57,690 bases of DNA from assembly GCA_944388995.1 (NCBI GenBank), contig CALXKN010000010.1:1-57690 (forward strand). The letters run 5' to 3'. Under the pieces are notes generated by a model, which saw only the letters and a list, made by a program, of their open reading frames with translations, was not told the origin of the DNA and searched no databases. Shown here one piece after another: positions 1 to 57,690 of the stretch. The position numbers were made by a program, and so were the translations under genes. Each line of letters opens with the position of its first letter. Within the stretch, counting starts at the first letter, position 1. Source of the DNA: an uncultured Spirochaetota bacterium (GTDB lineage: Bacteria > Spirochaetota > Spirochaetia > JAFGXN01).

Positions 1-1384
1 TTATAATCACCGGAGGAGTGGAATCAGTCATTTGAATGGAGATGGAAAGAGGGGCGGAAGGATTTCCTGCGGCGTCTTTAGCGGAAATGGAGACCTGTTT
101 GATATTGACTTGGGAAGTTGGGTTATAGTAGTCGAAAAGGTTAGTATCGGCGCCCTTGTCGTGGTTAAGAGTGGTGATGAGGTCGTTAGAGGAGTCGGAA
201 TTGGAGGAGATGTAGGAGATGGAGATGGTGATGGGGTTGGAATTGGAGGAGTGGGAGTCATCTGAGGCGGAAGGGTCGTCGCCGTCGATGGAGGAGCCGT
301 CCTCAAAGATGATGAAAGGGGAAGAGGTGGAGGTGAGGGTTTGGGCGGTACCTTCAGACCAAGAGTTATCGGAAACCTGAATCTGCATCCTGGTGAAGAG
401 ATCCGTCCAAGCGGAGGAGTTGTTGTTCCACATATCGACTTCGATTTGATACATACCGTTAGAGGGTTGCTCGCCTGCGATAGTAAGTACGGGCGGTTCG
501 GTGTCGGTCTGGGGAAGAATCCAGAACTGAGCGGTTCCGGTGTTATTCTCGCTGTCGGAAACGGTCAGTTCGTAAGCGGTGACCGATCCTGCGCTGTCGG
601 TTTTCAAAGCGGTAACAAGACTGTTTTCCGCCTCTGCTGTGAGGGCGACTTTGTAGGAAATGTCGCCGTCTTCCAGGTCGTAAGCCTGAAAAAGAGGCAG
701 GGTGCTTTCAATGTAAGCCTTGATATTTTCATCCGAAGCGGAACTGCCTTGCACCTGCATGGAGAAAGGATTGTCTTCGGAACTTCCGGGACCGTCAAGG
801 ACAATTCTAGGATTAGAAGATTCGAGGACATAAACGAAAAGGGAAGCGGAGCCTGAGACGCCGGAGGAATCAGAGACGGAGTAAGAGACGAGGTAAGTAC
901 CGACAGAGGATGTATCGACGGAAGAGGCGTCGACGGAGACGGAATCGGAGAGGTCTGAGCCGTCATAAGCGAAAGCGGAGACGGAGGGAGGGGAGAAGTC
1001 AGAGTTGAGAGGGATGAGGAGAGGGTTGGCGCCGGAGATGGAGATTTGAGGAGCGAAAGCGTCGCCGACGTTGACGGTACGAAAGAGAGGGTCTGATTTA
1101 ACGCCTTTACGGTCGACGGCGACATAGGAGACTTGGTAAGAGCCTTCTTTGCCCATGTTTAAGGAGGAGATATCGCGACGGACGAGAGAGGAGACGTCGT
1201 TACCGTCGACGTCCGTGGCGATGTAGCCGTATTCGACGTAAGTGTCGTTGACGTTGAAAAAGACCTCCGACGGACCAATCAGCACAATACGCGGAGCCAC
1301 ATCAATTTCGCGTCCGTTCTGGTCGGGACACGAAACCAATAAAAACGGAATCAAAATCAAAGATAAAAACAAAAACTTTTTCAT
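1..1384 (-). CDS. Large Ig-like surface lipoprotein, 3' end beyond the window
   Basis: The frame is open from the ATG at 1384 to the left edge, giving 461 codons without a stop. The N-terminus is a hydrophobic signal ending in a lipobox (LLVSC, Cys19), so this is predicted to be a secreted, lipid-anchored protein. The body is rich in Ser, Asp, Thr and Val. It contains repeated Ig-like units of the DUF5011 or bacterial-Ig kind, with patterns such as P-x-I-x-I-x-G and G-x-Y-x-V-x-Y near residues 30-95, 95-185 and later. The start overlaps the stop of the next upstream gene as ATGA, so translation is probably coupled. It is the last visible gene of a five-gene lipoprotein operon. Codon use is mosaic: coding-strand pyrimidine runs with TCC, CTC and ATC dominate about 1-340 and 845-1250, while 345-840 looks like the neighbours. 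Ligand and function are unknown. Confidence 0.8.
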   Translation of the reverse strand, partial: MKKFLFLSLILIPFLLVSCPDQNGREIDVAPRIVLIGPSEVFFNVNDTYVEYGYIATDVDGNDVSSLVRRDISSLNMGKEGSYQVSYVAVDRKGVKSDPLFRTVNVGDAFAPQISISGANPLLIPLNSDFSPPSVSAFAYDGSDLSDSVSVDASSVDTSSVGTYLVSYSVSDSSGVSGSASLFVYVLESSNPRIVLDGPGSSEDNPFSMQVQGSSASDENIKAYIESTLPLFQAYDLEDGDISYKVALTAEAENSLVTALKTDSAGSVTAYELTVSDSENNTGTAQFWILPQTDTEPPVLTIAGEQPSNGMYQIEVDMWNNNSSAWTDLFTRMQIQVSDNSWSEGTAQTLTSTSSPFIIFEDGSSIDGDDPSASDDSHSSNSNPITISISYISSNSDSSNDLITTLNHDKGADTNLFDYYNPTSQVNIKQVSISAKDAAGNPSAPLSISIQMTDSTPPVII

Positions 1385-1812
1385 TCTTCTGTCTCCCCGG
1401 CAGAGGGCTCTTCGTCCTTCGCCTTTTCTACACGATAATAATAACTCACCCCGGATCCCTCGAGCGTCAGAACCCGTTTGTCAAAAGAAAGAGTCATTTT
1501 ATACGAATAGGTCAGCGGTTCGTCGCCGTCCGGAGTCAGCGAAAGCACATACCACTTTTCACCGTAATCGTAAGAATGCCGGACGTTGTAAGTGCCGCTC
1601 ACCGGCTCCACAATATCGGCGCCCTGAATCTGCCGCGTCCAGTTGAAGCGGAATTTTCCTTTTTCGTAATACAAGTCCAAGGTTTCCGTAATTTCGCCGT
1701 TTTCCCAGACCCAATAATCGGTCAGTCCGGCCGTGGTGGCGCTGTCAAACCCATCGGGCAGACAGGACGCCAAGGCAAAAACCGCGCTTATTAATACAAC
1801 TGCTTTTTTCAT
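1381..1812 (-). CDS. Small putative lipoprotein, 143 aa
   Basis: The 143-residue product has a signal peptide with lipobox (ALASC, Cys17) followed by a short beta-strand-rich domain. Alternating hydrophobic and aromatic segments (WVWENGEITET, KFRFNWTR, YVLSLTPDGDEPLTYSYKM) suggest a small barrel or lipocalin-like fold, but no family is recognised with certainty. A charged, Glu-rich tail closes the protein. Its stop overlaps the start of the Ig-like lipoprotein (ATGA), and it begins 9 bp after the stop of the 931-residue fibronectin-type lipoprotein, so it belongs to the same operon. It is similar in size and style, though not obviously in sequence, to the first gene of the operon at 6263-6682. 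Confidence 0.75.
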   Translation of the reverse strand: MKKAVVLISAVFALASCLPDGFDSATTAGLTDYWVWENGEITETLDLYYEKGKFRFNWTRQIQGADIVEPVSGTYNVRHSYDYGEKWYVLSLTPDGDEPLTYSYKMTLSFDKRVLTLEGSGVSYYYRVEKAKDEEPSAGETEE

Positions 1813-1821
1813 CTCACACTC

Positions 1822-4617
1822 CTACCACTTCGTTGTTCCGTAATTGACGGACGCCTGATTCCCCTTGTTAATCATAAACGAGTTGTTTTCGGGATACGGA
1901 CGCGCCGGCCAGTTGATCCGGGTAAAGTGCCACGAACTGCCGCCGCTCTTCGGATACGACGATTTTTCAGAGGGGTTCAGATCGCGGTCCCAATCGTAAC
2001 CATGCACCTGATAATCGAAGACGTCCTTCGCTCCCGTTCCCTTCATAATGATCTCCGACGGATCAAAGGTAACGGAAGAGTGTTTGTTTGCCTTCACGGT
2101 CACGTAACCGCCTTTCTTGTAAGTGCCGTCGCTCTCCGACCACAGACCCCAGAACGGACCGAAGTCGCGGACCGTCATCTGCAGATCCATGCTGCCGCTG
2201 AAATACGGAGTGGTCAGCTGAACGCCGTTGAGGGTCACCTGCCGCGGCTGGTTAGACTCCAGCGAAACCTTCATGCTCATCGACAGCTTGATCGTATAAC
2301 CGTCCCAGTCGCTGTAATTCGTTCCGTCGGTACCGCCCGAACCGCTGAGGTTGGTCACGCTTCCGACATTGAACACCATCCGGCCGCCTTTTTCCCCGTT
2401 GTGGGAAAAGCTCAGACTCGGCAGCCAGCTGACCGTCTTGTCCCACAGACACCGCGGGATGTTCAGCTGCCAAATCGAGTTGAGGGCGCAGTCGGTCATC
2501 CATTTTGCCAGGTGTGCAAACTCCTTGTCGCTCAAATCGGGGTAACCGGTTGCGGGCGTCGAATTGAGGACGGTCTCCTTGTTCCCGCCGTCGGGGGTGA
2601 GATCGACGGCAACCAGCGTGTATTTGATTTTCATAAACTGCCTCATGTCGACGTCTTTTTTGCGCATGATGCACTTCCACGCTTCGCGGTCCCACGTCGC
2701 GTAATCCCAAGTGACCGTCCCGGTCTCCTGACCCTTCGCATTGTAATCGGGCATCGGGTCGTTCCACTCGATGACGCCGGAGTTAAAGGAGTCGGCCATT
2801 GAATAAGTCGTCGTGCGCTCCGGCAGCGCCTGTCCCTGTTTTGAGAAGACTTTGGCGTCGTTCGCGTTGGTGTTGGCGGGCGGCATACTGAGCGGGTAAA
2901 CGCCGTCTTCATCGCCGTAATAGCACGTTCTTTTCAGTTTAATGTCGTACAGGTAACCGATTTCCGAATTCAAATCCAGTTCGGCGGTGACCTTGACCGT
3001 ACCGATTTCGGTTCCCTGCGACGCTTCGATGCTGATCAGCGACGGAGCCCGTCTTTCAAAGTACATGGCCTGCGTGAAATCCGACCGTCCGACAAGGTTG
3101 GCGCTTTCCGTTTCCTCCTCACCAACGCTGCTGTTTAACTCTTTCTTATACTTTTCCCCCTCTTCCGACAGCGTCACGCCGGTTGACGGATCGTAAGCGG
3201 TAACCAGCGCCGTATTGACCGGCAGAACGCGGAAGTAGAGTTTGGCGTCGGCGATGGTCGTTTCGTTTAAAATTCCGCTCAAATCGCTTTCGCTGACGGT
3301 CGTTTCCGTCGCCGTCACGGCGCCGCTGCCGATCAGCTTCCACTCGGTATCAGTGCTCGGAACGCTGCCGCTTGATCCGTCGGCCGCCAGCAGGTAGTAA
3401 CCGGCGCCGCTGAACGTCTGCGGCCACGAAACGTAAAACCCGGTGCGCTGCAGCATAATGTACGGCTGCGTTCCGGCTGCCGAAGGAATGGCCCGTCCGG
3501 TAACGCGCAGCTGTTCGCCGACTTCCGAAATATTGGGGGAAGAAAGCGATCCCGCGCCGTAGTCGTTGACGGCCGCCACGCGGTAGTAGAAGGGTTCGCC
3601 CGTCGCAACAACGGGGTCGGTGTCATACCAAACGGTAGATCCGTTGTCGGTTTTCAGGCTATCCGCATCAACAGCAATTTCCGTTCCGACGTAGTCGCCG
3701 CCGTCCAAATTCTCCTGGGTGATACGGTAAACAAAGTAACTTTCGGCGTCGGCGTCCGTCGTCCACGCCACGCGGATGGCTCCGAGAACGGCGTTTTGGG
3801 AAACGCTTTCGATATGACCTTCAGCCGGCGCTCCGGCGGAAAGCAGAGCTCCGCGGGCATAACCGCTGCGCTCCGCCGTGGTTTCGCGGTCAAAGCACGC
3901 TTCAACATAGTAATAGTAACTCTTTCCCGATTCCAGCGCGCCGCCGTTGGTGACGCTGTAATCGTCGTAGGAAAGCCCCGTAAACGCCTGATCCAGCCTT
4001 TCAAAGTTTTCGAGGTTGGGAACAACGCCTTCATACGGTTCAACGGCGCGGTAGAGGTAATAAAAAGACGCTCCGTTGACGGCTCCCCACGTGATGGTGA
4101 CCTTTTCCGTCGAAACGCGGAAATCCGCCGAAATGGTCGAGACGCCGGCCAGCGCATACCCTTCCGCCGGAGCGCTTAAAACCGATCCTTCGGTATTCGG
4201 CGAGCTCATGTTGACGGCGCGCACGTAATACCTGTAAACAACGCCCGGTTCAACCGTTCCCGCAACCAAATCATCAAAATAGAGGTCGGCAATCGGGCGG
4301 TAACCGGTCAGACGCAGCAACGCCGTCTCTCCGTCTTTTGCCTGCGTTTCCCTGTAAACATGATACTGAATTTGGGAATCGCCGTAAAACACCTGCTGCC
4401 ACGAAATGCGGATGCGGTCGCTGAAATCGCCCTGGGTGGCGCTCACCATCGTCGGAATGGGGATGGAGGCGTCAATTACATAATCGTTCTGCGGATCGGA
4501 GACTTCCACCGCCCCCGCCGTTTTACTGAACGTTCCGTTTAAACTGCGCAGCTGGTTGGCGCAGCCTACCGCCAGCAAGACGGATAAAATCAAAAGGAAT
4601 GTTTTCTTCATTTTCAT
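1822..4617 (-). CDS. Fibronectin type III repeat lipoprotein, 931 aa
   Basis: The signal peptide ends in a lipobox-like AVGC (Cys19), so the product should be anchored to a membrane from the outside. At least three fibronectin type III-like units follow, at roughly residues 50-155, 160-265 and 270-370, with a probable fourth near 385-480. They are recognised by the recurring pattern I-x-I-x-W ... Y-x-V-Y-R ... Y-Y-Y-V-x-A. The C-terminal 450 residues lose the repeat pattern and are rich in aromatic, Gly and Ser residues; their fold is unknown. The start overlaps the upstream gene by ATGA (4614-4617). In bacteria such repeats usually act as spacers in surface or carbohydrate-binding proteins; adhesion or glycan binding is an inference. 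Confidence 0.8.
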   Translation of the reverse strand: MKMKKTFLLILSVLLAVGCANQLRSLNGTFSKTAGAVEVSDPQNDYVIDASIPIPTMVSATQGDFSDRIRISWQQVFYGDSQIQYHVYRETQAKDGETALLRLTGYRPIADLYFDDLVAGTVEPGVVYRYYVRAVNMSSPNTEGSVLSAPAEGYALAGVSTISADFRVSTEKVTITWGAVNGASFYYLYRAVEPYEGVVPNLENFERLDQAFTGLSYDDYSVTNGGALESGKSYYYYVEACFDRETTAERSGYARGALLSAGAPAEGHIESVSQNAVLGAIRVAWTTDADAESYFVYRITQENLDGGDYVGTEIAVDADSLKTDNGSTVWYDTDPVVATGEPFYYRVAAVNDYGAGSLSSPNISEVGEQLRVTGRAIPSAAGTQPYIMLQRTGFYVSWPQTFSGAGYYLLAADGSSGSVPSTDTEWKLIGSGAVTATETTVSESDLSGILNETTIADAKLYFRVLPVNTALVTAYDPSTGVTLSEEGEKYKKELNSSVGEEETESANLVGRSDFTQAMYFERRAPSLISIEASQGTEIGTVKVTAELDLNSEIGYLYDIKLKRTCYYGDEDGVYPLSMPPANTNANDAKVFSKQGQALPERTTTYSMADSFNSGVIEWNDPMPDYNAKGQETGTVTWDYATWDREAWKCIMRKKDVDMRQFMKIKYTLVAVDLTPDGGNKETVLNSTPATGYPDLSDKEFAHLAKWMTDCALNSIWQLNIPRCLWDKTVSWLPSLSFSHNGEKGGRMVFNVGSVTNLSGSGGTDGTNYSDWDGYTIKLSMSMKVSLESNQPRQVTLNGVQLTTPYFSGSMDLQMTVRDFGPFWGLWSESDGTYKKGGYVTVKANKHSSVTFDPSEIIMKGTGAKDVFDYQVHGYDWDRDLNPSEKSSYPKSGGSSWHFTRINWPARPYPENNSFMINKGNQASVNYGTTKW

Positions 4618-6266
4618 GCCTCACCTCCCGCTTCACTGCTTCCTTCGCCGCCGTCACCCGTTCCGGGTTCAGGCTCCGGCTCAGGCACGGGTTCGGGTTC
4701 ATCAACCGCATCCGCCGCGACAGTCACTTCACCGCTTTCGTAAATAATTCCGGTATTGCCGGAATCGTCGACGCCGGCCACACCAAACCAGTAGCTGCCG
4801 GCCGCCAGACCGCCGATCTGCATCGAGGAAACCCCGGAAACGGTGCCGATATCCTCAAGCTGACTGAATTCGGCTTCGCCTTCTTTCTTCATATAGAGAT
4901 ACCAGCCTTGAAAACCGTTCCCTTCCATTCCCGACCAGGTAACGCTCACGCTATTGGCCTTCTCGGAAACTGCGGAAACTGTCCCGTCTTTCCAGATTTC
5001 GGCCTCGGTCGGACCGACAACATATCCGCTCGCCTTGTTCGACCACGGCATGTTGGTGTACTGCGAACCGTATTTCGGTCTGACCTGAAAATAAACGGGA
5101 ACATTCCAGATATCCTCCGCCGCCAAAGCGCTTGCGTCGGAGGAGGGAGTGTAGTCGCTGTCAACAATAATATAAAAACGGTAGACAGTCAGATTCCCCT
5201 CCGATTCGGAGTAAATCTGTGTCTGCGCAACAGGAGCACCCGCCACAGTTCCCTGGGGAGAAAAATCGGAGAAATTGTTGTTGTTGTAACCGGAAAGCCA
5301 CGGCATCTGAATATTCGTTCCCCAGGAAGCGCCCGTAAAGTTGGGAGCGCTCAGCCCGTCCAATCCGGAAGCGGAAGCGGCAACGCGGATGTCAAACTCC
5401 AGTTTGGAAAGGATACTCTTCAGTTCGGCGTCCTCCGCCACAACGTCGCCGGCGTCAAGCATTACGGTCTGAATCTCCCATTCAACCTCAAAAATACCCT
5501 TATTGCCGTCATATTTTCCTTCACCGCCCTGCCCGGCGCGCAGCCAGCGCACCTGCGGCAAAGCCCAGACTTTTTCAGCCACCGAGGAGACGCCGAGCAG
5601 ACCGGCGGCGTTAATCGGCGTAATGCGGTAATCATAGCGGTATCCGGCAACCGCCGTCTGATCAGTGTAACGGTATTTCGAATCGCTGATGTTGGCGGGG
5701 ATGTTCCTGGCCGCAATCACTTCCCATGCCGTATCGTCCGCGCCCGTCCGCCGCCGCTCAATGCGGTAAGAGTCGGCGTCTTTTGCCTGCGCATAAGTCA
5801 GCACAACCGACGTTTCCGTTCCGCGGGATCCCCAAAATTCATGACAGAATTCACTGTAAACAGTATCGTTTCCGATGACAATCGGCAGCGGCGCGCTCGG
5901 CGACGAAACCACTCCATTGATATTGACGGTTTTAATCCGCACTTCCGCCGTAAAACCTTCGTCTCCCAACTCGACAGGAAAACGGTACTGAGCCGTTTCG
6001 ACTTTCTCCGTCGCGGCGTAATCGCCGGCAACCGTCAATTCATACTCCTTCGCATTGGCGACGGAATTCCATGTGATTAAAACCGATTGCTGCGCATTTT
6101 CGGCTATCACAGAATAAGAAATACCCGACGGCGGCAAAACACCCGAAGAGGCCAACGACTCGGAGAGAACCGTCTCGTTGCCAGTCAGTTCGTCATCAAT
6201 CAGCGTTCCCCAACCGCAGCCGGCCGCCAGAAACGCCGCGCAAAAAACAGAAACCGCTCTTTTCAT
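4614..6266 (-). CDS. Fibronectin type III-like lipoprotein with acidic Pro/Glu tail, 550 aa
   Basis: The N-terminus carries a lipobox (LAAGC, Cys17). Fibronectin III-like modules are visible at about residues 45-130, 140-245 and 425-510, with the strand patterns VLITWNSV ... YELTVAG and VSVTWSG ... GWYLYMK. A less regular middle part lies between. The extreme C-terminus is a low-complexity tail of Pro-Glu repeats followed by Gly, Ser and Glu, probably an extended spacer. Both ends are coupled: the start overlaps the 139-residue lipoprotein gene and the stop overlaps the 931-residue lipoprotein gene, each as ATGA. It resembles the downstream 931-residue protein in architecture, so the two may work together or have arisen by duplication. 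Function is unknown. Confidence 0.8.
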   Translation of the reverse strand: MKRAVSVFCAAFLAAGCGWGTLIDDELTGNETVLSESLASSGVLPPSGISYSVIAENAQQSVLITWNSVANAKEYELTVAGDYAATEKVETAQYRFPVELGDEGFTAEVRIKTVNINGVVSSPSAPLPIVIGNDTVYSEFCHEFWGSRGTETSVVLTYAQAKDADSYRIERRRTGADDTAWEVIAARNIPANISDSKYRYTDQTAVAGYRYDYRITPINAAGLLGVSSVAEKVWALPQVRWLRAGQGGEGKYDGNKGIFEVEWEIQTVMLDAGDVVAEDAELKSILSKLEFDIRVAASASGLDGLSAPNFTGASWGTNIQMPWLSGYNNNNFSDFSPQGTVAGAPVAQTQIYSESEGNLTVYRFYIIVDSDYTPSSDASALAAEDIWNVPVYFQVRPKYGSQYTNMPWSNKASGYVVGPTEAEIWKDGTVSAVSEKANSVSVTWSGMEGNGFQGWYLYMKKEGEAEFSQLEDIGTVSGVSSMQIGGLAAGSYWFGVAGVDDSGNTGIIYESGEVTVAADAVDEPEPVPEPEPEPGTGDGGEGSSEAGGEA

Positions 6267-6682
6267 TTCGCGACCTCCTTTGTATAAAAGCGCTGTTTGG
6301 AAACGGTGTCGGTTTCAAGGGAATAGGTCCCCAGCACCAACATTTTCCCGCTGTTTTCCAAGGCATAAAGTTTCACGTAAGGCTTTGTGTCCTTCGGAGA
6401 AGTCGGCGTAAACGACAGAACGCGCTGTTCGTCTTCCACGTTGCCGACAACCTGCATCTCCGCGACAAAGGTCCCCTCTTCTTTGTAAACGCTCTTGCCG
6501 TCCTGTTTACGCTCGTACGTGTAAGCGCCGCCCTTATTCAGGACGTAAGTCTCTTCATACAAGACGGAAAGCTGATTGGCGTGCGAAACCCAAACCCCTT
6601 CCACGCGGTTGGAGGTTGTCATATCGCAGGCCGACATCAAAAACGCAACCAAAAGCAAAACACCGAAATACTTAATTTTCAT
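6263..6682 (-). CDS. Small putative lipoprotein, first gene of the lipoprotein operon
   Basis: This 139-residue protein has a clear type II signal (LLLVAFLMSAC, Cys19). The mature part is about 120 residues of alternating beta strands (VEGVWVSHANQL, AYTYERKQDG, YKEEGTFVAE, VLGTYSLETDT), which suggests a small lipocalin-like or similar barrel. No catalytic motif is visible. A strong ribosome binding site (TTAGGAG) precedes the ATG at 6682, and a TATAAT hexamer lies at 6731-6736 on the minus strand. It is therefore probably the promoter-proximal gene of the five-gene operon running leftwards. Its stop overlaps the next start as ATGA. Confidence 0.75.
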   Translation of the reverse strand: MKIKYFGVLLLVAFLMSACDMTTSNRVEGVWVSHANQLSVLYEETYVLNKGGAYTYERKQDGKSVYKEEGTFVAEMQVVGNVEDEQRVLSFTPTSPKDTKPYVKLYALENSGKMLVLGTYSLETDTVSKQRFYTKEVAK

Positions 6683-6730
6683 AACGCTGTTTCTCCTAAG
6701 TTAAGTACATAATAACGGAAAACCTGTTAA

Positions 6731-6736
6731 ATTATA
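6731..6736 (-). promoter_or_regulatory. Candidate -10 box of the lipoprotein operon
   Basis: A perfect TATAAT on the minus strand lies about 50 bases upstream of the first lipoprotein gene, inside the very A+T-rich divergent region 6683-6900. No good -35 hexamer is seen at the usual distance, so the promoter call rests on the -10 box alone. Confidence 0.4.
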
Positions 6737-6853
6737 ACTATTTAACAAAAAGTTTTTTTATTAATACTTTATTGCCTTTTGTTCATATTTTTATTCATCT
6801 GCCTTTCCGGAGCTCCTTCCTTCTTTATTTTGTTCCGTATCAATAAAATAGAT

Positions 6854-6882
6854 TTGACAAAGAAATTCTTCCGTGTTACCAT
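6854..6882 (+). promoter_or_regulatory. Promoter of the hexosaminidase operon
   Basis: TTGACA (6854-6859), a 17-base spacer and TACCAT (6877-6882) form a near-consensus sigma-70-type promoter. An AGGAG ribosome binding site follows at 6889-6893, seven bases before the ATG at 6901. The leader is very short. Confidence 0.65.
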
Positions 6883-6900
6883 GGCGGCAGGAGATAAAAT

Positions 6901-8829
6901 ATGAAAAAAATAGTGTTTCTGTTGATTTTTTGTCCGTCCGCGGCTCTCTGGGCGGCCGGACCGGCGCTGATTCCGCGGCCGGCGGAGGCCGTTTCCACCG
7001 GCGGAGAGGCCCGGCTGCCCTCCGCTTTGGTTTACGGCAGCTGCCCGCAGGAGGCCGAAAGCGCCGCCGCTTTTTACAACCGCATGGGAAAGGGACTTCA
7101 GACCTCAATGTCCGCGGGCGCCGGAGCCAATCTTGAACTGACGGCCGACGCTTCCCTCGGCGCGGAGGCCTACACGCTTGCCGTTGAGGACGGCCGCGTG
7201 CGGATTGCCGCCGGCGGCAAAGCCGGCTTTGTCTACGCATTCTCGGCGCTGCTGCAGCTGCAGGGACTGAAACCTTCCGAAGCGGTGAGCGTCAGCGATG
7301 CGCCGTTTCAGCCGTGGCGCGGCTTTATGCTCGATTCCGCCCGCCATTTTCAAAGCGCCGAAACGGTTCTGGCGCTGCTGGACAAACTGGCGTTTTCGCG
7401 GATCAACCGCCTTCACTGGCACTTGTCCGACAACGACGGCTGGCGCATTGAAAGCAGAAAATATCCGAAACTGAACGAAATTGCCTCCAACGTCGGCCGC
7501 TATCCCGAGTCGGAGCGCAACGGCTTTTACACGGTTGAGGAAATTCACCGCGTTCTGGACCGGGCGGCGGAACTGGGCATCACCGTTTACCCCGAAATCG
7601 ACCTGCCGGGACACGCGGCGGCTTTCGTCGAGGCGTACCCCGAATTCCTTTGTCCGACCAATCCGAGTCCCGTTTCGGTGAAAGAGCGGCTTTCCAACGC
7701 CGCCTGGACCGAAATTCTCTGCGTCGCCAACCCCGATCTCTTTCCGTTTCTGACCGGCGTTCTTGACGAAATGATTGAAATCTTCCGCAATCCCGAATAC
7801 TTTCACATGGGGGGAGACGAAGTTCCCCTCGGCATTTGGGAAAAGTGTCCGCTCTGTTCCGAAAAAATGAAGGCCGAAGGACTCGGCGAAAAAGAGCTTC
7901 TGACGGCGTTTTTGAAGCAGTACGCGGCTTATTTGGAGGGAAAAGGTATCACGCCGGTTTACTGGTGCGAATATCCGTCCCTGAAAATCAGCGACCGGGC
8001 GATTGCCCAGGTTTGGCGCGCCTTTGTCGGCAAATCCTACCTGAAAAAGTCGCTGAAAGCGGGAATCCGGACTTTGAACGCCTGCGGCGATTACGCTTAT
8101 TTGGATTATCCCGAATACCCCGGAATGTGCAAGTCGGCGTGGATGCCGCTGCTTCCCCTGAAAAAAGTTTACAACTATCCGTACCTGCCTTCGGCCCTGA
8201 CGCCCAACCGCGATCTGTTTATCGGCGGCGCCTGCACCATGTGGACGGAAGAAATCAATGAGGAGGCGGTTGACGAAACGCTCTTTCCCCGGCTCTTTGC
8301 GGTTTCCGAACAGCTGTGGACGGAAAAAAGCCTGAAAAACTTTAAGAATTTCGAAGCGCGCCTGAATACGCTGCGGCCGGTTTTTGCCGCCGTCGGCATC
8401 GGCCTCTCCGAGCCGCCGTCGCGCGAAAAGCTGCGTTCCGAAATCAGGGCGACGGTTGAATGCGACGTTGCCTTCGCCAACAACACGTGGCCCGAATACG
8501 CAGTCAACGGACGCGACGCCGACGCGTTTGTTTCGGCTTCCGCGCCGAAAGAGGGGCAGTCGTTCACCGTTATTTACGACGAGCCGAAACAAGGCTCCCT
8601 GCTTCAAATCATTTCAGGCGGGTTTTTCATCCATGACGCCCAAAACGGACGCATTGACGACGGAACGCCGGTTTTCATCCTCACTTCGCCGGACGGCGAA
8701 TGGACGCAGACCGCTTCGTTTGAAAAAGGCATAGCGGAAGCAGAGGTGACGGCGCCGGTTTACGGCGTCAGAATCGGATTCCTCAACGAGGATGAGCGCA
8801 TTTCCGTGAATGAAATTGTCATCAAATGA
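6901..8829 (+). CDS. Beta-N-acetylhexosaminidase, GH20 family
   Basis: This 642-residue exported glycoside hydrolase should remove terminal GlcNAc or GalNAc from glycans. A Sec signal (cleavage near ALWAAG) precedes an N-terminal GH20b-like domain. The catalytic barrel starts near residue 138 (WRGFMLDSARHF). The substrate-loop motif HWHLSDNDGWR lies near 175, and the diagnostic HMGGDEVP carries the catalytic Asp306-Glu307 pair. The last 150 residues form a separate beta-rich domain, possibly a sugar-binding F5/8 type. A Cys at residue 11 of the signal does not sit in a good lipobox, so periplasmic rather than lipid-anchored location is favoured. It heads an operon with a small lipoprotein and a TatD-like hydrolase, joined by an ATGA overlap at 8826. 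Substrates may be host mucin or bacterial cell-wall sugars. Confidence 0.93.
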   Translation: MKKIVFLLIFCPSAALWAAGPALIPRPAEAVSTGGEARLPSALVYGSCPQEAESAAAFYNRMGKGLQTSMSAGAGANLELTADASLGAEAYTLAVEDGRVRIAAGGKAGFVYAFSALLQLQGLKPSEAVSVSDAPFQPWRGFMLDSARHFQSAETVLALLDKLAFSRINRLHWHLSDNDGWRIESRKYPKLNEIASNVGRYPESERNGFYTVEEIHRVLDRAAELGITVYPEIDLPGHAAAFVEAYPEFLCPTNPSPVSVKERLSNAAWTEILCVANPDLFPFLTGVLDEMIEIFRNPEYFHMGGDEVPLGIWEKCPLCSEKMKAEGLGEKELLTAFLKQYAAYLEGKGITPVYWCEYPSLKISDRAIAQVWRAFVGKSYLKKSLKAGIRTLNACGDYAYLDYPEYPGMCKSAWMPLLPLKKVYNYPYLPSALTPNRDLFIGGACTMWTEEINEEAVDETLFPRLFAVSEQLWTEKSLKNFKNFEARLNTLRPVFAAVGIGLSEPPSREKLRSEIRATVECDVAFANNTWPEYAVNGRDADAFVSASAPKEGQSFTVIYDEPKQGSLLQIISGGFFIHDAQNGRIDDGTPVFILTSPDGEWTQTASFEKGIAEAEVTAPVYGVRIGFLNEDERISVNEIVIK

Positions 8830-9239
8830 AAAAATTGATTTTCTGTCTGCTTGCGCCGGTGTTCTTCTCGTGTCTGAACATCTCTTACGAGGCGCTTTAT
8901 CAAATAAAGACGGCTTCTTCGTCTCCTTATAAATTCGAGGCGGTTCTTTCCGACGGGGGAACCGCTTCGGTCTCTTCCGCTTCAGCGGCACCCCATACGC
9001 TGCTTTCCCTGCCGATTTCCCTGACGGAAAAAGAAGCGGCCGCGCTCGACGAAAAGGGCTTCCGCGCGCTTTGTCCGCCGCCGTCGGAAGTGATGAAAAC
9101 GGTCAACGTTTACACCGTCTCAACGTCTTCAGGCACGCAGACGGAAACTTTACAGCGTTCCGTGACTGTCAGCGACAGCGAATGGAGTTTCCGGCGGCTT
9201 TCGCGCAATATGGGAGCATATATTTATGAGCTTAAATAG
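8826..9239 (+). CDS. Small putative lipoprotein, 137 aa
   Basis: The 137-residue product has a type II signal peptide ending in VFFSC (Cys16), then a Ser-, Ala- and Thr-rich mature domain with no recognised family. The ATG overlaps the stop of the hexosaminidase gene as ATGA, and its 3' end overlaps the TatD-like gene by 14 bases, so the three are translated together. A link to glycan use is suggested only by position. Confidence 0.7.
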   Translation: MKKLIFCLLAPVFFSCLNISYEALYQIKTASSSPYKFEAVLSDGGTASVSSASAAPHTLLSLPISLTEKEAAALDEKGFRALCPPPSEVMKTVNVYTVSTSSGTQTETLQRSVTVSDSEWSFRRLSRNMGAYIYELK

Positions 9240-9927
9240 CGTTCCTTTTTGCGACGCCCACATTCATCCGAAGGCAGCTCAGACTTGCGCCCACGCCGAC
9301 TTCCTGCTCTTCGTCAACAGCGTCGATGAGCAGGATTTTGCCAACCATCCTCTGCTTTCGTCAGGGAGGCGGTATTTTTTCGCCGGCATTCATCCGTGGC
9401 AGCTGCGCAAACCGAAGTACAAAAACACCGCTTATTATTTCGATTTGCTGGAACGGGCCGTGCGCCGCGGTTTTTTCCTCGGCGAAACCGGGCTGGACCG
9501 CCTTCACCCGAACTTTGACCTTCAGACGGAATACTTCCGCCACCATTTCCGGCTGGCGCAGACTTACCGCCGTCCGCTGACGTTCCACTCGGTGCACAGC
9601 GACGACGCCGTCCTTGAAATTCTCGAACCGCCGTACCCAAAGATGATTTACCACTCGTTTGTCGGCTCTCCGAAAGCGGCCGAACCGTTCCTGGAACGGG
9701 GCTGCTTTCTGTCGTTTTCGCTGCGCTCGCTGAAATCCCCGGCGACGGAGGAGACCATACGAACCTGTCCCGCCGACCGCTTTTTGATTGAAAGCGACAG
9801 TACGGAAGAGAATCCGGCTCCGCTTTTGAGAGAACTGCTGCAAAAAACGGCGCAGCGGCGGCGGATTTCCGAAGAAGCGCTGCAAAGACAAATTCACGGC
9901 AATATGAACGTCCTCATTCAGGGGTGA
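9226..9927 (+). CDS. TatD-family metal-dependent hydrolase
   Basis: The 233-residue protein has the TatD/amidohydrolase layout. The first metal-binding motif is DAHIHP (residues 10-15), the central Glu is in LGETGLD, His residues lie in the strands TFHSVHSD and IYHSFVG, and the late Asp is in IESDS. Family members are cytoplasmic DNases or related phosphoesterases on a TIM barrel. At 233 residues it is somewhat shorter than the usual 255-265. No signal peptide is present. It overlaps the small lipoprotein gene upstream by 14 bases. The exact substrate cannot be told from sequence. Confidence 0.85.
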   Translation: MSLNSVPFCDAHIHPKAAQTCAHADFLLFVNSVDEQDFANHPLLSSGRRYFFAGIHPWQLRKPKYKNTAYYFDLLERAVRRGFFLGETGLDRLHPNFDLQTEYFRHHFRLAQTYRRPLTFHSVHSDDAVLEILEPPYPKMIYHSFVGSPKAAEPFLERGCFLSFSLRSLKSPATEETIRTCPADRFLIESDSTEENPAPLLRELLQKTAQRRRISEEALQRQIHGNMNVLIQG

Positions 9928-9948
9928 ACCCGCCTCCCCTTTCCTCAC

Positions 9949-9976
9949 TTGAAAATTTCAGGAATTTGATTATATT
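9949..9976 (+). promoter_or_regulatory. Promoter of cysE, apparently leaderless
   Basis: TTGAAA (9949-9954), a 16-base spacer and TATATT (9971-9976) form a good promoter. Only six bases separate the -10 box from the ATG at 9983, so the transcript should begin at the start codon. No Shine-Dalgarno sequence is present. Confidence 0.6.
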
Positions 9977-9982
9977 GTACTC

Positions 9983-10870
9983 ATGAACGACTTAAATGAT
10001 ACATTGAATTTTGAATTGAATCCGATTATCGAAACGCTGGAAGCCCAGGCGCGGGCGGCGGCCGCCGCCGAAGGCCGGTTGGCGCTGGGACTTTCCGGAC
10101 GCGCCGATATTTGCGAGGCTTTGAAAAAAATTCTGGCGGTTTTTTTTCCCAACCGCTATTTGGAAGAAAAAATCGAAGACGATGAAATGAATATCTATAT
10201 AGGCGACAATCTGCGCCAGGCCGCCCGGCTGCTGCACAAGCACATTGCCGACGCGCTGCGCCTGAAAAGCGGCGGCGCGGATACCAGGCGGCAGTCCGAG
10301 GAAATCGTCCGCCGGCTGCTGTTCTCGCTTCCGCAAATCCGGCAGGATTTAATGGAAGACGTCAACACCGGCTACCACGGCGACCCGGCGGCGCTGAACC
10401 TCTCTGAGGTGATTCTCAGTTATCCGTTTGTGGAGACGACCGCCGTTTACCGCGTCGCGCACAATTTGTACGTTCAGGGAGTGCCCGTCATTCCCCGCAT
10501 CATGAGCGAATACGCCCACTCCCAAAGCGGCATCGACATTCACCCCGGAGCGGAAATTCAGCCCGGTTTCTTCATCGACCACGGAACCGGCGTCGTCATC
10601 GGCGAAACCTGCCGGATCGGACGCAATGTAATCGTCTATCAGGGCGTCACTTTGGGAGCCGTCTCGCCGTTCGACACCAACGGAACGCCGATCCGCGGGC
10701 AGAAGCGTCATCCCGACATTGAAGACGACGTCATCATTTACGCCAACGCGACGATTCTGGGCGGCGATACGGTCATCGGCAAGGGGTCGGTCATCGGCGG
10801 AAACTGCTGGATTACGAAATCGGTACCGCCCCATTCAATCATTTACAACAGACTGAGGGGTGAAAAATGA
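9983..10870 (+). CDS. cysE: Serine O-acetyltransferase
   Basis: The enzyme transfers acetyl from acetyl-CoA to L-serine, the first step of cysteine synthesis. The 295-residue chain has an alpha-helical N-terminal domain (about 1-165) and a left-handed beta-helix of hexapeptide repeats from about 180 (DIHPGAEIQPGFFIDHGTG ... VVIGETCRIG ... VIYQGVTLGA type repeats). The catalytic His lies in FIDHGTG. The length fits the long-N-terminal epsilon-type enzymes found in anaerobes. It precedes the copper ATPase gene with an ATGA overlap, so cysteine supply and copper export are translated together. NifS in this window would use the cysteine. Confidence 0.92.
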   Translation: MNDLNDTLNFELNPIIETLEAQARAAAAAEGRLALGLSGRADICEALKKILAVFFPNRYLEEKIEDDEMNIYIGDNLRQAARLLHKHIADALRLKSGGADTRRQSEEIVRRLLFSLPQIRQDLMEDVNTGYHGDPAALNLSEVILSYPFVETTAVYRVAHNLYVQGVPVIPRIMSEYAHSQSGIDIHPGAEIQPGFFIDHGTGVVIGETCRIGRNVIVYQGVTLGAVSPFDTNGTPIRGQKRHPDIEDDVIIYANATILGGDTVIGKGSVIGGNCWITKSVPPHSIIYNRLRGEK

Positions 10871-13368
10871 AAAAGTGCGAACTTTCCGTCGGCGGCATGA
10901 CCTGTTCGGCGTGCGCCGTTCATGTGGAAGACGCCGTAAAAAAAATCAAGGGCGTGCGCTCCGTTCAGGTCAACCTGCTGACGCGCAGCGCCAAAATCAC
11001 CTACGACGAAGCGCAGACCGAAACCGCCGCTTTTGCCGAAGCGGTCAAAAAGGCCGGATACGTTCCGGGAACCGTTTCTGCCGACGGAAAGAAGACTCCC
11101 GTTTCCGAAGCGGCGGCCGATAACGACCGCGCCGCCCGAAACCGTCTGACGGCCTCAGCCGCGTTTGCGCTTCCGCTGTTTTTCTTGGCGATGGCGCCGA
11201 TGACCGGCGTTCCGCTTCCGGGAATTCGCGGACCGGCCGGAATTTTTGCCTATGCTTTCACGCAGTTCCTGCTGCTGCTCCCGATTCTGTTTCTGAACCG
11301 TTCGTATTTTATCGCCGGCTTCAGAACCTTGCTTCATGGAACGCCGGTCATGGATTCGCTGATTGCCGTCGGCGCCGGCGCGGCTGTTTTATCCGGCGTT
11401 GCCGCGCTCTACGGAATCGGTTACGGTTTGGGAACCGGCGAAGCGGAGATTGTTCACCGTTTCTCAATGCGGCTTTACTTTGAATCGGCCGGAATGATTC
11501 TGACTTTGGTTTCCCTTGGGAAATATCTGGAGAAGCGGGCGCAGCGCAAAACGTCATCCGTTATTGAAAAGCTGATCAATTTGGCTCCGAAAACGGTGAT
11601 TCTTCTGCGCGGCGGAAAAGAAGAAACCGTCGCGGCCGAAAACGCGGCTGCCGGCGATCTCATCCTTCTGCGGCCGGGTGACACGGCGGCAGTTGACGGA
11701 ACGGTCGAGGAAGGTTACTCGTCGGTCGACGAATCGGCGCTGACGGGCGAAAGCCTTCCCTCCGAAAAGAAAACCGGCGACACCGTTATGGCCGGCTCCG
11801 TCAACCTCGGAGGCGTGCTTAAAATCCGCGTCACGCAGGCGGGGAACGGAACGGCGCTGGCGCGTATCATCGCTCTGGTGGAAGAGGCTTCCGGTTCGAA
11901 AGCGCCGATTGCCCGGCTGGCGGATAAAATCAGCCGGATTTTTGTCCCCGCCGTCATGACGATTGCCCTTGCGGCGTTTTTACTCTCGTTTTTTGCGGAA
12001 GGAAGCGGCTTTGAAACGGCTTTCAGCCGCGCGGTTGCGGTTTTGGTCATCTCCTGCCCCTGCGCTCTGGGATTGGCGACGCCGACGGCCATCATGGTCG
12101 GAATCGGAAAAGGCGCCGAACTGGGAATTTTGATCCGCAACGGGGAAATTCTCGAAAGAGCGGGAAAAATCAATACGCTTCTGCTGGACAAAACCGGCAC
12201 GCTGACACAGGGGCATCCGTCCGTCACCGAAGCGCGGCCGGCCGCAGGGATTTCCGCCGCCGAGCTGGCCGCTTACGCGGCCGCAGCCGAATCAGGATCC
12301 GCCCATCCGCTGGCGGAGGCCGTCGCCGCCTATGCCGCCGATTTGCGGCCGGAAATACTGACGGTTTCCGACAGCCAGGCGGTTCCCGGCCGTGGTATAA
12401 AGTGTATTGCGGATGGAAAAGAAGTGACAGCCGGCAATTTCGCATTTATGAATGAAAACGGAGTCGCCGTTCCCGAAACAGATATTCCCGTCGGCGCGCA
12501 GACGCCGCTCTTTTTTGCTGTCGGGAAAAAGTACATCGGCGCGCTGTGGACGGAAGACCGCCTGAAAGACGATTCGGCTGCCGCCGTCGCCGCGCTGAAG
12601 CGGATGAAAATCGAACCCGTCATGCTGACAGGCGACCGCCCGCAGGCCGCTCAGGCGGTTGCCGAAGCCGTCGGCATCGCCCGTTTCAAAGGCGGACTAC
12701 TGCCGCAGGACAAGGCGGCCGAAGCGGAAAACCTTCAGGCCGAAGGCCGCATTGTCGGAATGGCAGGCGACGGCATCAACGACGCGCCGGTTCTGGCGCG
12801 CGCCGACATCAGCATCGCCCTTGAAGGCGGATCGGACATTGCCGTTGAAGCGGCCGACATCATTCTGATGAAAAACCGCCTCTCCGACGCCGTTACGGCC
12901 ATCCGTCTCAGCCGGAAAACGATGCTCAACATCAAAGAGAATTTGTTTTGGGCGTTCTTCTACAACTGTCTGGGAATTCCGGCCGCCGCCGGCCTGCTCG
13001 AAATTCTGTTCGGAATTCCGCTGAGCCCGATGTTTGCCGCCGCTGCCATGAGCCTTAGCTCGGTCTGCGTCGTCGCCAACGCGCTGCGCCTGAAACGCTT
13101 CAAACCGCAGGAAATTTCCCCGGCGCAAACCCGCTCTGTTTCAAAAGGAGATAAAAATATGGAAACAAAAATTCTGAAAATCGAAGGAATGATGTGCGAC
13201 CACTGCCGCAGCCATGTCGAATCGGCTTTAAATGCAATCGACGGCGTCAAAGCCTCCGTCAGTCTGCAAAAGGCCGAAGCCGAATGCCGTTTGGAGAAAC
13301 CGGTTGCCGACGAAGTTCTGACAAAGGCGGTGACCGACGCCGGCTACAAAGCCGTCCCGCTTTCCTGA
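10867..13368 (+). CDS. copA: Copper-exporting P1B-type ATPase with N- and C-terminal metal-binding domains
   Basis: The 833-residue inner-membrane pump carries the copper-ATPase signatures. It has an N-terminal heavy-metal domain with CSAC (Cys13, Cys16), membrane helices from about 95, the intramembrane CPC motif (397-399), the phosphorylation motif DKTGTLT (Asp441), SAHP in the nucleotide domain, GDGINDAP in the P domain, and MSLSS in the last helix pair, typical of Cu(I) pumps. Unusually, a second heavy-metal domain with CDHC follows the last helix through a polar linker. That domain starts at an internal Met765 with its own ribosome binding site (see the next entry). The gene overlaps cysE by ATGA and ends about 100 bases before a bidirectional terminator. 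Confidence 0.94.
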   Translation: MKKCELSVGGMTCSACAVHVEDAVKKIKGVRSVQVNLLTRSAKITYDEAQTETAAFAEAVKKAGYVPGTVSADGKKTPVSEAAADNDRAARNRLTASAAFALPLFFLAMAPMTGVPLPGIRGPAGIFAYAFTQFLLLLPILFLNRSYFIAGFRTLLHGTPVMDSLIAVGAGAAVLSGVAALYGIGYGLGTGEAEIVHRFSMRLYFESAGMILTLVSLGKYLEKRAQRKTSSVIEKLINLAPKTVILLRGGKEETVAAENAAAGDLILLRPGDTAAVDGTVEEGYSSVDESALTGESLPSEKKTGDTVMAGSVNLGGVLKIRVTQAGNGTALARIIALVEEASGSKAPIARLADKISRIFVPAVMTIALAAFLLSFFAEGSGFETAFSRAVAVLVISCPCALGLATPTAIMVGIGKGAELGILIRNGEILERAGKINTLLLDKTGTLTQGHPSVTEARPAAGISAAELAAYAAAAESGSAHPLAEAVAAYAADLRPEILTVSDSQAVPGRGIKCIADGKEVTAGNFAFMNENGVAVPETDIPVGAQTPLFFAVGKKYIGALWTEDRLKDDSAAAVAALKRMKIEPVMLTGDRPQAAQAVAEAVGIARFKGGLLPQDKAAEAENLQAEGRIVGMAGDGINDAPVLARADISIALEGGSDIAVEAADIILMKNRLSDAVTAIRLSRKTMLNIKENLFWAFFYNCLGIPAAAGLLEILFGIPLSPMFAAAAMSLSSVCVVANALRLKRFKPQEISPAQTRSVSKGDKNMETKILKIEGMMCDHCRSHVESALNAIDGVKASVSLQKAEAECRLEKPVADEVLTKAVTDAGYKAVPLS
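13159..13368 (+). CDS. Nested CopZ-like copper chaperone, in-frame internal start in copA
   Basis: An ATG at 13159, in frame with the copper ATPase, is preceded by AAAAGGAG (13143-13150) eight bases away, an excellent ribosome binding site. Translation from it would give exactly 69 residues. This matches the usual CopZ length and has a complete heavy-metal-associated domain with MMCDHC near the N-terminus (Cys13, Cys16) and the closing AGY segment. The same residues are also the C-terminus of the 833-residue pump. Either both products are made from one frame, or an ancestral separate copZ became joined to copA by loss of the stop codon. Dual expression is an inference; the site and frame are seen directly. 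Confidence 0.55.
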   Translation: METKILKIEGMMCDHCRSHVESALNAIDGVKASVSLQKAEAECRLEKPVADEVLTKAVTDAGYKAVPLS

Positions 13369-13468
13369 AAACGCGCTCCGCCGCGGCCGGTCCCCTTACC
13401 GCCCGCGGCCGTCCTTCCCGCACCCGTTTCAGGCGGCTGTCCGCGGTTGAGGCCGCCGTAAAAAAAGA

Positions 13469-13489
13469 GCCGCCCGAAGGCGGCCTTTT
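13469..13489. terminator. Bidirectional terminator between copA and the peroxiredoxin gene
   Basis: The stem GCCGCC / GGCGGC with a CGAA loop (13469-13484) is flanked by an A-run on the left and T-run on the right. It can therefore end both the rightward copper operon and the leftward peroxiredoxin gene. Confidence 0.75.
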
Positions 13490-13498
13490 CACGGATAT

Positions 13499-14218
13499 TT
13501 ATTTGTCTTTTCTGAAACACATAAACCAATCGAGACAGTATTGATCCGCGGTCTGCGTTTCCATACGCTCTTTCGCCGTTCCGCAGGAACCGGCAGTCGG
13601 AACAATGACGTCGTCGCCGGGGCGCCAGTCCGCCGGAGTCGCTACGTTGTCGGCGTCGGCTTTCTGCAGAGCCTGGACGAGCCGTTTGATTTCATCGAAA
13701 TTCCGTCCCGTCGACTGCGGATAGTACAAAATCGTGCGGATGATTCCCTTCGGATCAATGATGAAAACCGCGCGGACCGCCTGCGTTGTCGAGGCATTCG
13801 GCTGCAGCATTCCGTATTTCTTTGCGACTTCCATTTTAATGTCCTCAATCAGCGGGAAGGTCACTTCGATATTTTCCAAATCATTCCATTTCAGCTCCTG
13901 GATTTTTCTCAGCCACGCAATGTGCGCATAAATCGAATCGATCGACAGTCCGATCAGCTGCGTGTTGAGCGCTTCGAATTCATCCATCATCGACGCAAAT
14001 GTCATAAATTCCGTCGTACAGACCGGAGTAAAATCGGCCGGATGACTGAAGAGAATAACCCATTTCCCTTTAAAATCTTTCGGAAAGTTGATTTCTCCCT
14101 GGGTCGTCACGGCGGTAAACGCCGGCGCCGGATCGCCGATCAGAGGCATCCTGTTCTGTTCCTGTGCAAACGCACCCGCGGCCGTTAAGGCAAACAAAAA
14201 AATCAAGGCTTTTTTCAT
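13499..14218 (-). CDS. Exported peroxiredoxin of the Prx6/AhpC type
   Basis: Peroxiredoxins reduce peroxides through a reactive Cys. Here the motif HPADFTPVCTTE gives the peroxidatic Cys67. Several further Cys near the C-terminus (GSCGT, QYCLDWFMC) could resolve the disulfide. The Prx6-like C-terminal extension with the WRPGDD segment is present. The start at 14218 follows AGGAG at good spacing; an upstream-extended start lacks such a site. From this start the protein begins with a typical Sec signal (cleavage near GAFAQ), so it should act in the periplasm, which is unusual for this family. It has its own promoter with a palindrome in the spacer. The rubredoxin gene is directly upstream but separated by a terminator. 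Confidence 0.9.
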   Translation of the reverse strand: MKKALIFLFALTAAGAFAQEQNRMPLIGDPAPAFTAVTTQGEINFPKDFKGKWVILFSHPADFTPVCTTEFMTFASMMDEFEALNTQLIGLSIDSIYAHIAWLRKIQELKWNDLENIEVTFPLIEDIKMEVAKKYGMLQPNASTTQAVRAVFIIDPKGIIRTILYYPQSTGRNFDEIKRLVQALQKADADNVATPADWRPGDDVIVPTAGSCGTAKERMETQTADQYCLDWFMCFRKDK

Positions 14219-14236
14219 TCTTTTTCTCCTGTAAAA

Positions 14237-14265
14237 ATTATATATTTGTATAAAATACAAATCAA
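14237..14265 (-). promoter_or_regulatory. Peroxiredoxin promoter with a 19-bp palindromic operator candidate
   Basis: On the minus strand TTGATT (14260-14265), 17 bases and TATAAT (14237-14242) form a promoter. The spacer is almost wholly occupied by ATTTGTATAAAATACAAAT (14244-14262), an inverted repeat with eight perfectly paired positions on each side of three central bases. A repressor bound there would block RNA polymerase. A PerR- or Fur-like peroxide sensor is a guess from context. Confidence 0.6.
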
Positions 14266-14270
14266 AAGGC

Positions 14271-14295
14271 AAAAAAGAAAGGGGAAGACCCCTTT
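14271..14295 (-). terminator. Terminator after the rubredoxin gene
   Basis: The stem AAAGGGG / CCCCTTT with loop AAGA (14278-14295) is followed on the minus strand by a run of T. It separates rubredoxin transcription from the peroxiredoxin promoter immediately beyond it. Confidence 0.75.
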
Positions 14296-14302
14296 CCGTT
14301 AT

Positions 14303-14461
14303 TTACTGTGCGGAAAACATACTTTTCGCCGCACCGCAAACCGGACAAACCCAATCGTCGGGAATATCCTCAAAAGCCGTTCCCGGCGCAATGCCGCTGT
14401 CCGGATCTCCGATCATCGGATCATATACGTAACCGCACAAATCGCAAACATATTTCTGCAT
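14303..14461 (-). CDS. Rubredoxin
   Basis: This 52-residue protein has the two rubredoxin iron-binding motifs, CDLCGY (from Cys6) and CPVCGA (from Cys39). The aromatic core and the GDPDSGI/PGT segment are typical of the family. A single Fe bound by four Cys transfers electrons in the cytoplasm, in treponemes and clostridia often to rubrerythrin, superoxide reductase or peroxidases. It has its own consensus promoter (14486-14514), an AGGAG ribosome binding site and a strong terminator, so it is a one-gene unit. The neighbouring peroxiredoxin suggests oxygen defence. Confidence 0.93.
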
Positions 14462-14485
14462 AGCGTTCTCCTTTCCTGATATTTT

Positions 14486-14514
14486 ACCATAACCGCAAAG
14501 ACGGATTTTGTCAA
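14486..14514 (-). promoter_or_regulatory. Rubredoxin promoter
   Basis: On the minus strand TTGACA (14509-14514), a 17-base spacer and TATGGT (14486-14491) precede the gene, followed by a GGAGA ribosome binding site just before the ATG at 14461. Confidence 0.65.
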
Positions 14515-14557
14515 CTGTTGTGATTCAATTTTTTTATTTTTTATAAAAAATATTTCC

Positions 14558-14587
14558 TTTTAAAGAGGGCGTCCCGGCGGACGCCCT
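14558..14587 (-). terminator. Terminator of the symporter gene
   Basis: The stem AGGGCGTCC / GGACGCCCT with loop CGGC (14566-14587), followed on the minus strand by CTTTAAAAGG, lies 13 bases after the stop of the symporter gene. Confidence 0.65.
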
Positions 14588-14599
14588 GTAATCCGAAAA

Positions 14600-16516
14600 T
14601 TATTCGGCGGGAACAGCCTGAATTTCAGAGACGGAAACTTCCGTTGTTTCGCCGGCCGCAACGGCTTCAGCCGCCGTCTGACCCGCTTTCGGAGTTTCGA
14701 TAATCCGTTCCTTAATCTGCGTTTCGTCCAATTTAAAGACTGTACGGATTGTTGAACTGTTCCAGAAAACGGCGTACAACGCGCACAGAACAATGATAAC
14801 ACCGAACGCAATCACATTGAATGCAGAATGCGTTTTGAACAATCCCTTTTCGAGGACAATAAACTTTTTATTGTCCTTACCGCGGTTTTCGATTAAACTG
14901 ATTGCCGCAATCACAGCCAAAGTAACCAAACAGGTCACGCCCATCTGGTGCATAAACGGAAGCCCCGCCGACGGAACCGCATTGGAGAAAATTTTGATTC
15001 CCAGCGAAAAGAGCGTACCGACGATAACGCCGACAATCGCGCCCTTGGTTGTGGTTTTTTTCCAGAAGAGACCGAGGAGAAAGACCGCCAAAATCGGGGG
15101 CGAAACCAGACCGGTGTATTCCTGAATGTACTGAAATCCCTGGCTCATGTTTTTCATCAAGGGCGCAATCGCCACGCCGATCAGCAGCGAAACGACCGCC
15201 GCAATCCGGCCGATGGTAACCAGCTTCCTGGAAGAGGCGTTTTTCCCGATGTACTCTTTATAAATGTCCATCGTGAAAATCGTTGAAATCGAGTTGATCA
15301 TCGACGCCAGTGACGAAACGACGGCCGCCAGCAGCGCCGCAAACGCCACGCCTCGCAGTCCTGGTCTCAGAAAACCGATCAGAACGGAGTACGCCGAGTC
15401 GTTGATAATACCGCCGTTTTCATTGACGGGCATATTGATTTTTCCGTCCTGGAAGAGAATGTAGGCGGCAATTCCGGGAAGAACAACGATAACCGGCATA
15501 ATCATCTTCAGAACCGCCGCAAACGCGATACCTTTCTGCGATTCGGCCAGACTCTTCGCCGCAAACGTCCGCTGGATGATGTACTGATTGAACCCCCAAT
15601 AGTAGAGATTGGCAACCCACATACCGCCGAGAAGAACGCCGATACCGGGAAGGTTGCTGAATTCCGGGTTTTCGGGTCCCAGAATCATTTCAAAGTGGCT
15701 CGGAAACTGGGCGACCATCGTTCCCAATCCGCCGACCTTATCGACGGCGACAATCGTCGTGATGATACCTCCGAAGGTCAGACAAACCACCTGGACGACG
15801 TCCGTCCACGCAACCGCCGACAAACCGCCCCACAGCGAGTACGCCGCCGCAAAGAACGCCAGAATCAGAATGCAGTGAATCAAATCGAGCCCTGGAATAA
15901 TTGCGGACATCGCGCGCGCGCCAAGATAGAGAACCGAAGTCAGGTTGACGAAGGTGAACAGCGCCAGCCAGAAAACCGAGAGAATCGTTTTCAGCGTGCG
16001 GTTGTACCGTTTTTCAACGAATTCGGGAATGGTGTAAATGCCTTCTTTGATGAAAATCGGCAGGAAATACTTTCCGACGATGATCAGCGTCAGCGCCGAC
16101 ATCCACTCGTAACTGGCAATCGCCAGACCGATCGCGAATCCGGATCCGGAAGTTCCGATGAACTGTTCGGCAGAGATGTTGGCGGCAATCAGCGACGAAC
16201 CGACAACCCACCACGGCAGCGATTTTCCCGCCAGAAAGTAGTCTTTCTCATCCTTTTCATGGCCTTTTTTCGTCCGCGACGCAAACAGACCGAGGGCGAC
16301 AATCACGACCGCATAGATGATGACAATAACATAATCAAGTGTAGTCAGCATCCGGTTGTTTTCAAGCAGAGAATCTGCAAATTCTTTTTCCGAGACTAAA
16401 TTCCCCTGCATTTCAACCGTTTGTACCACATCCGTTTTCGGCGTGTACAGACTGCCGAACGCGAAAAGAACCAGCAATACAGCCAGTCCGGCATAAATGA
16501 AAATTTTTCTGTTCAT
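14600..16516 (-). CDS. Sodium/solute symporter, SSS (SGLT-like) family
   Basis: The 638-residue integral membrane protein is predicted to have about 14-15 helices. Signature segments include YFLAGKSLPWWVVGSSLIAANIS (near 90-115) followed by EQFIGTSGSGFAIG, and GGLSAVAWTDVVQ near residue 230. These place it with the SGLT/vSGLT branch that couples Na+ to uptake of sugars, inositol or related solutes; the exact solute is not clear. An N-terminal extension contains one extra helix and a polar loop of about 40 residues before the core. The C-terminal tail is rich in Ala, Glu and Val. The gene stands alone with promoter and terminator. Confidence 0.88.
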   Translation of the reverse strand: MNRKIFIYAGLAVLLVLFAFGSLYTPKTDVVQTVEMQGNLVSEKEFADSLLENNRMLTTLDYVIVIIYAVVIVALGLFASRTKKGHEKDEKDYFLAGKSLPWWVVGSSLIAANISAEQFIGTSGSGFAIGLAIASYEWMSALTLIIVGKYFLPIFIKEGIYTIPEFVEKRYNRTLKTILSVFWLALFTFVNLTSVLYLGARAMSAIIPGLDLIHCILILAFFAAAYSLWGGLSAVAWTDVVQVVCLTFGGIITTIVAVDKVGGLGTMVAQFPSHFEMILGPENPEFSNLPGIGVLLGGMWVANLYYWGFNQYIIQRTFAAKSLAESQKGIAFAAVLKMIMPVIVVLPGIAAYILFQDGKINMPVNENGGIINDSAYSVLIGFLRPGLRGVAFAALLAAVVSSLASMINSISTIFTMDIYKEYIGKNASSRKLVTIGRIAAVVSLLIGVAIAPLMKNMSQGFQYIQEYTGLVSPPILAVFLLGLFWKKTTTKGAIVGVIVGTLFSLGIKIFSNAVPSAGLPFMHQMGVTCLVTLAVIAAISLIENRGKDNKKFIVLEKGLFKTHSAFNVIAFGVIIVLCALYAVFWNSSTIRTVFKLDETQIKERIIETPKAGQTAAEAVAAGETTEVSVSEIQAVPAE

Positions 16517-16555
16517 GAAAACTCCTCTGGATTAAAATAGAATTACTGTTTTATA

Positions 16556-16584
16556 ATTTTATAACGCCCCCACTGATTTGTCAA
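16556..16584 (-). promoter_or_regulatory. Promoter of the symporter gene
   Basis: On the minus strand TTGACA (16579-16584), a 17-base spacer and TAAAAT (16556-16561) are followed by a GAGGAG ribosome binding site before the ATG at 16516. Confidence 0.65.
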
Positions 16585-16706
16585 TTTTTTTTTCTTTGGT
16601 AAGGCAAAAAAATCATTTTCTGCCTGTTAATTCACCGTTTTGACTGGAAAAAATCCCTGTTTCGGTATAAAATATATACGGCTGATATTAAAAAAAGGAG
16701 ATTAAA

Positions 16707-16931
16707 ATGAAAACGATTTTTGATTTAGCCATTTCGGCCGCCGAGATGGAAGACATTCTCGGACAGACAATGAATGCGGACGAATACGCAAAGCTCAGAA
16801 CCAATCCGGACGAAATTGCCGGAGACACATACTGCCTGCTCCGCTACCGGGGAAACGACGCGGAAGCCGAAACCGTTCTTGCTCAAATCGGCGACAAAGC
16901 GTTTGCGGAAAGCCTGAAATCCAGTTTTTAA
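16707..16931 (+). CDS. Small protein of unknown function, 74 aa
   Basis: A 74-residue soluble, acidic protein with no recognised family. It contains a helical N-terminal half and the conserved-looking segment TYCLLRYRG near the middle. An AAAGGAG ribosome binding site precedes the ATG. It is the first gene of a small operon: the TrpR-family regulator starts 11 bases after its stop, and the zinc ribbon protein overlaps that regulator. It may be a partner or effector of the regulator, but only its position suggests this. Confidence 0.65.
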   Translation: MKTIFDLAISAAEMEDILGQTMNADEYAKLRTNPDEIAGDTYCLLRYRGNDAEAETVLAQIGDKAFAESLKSSF

Positions 16932-16942
16932 TCCGGATAGAA

Positions 16943-17236
16943 ATGAATTTCGACTGCGAATCGGAGTGGAGCGAAATTACAGAGACCCTCGCCTCCATAA
17001 CCGATAAGGATTTTATGAAGGATCTGATGCTCGTACTGCTGACTGCCGGCGAAAGGGAAGAGCTGGCCAAACGGTGGGCTCTGGTCAAACAGCTTTACGC
17101 AGGCCGCCCGCAGCGGGCGATTGCCAATGACTTGGGTTTGAGCCTCTGCAAAATCACGCGCGGCTCAAAGGAACTGAAGCGGGAAAACTCCGCGTTTGTC
17201 CGGATTTTCCGCATGAAGGAGGAGCGAAGTGGCTAA
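16943..17236 (+). CDS. TrpR-family DNA-binding regulator
   Basis: The 97-residue protein matches the Trp repressor/YerC superfamily. LTAGEREELAKRWALVKQL aligns with the first helices, and RAIANDLGLSLCKITRGSKELK with the helix-turn-helix of TrpR, including the diagnostic ITRGS. TrpR binds operators when loaded with tryptophan; YerC-type relatives have other or unknown effectors. The ITRGS-x-x-LK element favours TrpR proper. No trp biosynthesis gene lies nearby, and I found no clear trp operator upstream, so the targets are unknown. It is co-transcribed with the 74-residue protein upstream and overlaps the zinc ribbon gene by eight bases. Confidence 0.8.
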   Translation: MNFDCESEWSEITETLASITDKDFMKDLMLVLLTAGEREELAKRWALVKQLYAGRPQRAIANDLGLSLCKITRGSKELKRENSAFVRIFRMKEERSG

Positions 17237-17582
17237 ACCGAAACCGCACTATTTTTGCGAAGCGTGCGGCGCACAGGTCGATAAATGGGATATTCAGTGC
17301 CCCCACTGCGGAAAGCAGTTCGACTCCATCAAATGCCCCCAATGCGGTTATTCCGGGCATGCGCAGGAGTTTTCCAACGGATGCCCTTCCTGCGGTTTTA
17401 TGAGCGAAGAACAGAAAGCGGCCGCCGCCAACCGGAAAAAACCGAACGCAAAAGGCCGGACATTTTCGCTTCCGCAGCCGAAAACCGTCTCCAAAGCCGG
17501 CCGTATCGCACTGGTTGTGTTTTTACTCGCCGTCGCCGGCGCTCTTCTCTACTGGATTTCCGTTCTGGCCGGACGTCCTTAA
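17229..17582 (+). CDS. Membrane-anchored zinc ribbon protein, 117 aa
   Basis: The chain has four CxxC pairs (CEAC, CPHC, CPQC, CPSC) in its first 60 residues, forming two zinc ribbons of the double-zinc-ribbon type. A Lys/Pro-rich linker follows, and one membrane helix near 93-112 (IALVVFLLAVAGALLYWI). The start is GTG at 17229, preceded by AAGGAGGA at ideal spacing. Its stop TAA overlaps the stop of the convergent acyl-CoA ligase gene, the two sharing the sequence TTAA. Function is unknown. Confidence 0.75.
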   Translation: MAKPKPHYFCEACGAQVDKWDIQCPHCGKQFDSIKCPQCGYSGHAQEFSNGCPSCGFMSEEQKAAAANRKKPNAKGRTFSLPQPKTVSKAGRIALVVFLLAVAGALLYWISVLAGRP

Positions 17583-19474
17583 CGCCGGCCGCCGTAAATG
17601 GACTCAATCTGATCCGCGTAGATTTCGGATATCGCATTCCGTTTCATTTTCAGAGTCGTTGTCAGCTCAACGCCGACGCGGAACGGATGCTCCAGCAAAA
17701 CAAATCCGCCGATACTCTCGAAGCTCCGGAATCCTTTTGAGACGGAAACCGTCTCCCGGAGAATCCGGTTGTACAGATCCTGAATTTCAGGCGCATGAAT
17801 CAAATCTTCCGCGGGAACTTCATTCAGTCCGTGCTCGCGGGCATAGTCTTCCAACGCTTCAAACGACGGCACAATCAGCGCCCCCAAATAACGGCGGTCC
17901 TGTCCGACCACCATCACCGATTCGATGAAGGGAGAGGCGGAAAGGGCGTTCTCAATCGGTTCCGGGCCGACGTTTTCGCCTCCGCTGAGAACGATGGTCT
18001 CTTTAACGCGGCCGATGATTTTCAGCGCGTGATTATAAGTGACAATAACCAAATCCTCGGTATCAAACCAACCGTCTTTCAAAACGGCAGCTGTCTTTTC
18101 GGGATCTTTGTAGTATCCATCCATAACCTGCGGCGATTTCACCAACAGCCGACCCTTCTCCCCCGGCGGAACGGGATTTCCCGCTTCATCCACGACTTTG
18201 TATTCAATATCGGGCAGGAATTCGCCGACCACGCCCGGAATCTGATGATTCAGCTTCCGTACAGCCAAAACCGGACCGGTTTCCGTCAGCCCGTATCCTT
18301 CCAACAGCGTAATTCCGGCCGCCATAAAAAAACGGTCAATGTAAGCGGGCAGCGCCCCTCCCCCGGAAACGCAGGCAATCATCTCGCCTCCCAGCTTTTT
18401 GCGGATCGCCGAAAAAACGAGCAAATCGCCCAGATAGTGGAACGGCGCCAAAATCAGCAGCGGGAAAAACGAAATCAGCACATCGGCGAAACGGTTCGGC
18501 CGCTTCATCCACGGATATTCGCCTCTCAAAACGTGGTGAAAGTATTTGAAATTCGTCCCGACGGCCGTAAAAAAACGGAATATCAGTTGTTTGAGGATAC
18601 CGCCCTCTTTGACGGTTTTGAAAATTCCTTTGTAAACGCCTTCCCATATGCGGGGAACTGAACCGAACCACTGCGGTTTGAATTCGGCCAAATCCCGCAA
18701 AATCGCCGGCCCGACCGGTTTTCCGTAAATCAGCGCGCCTCCGCAGGTGGCGACAATGTACTCGCATATCCGCTCAAAAGCGTGCCAAACCGGTAAAACG
18801 CAGAGATCCTTGTGTCCCGGCCGGCACGGAATAAAATCGGTGTAAATGCGTTCCAACTGAAACATGAAACTGCGGTGAGGCAGCAGAACGCCTTTGGGGC
18901 GGCCGGTCGTTCCCGAGGTGTAAATGATACAGGCCAAGTCATCCGATCCGCCTTTTGCGGCCTCCTCCTGAAAAAAAGCAGGCGCATCGGAGCGGGCGGC
19001 GCCCTTCTCTTTCAGTTCCGAAAATGTGTATTGCGGAAGAGAGACGTTTTCCGCCTTTTCGCTGCCGGAAAAGATAAAAATTCCTTTAACGGGGACGTCG
19101 GAACAGTCGGCGAAAAATTTCTCCGCCAGCGTTTTGGTCTCAAAGGCAATCCATGAGCTTTCGCTGTGTCCGGCAATGAAACGAAGCTCTTCAAAAGGAG
19201 TGTCGGTTCCGCGCGGAACGTCAACGCCGCCGATGCCCGACAGCGCAAAGTTGAAAATCAGCCATTCGGGGCGGTTGTCGGAATAAACGGTCACCTTTTC
19301 CCCGCGGCCGATTCCCAACGCATTCAGACCGGCGGCAACCGCCGCGGTTGTCTTCAGCGACTCTTCGTAAGTTACGGTCAAAACGGCCTTCTTTTCGCGG
19401 TAAATTTGAACCGGAAGGTTCGGATGCTCCCGGCAGGCGGTTAAATAACGCTGAACAACGGTTTTTTCGTTCAT
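17579..19474 (-). CDS. Long-chain acyl-CoA synthetase (AMP-forming)
   Basis: The 631-residue enzyme should activate fatty acids to acyl-CoA through an acyl-adenylate. The AMP-binding motif YTSGTTGRPKGVLLPH lies near residues 185-200, the gate motif GYGLTETGPVL near 395, and the hinge region DGWFDTEDL near 465 followed by a KET segment near 490. Length and motifs fit the FadD/FAA long-chain group. It lies 9 bases after dsbD and is the last gene of the leftward operon starting at 23648. A role in using or recycling host fatty acids is likely. A link to the ceramidase gene at 26827, which would free fatty acids, is an inference. Confidence 0.9.
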   Translation of the reverse strand: MNEKTVVQRYLTACREHPNLPVQIYREKKAVLTVTYEESLKTTAAVAAGLNALGIGRGEKVTVYSDNRPEWLIFNFALSGIGGVDVPRGTDTPFEELRFIAGHSESSWIAFETKTLAEKFFADCSDVPVKGIFIFSGSEKAENVSLPQYTFSELKEKGAARSDAPAFFQEEAAKGGSDDLACIIYTSGTTGRPKGVLLPHRSFMFQLERIYTDFIPCRPGHKDLCVLPVWHAFERICEYIVATCGGALIYGKPVGPAILRDLAEFKPQWFGSVPRIWEGVYKGIFKTVKEGGILKQLIFRFFTAVGTNFKYFHHVLRGEYPWMKRPNRFADVLISFFPLLILAPFHYLGDLLVFSAIRKKLGGEMIACVSGGGALPAYIDRFFMAAGITLLEGYGLTETGPVLAVRKLNHQIPGVVGEFLPDIEYKVVDEAGNPVPPGEKGRLLVKSPQVMDGYYKDPEKTAAVLKDGWFDTEDLVIVTYNHALKIIGRVKETIVLSGGENVGPEPIENALSASPFIESVMVVGQDRRYLGALIVPSFEALEDYAREHGLNEVPAEDLIHAPEIQDLYNRILRETVSVSKGFRSFESIGGFVLLEHPFRVGVELTTTLKMKRNAISEIYADQIESIYGGRR

Positions 19475-19483
19475 ACGGACTCC

Positions 19484-21139
19484 TTACGGTTTCAGTAAAC
19501 TCTTTATTTTATTTTTCGTCAAGAGCTCGGGCAGCACCGTTTCCCGCCCGTCGCTGCCGACAAAGAGGGAAAACGGAACGCCGGCGCGGCCGTAACGTTT
19601 CAGCCATGCCGAAATTTCTTCGTCGCCTTCGGTGTAATCGCCGTAAAAAAGGCGGACGCCGTTTTCTTTGAAAAGCGCCGTGATTTCAGCGTCGTTCAGG
19701 ACGATTTCATTGGTCTGACAGGTGAGGCACCAATCCGCGGAAAAAACCACAAAAACGGGAGCGCCGCCGCGCATGGCTGCAAAAACGCTCTCCGAAGAGA
19801 AGCGCTCATACTCCGTAAAATCCGATTCACCGCGGCTCTCCTCTCGTTCGGTCGGAATCAGCGCCGCCCCTGACGGAACCAGAAGCGCCGCGACGGCAAC
19901 AAGAGCCGCCGCTCGAATCAGCCTCCGACTTCCCATCATGACGTACTTTTTCCAAATCCAAAACGAAAACACCAGCAAAAGGAGCCATCCGAGAAACGCG
20001 GTCAAAGCGGCCGCTCCGATTTGATTTCCCAAAACCGAAAGCAGCCACACCGCAACGCCCAGCAGAATGAACCCGGTCACCTCTTTGACGGTATTCATCC
20101 AATTTCCCGGCTTCGGCAGAAAACGGACCGACTGAGGAAAAAATCCGATGAGGAGGAACGGAAACGCCAAGCCAACGCCGATGAAAAAGAAAACCGCAAA
20201 AATAACGGGAACCGATTCCGTCAGGGCAAAACCGACGGCGGCTCCCAGCAACGGCGCTGTGCACGGCGTCGCCAAAAGAACCGCCAGAATACCGGTAAAA
20301 AAACTTTCGGCATAAAGACTGCGGTGAGAACGGGTTTTGACTCCTCCGGGAAGAGTGACAGTCAGCACATCAAACATCGAAAAAGCGACCGCCGTCAGCA
20401 AAATAATCAGAAAAATCAGATAACCGAGACTTTGAAATTGAAATCCCCAACCGACGCTTTGACCGCCGGCGCGGAAAACCGCCGTTGCCGCCGCTAAAAT
20501 CAGCAGTGAAACAATGATTCCGACTGCATATAAAAGGGAATGAATCAGAACACCGCGGCGATCAGCTCCCGATTGCCGTAAAATCGAAAAGGCTTTCAGT
20601 GACAGCACGGGGAGAACGCACGGCATGACGTTCAGCAGCAGACCGCCTGCAAACGCCAGCAGCAGCACCAACGCCAACGGCAGCGACCGCGCGGCAGCAT
20701 CCTCAGCCGAGCTGTTTTCATCCGGTAAAGACGACGTTTCCGGCGACAGTTCAACGGTGACCGGCAACTGCGCACGGGCCGGCATGAAACAGAGCCCGTC
20801 AGCGTCACACAACTGATAACGCAGCGTCAGTTCCGTTTGCAAAGAAGTCTCCGCAACGGCATGAAAGACGACCGACAGCGTGAAGGTTCCCTCCAAATAA
20901 TCGCCCTCGCTGAAGCCATCCGGAAAAACGACATCCGCACGAGAAAATGCTTCGCTTGCAGGAATATCGATTCCGAAAAAATCAGGATTCCACCCCTGAC
21001 GATAACCGTCGGGAACTGTTACTGTCACATCGATTTGATTGACTGCCGAAGCGACAGAAATCGCCGCCTCGGGAGCTTGCGCCGCTGCAAAAAAAGATCC
21101 GATCGTCAAAAAAATCGAAAAAAACAACATCCGCTTCAT
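19484..21139 (-). CDS. dsbD: Thiol:disulfide interchange protein DsbD
   Basis: DsbD carries reducing power from cytoplasmic thioredoxin across the inner membrane to periplasmic proteins. The 551-residue chain shows all three parts. The periplasmic N-terminal domain follows a signal peptide and has the Cys pair in CDADGLC. The membrane domain has eight helices with Cys in MPCVLPV and TPCTAP. The C-terminal thioredoxin domain has WCLTC (Cys471, Cys474). A GGAGG ribosome binding site precedes the ATG, which also overlaps the rlmKL stop as ATGA. The exported peroxiredoxin at 13499 would be a plausible client. Confidence 0.92.
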   Translation of the reverse strand: MKRMLFFSIFLTIGSFFAAAQAPEAAISVASAVNQIDVTVTVPDGYRQGWNPDFFGIDIPASEAFSRADVVFPDGFSEGDYLEGTFTLSVVFHAVAETSLQTELTLRYQLCDADGLCFMPARAQLPVTVELSPETSSLPDENSSAEDAAARSLPLALVLLLAFAGGLLLNVMPCVLPVLSLKAFSILRQSGADRRGVLIHSLLYAVGIIVSLLILAAATAVFRAGGQSVGWGFQFQSLGYLIFLIILLTAVAFSMFDVLTVTLPGGVKTRSHRSLYAESFFTGILAVLLATPCTAPLLGAAVGFALTESVPVIFAVFFFIGVGLAFPFLLIGFFPQSVRFLPKPGNWMNTVKEVTGFILLGVAVWLLSVLGNQIGAAALTAFLGWLLLLVFSFWIWKKYVMMGSRRLIRAAALVAVAALLVPSGAALIPTEREESRGESDFTEYERFSSESVFAAMRGGAPVFVVFSADWCLTCQTNEIVLNDAEITALFKENGVRLFYGDYTEGDEEISAWLKRYGRAGVPFSLFVGSDGRETVLPELLTKNKIKSLLKP

Positions 21140-23358
21140 TTTTTAATAAACCTCCAGCAACGATGAATTTTCGGATTCCGCCTAAAATCGGGATCGACAG
21201 TCGCCTCCGTTATCTCTTCGGGAGAAAAAAGCCGCTGAACCGATTCATCCAAAACAAATTTACGAAAATGATTGGAAAAGTAAAGAGTGCCGCCGGAAGT
21301 TAACCGTTCCATGCAAAGACGAATCAGCTCGTATTGATCTCTTTGTAAATCAAAATCTTCCTTTAAACTTTTCGAATTGGAAAAAGTCGGCGGATCCGCA
21401 TAAATCAAATCGAAACGGTCGCGGTTTTTTCGCAAAAACGTCATCACATCCGATTTAATCCATGCCGCTGCGGAGGAAGAAAAACCGTTGCGTTCAAAAT
21501 TCCGCTGTCCCGTTTTCAAATAAGCCGACGATGTATCGACCGATGCAATTTTTCCGGCTCCTCCAGCCGCCGCGCAAACGCTGGCTGCCGCCGTATACGA
21601 AAACAGATTGAGAAAACTCTTTCCAGCTGCCTCGCTGCGGATGATCCGCCGCAGCGGACGATGATCCGAATAAAGCCCCGTATCCAAATAATCGGATAAA
21701 TTAACTTCGAAAAGCAGCCCCTCTTCGTTAACCGTGAAAATCTCCGCATCGCGGCTGCGGACGCCGTAAGTGGCGCCGTTTTTCTGTTTAAAACGGGTTT
21801 TGACGTAAATATGCCGATGATCGACCTGAAAAAAGAAAATCAACGCATCAATCATTTCATTCAAACGGCGCCGACGGTTTTCTTCGGAAATCGACGACGG
21901 CGGAGCGTATTCGCTCAAATCAATCCGGGGCGATAAATCCGCTCCTTCAGCAGGAATGTACACATCGATTGCAGCGTTATATTCGGGCATATCGGCATCG
22001 TAAAGACGGAATGCTCCCGTCCGTTTCGAAAACGGCGATTTTTTCCACTCTTTTTCATTTTTTTTCAGCCGGTTGACAAACATTTTCGCACCGTCAGAGA
22101 GCGTTTCTCCCGATTGAACAGAACGAATACGGTTAGAAGCCGCCGACTTGCACGCCGTTCGTTTTTCTGCGGAAAAAACCGGAAAAATCGCCGCAGTTGT
22201 CTCCAAAGCGCCGTTGCGCAAGGAAAAAGTCTTCTCTGCTTTCAGTCCGACAGCTGCCGATAATTCCGCACTGCCGCACAAAACGCCGGCCGCCGCTCCC
22301 GGAAAAACGCGGCGCAGCGTTTCACCAAAATCACGATAAAGAGCGGCGACGGAATCCTTTTCACCGAGTCGTTCACCGTAAGGCGGATTGACGATAAGAA
22401 ACGTCTTTTCAGACCGCCAGTCCGACGGAAAATCGGCGGATGACAGTGTGCGAAAATCGGCCTGTCGAATGGAAATGAAGCTGCTTAATCCGGATGCCTC
22501 CGCATTCTTCCGAGCCGCCTCCGCCGCGTGCGCGTCGATATCAAATCCAAAAAAACGCACGCGGGAGGCGGCCGCCGCCGCTGCGCGGAAATTTTCTTCT
22601 TCTTCCGCGCAGAGCCGCGCCCACAGCGGTCCGTCAAAATCGGGCAGAGCTTGAAAACCGAAGCCGCGGGCGCGGCGGCTGCGCAGCAGCCCGGCGGCGG
22701 CGTTAAAGGCAGCAAGTGCCGTTTCAATCAGCAGCGTTCCGCTGCCGCACATCGGGTCAACAATAAAGTCGGCTGTTTGCCAATATTTCCGACAACGAGC
22801 TGCAACGGCAGCAGCCGTATTTTCCTTTAACGGCGCTTTCACTTCCGCTGTTCGATACCCGCGCCGACTCAAATTTTCTCCCGACCAACCGACACCGATG
22901 ATCACGTGAGCGTGAACAATCCGCAGATGAAGTCTCACGTCGGGATTCTGCGTATCTACCGGCGGACGCCGTCCTTTAACGCGTCGAAAACGGTCACAGA
23001 CGGAATCTTTCAGCAGCTGTGCACCGTAATGAGAATGAACGATTTCGGTTTTATTATTGGCGGCGATTTTGCAAAGAACGGAAAAGCTTTGTTCGTCCGA
23101 AAACACGCTTTCCCACAGAACAGTGTCGGCCAATGAGGCAATTGCGGCTTTTGTCTCGGCGTGACCTTCTGCCAATATTCGGATAAGCGCATTCCCTATT
23201 CTTGAGCGCAAACAAATTCGGTAACCGACTTCCGCATCTCCGTCAAAAACGACGGAGCGAACGCGCGTTTTGATGTTTTGACCGCCTGCTTCTTCTACTT
23301 CTTTTCGCAGCAGATCTTCGCAGTTCGCAGGACAGCTGATCAAAAACCGATGTGTCAC
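21136..23358 (-). CDS. rlmL: 23S rRNA guanine methyltransferase RlmKL
   Basis: The 740-residue fused enzyme has an N-terminal THUMP region (about 40-155) and a first methyltransferase domain with DPMCGSGTLLIE near 200 and the N6/N2-methylase motif NPPYGERLG near 325. A second Rossmann methyltransferase domain in the C-terminal half contains YADPPTFSNSK near 655. Family members make m2G2445 and m7G2069 in 23S rRNA. Both gene ends are coupled by ATGA overlaps, to a small zinc protein upstream and to dsbD downstream. Confidence 0.92.
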   Translation of the reverse strand: MTHRFLISCPANCEDLLRKEVEEAGGQNIKTRVRSVVFDGDAEVGYRICLRSRIGNALIRILAEGHAETKAAIASLADTVLWESVFSDEQSFSVLCKIAANNKTEIVHSHYGAQLLKDSVCDRFRRVKGRRPPVDTQNPDVRLHLRIVHAHVIIGVGWSGENLSRRGYRTAEVKAPLKENTAAAVAARCRKYWQTADFIVDPMCGSGTLLIETALAAFNAAAGLLRSRRARGFGFQALPDFDGPLWARLCAEEEENFRAAAAAASRVRFFGFDIDAHAAEAARKNAEASGLSSFISIRQADFRTLSSADFPSDWRSEKTFLIVNPPYGERLGEKDSVAALYRDFGETLRRVFPGAAAGVLCGSAELSAAVGLKAEKTFSLRNGALETTAAIFPVFSAEKRTACKSAASNRIRSVQSGETLSDGAKMFVNRLKKNEKEWKKSPFSKRTGAFRLYDADMPEYNAAIDVYIPAEGADLSPRIDLSEYAPPSSISEENRRRRLNEMIDALIFFFQVDHRHIYVKTRFKQKNGATYGVRSRDAEIFTVNEEGLLFEVNLSDYLDTGLYSDHRPLRRIIRSEAAGKSFLNLFSYTAAASVCAAAGGAGKIASVDTSSAYLKTGQRNFERNGFSSSAAAWIKSDVMTFLRKNRDRFDLIYADPPTFSNSKSLKEDFDLQRDQYELIRLCMERLTSGGTLYFSNHFRKFVLDESVQRLFSPEEITEATVDPDFRRNPKIHRCWRFIKK

Positions 23359-23648
23359 GGATTCTCCCGCCGAAAGAGCGCTTCAAAACGCTGTCGGGCG
23401 CCGTCTTTTTTGGCGGCAGCCGTTTCGGAAGCAGCCGTATCCGCAATTCGAAACCATTCGCAGAAATTCGAGCTTTCTTTGTCGGCAACCGCTTCCGCCT
23501 GCGGTTCGCGGCACTGCGAAGCCGCTGCCGTATCAAAAAATCGGCAATTTTTACATACGCGAAGCGGACGTCCGCAATGAGAGCATTCATCGCTCCGTCC
23601 GGGACGGGAATTTTCTATGGTTCCGCCGCAATGATAACAGAAACTCAT
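23355..23648 (-). CDS. Small zinc-binding protein of unknown function, 97 aa
   Basis: This 97-residue protein has an N-terminal rubredoxin-like zinc knuckle (CYHCGGT ... CSHCGRPL), then CKNCRFFD and two more Cys further on, compatible with two metal sites. It resembles small uncharacterised spirochaete zinc ribbon proteins but no function is known. It opens the operon rlmKL-dsbD-acyl-CoA ligase and overlaps rlmKL by ATGA. Its -10 box lies five bases from the ATG, so its mRNA may be leaderless. Confidence 0.7.
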   Translation of the reverse strand: MSFCYHCGGTIENSRPGRSDECSHCGRPLRVCKNCRFFDTAAASQCREPQAEAVADKESSNFCEWFRIADTAASETAAAKKDGARQRFEALFRRENP

Positions 23649-23653
23649 GCCTC

Positions 23654-23659
23654 ATTATA
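23654..23659 (-). promoter_or_regulatory. -10 box of the zinc protein/rlmKL operon, leaderless position
   Basis: A perfect TATAAT on the minus strand lies five bases before the ATG at 23648, so transcription should begin at the start codon. The -35 region is weak. Confidence 0.5.
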
Positions 23660-23682
23660 GCGCAAAATTTTCGAAAATTCCA

Positions 23683-23711
23683 TTGCAAAAAACTGCGGTT
23701 TGGAATATTTT
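23683..23711 (+). promoter_or_regulatory. Promoter of pyrG, apparently leaderless
   Basis: TTGCAA (23683-23688), a 17-base spacer and TATTTT (23706-23711) end six bases before the ATG at 23718. No Shine-Dalgarno sequence lies in front of the ATG. It is divergent from the zinc protein promoter in the same 69-base gap. Confidence 0.5.
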
Positions 23712-23717
23712 TAATCT

Positions 23718-25364
23718 ATGAGTCTCAACAAATACATTTTCGTGACCGGCGGCGTCTGCTCCAGTTTAGGCAAAGGCGTAGCGGCTTCTTCCATTGCGGC
23801 ATTGCTTGAAGCACAGAATTTTTCGGTTTGCATGCTGAAAATTGATCCTTATTTGAATGTCGATGCAGGCACGATGAGTCCGTATCAACACGGCGAGGTT
23901 TACGTGACGGACGACGGCGCTGAAACCGATCTCGATTTGGGAAATTACGGAAGATTCACCTCTGCTTCTTATTCGAAAGACAACTCCGTCACAACAGGGC
24001 AAATTTACGAAGAGGTCATTCGCCGCGAACGGCACGGAAAGTATTTGGGTAAGTGTGTCCAGGTTGTTCCTCACATTACGGATGAAATCAAACGCCGCAT
24101 TTATTTAATCGGCGAAAAACCGGAAGTTGACTTTACGGTGGTCGAAGTCGGCGGAACCGTCGGCGACATTGAGTCCATTCCGTTTTTGGAAGCCATCCGT
24201 CAGATCATTCATGAAAAAACGGTTCGGAATGCGCTTTCGGTTCATTTATCGCTGCTGCCGGTGGTCAGTTGCGGCGAAGTCAAAACCAAGCCGACGCAGC
24301 ATACGGTAAAAGCGATGCGTGAAATCGGAATTCAGCCGCAGGTTTTGATTTGCCGCTGTTCGACACCGATGGAACCCGAACAGAAGAAGAAACTGGCTCT
24401 TTTCACCAATATCGATGAAGACGCTGTTATCTCCGGTCACGATGCAAGTTATACGATTTATGAAATTCCGATCAATTATTACCGTGAAGGCATTAACGAA
24501 GCAATTTTGAAACGGATGGATACGCAGCCGCGCACTCCCGATTTGAGCAAATGGCAGGCGATTGTCGATACACTGAAACACAGCGATAAAACTGTTCGCG
24601 TGGCAATGGCCGGTAAATACATTCAGCTTGAAGACGCTTATAAATCCATCGACGAAGCAGTCCGTCACGGCGGCTTCGAAAACAATGTCAAAATCTCTTT
24701 CAAAAAAATCGATACGGAAGAAGCGGAAAAACTCTCCGACTCCGAGTTTGCACGGCTGTTCGATGATGTTGATGCCATTTTAATTCCCGGTGGTTTCGGC
24801 GAACGAGGTATCAATGGAATGGTTCGAACCGCCCGTTTTGCGCGTGAAAATAAAATCCCGTTTTTAGGAATCTGTCTCGGTCTTCAGATTATGGTCATCG
24901 AATACGCCCGCAATGTGTTGAACTATGCGGATGCCGACAGTTCCGAATTCCGCCCCGACAGTCCGCACTGTGTCATCTCTTTGCTGGAAGAGCAGGCAGA
25001 CGTCACCCAATACGGCGGTTCGATGCGCCTGGGACTCAGTGAATCGAAAATCAAAAAGGGAACGAAAATTTACGCTGCTTACGGAACGGAGTCAATTTTC
25101 GAGCGCCACCGCCACCGCTACGAAGTTTCCAATAAATATAAAAACGAATTACAGGAAAAAGGATTGATTATCAGCGGAACAACACCGGACAATGAACTGG
25201 TAGAAAGTGTTGAATGGCCGAATCATCCGTGGAGTACGGGGGTTCAATTCCACCCGGAATTTACGTCTCGTCCGACGAAAGCCGGTCCGCTCTTCCGTGA
25301 ATTTGTTAAAGCGGCTCTGGAGCTTAAAGAGAATCGCCAACCATCTCCGAGTAAAGCGGAATAA
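23718..25364 (+). CDS. pyrG: CTP synthase
   Basis: The enzyme converts UTP to CTP using ATP and glutamine. The 548-residue chain has the amidoligase domain at 1-270 (starting KYIFVTGGVCSSLGKG, with DPYLNVDAGTMSPYQHGEVYV following) and a class I glutamine amidotransferase domain from about 295. The nucleophile Cys386 is in GICLGLQ, and the late catalytic His/Glu are in QFHPEF. The length is normal for the family. The last 41 bases overlap the convergent TPR-like gene, which encodes the non-conserved tail of the enzyme. Confidence 0.97.
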   Translation: MSLNKYIFVTGGVCSSLGKGVAASSIAALLEAQNFSVCMLKIDPYLNVDAGTMSPYQHGEVYVTDDGAETDLDLGNYGRFTSASYSKDNSVTTGQIYEEVIRRERHGKYLGKCVQVVPHITDEIKRRIYLIGEKPEVDFTVVEVGGTVGDIESIPFLEAIRQIIHEKTVRNALSVHLSLLPVVSCGEVKTKPTQHTVKAMREIGIQPQVLICRCSTPMEPEQKKKLALFTNIDEDAVISGHDASYTIYEIPINYYREGINEAILKRMDTQPRTPDLSKWQAIVDTLKHSDKTVRVAMAGKYIQLEDAYKSIDEAVRHGGFENNVKISFKKIDTEEAEKLSDSEFARLFDDVDAILIPGGFGERGINGMVRTARFARENKIPFLGICLGLQIMVIEYARNVLNYADADSSEFRPDSPHCVISLLEEQADVTQYGGSMRLGLSESKIKKGTKIYAAYGTESIFERHRHRYEVSNKYKNELQEKGLIISGTTPDNELVESVEWPNHPWSTGVQFHPEFTSRPTKAGPLFREFVKAALELKENRQPSPSKAE

Positions 25365-25866
25365 TCCGACGGCCGCCGCCGAAATCGCGAATATACATTT
25401 CCCGGTATTCCAAAAACAGCGTTTCAGCTTCTTTGTATTTTCCGCTGTTCATGTAGATTACGCCTTGCATGGAAATCTTTTCGATGTCTTCAACAGGGTT
25501 TTCCGATTTTTCTTTTCGGCTCATGATTTTTTTAACAGTACTTTTCAGCTGTTTGTCTTTTTGGGCTTCTATAACCAACTCTTCCCACGTTTGCGGTTGA
25601 TCAATAATGAGATAACGGCCGCGCCCGCGCATGAGATCGCAGTAGCGCAAAAATTCTTTATCTGCTTCTTCTGTCATACCCACCTGTGTGTACAGATAGG
25701 TCAAAACTTCAGCAATGACGTAATTTTCAGGATTGACTTCACGCAGCCGCTCAAAATAACAAAGAGCATCTTCCTGTCGAGCATCTTGAAACGAATCGAT
25801 TGCCTTTAAAGCGGTTTCGCGGTACTCTTCTACAGAATCAATGACATCAAAACCCGTATATCGCAT
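25324..25866 (-). CDS. TPR-like helical protein, 180 aa
   Basis: A cytoplasmic, all-helical protein with at least two TPR-like units. One lies around residues 28-65, with the pattern ALCYFERLREVNPEN followed by a YLYTQVGMTEEADKEF helix. Another lies around 135-160 (GVIYMNSGKYKEAETLFLEYR). No enzyme motif is visible. It starts after a GAGGGGA ribosome binding site. Its 3' end lies within the pyrG reading frame on the other strand. Function is unknown; TPR proteins usually mediate protein contacts. Confidence 0.75.
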   Translation of the reverse strand: MRYTGFDVIDSVEEYRETALKAIDSFQDARQEDALCYFERLREVNPENYVIAEVLTYLYTQVGMTEEADKEFLRYCDLMRGRGRYLIIDQPQTWEELVIEAQKDKQLKSTVKKIMSRKEKSENPVEDIEKISMQGVIYMNSGKYKEAETLFLEYREMYIRDFGGGRRIIPLYSEMVGDSL

Positions 25867-25968
25867 AAATTCCCCTCGTTATGTTCTATTTCGGCAAAAA
25901 AAGAGCATTTATTGCATTTTATTTTATGTTTTTTTATGGGAAAATATCGATAATAAAATATATGTTTT

Positions 25969-26811
25969 ATGAATCAAGAAAGTTTATTTAAGTACAACAT
26001 CGAATCTATTTGCTGCGTCATCGACAGTCTCAACCGCTCTACAGGGGAAACCATTAAGGTCAGAATTCACTCTTTTGTCAATTTGCTTGCCAACGATCCG
26101 TTTTTGGGTGCCGCTTTCCGCGGGATTTTCGAACTGCGCCCTTATTTCCGCCTTTCCATGAAAATCGATGATCTTTTTCCGTCAATCGACCTTCCGGAAG
26201 AACCCGTCGCCCAGATTATTTTTGTTCTTAATTTAATGCATGATTCCGTTACCCGTCCCCGTTACTCGATTTTTGATGTTATTTTCAAGATGTACGGTTC
26301 GGGAAGCGGAACGTCCGATTTCGTCCGTCACGTTTTCTGCGCTCCCTTAGAGCTCCTAAAGGTTCGGCTCCGTCAACTGTCGCTTTTTACGTGGGAAGAA
26401 ATCAGACACAATGCATCGGAAATTCTATTTCCGTACGAATCTTTTCGCTTTCTGACACCGGAGTCACTGCCGGAAGAAGAACAAATCAACAAAGATCGAA
26501 TTTTGTATCGCTTACAGCAAGCGCATGTAAAGCCGGAAGAGATCGAGTTAATGGCAGAGGATTTCGACTTATTTGTTTCGAATCACAATAGCTACCGTCC
26601 CGACATTTTCTTTATCAAGGGGTTTCTTTCCCGCGTCGTCAAACACGGAGGCCGTCCGGCGCTGTCGATTATTTTCGATATGTGCAATAATGAAATCCTT
26701 CTGCCTCACATCATCGATGCGGATCCGGCCGTTCATCCCATCAGAAAACGGGGACGCAAACCGAATCCGCCGAAACCGAAGCCCGGCAGCCAGCAAATAC
26801 TGCCGTTCTGA
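25969..26811 (+). CDS. Uncharacterised protein with basic RGRKP tail, 280 aa
   Basis: This 280-residue soluble protein is mostly helical and matches no family I know. The last 25 residues switch to a basic Pro-rich tail (IRKRGRKPNPPKPKP) resembling an AT-hook, which might bind DNA or an acidic partner. The region before the ATG is very A+T-rich. It has no ribosome binding site, and a TAAAAT hexamer ends nine bases before the start. The gene converges on the ceramidase gene with 15 bases between them. Confidence 0.65.
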   Translation: MNQESLFKYNIESICCVIDSLNRSTGETIKVRIHSFVNLLANDPFLGAAFRGIFELRPYFRLSMKIDDLFPSIDLPEEPVAQIIFVLNLMHDSVTRPRYSIFDVIFKMYGSGSGTSDFVRHVFCAPLELLKVRLRQLSLFTWEEIRHNASEILFPYESFRFLTPESLPEEEQINKDRILYRLQQAHVKPEEIELMAEDFDLFVSNHNSYRPDIFFIKGFLSRVVKHGGRPALSIIFDMCNNEILLPHIIDADPAVHPIRKRGRKPNPPKPKPGSQQILPF

Positions 26812-26826
26812 AACTGCCGAACAGGG

Positions 26827-29517
26827 TCAAGTGCAAAACGGTTCGAATTTTTTGACGCGATTCTCGATTTCGGTATTATAAAATTCGAAGAGCTCCACAG
26901 CATCGACCGCATTCGGAGCCGCCTCAAAAATCCGAAGCGTCACCTCTCCGGTTTTGCGATCCGGTGTCGGCAGAGAAACGGCTCGTCCGTCGTCGGTAAG
27001 ACCGGAGAGCGGGTAGCGTTTTCCGTCGCCGAAATCGATCTCAGCCCGATCGATAAAAGCGCCGCTGCCCTCTTTCAAGCGAATAACAACCAAATCGCCG
27101 ACAGCTTCGTTTTCAAACAACAGACGGATTTGATTTTCTTCTTTAACAACGGAGGCGGAAATCGGCGCTAATGTTGTGCCTTTAACCTCAAATTCCTCCG
27201 AAACACCGCAAAATTGACCGAAATCTTCCGGTTTTTCGGCGGCCGCTTTCTTTTTGAAGACACCTTTATACACAACTCGGTACACTCCTTCCTCCGTTCC
27301 GAAAGGAATGCGCCAGATGACTTCCGCCTGCGAATATCCGGCGCCTCTGTCTTTCCATAAAAGATTGGTCTCGTAGTCATCGTCAATCGCCGTTGTCACC
27401 CAAATTCCCTTTTCCGGATTCAGCCGCTGAATGTAAAAATAAGAGTCGTTATGAAAGATTTCGGTATTCAGTCTCGCCGCATGAAACTCAACGGAAAAAG
27501 TTTCGCCCGTACAATAGGTCTTTTTTTCAAGAGGCTTGACTTGTTCGCCGAATGCCTTGCCGGCCGCAACGCGATCGGCTGTCTTCTTTTCCTTTGCATA
27601 AACAATTTTGTCGGCGGGAACTCGGCGCGGCGAAGTCACAATCCATGCCGGATCGCCGGGCAAGCGTCCGCTTTTTCCGGCTGCCAGTTTTTTTGCCAAC
27701 CGCGTAAACTCCTGTTCGCACGCCGGAACCTGATTGATGCCGAAAGCAGTCGAAGCTCCTTCATAATGCTGCAAGCGATACTCCTCAGGCGTCGCCATGT
27801 AACCGACGTAAGCGTTTGAATTGCCGCAATAAATCACTTCATAGACCGGCGTTCCGGCTGCTTCCAATGCGTTAAAAACCCGCTCTCGAAGCCGCCGCCC
27901 TGAAACGGTTGTCGTTTCAAACGGCGCCGCCATCACAGCAATATTACCGATTCGAAAAATCTGAAACGGCAAATCTGTATCCATCCAAGACGGATCGGCA
28001 TTTCCTGATGCCATCAAAATCGGTTTCGGAAAATGAGCCGCTTGATACTCTTTCGACGGGTTAAAAATTTTTGGGAAGCCGTGTTTTGTGTCGAGGTTTT
28101 TGTACGGTCCCAAAAGGCAGTGCACCAACGGAAAAAGTGCATGACGCGGTTTTTTTTCGTTTTCCAGGCTCATCCCTTCGTAAAAACCCGACGGAATCGT
28201 TACTTGATTGATTTCAGCACCTTTTGCCATGCTCCATCCGGTTGCCGGCGGCCAGGTGCGCGCAGGGTAAGTTTCCGGCATATAGGCAAACTCATCATCA
28301 ATAAAAACGCCGTCCATGGAAACCCACTGCGTCGCATAAGCAATTTCACCTCGAACAGGAACCTGCGGCTGCGAATAGAGTTCCATTGCCTTTGCCGCCT
28401 GAGCCCTTGCCGAATAGAGTCCGTTTTCGGTCTCTTCGTCAATTGAATAACCGAATTTATCTCGGTAATAAATCGTTCGGCACGGATCGACATCTCCCAA
28501 AGCGCTCTGTGCGAACCCCGCCACAAAACCGCTGTCGGTCTCCGGGGAAACGCCCATCATTGATTCGAAAATCTGCGCGGCAAATCCTTTACTGTCCCCC
28601 GAAATCATTCCGAATGAAGCACTGATTGATGTCGGATGCACTGAATACCAGTTCAGGGCGCCTTTATCGCGTCCGTCGGCGGTTCGAAAGCGCAGCAGAT
28701 ACATCATCTTATCGGTCGCCTCTTCGTGAAGCCGGTACGCCTCTTTCTCTTCTTCCGTCGGCAAAGCGTCAAACTCTTCAGGAGTTAAATCGTAATCGTA
28801 AATGTGATCCTCGTTATTCAAGTGTGCGGTAAACGACCGGTTTTTAGAGACGTTGTAGTCTTCGATCAGTTTTCCTTTTGAAAATTCGATGGTGCACGGC
28901 TCCAGGTTCGCGTGCGCTTCGGCAATCGCTTCAACGGCGGCGCGCACCGTAATCATCATTAAATTTTCATTGTAACCGCCGGCAGAAATGTTATACTGGT
29001 GCCGCTGAGCATCTCCCATCACCCCGGTGTGAGTGTGAGTCGCATTCAAAAGAACGTTATGATCGTGGTAATACGGCGCCGAACGGCTGTCCGTAAGTGA
29101 AATTTCCGTTCCATCCTTCGTCTTTTGTGTACTCTTTGCCAATTCTTCAATTAAAGCGGCACGCATCTCCAACGAAACCGCCCAATCATCAACCACCACA
29201 ATCGCCACACGGGCACCATCCGGAGAATCGGCAATCACAAACGCCCGCGCACGCTGCCTTGTAAAAATTCCTTCCGTTTTTTGAGAGGATTCAACATAAC
29301 CGCCGCAAAGCTGCCCGGACGGATACTCCGTTGCGTCGCCGATGCCGACGCCGACGTAGTATGTCTGCGCCCCCGGCAGCGCCTCCCCGCCGTTTCCTTT
29401 TAAATTCAATTCCGCAACCGGCGGGCGGTCAAACCATTCCGTATTTTCCCAAGCCGCGCTCGTACAGCCGAACGCAAAAACGGCCGCCGAAAGAAGAAAA
29501 CCCCTTTTTAAAGTCAT
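26827..29517 (-). CDS. Lipid-anchored neutral/alkaline ceramidase
   Basis: The 896-residue protein belongs to the neutral ceramidase family, which splits ceramide into sphingosine and a fatty acid. It has the zinc-binding NATHTHTGVMG motif near 165, the nucleophile segment MISGDSKGFAA near 300, and a C-terminal Ig-like domain of about 150 residues. The N-terminus is a lipoprotein signal (AVFAFGC, Cys18), so the enzyme is held at the cell envelope facing outwards. Bacterial members are known in Pseudomonas and Mycobacterium; in a spirochaete it is less expected. Sphingolipids are mostly of host or diet origin. A GAGGA ribosome binding site precedes the ATG. No other sphingolipid gene is nearby. 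Confidence 0.88.
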   Translation of the reverse strand: MTLKRGFLLSAAVFAFGCTSAAWENTEWFDRPPVAELNLKGNGGEALPGAQTYYVGVGIGDATEYPSGQLCGGYVESSQKTEGIFTRQRARAFVIADSPDGARVAIVVVDDWAVSLEMRAALIEELAKSTQKTKDGTEISLTDSRSAPYYHDHNVLLNATHTHTGVMGDAQRHQYNISAGGYNENLMMITVRAAVEAIAEAHANLEPCTIEFSKGKLIEDYNVSKNRSFTAHLNNEDHIYDYDLTPEEFDALPTEEEKEAYRLHEEATDKMMYLLRFRTADGRDKGALNWYSVHPTSISASFGMISGDSKGFAAQIFESMMGVSPETDSGFVAGFAQSALGDVDPCRTIYYRDKFGYSIDEETENGLYSARAQAAKAMELYSQPQVPVRGEIAYATQWVSMDGVFIDDEFAYMPETYPARTWPPATGWSMAKGAEINQVTIPSGFYEGMSLENEKKPRHALFPLVHCLLGPYKNLDTKHGFPKIFNPSKEYQAAHFPKPILMASGNADPSWMDTDLPFQIFRIGNIAVMAAPFETTTVSGRRLRERVFNALEAAGTPVYEVIYCGNSNAYVGYMATPEEYRLQHYEGASTAFGINQVPACEQEFTRLAKKLAAGKSGRLPGDPAWIVTSPRRVPADKIVYAKEKKTADRVAAGKAFGEQVKPLEKKTYCTGETFSVEFHAARLNTEIFHNDSYFYIQRLNPEKGIWVTTAIDDDYETNLLWKDRGAGYSQAEVIWRIPFGTEEGVYRVVYKGVFKKKAAAEKPEDFGQFCGVSEEFEVKGTTLAPISASVVKEENQIRLLFENEAVGDLVVIRLKEGSGAFIDRAEIDFGDGKRYPLSGLTDDGRAVSLPTPDRKTGEVTLRIFEAAPNAVDAVELFEFYNTEIENRVKKFEPFCT

Positions 29518-29576
29518 AATCCGTATCCTCAGTTTGATTTTAACCCGGAACGGCAGAAAAAGAAAGATTTTTTTTA

Positions 29577-30617
29577 TTAATTCAGGCTCGAATAAGAGCC
29601 CGTCATTCGGCGATATTGGGAAACATCGATGATCAGCTCTGCAGCGCCGTTATAATTTCCGTTGTTGTCGAAGAGCGGAACATAACGGGTGTAAATCTGC
29701 ATATCTCCTTCGGGAAACCAGAATTCGACAAAAGGTACCTTTTTCGACTTCAATAATGAAAGAATTTTTTTAATATTGGTGTAGTTTTTCCCGGAAAAAG
29801 CCTCTTTCAGCGGTTTTCCGATTAAATCCCGTCTGCGGGGATAGCGGCGGCTGTCGGGACGGTTGAAATAAACCACGACGCCGTCTTTGTTGAAAACCGT
29901 TACTTCCGCCAAAACGGAGTCCAGCAGCAAGTCAATCATATCAAGCGTCAAAAAACCGCCGCCGAGGTGAAATCCGTCCAAAAAAGGAAATTCCGACGCC
30001 GTTTTTTCGTCTTTTCCGTCTTTCTGGGTCCACGCATAGCCGACGGAAGCGCCTTTCGTCCGCACGGTTTTCCATTCGTCGGGCGAGAGGAAGCTCAAAG
30101 CCGTCGGGTAAAGAATCTGATCCTCGTCGGTAATGATTTGCCGGATCGATTCGGAAAGTTCGTAAAACAGCTTGTTTACCGTATCAAAATTCTGACTCTT
30201 TACCGATTGGGAAAAATTTCTCAGCAACCGTTTGACCTCTCCGTAACGCTCCGAGAATTCCCGATCCAAACGGCTGATGTTGGAGTGTTCCAGAAGCGGA
30301 AACAGCACGGTTTCAATGCGGCGGTAATGAATTTCGGTATCCTGCAATTCTTTTGCCAAATAAAGCAGCTGATTCCAGTCCGATTGAAACGGCTGCTGGG
30401 AAATCCGCCGGATGATTTTTTTCATATCGCGCAGAATCTGTTCGGCATAGCGGTTCTCCTGCATAAAGGTGTCAACGGGATGACCGTGCGCAATGTCTGC
30501 CGGAGAAACGCCTGAGCGTCTTTCCGACCGCGGCGGCGTTCTTTCGTCGGAAAAAACCGGGCGGTTGATTTTATTTTGTCCTGAAAAAAAGATTTTCTTT
30601 AACCCTTGAAACGCCAT
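29577..30617 (-). CDS. Hemerythrin-like plus PAS domain protein (DUF438-like)
   Basis: The start at 30617 is chosen because AGGAG lies just before it; an upstream-extended frame has no such site. The 346-residue protein has a four-helix hemerythrin/HHE-like domain (about 40-180) with HGHP, EIHYRRIETVLFP and DEDQILYP as metal-site counterparts. A PAS domain follows (about 220-340, ending in LFDNNGNYNGAAELIIDVS). The third motif has Thr-Asp where family members have His, so the di-iron site may be incomplete. No output domain or signal peptide is visible. A cytoplasmic oxygen or redox sensor acting through partners is likely. Confidence 0.75.
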   Translation of the reverse strand: MAFQGLKKIFFSGQNKINRPVFSDERTPPRSERRSGVSPADIAHGHPVDTFMQENRYAEQILRDMKKIIRRISQQPFQSDWNQLLYLAKELQDTEIHYRRIETVLFPLLEHSNISRLDREFSERYGEVKRLLRNFSQSVKSQNFDTVNKLFYELSESIRQIITDEDQILYPTALSFLSPDEWKTVRTKGASVGYAWTQKDGKDEKTASEFPFLDGFHLGGGFLTLDMIDLLLDSVLAEVTVFNKDGVVVYFNRPDSRRYPRRRDLIGKPLKEAFSGKNYTNIKKILSLLKSKKVPFVEFWFPEGDMQIYTRYVPLFDNNGNYNGAAELIIDVSQYRRMTGSYSSLN

Positions 30618-30700
30618 AACACTCTCCTGCAAATTCATATTGCAGAATTTTTTCTTTTTTTTCAAGTCCGAATTTCCGATAATTGAAGAGGAGGGTTTTC

Positions 30701-31807
30701 ATGTCGAGAACAAACGCGCTCTTTTGTCTTTTTCTTGCGGCGGTTTTGCCGCTTCGGGCGGAAGCCGCTCCGTTTTTTTACAAATCCGCCGCCTATGACG
30801 CCGTTTACGAGGAAAATCTCAACGCCGAAACCAAGACCGTTGAATCGTTTACGATTTTTTTTAAACCGACGCGGCAGATTTATATGACCGTTTTCCCTTA
30901 CGGCGAGCGCTGCAGGGCCGACGCCGTCGTTTACGGACAGCGGATTTACAACGGCACCGTACTTCCGATTTCATGGGAAAAGGCCGCAGAGAAAAATTTT
31001 GAAGATTTAATCAGGACTTCGAAGGCGGTTTGGGACTGGGATCTGCTTTTGGCCCAGCAGAACAAAACGCAGACGCGGACCGTCCTGGCTGTGGAAAAAC
31101 AAATCGATGAAAAACTGCCGGATCTGAAACTGGCCGACTACAAGGCGATGTCGGAAACGGGAAAATGGACCGACATCGCCGACGGCAGCGAATACAGCCG
31201 AGCGCTTGTCAACAGCTTCGGATTTGTAAAATGGATTGCCGACGGCTTCTACCGCCCCGCGACGGGCCGCTTAATGAATTTAAACGATCTCGTTTTAAAG
31301 CACTTTGAAGAAGCGCCGAACAATCACTGGCTGATTAAAGAGACTTTCAGGCGCAATCCGTACTTCGGATTGGACTGGATCAAAAACATCGGATTAAAAC
31401 TTAACCGCCTGTCAATTCCCGATGCGACGGTCGATGAAATTGAAGTCAAATCGATTCCGTTTTACGGCTTCACCGAGACTGCCGGAATTCACACGTCGGC
31501 GCTTCCGTTTGTTTTGTATTGGCTCGCTGCCGAAAATCCTTCGAAATTTTATCTGATTTCCTACAGCTCTCCCTCTCCCTGGAGCGAAGACAGGACGCTT
31601 TTGGAACACAGTAAAACCGCCGTCGCTTTTCCGACCATCGATTACCGCGGTCTGCTCAGCGTGGCGTATTACGAAAACGGAATAAAAATTCCGATCGAAC
31701 AAATTGAAGAACGGATCAAAGACTCAAATATTTCCCTGGTCGGTGCGGAACTTTTACCGCTGTTCCATTTACCGCCCGTGAAGAATCTGAGCATTCTCTA
31801 CCGCTGA
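30701..31807 (+). CDS. Exported protein of unknown function, 368 aa
   Basis: A GAGGAGGG ribosome binding site sits seven bases before the ATG at 30701, which sets the start. The protein begins with a Sec signal (LFLAAVLPLRAEAAP) and should be periplasmic or secreted. The mature part is about 345 residues of mixed helix and strand, with a Trp- and Tyr-rich centre. I recognise no motif or family. It is divergent from the hemerythrin/PAS gene across an 83-base gap and convergent with the TPR/propeller gene. The 151 bases after it (31808-31958) hold no gene or clear hairpin that I can see. Confidence 0.7.
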   Translation: MSRTNALFCLFLAAVLPLRAEAAPFFYKSAAYDAVYEENLNAETKTVESFTIFFKPTRQIYMTVFPYGERCRADAVVYGQRIYNGTVLPISWEKAAEKNFEDLIRTSKAVWDWDLLLAQQNKTQTRTVLAVEKQIDEKLPDLKLADYKAMSETGKWTDIADGSEYSRALVNSFGFVKWIADGFYRPATGRLMNLNDLVLKHFEEAPNNHWLIKETFRRNPYFGLDWIKNIGLKLNRLSIPDATVDEIEVKSIPFYGFTETAGIHTSALPFVLYWLAAENPSKFYLISYSSPSPWSEDRTLLEHSKTAVAFPTIDYRGLLSVAYYENGIKIPIEQIEERIKDSNISLVGAELLPLFHLPPVKNLSILYR

Positions 31808-31958
31808 CATTGAATCCGGCCGCAGAACAACGCATCCGTTAAAACCGATACTTCCGCGCATGGCTGCAGCTTTCCGGTTTCGGCAACAGCAGTGAAAGCC
31901 CGGCGGCCGCAGAGCTCTTTCTGACAGCGACCTCAGCGGCGGCAGACTCCGTCTTTCA

Positions 31959-34025
31959 TCAAAAATCCCGGGGAATGAAGTATCCCGATTCCGCCCAGCC
32001 TGTCCGGCTCAAATGGTTGATTTCCACAGCGCAGGGAATATAGCGGCGTCCGTAATCGCCGTCGGAAGCGGAGGTGTATTTCAGCAAGTAAAATCCGGTC
32101 TTTTTCTGTTTGATATGCTCGACGATTTTTTTGATTCCGGCCGGGTCGTCGTAAGGCAATGCCAAACCGCCGGATCCCTCCGCCAACTCTTTCATTTCTT
32201 CGGACGGCTCCCGTCCGTCAGGATCGACAGCGACAATATAAAGTCCGATATTGTTTGCCGAAGCGTATTCGATTGTGTTTTGTTCATCGTACAGCGTAAA
32301 ATCCTGCGTTTCACTGTGGCGGTTATTGGTGATGTAAATCACCGCCTTTCGGGTTGCCGCCGTTTCCAACCGCGCCATAGCGTCGCGAAGACAGACGTCA
32401 AGCCTCCGCGGCGTCGGAGCGGGCTGATTTTCCCCGGCCATTTCCGAAACGAACGCTTTGATGTCGTCGAGCGGAGCCGTTCCCGGGGAGTCGATTTCAT
32501 CCAAACGCACCGGCTTTCCTTCGGCCGCAATCAGATAAAAACGGTCGTTGTGCCCGCTGCGCTGAAACAGCTCTGCCGCCAAATATTCGAAAACAGAGGC
32601 GTATTTTTTCTCGTCCAAATTCCGGTCGATCAAAACCGAGACCGTCATCTCCTCTGCCGCATCGGCGGAAAAAACCGAAACCCGGTCGGCAACGGGTGCG
32701 GATTCTTCATAAACCGTAAAATTGGTTTGATCCAAACCGACAAACGGTTCTCCGAGGCTGTTGCTGACGGAAACCACCATCTCCGTTTTCGGAAAATTCA
32801 AAGTATTAATGGAAACAATTTCGGCGTCAAACCCTGCGTACAAACTGTTGATGTCGCAAAAAAAATCAATCCGGTTTTCCTCGGTGTCAACAGAAATCAA
32901 ATTACCGTTGATATCCGTAACCGCTTTGGTCACGCGCGTTCCCGAACTTCCGGCGTCGGTCAGCGGTTCAAAAATCTTCCGTTTATAGTCAAATGAAAAT
33001 ATCATTTGTCCGTCGGCAACAATCAACTCGGTATCATTGCGGTTGAACAGTCCTTCAGGGCCTTTTAACCGGGCGTCTGTCAGCGTTTCAATGTAGTTTC
33101 CGCTGCGGTCAAACGTATAGACCGCCTTTGCCCGCTGATCGGCGACGTAAACCGTCTCTCCCGAAACGGCGATGCCGCTCGGCATGGAAAATCCCGGAAA
33201 CGGATAAACGCTTTTCCCGAAAGCCAAAACAAATTCCCCGTCGGCAGTCCACTTCGATACTTTTTTATTTCCGGCGTCCGTCACATAAAGAAAGCCGTCT
33301 TTATCCTGCGCCAAAAACTGCGGTCCCCAAAAGCGGTCATCGGCCCGGCCTTTTCCGCCGAACGACGCCGTTTCCTTTCCGAAACGGTCGACTTTTACGA
33401 CGCGGTCTCCGCCGAATTCGGTGAGCCAAAAAACATTCGGGTTGTCGGTCGGCAGAACGTCAAACGGTTTGTCGAAGCCGCGGTACCCGGACTTGATACG
33501 GGCAATTTCGCGGCCGTTGGCATTGAAGCGCAGCACCTCCGAAGTTGAAAACGAAGGCACCCACAGTCCGCCGTAAGAGTCGGCCGACACCGACATCGGG
33601 GCGGAAAAAAGCAGACGGCCTCTGTCGGTGTTTTGAAACAGTGTATGCGAGATGACATAATTGCGTTTCTGATACGGTTCGTCGGAACTGTAATAAATCC
33701 GGCTCAAAAAATCAACGCGGCTTTGGAGAAAATCGGCTTTATACCCTTCCTGAACCAGCCTCATCCAAACTTCGCGGGCGGCCGAATAATATCCGTTCTG
33801 AAGCAACGAGCGACCCAACCAAAAACGGTACAGACGGTTTTCCGGCTTTATGGAAAGCGCTTTTTCAAAACGCATATACGCCTGATTGTAGTATCCGCTG
33901 TTGAACAGCATGACGCCCGTCCGGAATTCATCCTCCGCTTCGACTCCTTCCAAATCAATGGTCTGCGCCGTCAAAACAAACAGCGGAGAAAAAACAAACA
34001 GAAAAATGGCAACAATCAATTTCAC
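31959..34025 (-). CDS. Exported TPR, NHL-propeller and VWA-like protein, 688 aa
   Basis: A Sec signal (cleavage near VLTAQ) is followed by TPR units at about 30-110. A beta-propeller of NHL-type blades lies at about 140-400, with repeats such as GFLYVTDAGNKKVSKW and ETVYVADQRAKAVYTF. A von Willebrand A-like domain lies at about 425-640. The metal site usually written DxSxS reads DRNLD here, so the VWA domain has probably lost its metal site. The protein is likely an envelope scaffold. It is the last gene of the leftward run nifS-nifU, 21 bases after nifU, but shows no functional tie to iron-sulfur work. Confidence 0.8.
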   Translation of the reverse strand: MKLIVAIFLFVFSPLFVLTAQTIDLEGVEAEDEFRTGVMLFNSGYYNQAYMRFEKALSIKPENRLYRFWLGRSLLQNGYYSAAREVWMRLVQEGYKADFLQSRVDFLSRIYYSSDEPYQKRNYVISHTLFQNTDRGRLLFSAPMSVSADSYGGLWVPSFSTSEVLRFNANGREIARIKSGYRGFDKPFDVLPTDNPNVFWLTEFGGDRVVKVDRFGKETASFGGKGRADDRFWGPQFLAQDKDGFLYVTDAGNKKVSKWTADGEFVLAFGKSVYPFPGFSMPSGIAVSGETVYVADQRAKAVYTFDRSGNYIETLTDARLKGPEGLFNRNDTELIVADGQMIFSFDYKRKIFEPLTDAGSSGTRVTKAVTDINGNLISVDTEENRIDFFCDINSLYAGFDAEIVSINTLNFPKTEMVVSVSNSLGEPFVGLDQTNFTVYEESAPVADRVSVFSADAAEEMTVSVLIDRNLDEKKYASVFEYLAAELFQRSGHNDRFYLIAAEGKPVRLDEIDSPGTAPLDDIKAFVSEMAGENQPAPTPRRLDVCLRDAMARLETAATRKAVIYITNNRHSETQDFTLYDEQNTIEYASANNIGLYIVAVDPDGREPSEEMKELAEGSGGLALPYDDPAGIKKIVEHIKQKKTGFYLLKYTSASDGDYGRRYIPCAVEINHLSRTGWAESGYFIPRDF

Positions 34026-34046
34026 GCCGTTATTTTACCACAATTC

Positions 34047-35006
34047 TTAAAGAGAGTAAACAGAAATTTTTCCGTGAAGCCGGTCGCGCAGTTTCTGCTG
34101 AATCATCAGCATGGTACCCGACTGTCCGGCGGCGCAGCCGCGGCATGCCCCCCGGTAACCGATATAAAGATTCAGGCCGCCGTCTTCTTCCTTTGCATCT
34201 TCCAATTCGACCCCGCCGCCGTCACGCGATAAAATCGGCCGTACCTCTTCGTCCAGCACGGCTTCAATCCGTCTCAGCTTCTGCACCAATGTCAGCGTAT
34301 CGAAATCCGGTTCGGCGGCGCTCTTCTTTTCGGCTTCCATTTCCTTCCGCGTTTCCCGCAAAATGTCCTCCAGGTAATATTTCCGTTTTTCGTGGCCGCC
34401 GGGACGAACGCATGATTTACAGAAAGCGCCCGCTTTGGTGTATTCGGTGATTTCTTCAACCGTTTTCAAATCGTTGAGACGAATGACCTCTTTGATGGTT
34501 GAAAGCGATACGCGCGCGCACTCGCAGACGATTTCATCGTCGTCGTAGTCGCCGGGCGCTTTTCCGGAATAGACGGAGGCCGCTTTTTTGATAACGTCGT
34601 AAGCCATCACAGAGCAGTGCATTTTTTGGGGAGGGACGGCCGGCTTGGTCGGCTCATCGCGCAGCGCAAACTCCACATCGAGGTTGGTGATTTTAACTGC
34701 CTCATCGACGGTCTTGCCGATACACATTTGCGCCATAACGTCGCTGGAGGCAATCGCGGTTCCGCAGCCGAAACTTTTAAAACGCGCGTCAAGAATTTTA
34801 TCGGTTTTTTCGTCGACAATCCAGTAGAGTCGGACGGTGTCTCCGCACGATTCGGCCCCCCAGTCGGCGACAATCAGCTTTCCGCCGGCTTTTTCGGCGT
34901 CGGCCTGCGTCAGTTCCCCCCGGTAGCGGGGACGGTTCATGCGTTCAACCACCTGCCGCGAATATTGATCCCACAGCGAACCGCCGATCAAGTCTTTTTT
35001 CCCCAT
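34047..35006 (-). CDS. nifU: Full-length iron-sulfur scaffold protein NifU
   Basis: NifU assembles Fe-S clusters from sulfur supplied by NifS. All three domains are present in 319 residues. The IscU-like domain has Cys in ESCGD, FGCGT and MHCS (about 1-145). The central [2Fe-2S] BFD-like domain has CECA ... CKSC (about 160-210). The C-terminal Nfu domain has CRGC near 290. This NIF-type layout serves as the general Fe-S machinery in several anaerobes and microaerophiles, so it does not by itself imply nitrogen fixation. It follows nifS with 32 bases between. Confidence 0.94.
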   Translation of the reverse strand: MGKKDLIGGSLWDQYSRQVVERMNRPRYRGELTQADAEKAGGKLIVADWGAESCGDTVRLYWIVDEKTDKILDARFKSFGCGTAIASSDVMAQMCIGKTVDEAVKITNLDVEFALRDEPTKPAVPPQKMHCSVMAYDVIKKAASVYSGKAPGDYDDDEIVCECARVSLSTIKEVIRLNDLKTVEEITEYTKAGAFCKSCVRPGGHEKRKYYLEDILRETRKEMEAEKKSAAEPDFDTLTLVQKLRRIEAVLDEEVRPILSRDGGGVELEDAKEEDGGLNLYIGYRGACRGCAAGQSGTMLMIQQKLRDRLHGKISVYSL

Positions 35007-35038
35007 TTGTTCCTCCCTGCCGCCGGACGCGGCTGCGT

Positions 35039-36211
35039 TTATGCGTCCGCATCCGTTGAAATGGAACGCAGGCGTTTGACGGCTCTTGCGACAATGTCAA
35101 CGGCCCGGACGACCTCTTCTTCCGTTGACATACGGGAAAGACTGAAACGGATTCCCGTATGCGACAGATTTTTATTCAGATTCATCGCTTCAAAAAGCGG
35201 ATTGGCTTCCAGCGATTCGGAGGCGCAGGCGCTGCCGGTCGAAGCGGCCAAACCTTCCCGGTTTAAATCCCACAGCATGGCTTCGCCTTCAATCCCTTTA
35301 AAGCTGATAAACGAAGTGTTGGGCGTTCTCAGCTCCCGGTCGCCGACAACAAAGGTTCCGTCAATTTTCAGAACCTCGTCCTCAAAAGTATCCCTCAGTC
35401 TGCGGACAACGGTGTTTTCGTAAGGCAGCGCCGCCACCGCCAATTCCAGCGCAAGCCCCATACCGACGGCTCCGGCGGTGTTGACCGTTCCGCTGCGCAG
35501 TCCGCCCATTTGATCGCCGCCGTGAAGCAGCGGAACAAACGGCGCTCCGTTTTTCAGATAAAGTCCGCCGACGCCCTTCGGTCCGTGGAACTTGTGCGCG
35601 GTAAAGGTCAGATAATCGACGGGAATCTCCCGCACCGAAACGGGAAGCTTTCCGACAGCCTGAACGGCGTCGGTGTGGAAAAGAACGCCGTTTTCGTGCG
35701 CCGTTTCGCACAGCCGGCGGATCGGATTGATCAGACCGGTTTCGCTGTTGGCCCAGACAACGGAAACCAAAGCCGTTTTATCGGGATCGATGAGATCCTT
35801 CAGCGCATCGGCATCCGCAATCCCGCGGCCGTTTACCGGAAGCTCGATGATTTCCGCGCCCTGTGACGCCAAAAATTCCGCCGTATGGGAGACGCTGTGG
35901 TGTTCAACTTTACTGACAATGATTTGCTTTTTGGAGCCGTTGAGGATTTGCGAAATCCATGCGCTTTTTAAAACAGTATTATTGCCTTCCGTCGCGCAGC
36001 CGTTAATGATAATCGTGTCTTCGTCGGCCGCTCCGATTCCGGCGTACAACCGATCCAGCGCCTCGCTTAAAGGCCGGCGCGCTTCCGTTCCGAATTCATG
36101 CAGCGAATTGGGATTTCCGTACTTTTCCGTCAGAAACGGCGCCATCGCCTCGGCAACGCGGTCGTCCGCGCGGGTTGTGGCATTATTGTCAAAATAAATC
36201 CTTTCATTCAT
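35039..36211 (-). CDS. nifS: Cysteine desulfurase NifS
   Basis: The 390-residue PLP enzyme takes sulfur from cysteine for Fe-S cluster assembly. The PLP Lys is in TAHKFHGPKG near 205, the active-site Cys in GSACASES near 330, and the N-terminal DNNATTR motif is intact. It is followed by nifU, its usual partner. The ATG at 36211 has no ribosome binding site, and a TATACT hexamer ends nine bases before it, so the mRNA may have almost no leader. Cysteine would come from the CysE pathway. Confidence 0.94.
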   Translation of the reverse strand: MNERIYFDNNATTRADDRVAEAMAPFLTEKYGNPNSLHEFGTEARRPLSEALDRLYAGIGAADEDTIIINGCATEGNNTVLKSAWISQILNGSKKQIIVSKVEHHSVSHTAEFLASQGAEIIELPVNGRGIADADALKDLIDPDKTALVSVVWANSETGLINPIRRLCETAHENGVLFHTDAVQAVGKLPVSVREIPVDYLTFTAHKFHGPKGVGGLYLKNGAPFVPLLHGGDQMGGLRSGTVNTAGAVGMGLALELAVAALPYENTVVRRLRDTFEDEVLKIDGTFVVGDRELRTPNTSFISFKGIEGEAMLWDLNREGLAASTGSACASESLEANPLFEAMNLNKNLSHTGIRFSLSRMSTEEEVVRAVDIVARAVKRLRSISTDADA

Positions 36212-36220
36212 ATCAAATTC

Positions 36221-36249
36221 AGTATAAAAAAAACGGCGTCGAACGGCAA
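36221..36249 (-). promoter_or_regulatory. Candidate nifSU promoter inside the surE terminator
   Basis: On the minus strand TTGCCG (36244-36249), a 17-base spacer and TATACT (36221-36226) lie within the hairpin and T-run that ends surE. The -35 match is only moderate. Confidence 0.4.
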
Positions 36250-36259
36250 GCGGACGCCG
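36226..36259 (-). terminator. Terminator of surE
   Basis: The stem CGGCGTC / GACGCCG (36234-36240 with 36253-36259) is followed on the minus strand by eight T, shortly after the surE stop. Confidence 0.65.
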
Positions 36260-36286
36260 GAAAGAATCGGTAAAAATCGAACGGTT

Positions 36287-36997
36287 TCAGTCAGCCGCTT
36301 CGGGATGAATTTTAATGAGGGAGAGCGCAATTTTTCCCTGTGAAACCAAATAACTGTCGGAGTTTGGGTCGACAGGCGGTTTTGGAGCTCCTCCCATTAA
36401 GAAATAATATTCACTTTTATCCGCGGCAATGAACTTTTCGATTTTATCGGAATAAAACCGCCGCGCCGGCACCGCTCTGATAAACGGATCTTTCTCAGAA
36501 ATTCCACACGGAAGATTAATATTGATAAACGTATCGGGACGCCACAACGCGGCAATTTCTTCAAAGCGGCTGCGAAGCCACCGCGCCGCCGTGTCATACT
36601 CTTTTTCCTCCGCCTTGTGAGCACCGCAAAGAGAAACCGCCATTGCCGGAACGCCCCACAATGCGGCCTGCCGCGCGGCGGCTGCCGTTCCCGAGTAGAT
36701 CAAATCGGTTCCGAGGTTCGGTCCGGCATTAATTCCCGAAATCACCCAATCGGGACGGTTTTCCAAAACTCCGAGCAGCGAGTACATCACACAGTCGGCC
36801 GGAAATCCGGAGCAGGCAAAACGGCGCTCTCCTTTTTTGATGACCCGAACGGGATGAACCAAAGTCAGCGTCTGCGATGTTCCGCTTCGTTCGCGATCCG
36901 GAGCCACCACTTCATAGTCAAAAGAAGAAAACGCTCTCGTCAGCGCTTCGATTCCCGGCGCGCCGTAACCGTCATCATTCGAAAACAAAATCTTCAT
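36287..36997 (-). CDS. surE: 5'/3'-nucleotidase SurE
   Basis: SurE is a metal-dependent phosphatase acting on nucleoside monophosphates and short polyphosphates. The start at 36997 gives the standard N-terminus MKILFSNDDG with the metal-binding Asp pair, and has GAGGCG in front; the longer open frame would run through the rpmE gene and is not credible. Other family motifs are SGINAGPNLG near 90 and YSGTAAAARQA near 105. At 236 residues the length is slightly short but normal. It lies directly after the rpmE terminator and ends in its own hairpin. Confidence 0.93.
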   Translation of the reverse strand: MKILFSNDDGYGAPGIEALTRAFSSFDYEVVAPDRERSGTSQTLTLVHPVRVIKKGERRFACSGFPADCVMYSLLGVLENRPDWVISGINAGPNLGTDLIYSGTAAAARQAALWGVPAMAVSLCGAHKAEEKEYDTAARWLRSRFEEIAALWRPDTFININLPCGISEKDPFIRAVPARRFYSDKIEKFIAADKSEYYFLMGGAPKPPVDPNSDSYLVSQGKIALSLIKIHPEAAD

Positions 36998-37010
36998 ATT
37001 CCGCGCCTCA

Positions 37011-37037
37011 AAAAAAAGCTGTCCGTCAGGACAGCTT
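37011..37037 (-). terminator. Terminator of rpmE
   Basis: A nine-pair stem AAGCTGTCC / GGACAGCTT with loop GTCA (37016-37037) is followed on the minus strand by a T-run, 10 bases after the rpmE stop. The surE ribosome binding site lies just beyond it. Confidence 0.75.
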
Positions 37038-37046
37038 CGCAACCGA

Positions 37047-37256
37047 TTATTTATCGGTTTTGACATTGTACTTTTTATTGAATCGTTCGATCCGTCCCGC
37101 CGTGTCAACCAACTTCTGTTTGCCTGTATAAAACGGGTGGCATTTCGAACAAATTTCAATGGAAGTATCGCCCAAAGTCGATTTGGTTTCAATCACATTT
37201 CCGCAAGCGCATGTAAACTTGGCGGTTTTATATGTGGGATGAATGCCCTTTTTCAT
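37047..37256 (-). CDS. rpmE: 50S ribosomal protein L31, zinc-binding form
   Basis: The 69-residue protein begins MKKGIHPTY and has Cys at 16, 18, 37 and 40 (CAC and CSKC), the zinc-binding C+ form of L31. The motif HPFYTGKQK is typical of the family. A strong GGAGG precedes the ATG. It follows rho, as in other spirochaetes from memory, with 54 bases between. Confidence 0.95.
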
Positions 37257-37310
37257 ACTTCTTTTCCTCCGAAATCAATCTGTCGTTTTATTTTAGCAGT
37301 TTTCCGATTA

Positions 37311-38921
37311 TTAATCAACCGCCGCGTCGTTCATCGAACGCAAAAACGCTTCATTGTCCTTCGTTTTCGACATTTTATCGATGAGAAGTTCCATGATGTC
37401 CAAATCTTCCATCGGGCTGAGAACCTTCCGCAGCAGCCAGATTTTGGCCATTTCCTCTTCGGTCAGCAGCAGATCCTCTTTTCGGGTTCCCGATTTTTTA
37501 ACGCTGATGGCGGGGAAAATCCGCCGCTCGCTCATCCGCCGGTCAAGAACGATTTCCGAGTTTCCGGTTCCCTTAAACTCTTCGAAAATCACTTCATCCA
37601 TACGGCTGCCTGTTTCAATCAGCGCAGACCCGATAATAGTCAGACTGCCGCCGTTTTTGACATTTCTTGCCGCACCGAAGAACTTTTTCGGTTTATGGAG
37701 TGCGTTTGAGTCAACGCCTCCGGAGAGAATTTTCCCCGACGCCGGAACGGTTTGATTGTAGGCGCGCGCCAATCTCGTGATTGAATCGAGTAAAATCACC
37801 ACGTCGCGGTTGTTTTCTACCAACCGTTTTGCTTTTTCGATCACCATCTCCGCTACCTGGCAGTGGCGCGTTGCCTGTTCATCAAACGTGGAAGCGATCA
37901 CTTCGCCTTTTACATTTTGACGCATATCGGTGACCTCTTCCGGCCGTTCGTCAATCAGCAGCACAATCAAATCGATTTCGGGGTGATTTTCCGTAACGGC
38001 GTTTGCGATTTTTTGCAGCAGTACGGTTTTTCCCGTTCGCGGAGGAGCAACAATCAGGCTTCGCTGACCTTTTCCGATCGGCGCAAACAGATTAATAACG
38101 CGCATCGAAATGTCGCCGTTTTTTGTTTCAAGGTTGATGCGCTCATTCGGATAAAGCGGCACCAGATTATCGAAAGGAATCCGCGTTTTGGCGGCCGCCG
38201 GACTGCCGAAATTGATGTGTTCGACCTGCAGAAGCGCAAAATACTTCTCCCCCGGACGGGGCGAACGGACCAACCCTCCGACAACGTCACCGGTTTTCAA
38301 ATTCAACTTTCGAATTTGATGCGGAGAAACATAAATGTCGTCGGGGCCGGGAAGGTAGCTGTTCTGCGGCAGGCGCAGAAATCCGAAGTTGTCAGGCAGA
38401 ATTTCCAACGAACCGTAGCCTTGAATGACGCCGCCGCTTTGTGTATGCTGCTTCAGAATTTCGGAGATGACCTCCTGAATTTTCATATTGGAGAGCGCTT
38501 CTCGGGAAACACCCATCGATTCAGCCATTTCTCTCAATTCGGAGTAGTCTTTAACAGTCAGTTCGTTGATGACAATTTTCGGCCGATCAACAATGTCTTC
38601 CATGGATAAATCCGCATCTTCAAATTCTCGGGGTTCTTTGGGATCTTTTGCCTCCCGACTCTCCTTTACCGCCGGGGTTTCGGTGGAAACCGTAAATTTG
38701 GCCGGTTTTTTGCGTTTCAGCGCAACCGTGCGACGGGATTTTTCCGGCTCTCCGCCCTCTTCGGAGCGCGCGGAAAGACCGCTTCCGTCGGTCGGAACTT
38801 CTTCCGCCGTTTTTTTTGCCGCTTTCACCTTTTTTACGGTTACGCGCCGTTTGTCGGCAGGCGCTTCGCCCGTTTCCGAAAACAAATTTCCCTGCTCCGT
38901 TCCGGATAAATTTTCATCCAT
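37311..38921 (-). CDS. rho: Transcription termination factor Rho with long charged N-terminal extension
   Basis: Rho is a hexameric RNA helicase that ends transcription. The 536-residue chain has a charged, low-complexity N-terminal region of about 115 residues rich in Lys, Arg and Glu. The RNA-binding domain follows, with [15 protein letters not shown] near 170, then the ATPase core with Walker A APPRTGKT near 292 and Walker [17 protein letters not shown] near 355. The core is complete. The extension is longer than in E. coli Rho and similar in kind to insertions in Bacteroidetes and actinobacteria. A perfect consensus promoter with a leader of about 80 bases lies upstream. Confidence 0.95.
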
Positions 38922-39006
38922 AAAAGATTTTCCTCTGTTTATTTTGGTTTCTGATTGATTTTGAAAATAAAATGACCTTTATCAGTTCAGCCGAATGAAC
39001 GTATTA

Positions 39007-39035
39007 ATTATATAGAAAGAACGCCGGATTGTCAA
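39007..39035 (-). promoter_or_regulatory. Consensus promoter of rho
   Basis: On the minus strand TTGACA (39030-39035), exactly 17 bases and TATAAT (39007-39012) match the sigma-70 consensus at every position. The start point would be near 39000, leaving about 80 bases of untranslated leader before the ATG at 38921. That would be a possible site for Rho autoregulation, as known in E. coli. Confidence 0.8.
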
Positions 39036-39040
39036 GCGTT

Positions 39041-39532
39041 TTATTCTGCCAGCATCCGAATCAGCGTCAGCGCCGCCTGCCTTCGGACGTCCTCCCGTCC
39101 GCCCTGAAACAAAAAACGGCCGATTTTTTCACCTCGCGACCCCGCTGTTCCGATAAAAACCGTCCCGACAGGCTTTTCCGGCGTTCCGCCTCCGGGACCG
39201 GCAATTCCGGAAACTGCACCGGCAACGGCGCATCCGGTCTTCTGCCGCAAACCTTTCAGCATCTCCGAAACGGTTTCGGAAGAAACGGCGCCGAAACGCG
39301 TCAACGTTTCTTTCGAAACGCCCAAATCGCGCTGTTTCGCTTCATTTGAATAAACAATATATCCACACAGAAACCGAGAAGAGACCCCCGGAATCTCGGT
39401 AAAAGCGGCTGCACACAAACCTCCTGTGCACGACTCCGCCAACGCAAACGTCAGCCGTTCGGCTTGAAAAAAATCGAATGTTTTGAGGGCAGCCTTCGTC
39501 AACTCAGACGAAATATTCGGCACCACCGTCAC
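39041..39532 (-). CDS. pncC: Nicotinamide-nucleotide amidase (CinA C-terminal domain)
   Basis: The 163-residue protein is a stand-alone CinA C-terminal domain. This domain deamidates nicotinamide mononucleotide for pyridine nucleotide salvage. Family motifs are ALAESCTGG near 30, the YSNEAK segment near 61, and SGIAGPGGGTPEKPVGTVF near 107-125. The N-terminal competence-type domain is absent. Its ATG overlaps the bactofilin stop as ATGA. Confidence 0.92.
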   Translation of the reverse strand: MTVVPNISSELTKAALKTFDFFQAERLTFALAESCTGGLCAAAFTEIPGVSSRFLCGYIVYSNEAKQRDLGVSKETLTRFGAVSSETVSEMLKGLRQKTGCAVAGAVSGIAGPGGGTPEKPVGTVFIGTAGSRGEKIGRFLFQGGREDVRRQAALTLIRMLAE

Positions 39533-39927
39533 GATTTTAATGCCGCCTTGATTTTTTCCGCAGGAGCCGAAAAAATATCGATGTCGACCGCCGTCGGTTT
39601 CAGCATTTCACAGTGTCCAATCAATTCAACTCCGTCATCGATTCTCAAACGGGAAGTTTTAATGTCGCCTTTGATTTTCGCTGTCGGCATCAAATCAAGA
39701 GCGTCGGAAACCGTAATGTCGCCCGTCACTTTTCCTGCAATGACCATTGATTTTGCGGTAATATCGGCTTCAACTTCTGCGCCGTCGTCAATATACAGAA
39801 ATCCGTCGCAGTTGATGAGACCTTTAACGCGTCCTTTGATTTTCATCGCCGATGAAAAGCGAAAAGTCCCTTCAAAATATGTTCCTTCTGCCAAAGTAGT
39901 CACGATTTTGGTATTGCGAATCGACAT
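39529..39927 (-). CDS. Bactofilin-type cytoskeletal protein
   Basis: The 132-residue protein has the short-repeat beta-helix typical of bactofilins: strands such as FEGTFRFSSAMKIKGRVKG, GFLYIDDGAEVEADI and KSMVIAGKVTGDITVSDAL. Short polar tails lie on both sides. Bactofilins polymerise without nucleotide and shape cells. The start at 39927 is favoured because GAGGAGA lies seven bases before it. It is coupled to pncC by ATGA and follows lnt. Confidence 0.88.
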   Translation of the reverse strand: MSIRNTKIVTTLAEGTYFEGTFRFSSAMKIKGRVKGLINCDGFLYIDDGAEVEADITAKSMVIAGKVTGDITVSDALDLMPTAKIKGDIKTSRLRIDDGVELIGHCEMLKPTAVDIDIFSAPAEKIKAALKS

Positions 39928-39957
39928 GAAAAATCTCCTCATCTATTTTTATCATAT

Positions 39958-41622
39958 TTACTTTTTTTTGGCAAGTTTTCCGCGGCCGGAGGATTTGCGG
40001 AATACCGCCGCCCGCTTCATTCTGTAAACGGCGGCGATGATAACCGCAGCGGCAAGCGCCGGCGCAAAGCCGTTACGCAAAACGAATGCGTTGACGGTTT
40101 TTGACGGCCGAAACAACGGAACGTCGGCTGTCAGCGTTGTTTTCAGAAACGGCGGCAGCGACGCTTGTATGCGTCCGTTGGGGAGAATCACTGCAGTTGT
40201 GCCGGAGTTGGTCGCCCTTATGGTCGGCAGTCCCGTTTCAATCGAGCGAAAAACGGCTATCGCAGCATGCTGCCTTTGCGCCGCATCAGATTCCGCCCAA
40301 AGGTCATTGGTCAAATTGATCAGCAGCCGCGCACCGTTACGGACGTCTTCGCGGGAAATATCGCTGAAAACATCTTCATAACAAATGTTGACCGCAAAAG
40401 GCACGCCGCCGGCACTTTTAAAAAGCACCGAACCTTCCCCGCGATCCCATAACTGACAACCGTGCGCCTCCAAAAAACGGACTGCCGCCGGAAAACTCTC
40501 CTTCAGCGGAAAATCTTCGACAATCGGTACCAGATGACGCTTTCGATAAATGCCTTCGACACGTCCGTTTTTCAACACAACAGCCGCGTTGTAGGAACGG
40601 CGATTAAGACGACCGATTCCGGCAGAATCGTAAACCACCGGAGGCAGCGACGGATCTCCGATGACGCTTTCGCTGTTGCCAGTGATGAAGGTTCCCGGCA
40701 CCGTTTTTGCCCATTCAAGAAACTGCCTGACCAACTCTTTGGATTGAGGATCGGTATCATAGCGCGTATGCCAGTCGATTCCCGGCACCAGCGCCGTTTC
40801 AGGCCAAATGACGAAGTCATAAGGGCGGCTGTCTGCGTTTGAAGTCAAAGCGTCATCCGTCAATTTTTTAAGGATTTCATAATTACGCCGGTACGTCTGA
40901 AAACCGCCCGACCATGTATCTCCGGAGTGCTGAACCGTCAAAATTTTCACCGACTCTCCCGTCGGCTTAACGGAGGCAATTTGAACCGCACCGAAAACAA
41001 TCGCCGTAACGAAAAAAACAGCAAATCCACCCACGGCAATCCGCTGTTTTTTAAGGAAGATCGGAAAATTCCGCACTGTCTCTTTTATCGAATTTCCGAT
41101 CGCCGCCGCAAAAAAGGCCGCCGGAAACGCCAGACAAAATGAAACGCCAAAAACACCCAAAACCGCCGCAATCCCGCGCACCCCGGGAACGGAATACTGC
41201 GTGTACCCGATAATTCCGTAGGGAAATGCCAAAAATCCGACAGTTTTCAGAGCTTCAAAAACCGTAAACCCGGCCGCCGCCGCAATCCACGCGGCATCGC
41301 CAAAAAGCCGCCGTACCGCCGCCGCGTAAACCGCCAGCAGCAGATAGGCAAACGCCATCACCGTGCAGACAAAAATCATCGCCAGCGGGTTAAAGGTCCA
41401 AAGCCAGTAACAGACAAAAAGATAAGTCAAAACGCCGGACGCCGGCACCGATAAGAAACGGCTTTTTTCGGTTTTTAAAAGAAGAAAAAAAAGAAAAAAA
41501 AGAGCGAACGGAGCCGCAAAAGGCAAACCGTTTTTGAAAACGGGATTCGGGAATGCCAAAGCCGTCAGCGCAGGATACAAAACCACCGCCGCAAGAATCA
41601 GTCCCGACCGCAGAGGTTTCAT
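39958..41622 (-). CDS. lnt: Apolipoprotein N-acyltransferase
   Basis: Lnt adds the third acyl chain to lipoproteins, matching the many lipoprotein genes in this window. About seven or eight membrane helices fill residues 1-215, followed by a periplasmic nitrilase-like domain. The catalytic residues are visible: Glu in IWPETALVPG, Lys in YRKRHLVP and Cys in NICYEDVF. The ATG at 41622 overlaps the HU stop as ATGA and gives 554 residues, preferred to a TTG five codons earlier. The C-terminus ends in a last helix and a Lys-rich tail. Confidence 0.93.
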   Translation of the reverse strand: MKPLRSGLILAAVVLYPALTALAFPNPVFKNGLPFAAPFALFFLFFLLLKTEKSRFLSVPASGVLTYLFVCYWLWTFNPLAMIFVCTVMAFAYLLLAVYAAAVRRLFGDAAWIAAAAGFTVFEALKTVGFLAFPYGIIGYTQYSVPGVRGIAAVLGVFGVSFCLAFPAAFFAAAIGNSIKETVRNFPIFLKKQRIAVGGFAVFFVTAIVFGAVQIASVKPTGESVKILTVQHSGDTWSGGFQTYRRNYEILKKLTDDALTSNADSRPYDFVIWPETALVPGIDWHTRYDTDPQSKELVRQFLEWAKTVPGTFITGNSESVIGDPSLPPVVYDSAGIGRLNRRSYNAAVVLKNGRVEGIYRKRHLVPIVEDFPLKESFPAAVRFLEAHGCQLWDRGEGSVLFKSAGGVPFAVNICYEDVFSDISREDVRNGARLLINLTNDLWAESDAAQRQHAAIAVFRSIETGLPTIRATNSGTTAVILPNGRIQASLPPFLKTTLTADVPLFRPSKTVNAFVLRNGFAPALAAAVIIAAVYRMKRAAVFRKSSGRGKLAKKK

Positions 41623-41945
41623 TTGCGGAGATCCCAAACGCGGTTTTTTAACTCTTTCCCCGGACGAAAAACCGCAACGCCGTGATTTTCAACGCTGACG
41701 GTTTCACCGGTTCGAGGATTGCGCGCGCATTGACGGCCTTTGCGAACTTTAACCTCAAATGTCCCCAAACCTCGCAGCTCTATAACGCTGCCGGACGCCA
41801 ACGCCTCTTTAATTTCGAACAAAAGCGTATCGACAATACGCACCAACTCCGACTTTCTTCCGAAAAATTCTCCTGCGTTCCAAATTCGATCCACGAGTTC
41901 CGCTTTTGTGACTTTTGTGACGGATTTTTCTTCCCGTTCGGACAA
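41619..41945 (-). CDS. HU/IHF-family DNA-binding protein
   Basis: The 108-residue histone-like protein has the family layout: a helical body (TKAELVDRIW ... ALASGSVIEL) and the DNA-binding arm with GRQCARNPRTGE, where NPRTGE is the usual arm-tip motif. A short charged N-terminal extension of about 12 residues is additional. It overlaps lnt by ATGA. The same HU-lnt pairing occurs in T. pallidum, from memory. Confidence 0.93.
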   Translation of the reverse strand: MSEREEKSVTKVTKAELVDRIWNAGEFFGRKSELVRIVDTLLFEIKEALASGSVIELRGLGTFEVKVRKGRQCARNPRTGETVSVENHGVAVFRPGKELKNRVWDLRK

Positions 41946-41964
41946 AATAACCCCCGAAAAACAA

Positions 41965-41992
41965 AAAATATCCGACAGAAATCGGATATTTT
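41965..41992. terminator. Terminator after rpsT
   Basis: The stem AAAATATCCGA / TCGGATATTTT with a six-base loop lies 23 bases after the rpsT stop. The A- and T-runs on both sides make it work on either strand. Confidence 0.7.
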
Positions 41993-42014
41993 CGCCGCGG
42001 ATTAATTCAGATAA

Positions 42015-42275
42015 TTAAATCCGGTTGATTTGTTTCATGAAACGCGATTTTTTCCGCGCAGCCATATTCGAATGAAAAACGCCTTTCCCTTCGGCGGTAT
42101 CGATTAATTTTTCGAAAATTTTGAACTGAGCCAACGCTCCGTCTTTGTCGCGTTCGGCAATAGCCGACGAAACTTTTTTCATTGCCGTGCGTACCGCGCT
42201 CTTCGTCATACGATTGCGAAGCGTCCGCCGCTCGGTTTGTCTGATTCTCTTTTTTGAAGATTTATTGTTTGCCAA
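42015..42275 (-). CDS. rpsT: 30S ribosomal protein S20
   Basis: The 86-residue, very basic helical protein begins MANNKSSKKRIRQTERR and has the S20 pattern including GVFHSNMAARKKSRF near the C-terminus. A GGAGG ribosome binding site precedes the ATG. It lies 20 bases after the 56-residue zinc ribbon gene and ends in a hairpin terminator. Confidence 0.95.
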   Translation of the reverse strand: MANNKSSKKRIRQTERRTLRNRMTKSAVRTAMKKVSSAIAERDKDGALAQFKIFEKLIDTAEGKGVFHSNMAARKKSRFMKQINRI

Positions 42276-42295
42276 AGTTTTTTCCTCCGCTCGGT

Positions 42296-42466
42296 TTATT
42301 TAAAATCTTTCGGTCTGCGCTCTTGACGATTGCACTTTTCACACACAGCCACATTTTGCGCTTTTCCGTTTTTAAACAACGTTCTCATTTTAACTTCGCC
42401 GCCGCACGGACAGGCGAATTTATGGGTATTGGAACCGACACGAGAGTTTTTTGAAGCCTGCGCCAT
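42296..42466 (-). CDS. Small zinc ribbon protein upstream of rpsT, 56 aa
   Basis: A 56-residue basic protein starting at 42466 behind GAGGAG. It has CPCGG and CEKC pairs with basic stretches between them (KMRTLFKNGKAQN) and a basic C-terminus. Size, charge and the zinc ribbon resemble ribosomal proteins or small RNA-binding factors, and it is co-transcribed with rpsT, so a ribosome-associated role is plausible. I do not recognise it as L28, L32, L33 or L36. Confidence 0.75.
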   Translation of the reverse strand: MAQASKNSRVGSNTHKFACPCGGEVKMRTLFKNGKAQNVAVCEKCNRQERRPKDFK

Positions 42467-42576
42467 ATTCGAATCTCCTCATAATACTGAAATGGATCTT
42501 ATGAAGAAGAATACACAAATTCGAAAAGAAAATCAAGCGGTCTTCTTTATTTTTGTGATTAATGTTAAAGTTAAGT

Positions 42577-43578
42577 ATGGAAATGATTTCGGAATGCGTT
42601 CTCAATTTCAGCGAAGGCCGCCGCCGTGAAATAATTGACGCTGTCGCCAATGCGGCTGCGGAAGTTGACGGTGTGTTTGTTCTGCAAATCGACAGCCACA
42701 AAGACGCCAACCGCACTGTTTTGACATTTGCCGGAGATCCCGAAAGCGTCTGCGAAGCCGCCTTCCGCGCGGTCAAAACGGCTGCCGAACGGATTGACAT
42801 GCGCCTCCACAGCGGCACGCACGCACGAATCGGCGCCGCCGATGTGGTTCCGATTGTGCCGGTCAAAGGGCTTTCCCTTGCCGATGCCGTCAGCCGCGCA
42901 CGGGCGCTGGGCGAACGCATCGGCGGCGAACTGCGTCTGCCGGTTTATTTATACGCCGAAGCGGCGCGCAGCGAACAACGCAGACGGCTGCCTTTTATCC
43001 GCCGCGGCGAATACGAAGGGTTGGCGGCACGTATGGCCGACGGATTTCTCCCCGATTACGGACCGACCGTCTTCAACCCTCGTTTCGGCGCCTGCGCCGT
43101 CGGTGCGCGGCGTTTTATGATTGCGTATAATGTCAACATTCCGGGGAACGAATCGATTCTGCCGATTTTAAACCGAATCGCCGCACGGCTGCGCAGCTCG
43201 GGCGACGGAAAAAAAGCCGGCCGACTGAAAGAAGTTCAGGCTAAGCCGTGGTTCAGTTCCGATTTCGGAATGTGCCAGATGACCGCCAACCTTTTCGATT
43301 TCCGTAAAACCGGCGTCGAAGGCTTTTTTGAAGCCGTTAAAGCCGAGTGTATGCGGGAAGGGCTTTCGGTTGACGGCAGCGAACTTGTCGGATTGATCCC
43401 GGCGGAAGCGCTTCTGCAGGCCGCCGACTTTTACGGCTTTCCGAACTCCGGAAAAAACGAAGCCGACGCCTGTGCGTTTGCCGGCGAGCGTTTGGGGTTA
43501 AATCGATGCAAACCGTTTAACGTCCAAGAACGGGTTTTTGAATTCGCACTCGAAAAGGCAAAAAAACAGTCGGAATGA
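42577..43578 (+). CDS. Glutamate formimidoyltransferase
   Basis: The product transfers the formimino group from N-formimino-glutamate to tetrahydrofolate in histidine degradation. The start ISECVLNFSEGRR near residue 4-16 is the family signature. FNPRFGACAVGARRFMIAYNVN lies near 160-180. The chain has only the transferase half; the cyclodeaminase half of the bifunctional FTCD enzyme is missing. Starting at 42577 gives 333 residues and fits family N-termini better than the ATG five codons earlier. No ribosome binding site is obvious. The rest of the histidine pathway is not in the window. Confidence 0.9.
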   Translation: MEMISECVLNFSEGRRREIIDAVANAAAEVDGVFVLQIDSHKDANRTVLTFAGDPESVCEAAFRAVKTAAERIDMRLHSGTHARIGAADVVPIVPVKGLSLADAVSRARALGERIGGELRLPVYLYAEAARSEQRRRLPFIRRGEYEGLAARMADGFLPDYGPTVFNPRFGACAVGARRFMIAYNVNIPGNESILPILNRIAARLRSSGDGKKAGRLKEVQAKPWFSSDFGMCQMTANLFDFRKTGVEGFFEAVKAECMREGLSVDGSELVGLIPAEALLQAADFYGFPNSGKNEADACAFAGERLGLNRCKPFNVQERVFEFALEKAKKQSE

Positions 43579-43579
43579 A

Positions 43580-43608
43580 TTGACATTTTCCCCTGTTGTC
43601 ATTAGAAT
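43580..43608 (+). promoter_or_regulatory. tRNA-Leu promoter
   Basis: TTGACA (43580-43585), 17 bases and TAGAAT (43603-43608) put the start point about three bases before the mature tRNA. Confidence 0.75.
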
Positions 43609-43617
43609 GTTTAAAAA

Positions 43618-43701
43618 GCCGGTGTGGTGAAATTGGTAGACACAGTAGACTCAAAATCTGCCGGGTTCACGCCCATAACGGTTCAAGTCCGTTCACCGGC
43701 A
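43618..43701 (+). tRNA. tRNA-Leu, anticodon CAA
   Basis: An 84-base class II tRNA with acceptor stem GCCGGTG / CACCGGC and discriminator A. The anticodon stem is GTAGA / TCTGC, and the loop CTCAAAA gives anticodon CAA (reads UUG). It has a long variable arm and a T stem AACGG / CCGTT. The 3' CCA is not encoded. Confidence 0.95.
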
Positions 43702-43702
43702 A

Positions 43703-43730
43703 AAAAGGTCTCCGAAAAGGAGACCTTTTT
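43703..43730 (+). terminator. Terminator after tRNA-Leu
   Basis: The stem AAAAGGTCTCC / GGAGACCTTTT starts two bases after the tRNA and ends in a T-run. Confidence 0.8.
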
Positions 43731-43752
43731 GTTTTCCGGCGGACAGACAGCG

Positions 43753-44055
43753 TCACTCACCGTATTTCCTGACAACCACCTGAAAATTAAGAGCGTTGGC
43801 AAAATCCAGAGTAGGATCACCGCAAAGCGCACGAGCCTGCTCCAGAGTAAACTGAAGAATTTCATTCCTTCTGAGGAAAAGAGATTCGGATGGAAATCGG
43901 TGATGAGCTCCGTCCGTTCAAGAAAAACCGTTATTGAAACAATGACCGCATCGCTCTCGTTTCGAAGCGATCAAATGAGATTTTGAAAATTTTCAGACCG
44001 ACGCTTTTGTTCCGATGCTTTTAAACCGCAATAAAGAACTCAAGGCATTTTCATA
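43753..44055 (-). pseudogene. Frameshifted remnant of a protein gene
   Basis: Translating the minus strand gives successive protein-like pieces in different frames: ENALSSLLRFKSIGTKASV, then KIFKISFDRFETRA, then SDAVIVSITVFLERTEL with ITDFHPNLF, then FLRRNEILQFTLEQARAL with CGDPTLDFANALNFQVVVRKYGE and a stop at 43753. Joined, they make about 100 residues of ordinary composition, interrupted by at least three frame changes, with no start or ribosome binding site. The piece lies between the tRNA-Leu terminator and the terminator of the YeiH gene. I cannot name the parent family. That it is a decayed gene is an inference. Confidence 0.45.
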
Positions 44056-44056
44056 A

Positions 44057-44089
44057 AAAAAACGGCCTCTTTTAAGGAGACCGTTTTTT
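44057..44089 (-). terminator. Terminator of the YeiH-family gene
   Basis: On the minus strand an imperfect hairpin (ACGGTCTC / GAGGCCGT, one G-U pair) with long A- and T-runs lies about 17 bases after the stop. The wobble pair forms only on this strand. Confidence 0.7.
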
Positions 44090-44105
44090 GCTTTTCCGTC
44101 AATCT

Positions 44106-45134
44106 TTACCAAATTCCCAAAAGGCGCTGCATCGCCAGCGAGACAGCCGTTACGATCATCCAGCAGCAAAACCCGAGCGCCAACGGTTTTCCTCCGGTTT
44201 TGATTAATTTAACGATGTTTGTGTTGAGGCCGATCGCGCACATTGCCGCCACAATCAAAAATTTACTGACCGTTTTTAACGGAGCGAAAAAATCGGGAGA
44301 AACACCGGCGGCAACGGCAGCCGTCGTTACAACGGACGCTGCAATAAAATATAAGATAAACATCGGAAAAACCGATTTCAGTCGGACATTTTCGCCGTCC
44401 GCTTTCGCTTTGCGCGCCGCAGCTAAAGCCAAAATCAGCGTAATCGGAATGATGGCGAGCGTGCGCGTCAGCTTGACAATCACCGCTTTATCCAATGTTT
44501 CGCTTCCTAATCCGTACAGAGAATCCCAAACGGAAGCGGCCGCTGTCACCGAAGAGGTATCATTGACAGCCGTTCCGGCGAAAATCCCGAACGCTTCACC
44601 GCTTTCCGTCGAAAATCCAAGCAGCGCACCGAACGAAGGGAAAATCAGCGCCGCCAAAAGATTAAAAAAGAAGATGACCGAAATCGACTGTGCGACCTCT
44701 TCATCGTTTGCCTTCACAACGGGGGCGGCGGCAGCAATCGCCGAACCGCCGCAAATTGCCGATCCGACACCGACCAACGCGGTGATTCGTCCCGGAATTT
44801 TCATCACTTTTCCGAGAACGTAAGCCGCCGCCAACGCTGCCGCAATCGTCGTTACGATAATCGGAAGCGACTGTTTGCCGGTCTCCCAAATCACCGAAAG
44901 ATTCAAACCGAAACCGAGAAAAACGACCGCCGTTTGCAGAACTTTTTTCGACACAAATCCGATGCCATCCTGAACCGTGCTGCGATCCTTAATCAGCAGC
45001 GCCAAAATCATACCGAACAGAATGCCGAAAACCGGCGCACCGACAGCCGGTACTAACTCGCCTAAAAACCAACTCGGAACGGCAATGGCAAAACACAGCA
45101 GAACTCCCTTCCCCATTTTTCGAATGAAATTCAT
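44106..45134 (-). CDS. YeiH/UPF0324-family membrane transporter
   Basis: The 342-residue protein is predicted to have about ten membrane helices. It shows the family segments [17 protein letters not shown] near 125 and [18 protein letters not shown] near 185. Relatives are annotated as putative sulfate or taurine-degradation exporters, but the substrate is not established. A GGAGA ribosome binding site precedes the ATG. It is divergent from dapL and ends in a hairpin. Confidence 0.85.
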
Positions 45135-45241
45135 TTATTTCTCCTATCGGAGTTTACGATTTTCCGGGAAAAGTGTAAACCACAGGCACAGCGGATTTAA
45201 AATTTCTCAGACGATGAAAACATCTGAATCTGTCGGCAAAC

Positions 45242-45270
45242 TTGAAACATCGGCCGTCTTTCGCTATAAT
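45242..45270 (+). promoter_or_regulatory. Promoter of dapL
   Basis: TTGAAA (45242-45247), 17 bases and TATAAT (45265-45270) are followed by GAGAGGTG as ribosome binding site before the ATG at 45288. Confidence 0.75.
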
Positions 45271-45287
45271 GAACCGAGAGGTGAACC

Positions 45288-46514
45288 ATGATTCGTGTCA
45301 ACGAAAATTATTTAAAATTGAAAGCGTCTTATTTGTTTGTCGATATTGCGAAGAGAGTTGCGGCGTTTACGGCAGCTCATCCCGAAAAAAAAGTGATCCG
45401 TATGGGAATCGGCGACGTCACTCGTCCGCTTCCTCCGGTTTGCATCAAAGCGCTGCACGAAGCGGCGGATGAAATGGCCGCTGAAGCGACGTTTAAAGGA
45501 TACGGGCCCGAAGCCGGTTACGAATTTCTGCGTGAAGCGATTGCCGAAAACGATTACCGCGCCCGCGGCTGCCAAATCGGAGCCGATGAAATCTTCGTTT
45601 CCGACGGCGCCAAATGCGATACTGCCAATATTCAGGAGCTGTTTGCCGGCGACATCAAAATTGCCGTACCCGATCCCGTTTATCCGGTTTATGTCGACAC
45701 GAATGTCATGGCCGGCCGAACCGGGGAAAACGTCGGCGGCCGCTATCAAGGCTTTATTTACCTGAACTCGACAGCGGAAAACAACTTTATTCCCGAACTG
45801 CCGAAAGAAAAAGTCGATTTGATTTACCTTTGTTTTCCCAATAATCCGACCGGAGCCGCCATTACAAAAGCGGAGCTGAAAAAGTGGGTCGATTACGCCA
45901 AAGAAAACAAATCGCTGATTCTTTATGACGCCGCTTATGAAGCGTTTATCCGCGACGAATCATTACCCCGCTCAATTTACGAAATCGACGGTGCTGATGA
46001 AGTCGCCATCGAATTCCGCAGTTTTTCGAAGACCGCCGGCTTTACCGGGACCCGGTGCGCGTTTACCGTTGTTCCGAAAAAAGTCAAAGCCTATACATCC
46101 TCCGGAGAGGCCGTTGCACTCAATCCGCTGTGGAACCGCCGCCAATCGACAAAATTCAACGGCGTTTCGTATCCGATTCAGAAAGCCGCGGCGGCCGTTT
46201 ACACCGCCGAAGGCAAAGCGCAAGTGAAAGCGCTCATCGATTTTTATTTGGAAAACGCAAAAATCATCCGCGAAAAAATGACTTCGCTCGGGTTTGCATG
46301 CACCGGAGGCGAAAATTCGCCGTATATTTGGGTTCGTACCGGATGCGAAAGCTGGAGTTTTTTCGATAAACTGCTGAACGAAGCGGCTGTCGTCACCACG
46401 CCGGGGTCAGGCTTTGGCTCTTGCGGTGAAGGTTTTATCCGTATCAGCGCTTTCAATTCCAGAGAAAACGTTATTGAAGCGATGAACCGCATCTCTTCGG
46501 TTTTGGGAAACTAA
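45288..46514 (+). CDS. dapL: LL-diaminopimelate aminotransferase
   Basis: The 408-residue PLP enzyme makes LL-diaminopimelate from tetrahydrodipicolinate in one step for lysine and cell-wall synthesis. Family features are the start [27 protein letters not shown] near 42, the PNNPTGA motif near 188 and the PLP Lys248 in [12 protein letters not shown]. Leptospira is known to use DapL. The next gene starts three bases after the stop, so the two are co-transcribed. Confidence 0.94.
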
Positions 46515-46516
46515 AT

Positions 46517-48382
46517 ATGGAATTTTTGAAAAATTTCCAGGCCGGCGCTTCGGTCCCGATGTGTCCGTCACGGGATATCGTCCGCCAATCGTTTTCTTCG
46601 ATGATTCTTTCGGCTTCCGGATTCCGGAAAATCTTTTCTTCCGACGGAATCGAAGAGAGCGCCAGTCCCGCCGTAACAGCTGCCGATGCCGCGCTGACCG
46701 CCTTTATCGGCAGAGCATTTGCCGAATTTTGCCGCCGCCGAACGGGAAAAACCTCCTTAACCATCGCACTCGGAACCGACACGCGGCCGACCGGCGCTTC
46801 GCTGGCGGATCTTCTGATTCGAATTTTCTCGGCTGACGGAATCAATGTCCGTTATTCGGGAGCAACGGCTGTTCCCGAACTGACAGCCTGGGTCAAAACC
46901 GACGCCGGCATCGACGCATTCGTTTACGTTTCGGCAAGCCACAACCCAATCGGCCACAACGGTTTTAAATTCGGTTTCGAAGACGGCGCTGTTATGGAGC
47001 CCGAAGCGGCGGCTGTTTTTATCGAAGAAGTCCGCAGCGGCGTCAAAGAATTCCAACCGCTGCGGCAAGCTGCCGAAGATGCGGCGTTTGCTCCTCCCGA
47101 AACGACAGCCGCCGTTTTCAACCGCCAACCGCAGAACAAAGCGGCCGCTTTCGACGCTTATCTGCGGTTTTCGAAAGCGGTACTGTCGGGTGAATCGGAA
47201 ACCAAAAAACAGGAGGCGTTTTTTGCCCGTTTTGCGGACGAAGTCAAAGCCAAACGGTTGGGCATGGTCATCGATTTTAACGGCAGTGCGCGGACGCTCT
47301 CCGTTGATGGTGATTTTCTCTCCTCCCTCGGAATCAAATTAAACGTTATCAATCAACTTCCGGGGCAAATCGTCCACCGAATCGTTCCCGAAGGAATTTC
47401 ACTCGAACCGTGCCGAACGCTTTTGGAGAAAACAGCACGCGAAGAGTCGTTCCAGTCCGACAGCAGCCGTTTCGTTCTCGGTTATTTGCCTGATAATGAC
47501 GGCGACCGCGGCAACATCGTTTATCTGCAAGACGACGGAAAAACGGCGGCGGTTCTGGAAGCGCAGCAGCTGTTTGCGTTGTGTGTGCTTGCCGAATTGG
47601 CGGCGTTGACGGCTGCAGGCGTTTCGCAGCCGACAGCCGTGGCAGTCAATGACTGCACTTCGGATCGAATCGAAGCGATTGCGTCGGTTTTCGGAACAAA
47701 AGTGTTTCGAGCGGAAACGGGAGAGGCGAACGTTGTTAATCTGGCGCGCCGACTGCGAAAAGAGGGGTACCTTGTGCGAATTTTGGGAGAAGGTTCCAAC
47801 GGCGGAAACATCACCGATCCGGCGACCATTCGCGATCCTCTCAATACAATCGGTTCTCTGCTGAAACTTTTAACGCAGCCGCAGCTGTTTCGGCTGTGGT
47901 GCGAACGGACAGGACAACCGTTTTCTCCTGATTACACCCTTCAGACCATCATCGATTCGCTTCCGCCTTATACAACAACCGGCGCCTACGAACCGCAAGC
48001 GAAAGTCGTTATTCGAACCGATGATCACGGCGCTCTGAAAGCCGCGTACGAAGAACTTTTCCCCCGGTATTGGGAAAATCAACTGCTGCCGCTGCGGCAG
48101 GAATTGGGAGTGACCGAATGGCGGGAATTTAATTACGAAAAAACGGAAGAAAAAGAAGGCGTCGGCGCAATGTTCCGGAGCGGCGCTCAACGCGGAGGCT
48201 TTAAAATCCGGTTTTATGATTCAAACGGTGAAGCGGCCGCCTATGTTTGGATGCGCGGATCGGGAACCGAACCGGTTTTCCGTGTCTCTGCCGATGTCAA
48301 AGGCAGCCGCCCGCAGACAGAAGCCGAACTGCTGCGCATTCACACCGACCTGATTGCCGAAGCCGACAACCGCTGCCGTTAA
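46517..48382 (+). CDS. Phosphoglucomutase/phosphomannomutase family protein
   Basis: The 621-residue enzyme of the alpha-D-phosphohexomutase family interconverts 1- and 6-phosphates of sugars. The active-site phosphoserine lies in VSASHNPIGHNGFKFG near 140, the metal loop in DNDGDRG near 325, the sugar loop in GEGSNGGN near 425, and the phosphate-binding loop in MRGSGTEPVFRVS near 580. At 621 residues it is longer than standard members (450-580). It is co-transcribed with dapL and ends before a bidirectional terminator. Confidence 0.9.
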   Translation: MEFLKNFQAGASVPMCPSRDIVRQSFSSMILSASGFRKIFSSDGIEESASPAVTAADAALTAFIGRAFAEFCRRRTGKTSLTIALGTDTRPTGASLADLLIRIFSADGINVRYSGATAVPELTAWVKTDAGIDAFVYVSASHNPIGHNGFKFGFEDGAVMEPEAAAVFIEEVRSGVKEFQPLRQAAEDAAFAPPETTAAVFNRQPQNKAAAFDAYLRFSKAVLSGESETKKQEAFFARFADEVKAKRLGMVIDFNGSARTLSVDGDFLSSLGIKLNVINQLPGQIVHRIVPEGISLEPCRTLLEKTAREESFQSDSSRFVLGYLPDNDGDRGNIVYLQDDGKTAAVLEAQQLFALCVLAELAALTAAGVSQPTAVAVNDCTSDRIEAIASVFGTKVFRAETGEANVVNLARRLRKEGYLVRILGEGSNGGNITDPATIRDPLNTIGSLLKLLTQPQLFRLWCERTGQPFSPDYTLQTIIDSLPPYTTTGAYEPQAKVVIRTDDHGALKAAYEELFPRYWENQLLPLRQELGVTEWREFNYEKTEEKEGVGAMFRSGAQRGGFKIRFYDSNGEAAAYVWMRGSGTEPVFRVSADVKGSRPQTEAELLRIHTDLIAEADNRCR

Positions 48383-48399
48383 CGGTCTCGCGAAAAAGC

Positions 48400-48430
48400 A
48401 AAACGGGAGCCTTGTCGACTCCCGTTTTTT
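48400..48430. terminator. Bidirectional terminator between the phosphohexomutase gene and trpS
   Basis: The stem AAAACGGGAG / CTCCCGTTTT with a nine-base loop and a T-run lies between two convergent genes and can serve both. Confidence 0.75.
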
Positions 48431-48459
48431 GCACAACCGTTCGAGGCGGCTGAGTGCGG

Positions 48460-49464
48460 TTAAAGGCCGACAACGCGGCGTACTTTTTCCATTTTTTCGG
48501 ATGCGATTTTCCGCGCACGCTGCGCGCCTTCGTTTAAAGCGCGGTCAATCACCGACGGATTTTTCATCAGTTCTTCATAGCGGTTGCGAATCGGCGTCAG
48601 AGCTTCGTTCATTTTTTCAAATAGCGTCTTCTTCGCATCCCCCCATCCCATACCGCCGGCACGGTAACGCTGCGCTAAATCGTCCTGCTCTTCGGGTGAG
48701 GCAAAAAGTTTGTACAGCGCAAAAACGGAACAGGAATCGGGATCTTTCGGTTCATCCACGCTTTGCGAATTGGTCACAATCCTCATCACCGTTTTTTTCA
48801 GCTGCGCTTCGCCGACAAACAACGGAATTGTGTTATTGTAACTCTTACTCATTTTCCGCCCGTCAAGGCCGGTAACGGTTTGCGTTGTTTCGCCGACAAA
48901 CGGCTGCGGCAATCGGAAAATTTCTTTACCGTAATTGCGGTTGACGGCTTCGGCAATATCAACAGCGATTTCAATATGCTGCACCTGATCCTTTCCGACC
49001 GGAACAAAATCGGCGTCAAAAAGCAGAATATCGGCCGCCATCAGCACAGGATACGTGTAAAGCCCCATATTCACTCCGCTGTCGGGATCTTCGCCTTTCC
49101 CGAGGTTGACGGCAACCGCCGCCTTATACGCGTGCGCCCGGTTCATCAGTCCTTTCGGAGTGAAGGCGCTCAGAAGCGTTGCCAGCTCGAATACCTGCGG
49201 AATATCCGACTGCCGGTAAAACAGCGTTTTTTGAGGATCCAGACCGCACGCCATCCAAGCGGCGGCGACCTCATACGTGTTGCGCCGCAGCGCTGCCGGA
49301 TCCTTAACCGAATTCAGCGCATGGTAATCGGCAATAAAGTAGCGCGCCTCAAACGAAGCGGCCGCCTCCAACGCGGGGCGGATGGCTCCGAGCCAGTTTC
49401 CGATGTGCGGCGATCCCGTCGGCTTGATTCCCGTCAAAAAAATCTTACTTTCCGTTTTTTCCAT
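48460..49464 (-). CDS. trpS: Tryptophanyl-tRNA synthetase
   Basis: The class I synthetase charges tRNA-Trp. The HIGH-like motif is PTGSPHIGNWLGA near residues 15-27, and the KMSKS motif is DGRKMSKSYNNT near 200. The 334-residue length is normal. Its start lies 20 bases inside the 3' end of the AI-2E-family gene, so the two are translated together. A TrpR-family regulator is encoded elsewhere in the window, but no operator is visible here. Confidence 0.96.
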   Translation of the reverse strand: MEKTESKIFLTGIKPTGSPHIGNWLGAIRPALEAAASFEARYFIADYHALNSVKDPAALRRNTYEVAAAWMACGLDPQKTLFYRQSDIPQVFELATLLSAFTPKGLMNRAHAYKAAVAVNLGKGEDPDSGVNMGLYTYPVLMAADILLFDADFVPVGKDQVQHIEIAVDIAEAVNRNYGKEIFRLPQPFVGETTQTVTGLDGRKMSKSYNNTIPLFVGEAQLKKTVMRIVTNSQSVDEPKDPDSCSVFALYKLFASPEEQDDLAQRYRAGGMGWGDAKKTLFEKMNEALTPIRNRYEELMKNPSVIDRALNEGAQRARKIASEKMEKVRRVVGL

Positions 49465-50665
49465 TATTTTTCCTTGTTTTTATCTTTTCCCGCACGGCCT
49501 GCAGCGCAGCCGCCGCCTTCTCTTTCAGCCGCTCCGTCCTTTTCGGAGCCTCGGAATCTTCGGAAACGCCGGAAATCACCACGTCAATCGGACGCAAAAC
49601 CGGAACGTTGACCAAAACGATTTTTATCAGCATCGTCAGCGGAACCGCAAGAAACATTCCGACAATTCCCCACATCCAGCTCCAAAAAAGCAGCGCAAAG
49701 AAGACGATAACGGGGCTCAAATCGAATTTTTTCCCCTGAATCATCGGCTCCAGCCAGTTTCCGATCGTAAACTCGATGGCGATGTTAATAAAAAAGATAT
49801 AAGCGACAATTCCCCAGTCCGGTGAAAATTGGGCAAACCCGAAAGTGGAAATGATAAAAACCGCGACAATCGAACCGATATTGGGAATAAAATTGAACGA
49901 AAACGCAATCGCCACCCACAGCGGGACAAAATCCATTCCGATGACCGAAAGGGCGATTCCGACGCACAGTCCGGTCAGCGCGCTGATAACGGTTTTCAGC
50001 GCCAGATAACTCAGCGTATCCTTACTGATCCGGTCGACGATAAAACCGACGGTCTCCGATTTTTTTAGCGATTCCGGAGTCGGATTGCCCGCTTCATCTT
50101 TACGCAGAAACGCCAGTTTGATCCGATCCTGAATCATGACCCGTTCCGACATCACGAAAATCAAAAAGAGCAGCAGTACCGTAAACGCGGACAAAAACGA
50201 AAACGAACGGTTTAAAATCGAATTCAGTCCGCCGGAAATCAAATCACCCCATTGAAAATTCTGCACAACAGAAAAGAGGGAAAATGTATCCGGAATGTCG
50301 TACCCGATACGGTCGCCGAGTTGTTCGGCAAAATGACGCAAGTGCTGATCCAATCCGTAATAAAATCCCTGTATCTTTTCCTGATACTTCGGAAATTCGA
50401 CGGCAAATTTGGTTACCGTGTTCAGCAAAAACAGTGATAAAATCAAAATTAACAATAAAAGGATCAAAACGGCGATCAGTACGCCGACTATGCGCGGAAT
50501 CCGGTGCTTTTCCATTTTATTCAGCAGCGGGACGAAAAAAATCGCCAAAAACAACGCCAATACCAACGGAATAAAAATCGAACTCAACGTTTTTAAGACA
50601 AAGCAGACGGCAATCAGGGCCAAAATGCCGACGCCGGCGGCAGTCAGTCTGACACTCTTTTCCAT
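49445..50665 (-). CDS. AI-2E-family (PerM/UPF0118) transporter
   Basis: The 406-residue membrane protein has the AI-2E layout. Paired N-terminal helices come first, then a polar middle domain (about 105-200), then helices with the family motifs LKTVISALTGLCVGIALSV and FNFIPNIGSIVAVF, and NWLEPMIQGKKFDLSP near 310. Some members export AI-2 (TqsA), others are ion antiporters. luxS lies 4 kb away on the other strand, which makes AI-2 transport attractive but unproven. The start at 50665 has TATAAA six bases upstream and no ribosome binding site. Confidence 0.87.
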   Translation of the reverse strand: MEKSVRLTAAGVGILALIAVCFVLKTLSSIFIPLVLALFLAIFFVPLLNKMEKHRIPRIVGVLIAVLILLLLILILSLFLLNTVTKFAVEFPKYQEKIQGFYYGLDQHLRHFAEQLGDRIGYDIPDTFSLFSVVQNFQWGDLISGGLNSILNRSFSFLSAFTVLLLFLIFVMSERVMIQDRIKLAFLRKDEAGNPTPESLKKSETVGFIVDRISKDTLSYLALKTVISALTGLCVGIALSVIGMDFVPLWVAIAFSFNFIPNIGSIVAVFIISTFGFAQFSPDWGIVAYIFFINIAIEFTIGNWLEPMIQGKKFDLSPVIVFFALLFWSWMWGIVGMFLAVPLTMLIKIVLVNVPVLRPIDVVISGVSEDSEAPKRTERLKEKAAAALQAVREKIKTRKNNGKNGK

Positions 50666-50755
50666 ACCGTTTTTATAGCACAATAAAAAAAAAAGAAAAA
50701 GTGCCTGCGCCGTTTCATTTTTTTACATTTGACGTCTTTTTTTTTGGGGAAAATA

Positions 50756-50784
50756 TTGACACACTATATGTTGTGTAATATATT
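50756..50784 (+). promoter_or_regulatory. Promoter of nrdR-nrdD operon with NrdR box
   Basis: TTGACA (50756-50761), 17 bases and TATATT (50779-50784) form a consensus promoter. ACACTATATGTTGTGT (50761-50776) fits the published NrdR box pattern and fills the spacer. A second partial match with core AATATATTG (50777-50785) covers the -10 box. NrdR, encoded next, would repress its own operon. Confidence 0.8.
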
Positions 50785-50837
50785 GAGGAAGACTGTTGAG
50801 AAAACACTACAAACAGCCGATAAAAACAGAGAAAGAG

Positions 50838-51296
50838 ATGAGATGCCCTTACTGCGGTTCAACCGAAGATCGCGTACTCGAATCCCGTCAGAACACAACG
50901 GGAAACGTCATCAGACGGCGGAGGGAGTGCGCGGCGTGCGGCTCGCGGTTTACTTCTTACGAAAAAACGGAAGAAAAACCGCTGATGATTCAGAAAAAAA
51001 GCGGCGAGCTGCAGGAGTTCAGTCTCGAAAAACTGAAAAAAGGGATTTTAACGGCAACCAGAAAACGCCGCATTCCGCAGTCGGTCATCGACAATATGAT
51101 TGCCGAAACCGAAGACGCCGCCGAGTACGCGGGGCGGAAAACGCGGGTGATTTCATCGTCGCTGTTGGGCGATCTGATTCTGGAAAAGCTGAAAGCCGTC
51201 GACGCGGTCGCCTACATCCGCTATGCGTCGGTTTACAAAAACTTCGATGACTTGAAGCGGTTCATTACCGAAATCAAGCAGATAGACAAAAAATAA
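50838..51296 (+). CDS. nrdR: Transcriptional repressor NrdR
   Basis: NrdR senses ATP/dATP and represses ribonucleotide reductase genes. The chain of 152 residues starts with the zinc ribbon RCPYCGSTEDRVLES ... RRRRECAACGSRFTSYE, then an ATP-cone (about 47-137). A TTG start 14 codons earlier is rejected because its ribosome binding site would lie upstream of the predicted transcription start. It is followed after 27 bases by nrdD, and the promoter carries a NrdR box. Confidence 0.95.
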   Translation: MRCPYCGSTEDRVLESRQNTTGNVIRRRRECAACGSRFTSYEKTEEKPLMIQKKSGELQEFSLEKLKKGILTATRKRRIPQSVIDNMIAETEDAAEYAGRKTRVISSSLLGDLILEKLKAVDAVAYIRYASVYKNFDDLKRFITEIKQIDKK

Positions 51297-51323
51297 TACG
51301 GCAAACCGGGAGGGGGGATATCG

Positions 51324-53423
51324 ATGGGAGACGCAAAAAACGATTGGAGGGAATTCCTCGGGAATTCCGTCAGGCCGCAGCCGTTTGCGGTGCGCCGGAT
51401 TGTCAAGCGTGACGGCAGTCTGGAAAAGTACGACCGCTACAAAATTGCCGGCGCCATCTCCAAAGCGCTGCAGGCGTCGGGTGAAGACGCTTCGCCGGAA
51501 ACCGTCGGTTTTCTGACAAAAAAGACCGAAGAGAAGTTGGCGGACTTCATGAAAGGCCGCCATCCGAATTCGGCGCCCGCGCTCGAAGAAATTCAGGATA
51601 TTGTCGAAACCGTTTTTATTGAAGAAAAAAAAGTCAAAACGGCGAAGGCCTACATCCTTTACCGGGCGCGGCACGAAGCAATGCGCGACGTCAAAAAACT
51701 GATGCTCGACATTAACGGGACAATGGACGGTTATCTGCTTCAATCGGATTGGCGTGTCAATGAAAACGCTAACGTCAATTTTTCCCTCGGCGGATTGATT
51801 CTTCACAACTCGGGGGCGGTCACCGCCAACTACTGGCTGAAAAACATCTACACCGAGGAGATTGCCGACGCCCACCGGCACGCCGACTTTCACATTCACG
51901 ATTTGTCGATGTTTTCCGGCTACTGCGCGGGTTGGTCGCTGCGCCAGCTGATTCAGCTCGGACTCGGCGGCGTGAAAGACAAAATCAACTCAAAGCCGGC
52001 CAGACACCTTTCAACGCTGATCCAGCAAATCGTCAACTTTTTGGGCGTAATGCAAAACGAATGGGCAGGCGCACAGGCGCTTTCGAGTTTCGATACGTAT
52101 TTGGCTCCGTTTATCAAAGCGGACGGACTCAATGAATACGAAGTGCGGCAAGCGCTGCAAAGCTTTCTTTTCGGCGTCAACACCCCGTCGCGGTGGGGCA
52201 GTCAGGCACCGTTTACCAACATCACTCTCGACTGGACGGTTCCCCGCGATTTAAAAGACCGCAAAGCGATCGTCGGCGGAAAAGAGGTCGATTTCACTTA
52301 CGGCGACTGCCAAACCGAAATGAATCTCATCAACCGTCTCTTCATCGAGCTGATTCTGGAAGGCGACGCCGACGGCCGCGGTTTTCAATATCCGATTCCG
52401 ACGTACAACATCACCCGCGACTTCGATTGGGAAGGTGAAAACGTCAATTTACTGTTTAAAATGACCGCCAAATACGGAACACCGTATTTTCAAAACTTCA
52501 TTAACAGCGACCTGAATCCCGAAGATGTCCGCTCGATGTGCTGCCGCCTCCAACTGGACAAACGGGAATTGAGAAAACGCGGCGGCGGCCTTTTCGGTTC
52601 GGATGAGTTCACCGGCTCCATCGGTGTCGTCACCATCAATTTACCGCGAATCGGCTACCTCTCTTCGACAAAAGAAGAGTTTTTCGGCCGTCTCTACCGC
52701 CTGATGGATTTGGCGCGCGATTCGCTGGTCATTAAACGGAAGGTTGTCAACCGACTGCTGGATGCCGGTCTTTTCCCATACACAAAACGGTACCTGAAGC
52801 ACCTGAATAACCACTTCTCAACTATCGGCATCTGCGGAATGAACGAGTGCCTTCTCAATTTTTTGGGAAAGAATTTAATCAATCCCGAAGCACGGGCGTT
52901 TGCCAACGAAATTCTTCTGAAAATGCGTGACCGCCTCTCCTCTTATCAGGAGGCAACCGGCGATTTGTTCAACTTGGAGGCGACGCCGGCGGAAAGCACA
53001 AGCTACCGATTGGCAAAGCACGACAAAGAACGCTATCCCGACATCATTACCGCCGGGAAAAATGAGGTTTATTACACAAATTCGACTCAGCTTCCGGTCG
53101 ATTTTACCGAAGATATTTTTGAAGCGTTGGATTTACAGGAAGACTTGCAAATCAAGTATACGGGCGGAACGGTTTTTCACGGTTTTCTCGGAGAAGCAAT
53201 CACCGACATCGGAGCGTGTAAAAATCTGGTTAAAGCGATTTGCTCCAACTACCGTATTCCGTATTTTACGTTATCACCGGTGTATTCCATCTGCCCCGTT
53301 CACGGCTACCTATCGGGCGAACACTTCAACTGTCCGAAGTGCCGCAGCGAGCGGAAGAATGAAATCATCGAAGAGATAAAAAAACTGGAAAGAGAGAAAG
53401 CATCTCTGCAAAACAATCTTTGA
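51324..53423 (+). CDS. nrdD: Anaerobic ribonucleoside-triphosphate reductase, catalytic part lacking the glycyl-radical loop
   Basis: The class III reductase makes deoxynucleotides without oxygen. The 699 residues include an ATP-cone (about 22-120), the barrel with the conserved Cys segments SGYCAGWSL and RSMCCRLQL, GICGMNECLLNFLG near 510, ATPAESTSYRLAK near 555, and the zinc site SICPVHGYL ... CPKC near 655-672. The usual next element, the RVVGYYRPV-type glycyl-radical loop, is absent. The chain instead ends in a charged helix (EIIEEIKKLEREKASLQ) and a TGA. The loop is in the next gene, in the same reading frame. GGAGGGGGGAT precedes the ATG. Confidence 0.93.
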   Translation: MGDAKNDWREFLGNSVRPQPFAVRRIVKRDGSLEKYDRYKIAGAISKALQASGEDASPETVGFLTKKTEEKLADFMKGRHPNSAPALEEIQDIVETVFIEEKKVKTAKAYILYRARHEAMRDVKKLMLDINGTMDGYLLQSDWRVNENANVNFSLGGLILHNSGAVTANYWLKNIYTEEIADAHRHADFHIHDLSMFSGYCAGWSLRQLIQLGLGGVKDKINSKPARHLSTLIQQIVNFLGVMQNEWAGAQALSSFDTYLAPFIKADGLNEYEVRQALQSFLFGVNTPSRWGSQAPFTNITLDWTVPRDLKDRKAIVGGKEVDFTYGDCQTEMNLINRLFIELILEGDADGRGFQYPIPTYNITRDFDWEGENVNLLFKMTAKYGTPYFQNFINSDLNPEDVRSMCCRLQLDKRELRKRGGGLFGSDEFTGSIGVVTINLPRIGYLSSTKEEFFGRLYRLMDLARDSLVIKRKVVNRLLDAGLFPYTKRYLKHLNNHFSTIGICGMNECLLNFLGKNLINPEARAFANEILLKMRDRLSSYQEATGDLFNLEATPAESTSYRLAKHDKERYPDIITAGKNEVYYTNSTQLPVDFTEDIFEALDLQEDLQIKYTGGTVFHGFLGEAITDIGACKNLVKAICSNYRIPYFTLSPVYSICPVHGYLSGEHFNCPKCRSERKNEIIEEIKKLEREKASLQNNL

Positions 53424-53432
53424 GGGGAAGAT

Positions 53433-53936
53433 ATGATGAACGAACACAACATTGAAGAAATCAACAAGAGAATCGAAGAACTGAAACGGGAAATCTCTGC
53501 CGTTCAAGGCTCCGACACCGAAGTGTACGCACGCATTGTCGGTTACTACCGCTCAGTCGGAAACTGGAACAAAGGCAAACGGGAAGAGTACAACTACCGG
53601 AAAAACTTCATGATTAACGATGCAACAACCGTCTGTATTTCCGCGGAAGAACCGGCGAAAGAAACAACGCCGATGCCGCAAACCTCGGCCGTCGGACGAA
53701 TTCTCTGCTTTGTACGGAAAACCTGCCCGAATTGCCCTCCCGTAAAAGCGGCGCTGGAAAAGAGTGATCTGCCGGTTGAATACATTGACGCGGACACAAA
53801 CGAAGGACTGCAATCAGCCGTCGCCTACGGTGTGATGAAAGCGCCGACCGTTCTTTTTTTGGATGCCGACGGACGCGAACTGTCGCGCACAAGCGACGCC
53901 GCCGGATTGGAATCATTGGCGGCAACCGCCGTTTAA
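53433..53936 (+). CDS. Separate glycyl-radical domain fused to a thioredoxin-like domain
   Basis: The 167-residue protein starts with a charged helix (residues 6-24, IEEINKRIEELKREISAV). Then comes the glycyl-radical loop of a class III reductase, YARIVGYYRSVGNWNKGKREE, with the radical Gly37. After a flexible linker, a thioredoxin/glutaredoxin-like domain (about 88-167) has CPNC (Cys98, Cys101) and the cis-Pro segment KAPTVLF. It probably completes NrdD and also supplies electrons, as redoxin-dependent NrdD types are known. It lies nine bases after nrdD in the same frame, with GAGGGGAAG as ribosome binding site, and overlaps nrdG by one base (TAATG). The start could be 53433 or 53436. Confidence 0.88.
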   Translation: MMNEHNIEEINKRIEELKREISAVQGSDTEVYARIVGYYRSVGNWNKGKREEYNYRKNFMINDATTVCISAEEPAKETTPMPQTSAVGRILCFVRKTCPNCPPVKAALEKSDLPVEYIDADTNEGLQSAVAYGVMKAPTVLFLDADGRELSRTSDAAGLESLAATAV

Positions 53937-54625
53937 TGGACGCGCCGGCCTTTGAAGGCTGCCGGTTCGGCTTGGAAAAGGTATCGATGAACGATTACCC
54001 CGGCCGGCCGGCAGCCGTTCTTTTTATTCCCGGCTGCAACCTGCGCTGCCCTTACTGCCACAACGGTCCGCTGGTAACCCCGCCTTTTCCCGAAAATTTG
54101 GTTTCATTTGCCGAAGCGGCCGCCTACCTGCGCAAGCGGAACAAGGTCTTAGGCGGCGTCTGCCTCAGCGGCGGCGAACCGACTCTCTTTCCGGAAATCA
54201 AAGCGCTTATCGAAGCCGTTCAGGATCTCGGATACCCCGTCAAACTCGACACAAACGGCCTCCTCCCCGAACGGCTGAAACCGCTGCGTCCCGACTTCAT
54301 CGCAATGGACGTCAAAACATCGCCGCATAAGTACCGCCTTCTCGGAACGGCAGACGGCGGACGCATTCGCCAATCAATCGAACAAATCAAAGCGTCGGGA
54401 ATTCCCCACCAATTCCGCACCACCGTCGTTCCCGGCATCACCGACGAGGCCGACCTCGACGCCATCGCCGAACTGACCGCCGGCAGTCCGTGGGTTCTCC
54501 ACAACTTCCGCAACAACCGCTGTCTCGATCCCGCCTTTGAGCACATTCCCCCGCTCTCCGACGCCCTCTTCCGCAAACTGTGCGGGCGCTACACTCCGGA
54601 TGACCGCTCCCTGATTCTCCGCTGA
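53936..54625 (+). CDS. nrdG: Radical SAM activase of the anaerobic ribonucleotide reductase
   Basis: The 229-residue radical SAM enzyme makes the glycyl radical on NrdD. The cluster motif CNLRCPYCHN (Cys at about 35, 39, 42) and the SAM-binding GGEPTLFP segment near 80 are clear, as is the DTNGLLPE strand near 103. Sequence and length fit the longer NrdG type related to pyruvate-formate-lyase activases. It starts on the stop of the glycyl-radical/redoxin gene (TAATG), so its target protein and the activase are translated together. Confidence 0.9.
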   Translation: MDAPAFEGCRFGLEKVSMNDYPGRPAAVLFIPGCNLRCPYCHNGPLVTPPFPENLVSFAEAAAYLRKRNKVLGGVCLSGGEPTLFPEIKALIEAVQDLGYPVKLDTNGLLPERLKPLRPDFIAMDVKTSPHKYRLLGTADGGRIRQSIEQIKASGIPHQFRTTVVPGITDEADLDAIAELTAGSPWVLHNFRNNRCLDPAFEHIPPLSDALFRKLCGRYTPDDRSLILR

Positions 54626-54640
54626 AACCGGCTCATCCGC

Positions 54641-54669
54641 TTGCGAAGCTTCAGCGAATCGGTTATACT
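54641..54669 (+). promoter_or_regulatory. Promoter of luxS
   Basis: TTGCGA (54641-54646), 17 bases and TATACT (54664-54669) are followed by AAGGAG before the ATG at 54690. luxS is thus probably expressed apart from the reductase operon. Confidence 0.6.
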
Positions 54670-54689
54670 GAGACGCACAAGGAGATTTT

Positions 54690-55166
54690 ATGGACACCAT
54701 TGCCAGCTTTACCGTCGATCACCTTCGGCTCCTGCCGGGCGTCTACGTCTCGCGCGCCGACCGTATCGGAACCGAAACCGTCACCACCTTCGACATCCGC
54801 ATGACCGCCCCCAACCGCGAACCGGTCATCAATACCGCCGAAATTCACGCCATCGAACACATCGGCGCCGTTTACCTGCGCAACCGCCCCGACACCGCCG
54901 CTTCCGTCATCTACTTCGGTCCCATGGGCTGCCGGACCGGATTCTACCTGCTCATGGCCGGCGAACGCACTTCCGAAAGCGTCGTAGCGCTGCTGAGGGA
55001 CCTCTTCTCCCACATTGCCGGCTACGAAGGCGAGATTCCCGGCGCCACGCCTGCCGGCTGCGGCAACTGCCTCGACATGAACCTCCCCATGGCCCGCTGG
55101 CACGCCCGGCGCTTCCTTGCCGTTTTGGACGGCATCACCCCCGAACGGCTGCACTACCCGCAGTGA
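54690..55166 (+). CDS. luxS: S-ribosylhomocysteine lyase LuxS
   Basis: LuxS splits S-ribosylhomocysteine into homocysteine and the precursor of AI-2. The 158-residue chain has the metal motif HAIEH (His53, His57), the Cys81 base in GPMGCRTGFYL and the metal ligand Cys125 in AGCGN. The following residues read CLDMN where the family usually has YRDH. G+C content and C-ending codons are clearly higher than in most neighbours, and the GC-rich patch continues to about 55360. Transfer or local bias could explain this. Confidence 0.93.
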   Translation: MDTIASFTVDHLRLLPGVYVSRADRIGTETVTTFDIRMTAPNREPVINTAEIHAIEHIGAVYLRNRPDTAASVIYFGPMGCRTGFYLLMAGERTSESVVALLRDLFSHIAGYEGEIPGATPAGCGNCLDMNLPMARWHARRFLAVLDGITPERLHYPQ

Positions 55167-55188
55167 GCCCCGCTCCTTTTTCGGGCGC

Positions 55189-55211
55189 GTGCGCGCCGTA
55201 GCGGCGCGCAC
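55189..55211. repeat. Strong GC-rich inverted repeat after luxS
   Basis: A perfect nine-pair stem GTGCGCGCC / GGCGCGCAC with a five-base loop lies 22 bases after the luxS stop, followed by CGGGCTTTCC. It could be a terminator without a good T-run. A second stem built on GGCAAAGC / GCTTTGCC lies at about 55255-55276. Confidence 0.6.
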
Positions 55212-55288
55212 CGGGCTTTCCGCTGCAATTCGCAGCCTCCCTTCGCCTTTACCGCGGCAAAGCTGCCCGCTTTGCCCGCGCCCTTTCC

Positions 55289-55315
55289 CGTCGGCCGCTC
55301 ATTTCCGCTTCAATC
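55289..55315 (+). repeat. 27-base dispersed repeat, copy A
   Basis: The sequence starting CGTCGGCCGCTCATT is found again at 56374 with 23 of 27 bases identical, the first 15 in a row. Weaker similarity continues for about 40 bases (GCGGAGCAAC against TCGGCGCAAC). Confidence 0.5.
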
Positions 55316-55369
55316 CCTCGCGCCTTCGCCAAAGCGCCGCGGAGCAACGCCGGCGGTGAGCCTGAAAGA

Positions 55370-56155
55370 TTACGGACGGACGGAGACGGCAACGCCGCGG
55401 TTGGCGGATTCGCCGCTCAGGCGGGTATCCCACACGGTTTTTTGAGCCGCGGTAAGAGTCAGATTCAGATCCCGGTCAGCGCCGCTGCCGTCGGTTTGAC
55501 CGCCGCAGAAGAAACGGTAAATCAGATTGGTATTGGGAGAAAGATCGAGGCGCTGCAGACGGTTGCCGGAGCAGTTGAGGTAAGTCAGCTGCGCAAGCGC
55601 GGCGGTGTTCAGCGTTTCAATCCGGTTGTTGAAACAGGATAGAGTGCGCAGAGCCGGAAGTCCCGAAAGGTTGAGGGAGGTCAGAAGGTTTTCCGCGCAC
55701 ATCAGCGTTGTCAGGGATACGCAGCCGCCGGGACGCAGGGCGGTTAACCTGTTGGCGTAAGCGTTGAGCTCTGTCAGTTTCTGAAGCCCGCCGACTTCCA
55801 GCGACGTCAGGAGGTTGTACGAGCAGTCAACCGACGTCAGCGCTTTCAGCGGCCTTAAATCCAGTTCGGTCAGGCGGTTGCCGGCACAGCGCAGCGTTGT
55901 CAGACCGGTAAAGTACCGGACGGCGTCAAACGAGGTCAGTCCGCGCTCCGATACGTCAAGCTCGGTAACGGCGGCCATTAATTGACGGTTGGAGGCAGTC
56001 AGCGGAACCGTGCCGTCCGCGTTTTTGTACCACCCGATATCCGGAACCGCCGCCTCTACCGCCGCTATCTGCGCAGGGTCTTCAACCGCCTTCTGCCTCC
56101 ATCCGCAGCCGGCAGCCGTCAGCACGGCGGCCGCTATTATCGCCAGTTTTTTCAT
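55370..56155 (-). CDS. Leucine-rich-repeat lipoprotein, 261 aa
   Basis: A lipoprotein signal (LTAAGC, Cys17) is followed by about seven leucine-rich repeats of 21-23 residues at roughly 60-215. The core pattern is L-T-x-L-x-C-x-x-N-x-L-T-x-L, as in TTLRCAGNRLTELDL and TYLNCSGNRLQRLDL. The Cys/Asn ladder position is typical of the internalin-like or LrrA-like class. A short domain ends the protein. Surface LRR proteins of treponemes, for example LrrA of T. denticola, act in adhesion; that role here is an inference. It lies convergent with luxS. Confidence 0.85.
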   Translation of the reverse strand: MKKLAIIAAAVLTAAGCGWRQKAVEDPAQIAAVEAAVPDIGWYKNADGTVPLTASNRQLMAAVTELDVSERGLTSFDAVRYFTGLTTLRCAGNRLTELDLRPLKALTSVDCSYNLLTSLEVGGLQKLTELNAYANRLTALRPGGCVSLTTLMCAENLLTSLNLSGLPALRTLSCFNNRIETLNTAALAQLTYLNCSGNRLQRLDLSPNTNLIYRFFCGGQTDGSGADRDLNLTLTAAQKTVWDTRLSGESANRGVAVSVRP

Positions 56156-56373
56156 CTTGCCTCCCCGGAGATTTTATTTCCGCTCTTTCCTTCGCAGTTT
56201 ATACAAAATGCCGCGAAAAGGCAAGCTCTTTTTATTCTGCCCATCATCCGTTCCGGCGAAACCGCACTCCTTAAACGTCTGATAACAGACAGACCGTATT
56301 TCTTCTTCTGCCGCATTTTCTTCCGTTCCGGTCTGTCCGGACGGATCTCTTAGCACGCAGGAGAATAAGCTGC

Positions 56374-56400
56374 CGTCGGCCGCTCATTCCCGTCTTAATC
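56374..56400 (+). repeat. 27-base dispersed repeat, copy B
   Basis: This is the second copy of the sequence described at 55289, in the same orientation. The two copies lie on either side of the LRR lipoprotein gene. Confidence 0.5.
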
Positions 56401-56486
56401 TCCCCCCGCTCCTTCTTTCCGGAAGAGCATCGGCGCAACCCCCGTCCCCCTCTCTCTCCCGGCAACTGCGTCTTTATGCAGTGATT

Positions 56487-56567
56487 TTAAAGTCCACCGA
56501 AAAGAGACAGTAAACCAAGTCCTATGATGATCCGGAAAAGCATTCCGCCGTCTCCGTCCATACTCAT
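56487..56567 (-). CDS. Candidate small hydrophobic peptide, 26 aa
   Basis: A frame from ATG at 56567 (or 56561, eight bases after GGGGAG) encodes a polar start MDGDGG followed by a hydrophobic stretch FRIIIGLGLLSLFGGL and a stop. It could be a small membrane peptide or toxin. It is short enough to arise by chance. Confidence 0.25.
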   Translation of the reverse strand: MSMDGDGGMLFRIIIGLGLLSLFGGL

Positions 56568-56687
56568 TTCTCCCCGAATCTGATTTCAAAACCGGCCATC
56601 GGCTTTGCTGCTGATTCTTTTGATTTTACTGTGATTTTTCCGAAACCCGCACTCGGGATTTTCTCCGGACGGAAGAATTCCCGCTGA

Positions 56688-57283
56688 TTACTTTGAGAGC
56701 GCATCAAAAATCTGTTTTGCCGTTTTTTGATAAATCTGACTGAGTTTTACCAGCCAACCGTACCAGGACGATCCCGTGGCGATTTCCAAAAAGGCAAGCG
56801 GTTCCTCTCCTCGGAAAACATTGACGGCAAACTTCATATACGGAATATTGACGGTTTGTCCGCCATAACTTTGCGTATCTGCATAGAGAGTATTTCCGTA
56901 AGCGGCGACTGTCGTCTTTTCTTCTTTCGGAATATACTTTGAAACAGATCCTGCGTCTTCAAGGGTGATCCAAAGCAGATATTCAATCTCTTTTTCGCAT
57001 ATTATGTTGCCAAGTATCGGACTGCCTTCTTCTAAGGCCTTTCCGAAAGGATCCGCTTCCTTAAAAGAGTAAAAATTCACAAAACCTCTGTCGGAAAAAT
57101 GCCTGACGATAAAATTTTCCATGGTTTTGTTTTCGGCATTTCCGCCTGTAAACGCCAAAACGAGAACCCGATCATCTTTCTGAAAACAAAATCCGTCTTA
57201 GACTGCCTTATAATTGAGATTCACACTCATGCAGGAGAGAAAAAAACCGGTAAAATAAAAAAAGCTGTTTTTATTGCGTTCAT
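56688..57283 (-). pseudogene. Broken lipoprotein gene (frameshift and internal stop)
   Basis: An ATG at 57283 begins a signal peptide (MNAIKTAFFILPVFF), but the frame ends at once. Adding one T to a run of seven T (minus strand, 57240-57246) would give a proper lipobox, FFLSC, and continue through SVNLNYKAV. A TAA at 57198-57200 then interrupts the same frame. Beyond it about 169 open codons run to the stop at 56688 with ordinary protein composition (for example FVNFYSFKEADPFGKALEEG and FLEIATGSSWYGWLVK). The function of the intact protein is unknown. The start overlaps the small upstream frame as ATGA. Confidence 0.65.
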
Positions 57284-57381
57284 CTGTAAAGATTTCCGTC
57301 TTCAGCGGCGTCAATGAGAATTGCCCGCCCATATCCGTTTGTGTAAAGAAAAACAAATAATCCTGAGAGTACTTTTTTCAT
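57280..57381 (-). CDS. Short frame with signal-like start, 33 aa
   Basis: An ATG at 57381, behind AAGGGGGAA, encodes 33 residues starting MKKVLSGLFVFLYTNGYG. The stop overlaps the start of the broken lipoprotein gene as ATGA, the usual operon junction here. It may be a small secreted peptide or the stump of a longer gene. A TATAAT on the minus strand lies at 57415-57420. Confidence 0.4.
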   Translation of the reverse strand: MKKVLSGLFVFLYTNGYGRAILIDAAEDGNLYR

Positions 57382-57670
57382 TCAGACATTCCCCCTTCTT
57401 AAAAAAGATACCGCATTATAAAAAAAAAGAGTCAATGATTTTTTGAGACAAAAGATTTTTTTTTCGCGGGGAAGTGAAAAACCGGACATTAATATTAATG
57501 GGGGAGTTTTGGATTAGCCGCGACTGAGTTTGTTTTTTACCGATAATCAAAGAGATGAGGCGCGGTTAAAAACAAGAGTTGTGTTGACATTTTGTTGATA
57601 TGATTTTTTCAAGAAGTGTCTATTTTGTTGTGTTATAAGGATTTATAAAAGGATTAAAAACAAAAGAAAA
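57382..57670. other. A+T-rich gap beside the rRNA end
   Basis: About 290 bases, very rich in A and T, with homopolymer runs. I see no coding frame and no clear hairpin after the rRNA. Confidence 0.5.
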
Positions 57671-57690
57671 GTCCGGCAACGACCTACTTT
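57671..57690 (-). rRNA. rrf: 3' end of a 5S rRNA gene, truncated by the window edge
   Basis: The last 20 bases, read on the minus strand, are AAAGTAGGTCGTTGCCGGAC. This fits the conserved 3' end of bacterial 5S rRNA (AGTAGGTCG-type strand followed by the closing stem). A 16S-23S-5S operon on the minus strand would therefore lie just outside the window. Confidence 0.6.

Follow-up and report, generated by a model that had tools for sequence, protein, structure and literature searches.

An operon of five lipoprotein genes, repeated in one family of Spirochaetota, with a conserved G3 C-terminal region and an exchangeable G5 tip

Free-living spirochaetes are rich in lipoproteins, but, a few pathogens apart, little is known of how these bacteria take hold of polymers or partners. 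What, then, is the meaning of a run of five lipoprotein genes in the genome of an uncultured spirochaete, and do these genes form a unit? The window, i.e., the whole stretch of 57,690 nucleotides that was analysed, is the entire contig C10, and the run occupies positions 1-6682 on the minus strand.

G1 (6263..6682, 139 amino acids) and G2 (4614..6266, 550 amino acids) are followed by G3 (1822..4617, 931 amino acids), G4 (1381..1812, 143 amino acids) and the Ig-like G5 (1..1384, i.e., <2-1384; 461 codons, thus at least 461 amino acids). An SpII lipobox was recognised by our own regular expression on 5/5 proteins, the mature cysteine being Cys19 for G1, G3 and G5 and Cys17 for G2 and G4. The spacings of the junctions are −4, −4, +9 and −4 bases. 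The five consecutive lipoproteins of the initial annotation, with three 4-base overlaps and one 9-base gap among four junctions, are thus confirmed. It must be noted that such overlaps are ordinary in the window (exactly 4 bases in 7 of 28 same-strand neighbour pairs). According to our own gene table, 9 of the 49 genes of at least 80 amino acids in the window encode lipobox proteins, and a run of at least five was obtained in 534 of 200,000 label shuffles of this table. Over the seven loci considered below, 30 of 34 proteins have a lipobox by the regular expression; among the other four, three have a plausibly placed Cys by eye and the last is interrupted by an assembly break. C10 ends at base 1, so the G5 of the window is incomplete. 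In the syntenic copy of the sister genome (L035), G5 has 823 amino acids and precedes two further lipoproteins of 221 and 98 amino acids.

The genes are linked, not scattered, in relatives: the order and strand of G1-G5 are kept in 7/7 loci and in 3/3 genomes of the family, a single genome having as many as three divergent copies. Other treponemes, which had been proposed for a gene-order search, proved to be the wrong place, since the only three genomes in which the full operon was found belong to one family, two of them being uncultured spirochaete metagenome bins. The profile of the C-terminal region of G3 (G3C) matches 3 of 392 Spirochaetota genomes, and a single G3C peptide pattern gave at least seven loci in two assemblies of an 84,980-species set, in a search which is not exhaustive (it missed G001:C2 and G002:C145, found by another search). 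On these counts a widespread system was rejected.

The distance matrices of G1, G2, G3C, G4 and G5N correspond closely in every pairing (r 0.92-0.97); when the labels are permuted, the observed value is attained in 3-7 of 2000, or 5-7 of 720, trials. Moreover, a seven-lipoprotein copy of 14.7 kb (G000:C4) is missing from the syntenic position of G001, where 57 bp separate mutY from the gene that follows. Kept order and strand, matching distance matrices and gain or loss of a whole block lead to the conclusion that the operon is a unit: its gene set, order and tight spacing are conserved, and it is repeated, evolves and is gained and lost as a whole. As contigs C10 and C7 each break off within the operon, a tandem duplication of the window operon and the C7 copy was suspected. 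It was rejected, since their G001 counterparts sit apart and have different flanks (C5 by GH20, C2 by paaK), and since the G1 that the C7 copy lacks lies at the end of the small contig C26.

The small proteins had been described as two barrel-like proteins. This holds by prediction for G1, and for G4 only as a paralogue of G1 (phmmer cross-match, 6e-8). G1 is predicted to have a lipocalin-like fold, i.e., a barrel of eight antiparallel strands (AF2 pLDDT 85.5, pTM 0.77). The best fold match quoted is 4gzv_H (VIA Z 11.7, rmsd 3.8, 106 aligned); 4iab_B, a "putative monosaccharide binding protein", is near (Z 11.2, rmsd 3.9, 106 aligned), as are the treponemal Tp0751 (5jk2_I; Z 8.7, rmsd 3.4, 89 aligned) and TP0435 (4u3q_A; Z 8.4, rmsd 3.1, 85 aligned). 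A search of PDB sequences for G1 relatives gave no convincing match (best E 0.18, Alr1010). The lipocalin-fold lipoproteins of Bacteroides (4gzv, 4iab, 4i95) and T. pallidum (Tp0751, TP0435) thus share the predicted fold of G1; to our knowledge none of them is a member of such an operon.

G2 is probably made of Fn3-type repeats. It matches no Pfam family at E <= 0.1, and its homologue in L039 reaches 24.4 bits for fn3, narrowly below the cut-off of 25. As for G3, three Fn3-like motif pairs were found by our own regular expression at about residues 71-350 (3568..4407, minus strand), and a G3 paralogue (L006) matches fn3 at 1.1e-7. These results suggest that G3 consists of an Fn3-like N-terminal part and a conserved C-terminal part, the latter being G3C (about 400 amino acids; 1825..3045, minus strand; seen in alignments). 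G3C is the most conserved segment, or tied for it, in 21/21 pairs, with 25 invariant columns over 12 sequences. The core region of this compact, repeated and co-evolving gene set has no sequence match in Pfam, NCBIfam or PDB. The AF2 model of G3C has a pLDDT of 68.7 and a pTM of 0.74. Its residues 1-170 are modelled as Fn3-like (Z 8.6, rmsd 3.7, 103 aligned to 8g04_B), the fold comparison covering only residues 1-171 of about 407, and in the model a conserved D-R/T-E-A-W-K helix is inserted within this Fn3-like part. The fibronectin-type modules announced by the initial annotation are borne out only indirectly: neither G2 nor G3 of the window has a match to Pfam fn3 (PF00041) at E <= 0.1 or reaches its gathering score, but the paralogue, the motif pairs and the predicted fold of residues 1-170 favour them.

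A phage or viral origin was also considered. No relative with the G3C pattern was found in viral_contigs, and all Foldseek matches to viral models were of low TM, the best four having at most 0.21 by query length and two of these being named tail fibres. The result fits an Ig/Fn3 arrangement that is common, and this origin was dropped.

The Ig modules are clear-cut, since G5 passes PF16403 (Bact_surface_Ig-like) with 83.3 bits for a gathering score of 27 (E 1.3e-23), the strongest stretch being residues 114-181 (842..1045, minus strand). The C-terminal tip of G5, about 260 amino acids, is usually the most variable part; that of the window lies beyond the contig end. The tip was measured in 10 pairs, and in 8 of them it is the segment of lowest conservation. 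This is best seen in the ortholog pair C7/C26 vs. C2, where the identity is 99% for G1, 97% for G3, 99% for G4 and 97% for the N-terminal part of G5, and about 45% for the tip vs. 88-99% elsewhere, with an abrupt DNA boundary near G5 residue 510-520. In other words, the tip changes fast and is exchangeable, and the C-terminal region of G3 is conserved. The tip alleles differ along their whole length, with gaps, a sequence pattern which does not suggest a retroelement-type mutator. In the three genomes, all draft assemblies, the tip profile gives eight full-length operon tips and five weaker rows, so no silent archive of tip cassettes is visible.

What does the tip bind? Glycan binding, which had been put forward, is weakly favoured: a tip relative, L098, which the tip profile recovers (E 5.2e-6), exceeds the cut-off of CBM_4_9 (PF02018) with 27.7 vs. 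25.9 bits, the gene after it encodes a GH63/trehalase/MGH1-type protein, and glycosidases stand beside some operon copies. None of the six operon tips scanned reaches that cut-off, one of them (L046) having 15.5 bits. Profile-profile alignment of the tip to six CBM_4_9 domains by hhalign is not significant (probability 2.4%, hardly above two controls), and a PDB search with the tip profile gave no match at E <= 5.

Outside the window operon, the divergent neighbour encodes a GH20 family protein (6901..8829, plus strand; PF00728, E 2.5e-86), and GH20 also adjoins the sister-genome copy G001:C5. Both G002 copies adjoin glycan enzymes, the neighbours being a GH2 with malectin, an alpha-1,3-glucanase and an esterase; PF22815 occurs once in the three genomes, next to the C145 copy. 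No glycosidase neighbour was recognised by eye for the C7 and C2 copies, and the neighbour of the C4 copy is a PI-PLC-like lipoprotein, not a glycosidase. It must be noted that the three genomes have 3, 7 and 7 GH20 matches. GH20 genes being so common, their adjacency to the operon may be due to chance, and adjacency was not retained as proof of a glycan role.

Taken together, the reading which we prefer, tentatively and with somewhat less than even confidence, is that of a family-specific, modular surface machine built of lipoproteins, which would catch glycans or glycan-covered surfaces. We infer that all five proteins are lipidated, are exposed on the outside of the outer membrane and form a complex. 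G3 would be the hub, via its conserved C-terminal region, with its Fn3 part and G2 as spacers; two small lipocalin-type subunits, G1 and G4, would lie close to the membrane. G5 would form an Ig-like stalk carrying a jelly-roll-like, carbohydrate-binding tip. Distinct copies and tip alleles may address distinct ligands, and the adjoining glycosidases and esterases may digest the captured material. Counted for this reading are the behaviour of the operon as a unit, the contrast between the conserved G3C and the changing tip, the score of L098, the glycoside hydrolase neighbours and the closeness of 4iab_B to the G1 fold; counted against it are the CBM_4_9 result for the six tips, the hhalign and PDB results for the tip, the missing tip of the window, the commonness of GH20, the C7, C2 and C4 copies with their lack of a recognised glycosidase neighbour, and the fact that neither a transporter nor a partner of the TonB type was recognised. 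G3C and the G5 tips are concrete targets for expression, and two near-identical operons with the tip as their main difference constitute a natural experiment.

The same architecture could also serve adhesion, i.e., attachment to other cells, matrix or particles by a protein-binding tip on an Ig/Fn3 stalk, with no nutrient role. Multi-Ig and Fn3 lipoproteins whose terminal domain is diverse are characteristic of adhesins, and the copies devoid of a recognised glycosidase neighbour agree with such a role. Tp0751, which with TP0435 is among the fold matches of G1, is reported as an adhesin (PMC5040251). However, likeness of fold shows no function, and the surface role of TP0751 is itself questioned in PMC7521688. 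Since, moreover, the sole tip relative to match a family matches a carbohydrate-binding one and the two metagenome bins have no tie to a host, we regard adhesion as unlikely. If attacks from phages, predators or competitors drove the change of the tip, ligand binding being secondary, the operon would mainly be a diversified surface coat. The replacement of the tip inside an otherwise near-identical operon and the gain and loss of whole copies point in this direction, as does the median dN of lipobox proteins (0.159, 23 pairs) vs. that of the others (0.013, 72 pairs), a contrast which is not genome-wide because the compared stretches were chosen around the operons. Against this, G3C is strongly conserved and the tip family stays recognisable; a coat thus seems improbable.

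It may finally be supposed that there is no complex, the five being independent, co-transcribed lipoproteins, in part periplasmic, linked by co-regulation or exchange of blocks. Indeed, G3C and G5-like genes occur as two-gene operons in L042, L043 and L046, in which G1, G2 and G4 are lacking, so the five are not always all needed together, and the many lipoprotein immunogens of T. pallidum are called periplasmic in PMC7521688. The fixed order, the tight spacing and the matching divergence over seven loci nevertheless exceed what co-regulation needs, which leaves this explanation quite improbable.

The surface machine of our preferred reading must be compared with known systems. The initial annotation knew of no named system of this kind; it had overlooked surface systems made of lipoproteins, among them type V pili and Sus-like complexes, although the present genomes lack the family markers of either. 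Mfa1 fimbriae are described as made of five proteins, four from one operon; the subunits undergo lipoprotein processing and arrive at the surface, and the tip carries accessory proteins (PMC5954841). In these respects type V pili (FimA/Mfa1, Bacteroidia) resemble the proposed machine. They differ in that the present operon encodes Fn3/Ig repeat chains and lipocalin-type barrels, and P_gingi_FimA (PF06321) was found in 0/3 family genomes, the Bacteroides control genome being positive. Sus-like systems comprise several co-encoded surface lipoproteins, and herein lies the likeness. SusD_RagB (PF07980) was again found in 0/3 family genomes with a positive control, and no SusC partner of the TonB type was noticed by eye. 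In Bacteroidota, Sus-like systems are described as serving the acquisition of polysaccharides or carbohydrates (PMC5080379).

Leptospira Lig and OmpL47-type multi-Ig proteins are spirochaetal surface proteins made up of bacterial Ig-like repeats; G5 scores 23.5 bits against NCBIfam OmpL47, far below the cut-off of 250, and we know of no description of Lig proteins within a fixed five-lipoprotein operon. Among the literature matches listed, no description of such a spirochaete lipoprotein operon was found. It is possible, though rather doubtful, that the operon represents a new Spirochaetota class of all-lipoprotein surface machine, i.e., an independently arisen counterpart of Sus-like systems or type V pili with an undescribed G3C hub and an exchangeable carbohydrate-binding tip; such a cassette would be duplicated within genomes, come and go as a whole and receive new tips.

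A similar arrangement outside the family is that of three loci of another spirochaete family (L118, L120, L122), in which a large Fn3-type protein, a second Fn3 lipoprotein and a small G1/G4-like lipoprotein are adjacent on one strand. These loci differ by having no G3C match and a non-lipoprotein of about 217 amino acids next, with further lipoproteins in two of them; of the 8 loci inspected beyond the family, no more than these 3 are of this type. The profile of the small lipoproteins has a wider distribution, with matches in 21 of 392 Spirochaetota genomes at E <= 1e-4.

The window is the entire contig C10 of a genome of 27 contigs and 1.93 Mb (completeness 98%, contamination 0.14%), and at its left end, on the minus strand, lies the operon (window 1-6682). 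In transcription order, as delimited by a simple gene caller of our own, it comprises G1 (6263-6682, 139 aa), G2 (4614-6266, 550 aa), G3 (1822-4617, 931 aa), G4 (1381-1812, 143 aa) and G5 (from 1384 past base 2, still open after 461 codons), all on the minus strand. The spacings G1/G2, G2/G3, G3/G4 and G4/G5 are −4, −4, +9 and −4, i.e., the tight coupling described in the initial annotation (three 4-base overlaps and one 9-base gap) is found again; such overlaps are frequent in the window (7 of 28 same-strand neighbours). A lipobox, labelled by regular expression, is present in 5/5 proteins, and a run of at least five lipobox genes arises in 534 of 200,000 shuffles of the window labels (9 lipobox among 49 genes). 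The succession of five lipoprotein genes stands, but not as the whole operon since the contig ends inside G5.

With G3 as query, 6 of 60 related genomes are positive. Strong relatives are confined to the own genome (G000), a sister genome in its genus (G001) and another in its family (G002); the three remaining positives give weak matches to the Fn3 part of G3. Dispersal of the genes in relatives is not observed: G1 to G5 occur with unchanged order and strand at seven loci in three genomes (G000 contigs C10, C7 and C4; G001 C5 and C2; G002 C146 and C145), a range that rests on drafts in all three cases. Besides the window copy, two of the seven are incomplete from assembly, C145 stopping after G4 and the C7 copy having its G1 on contig C26. 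The C7/C26 break is a poly-G run just after the G2 signal peptide (ends of loci L068 and L005), where the sister genome has a short G-rich stretch; it is probably a sequencing artefact, less likely a switch by slippage acting on a surface protein gene. Over the seven copies the spacings range from −8 to +12 and the kind of junction varies. The lipobox expression is matched by 30 of 34 proteins; inspection by eye shows a plausible Cys in three of the others, and the assembly interrupts the remaining one.

The C-terminal region of G3 (G3C, ~400 aa, window 1825-3045; alignment A1, 12 copies) gives a profile matched by 3 of 392 Spirochaetota genomes. A pattern scan of 84,980 species genomes, not exhaustive since two copies found by the G3 query escaped it, yields 14 hits, of which 7 are relatives, all in uncultured Spirochaetes BRZ_M__bin37 and Spirochaetales ZodW_Metabat.38; no relative of the pattern is found in viral_contigs. 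The small-lipoprotein profile reaches further (21/392 Spirochaetota genomes). At three of eight such loci opened outside the family (L118, L120, L122), two large Fn3-type proteins directly precede the small G1/G4-like lipoprotein, and the other five lack them; a second spirochaete family that lacks G3C may therefore share the general plan. It must be noted that these three loci belong to another spirochaete family and that a ~217-aa secreted protein, outer-membrane barrel-like by eye, comes next. Many more lipoprotein-only gene runs, with Ig/Fn3-type proteins above 1600 aa in other arrangements, are seen in the genomes that carry the operon, at L007, L040, L041, L044, L045, L047, L069 and L070.

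The Ig modules announced in the initial annotation are recovered in G5 (PF16403, a bacterial surface Ig-like family, E 1.3e-23). The fibronectin-type ones are supported indirectly: window G2 and G3 have nothing above cut-off in Pfam or NCBIfam, but a paralogue of G3 matches fn3 at 1.1e-7, a homologue of G2 reaches 24.4 bits (cut-off 25), and a regular expression of our own picks out three Fn3-like motif pairs in window G3. The barrel-like character attributed to the small proteins is supported for G1 by prediction. Mature G1 with eight relatives (9 rows) is modelled as eight antiparallel strands (pLDDT 85.5, pTM 0.77), and G4 is its paralogue (phmmer 6e-8; alignment A2). The top fold matches are Bacteroides lipocalin-like proteins, i.e., 4gzv_H (Z 11.7, rmsd 3.8, 106 aligned) and 4iab_B («putative monosaccharide binding»; Z 11.2, rmsd 3.9, 106 aligned); two T. 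pallidum lipoproteins come lower, 5jk2_I (Z 8.7, rmsd 3.4, 89 aligned) and 4u3q_A (Z 8.4, rmsd 3.1, 85 aligned). Searches of Pfam, NCBIfam and PDB give no sequence match to G3C. In its model (9 rows; pLDDT 68.7, pTM 0.74) the first half is Fn3-like with a conserved D-R/T-E-A-W-K helix inserted, close to 8g04_B (Z 8.6, rmsd 3.7, 103 aligned) and 5e55_A (Z 8.3, rmsd 2.9, 94 aligned).

In its evolution the operon acts as one unit. The pairwise identities of G1, G2, G3C, G4 and the N-terminal part of G5 are strongly correlated across copies (r 0.92-0.97); when labels are permuted, 3-7 of 2000 or 5-7 of 720 permutations attain such a correlation. The C4 copy occupies ~14.7 kb after mutY in G000, with two additional lipoproteins of 1170 and 1195 aa, and G001 has 57 bp from mutY to the same next gene; this block is thus present or absent as a whole. 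On the other flank of mutY, a 2.2-kb PI-PLC-like lipoprotein gene (Pfam) of G000 is also missing in G001. The 1170- and 1195-aa proteins, located after G5 (L048 1271-4783 and 4798-8385), match HYDIN/ASH-type Ig domains. Operons of just two genes, for a G3C protein and a G5-like protein, exist as well (L042, L043, L046), and their gene content suggests this pair as the core.

Conservation is uneven along the operon. G3C identity is highest, or tied highest, among segments in 21/21 copy pairs. The last ~260 residues of G5 (the tip) are the lowest in 8 of 10 measurable pairs, the exceptions being C5-C146 and C4-C146, where other segments are lower; G2 residues ~286-430 are also less conserved. 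The contrast is sharpest in the ortholog pair C7/C26 (G000) and C2 (G001), where identity is 99% for G1, 88% for G2, 97% for G3, 99% for G4 and 80% for G5, the last value because the tip is 45% identical despite 97% for the N-terminal part. The DNA of this pair changes abruptly near G5 residue 510-520 and the change extends across the intergenic gap into the flank; the tip looks to have been replaced. Stretches selected for the operons they surround give 95 reciprocal best pairs. The 23 lipobox pairs have a median identity of 77.5% and dN of 0.159, compared with 97.3% and 0.013 in the remaining 72; the label is the regular expression, some operon proteins missed by it count as others, and L082/L083 (29%), probably not orthologous, is kept.

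The tip looks like a jelly-roll carbohydrate-binding module, with mixed results from the tests. The CBM_4_9 cut-off is reached by 0/6 operon tips scanned (one at 15.5 bits) and by a related tip, L098 (27.7 bits, cut-off 25.9), which the tip profile matches at E 5.2e-6; comparison of the tip with CBM_4_9 by hhalign and of its profile with PDB does not support the carbohydrate-binding reading. The gene after L098 encodes a GH63/trehalase/MGH1-type protein. The C146 copy adjoins GH2 with malectin, and the C145 copy an alpha-1,3-glucanase and an esterase. A GH20 gene lies next to the window copy and to the corresponding copy in G001, but this family is frequent in the three genomes (3, 7 and 7 matches).

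The reading tentatively favoured is a surface complex with an exchangeable binding tip, whose surface exposure, assembly and ligand we infer. G3 would be the organiser, G2 and the Fn3 parts spacers, and G1 and G4 small barrel subunits; G5 would present the tip, and caught glycans would be kept for neighbouring enzymes. Among the alternatives, attachment without a feeding role appears rather unlikely, a diversified coat is improbable, and the absence of any complex has a small chance.

Sus-like complexes likewise consist of co-encoded lipoproteins, but the SusD family is found in 0/3 family genomes (Bacteroides control positive). Type V pili are also built of co-encoded lipoproteins according to PMC5954841, but FimA is found in 0/3 (Bacteroides control positive). 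By these markers the operon is thus no member of either system and resembles them in outline at most. A full-text literature search gave no paper on such an operon, and no studied protein of this family was met in the literature searched.

The divergence of the window from G001 is mosaic, with dS between about 0 and more than 1; exchange of DNA between these lineages, or else mis-binning, may account for it. Most genes of window 21136-26000 and 39500-48400 have dS of about 0-0.06, and much of the rest 0.5-1.0. At ~43865-43872, beside tRNA-Leu (43618-43701), ~6.2 kb of the sister genome are missing (L077 ~11880-18128), and the two flanking window matches overlap by 8 bases. This stretch encodes three lipobox proteins of 373 aa (BspA-like repeats), 524 aa (clostripain-like) and 1136 aa (HExxH metallopeptidase motif), features assigned by eye. 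A small lipoprotein gene without Pfam match (window 8826-9239) overlaps the GH20 gene by 4 bases; its product has 58% identity to the sister genome, against 86-97% for its neighbours.
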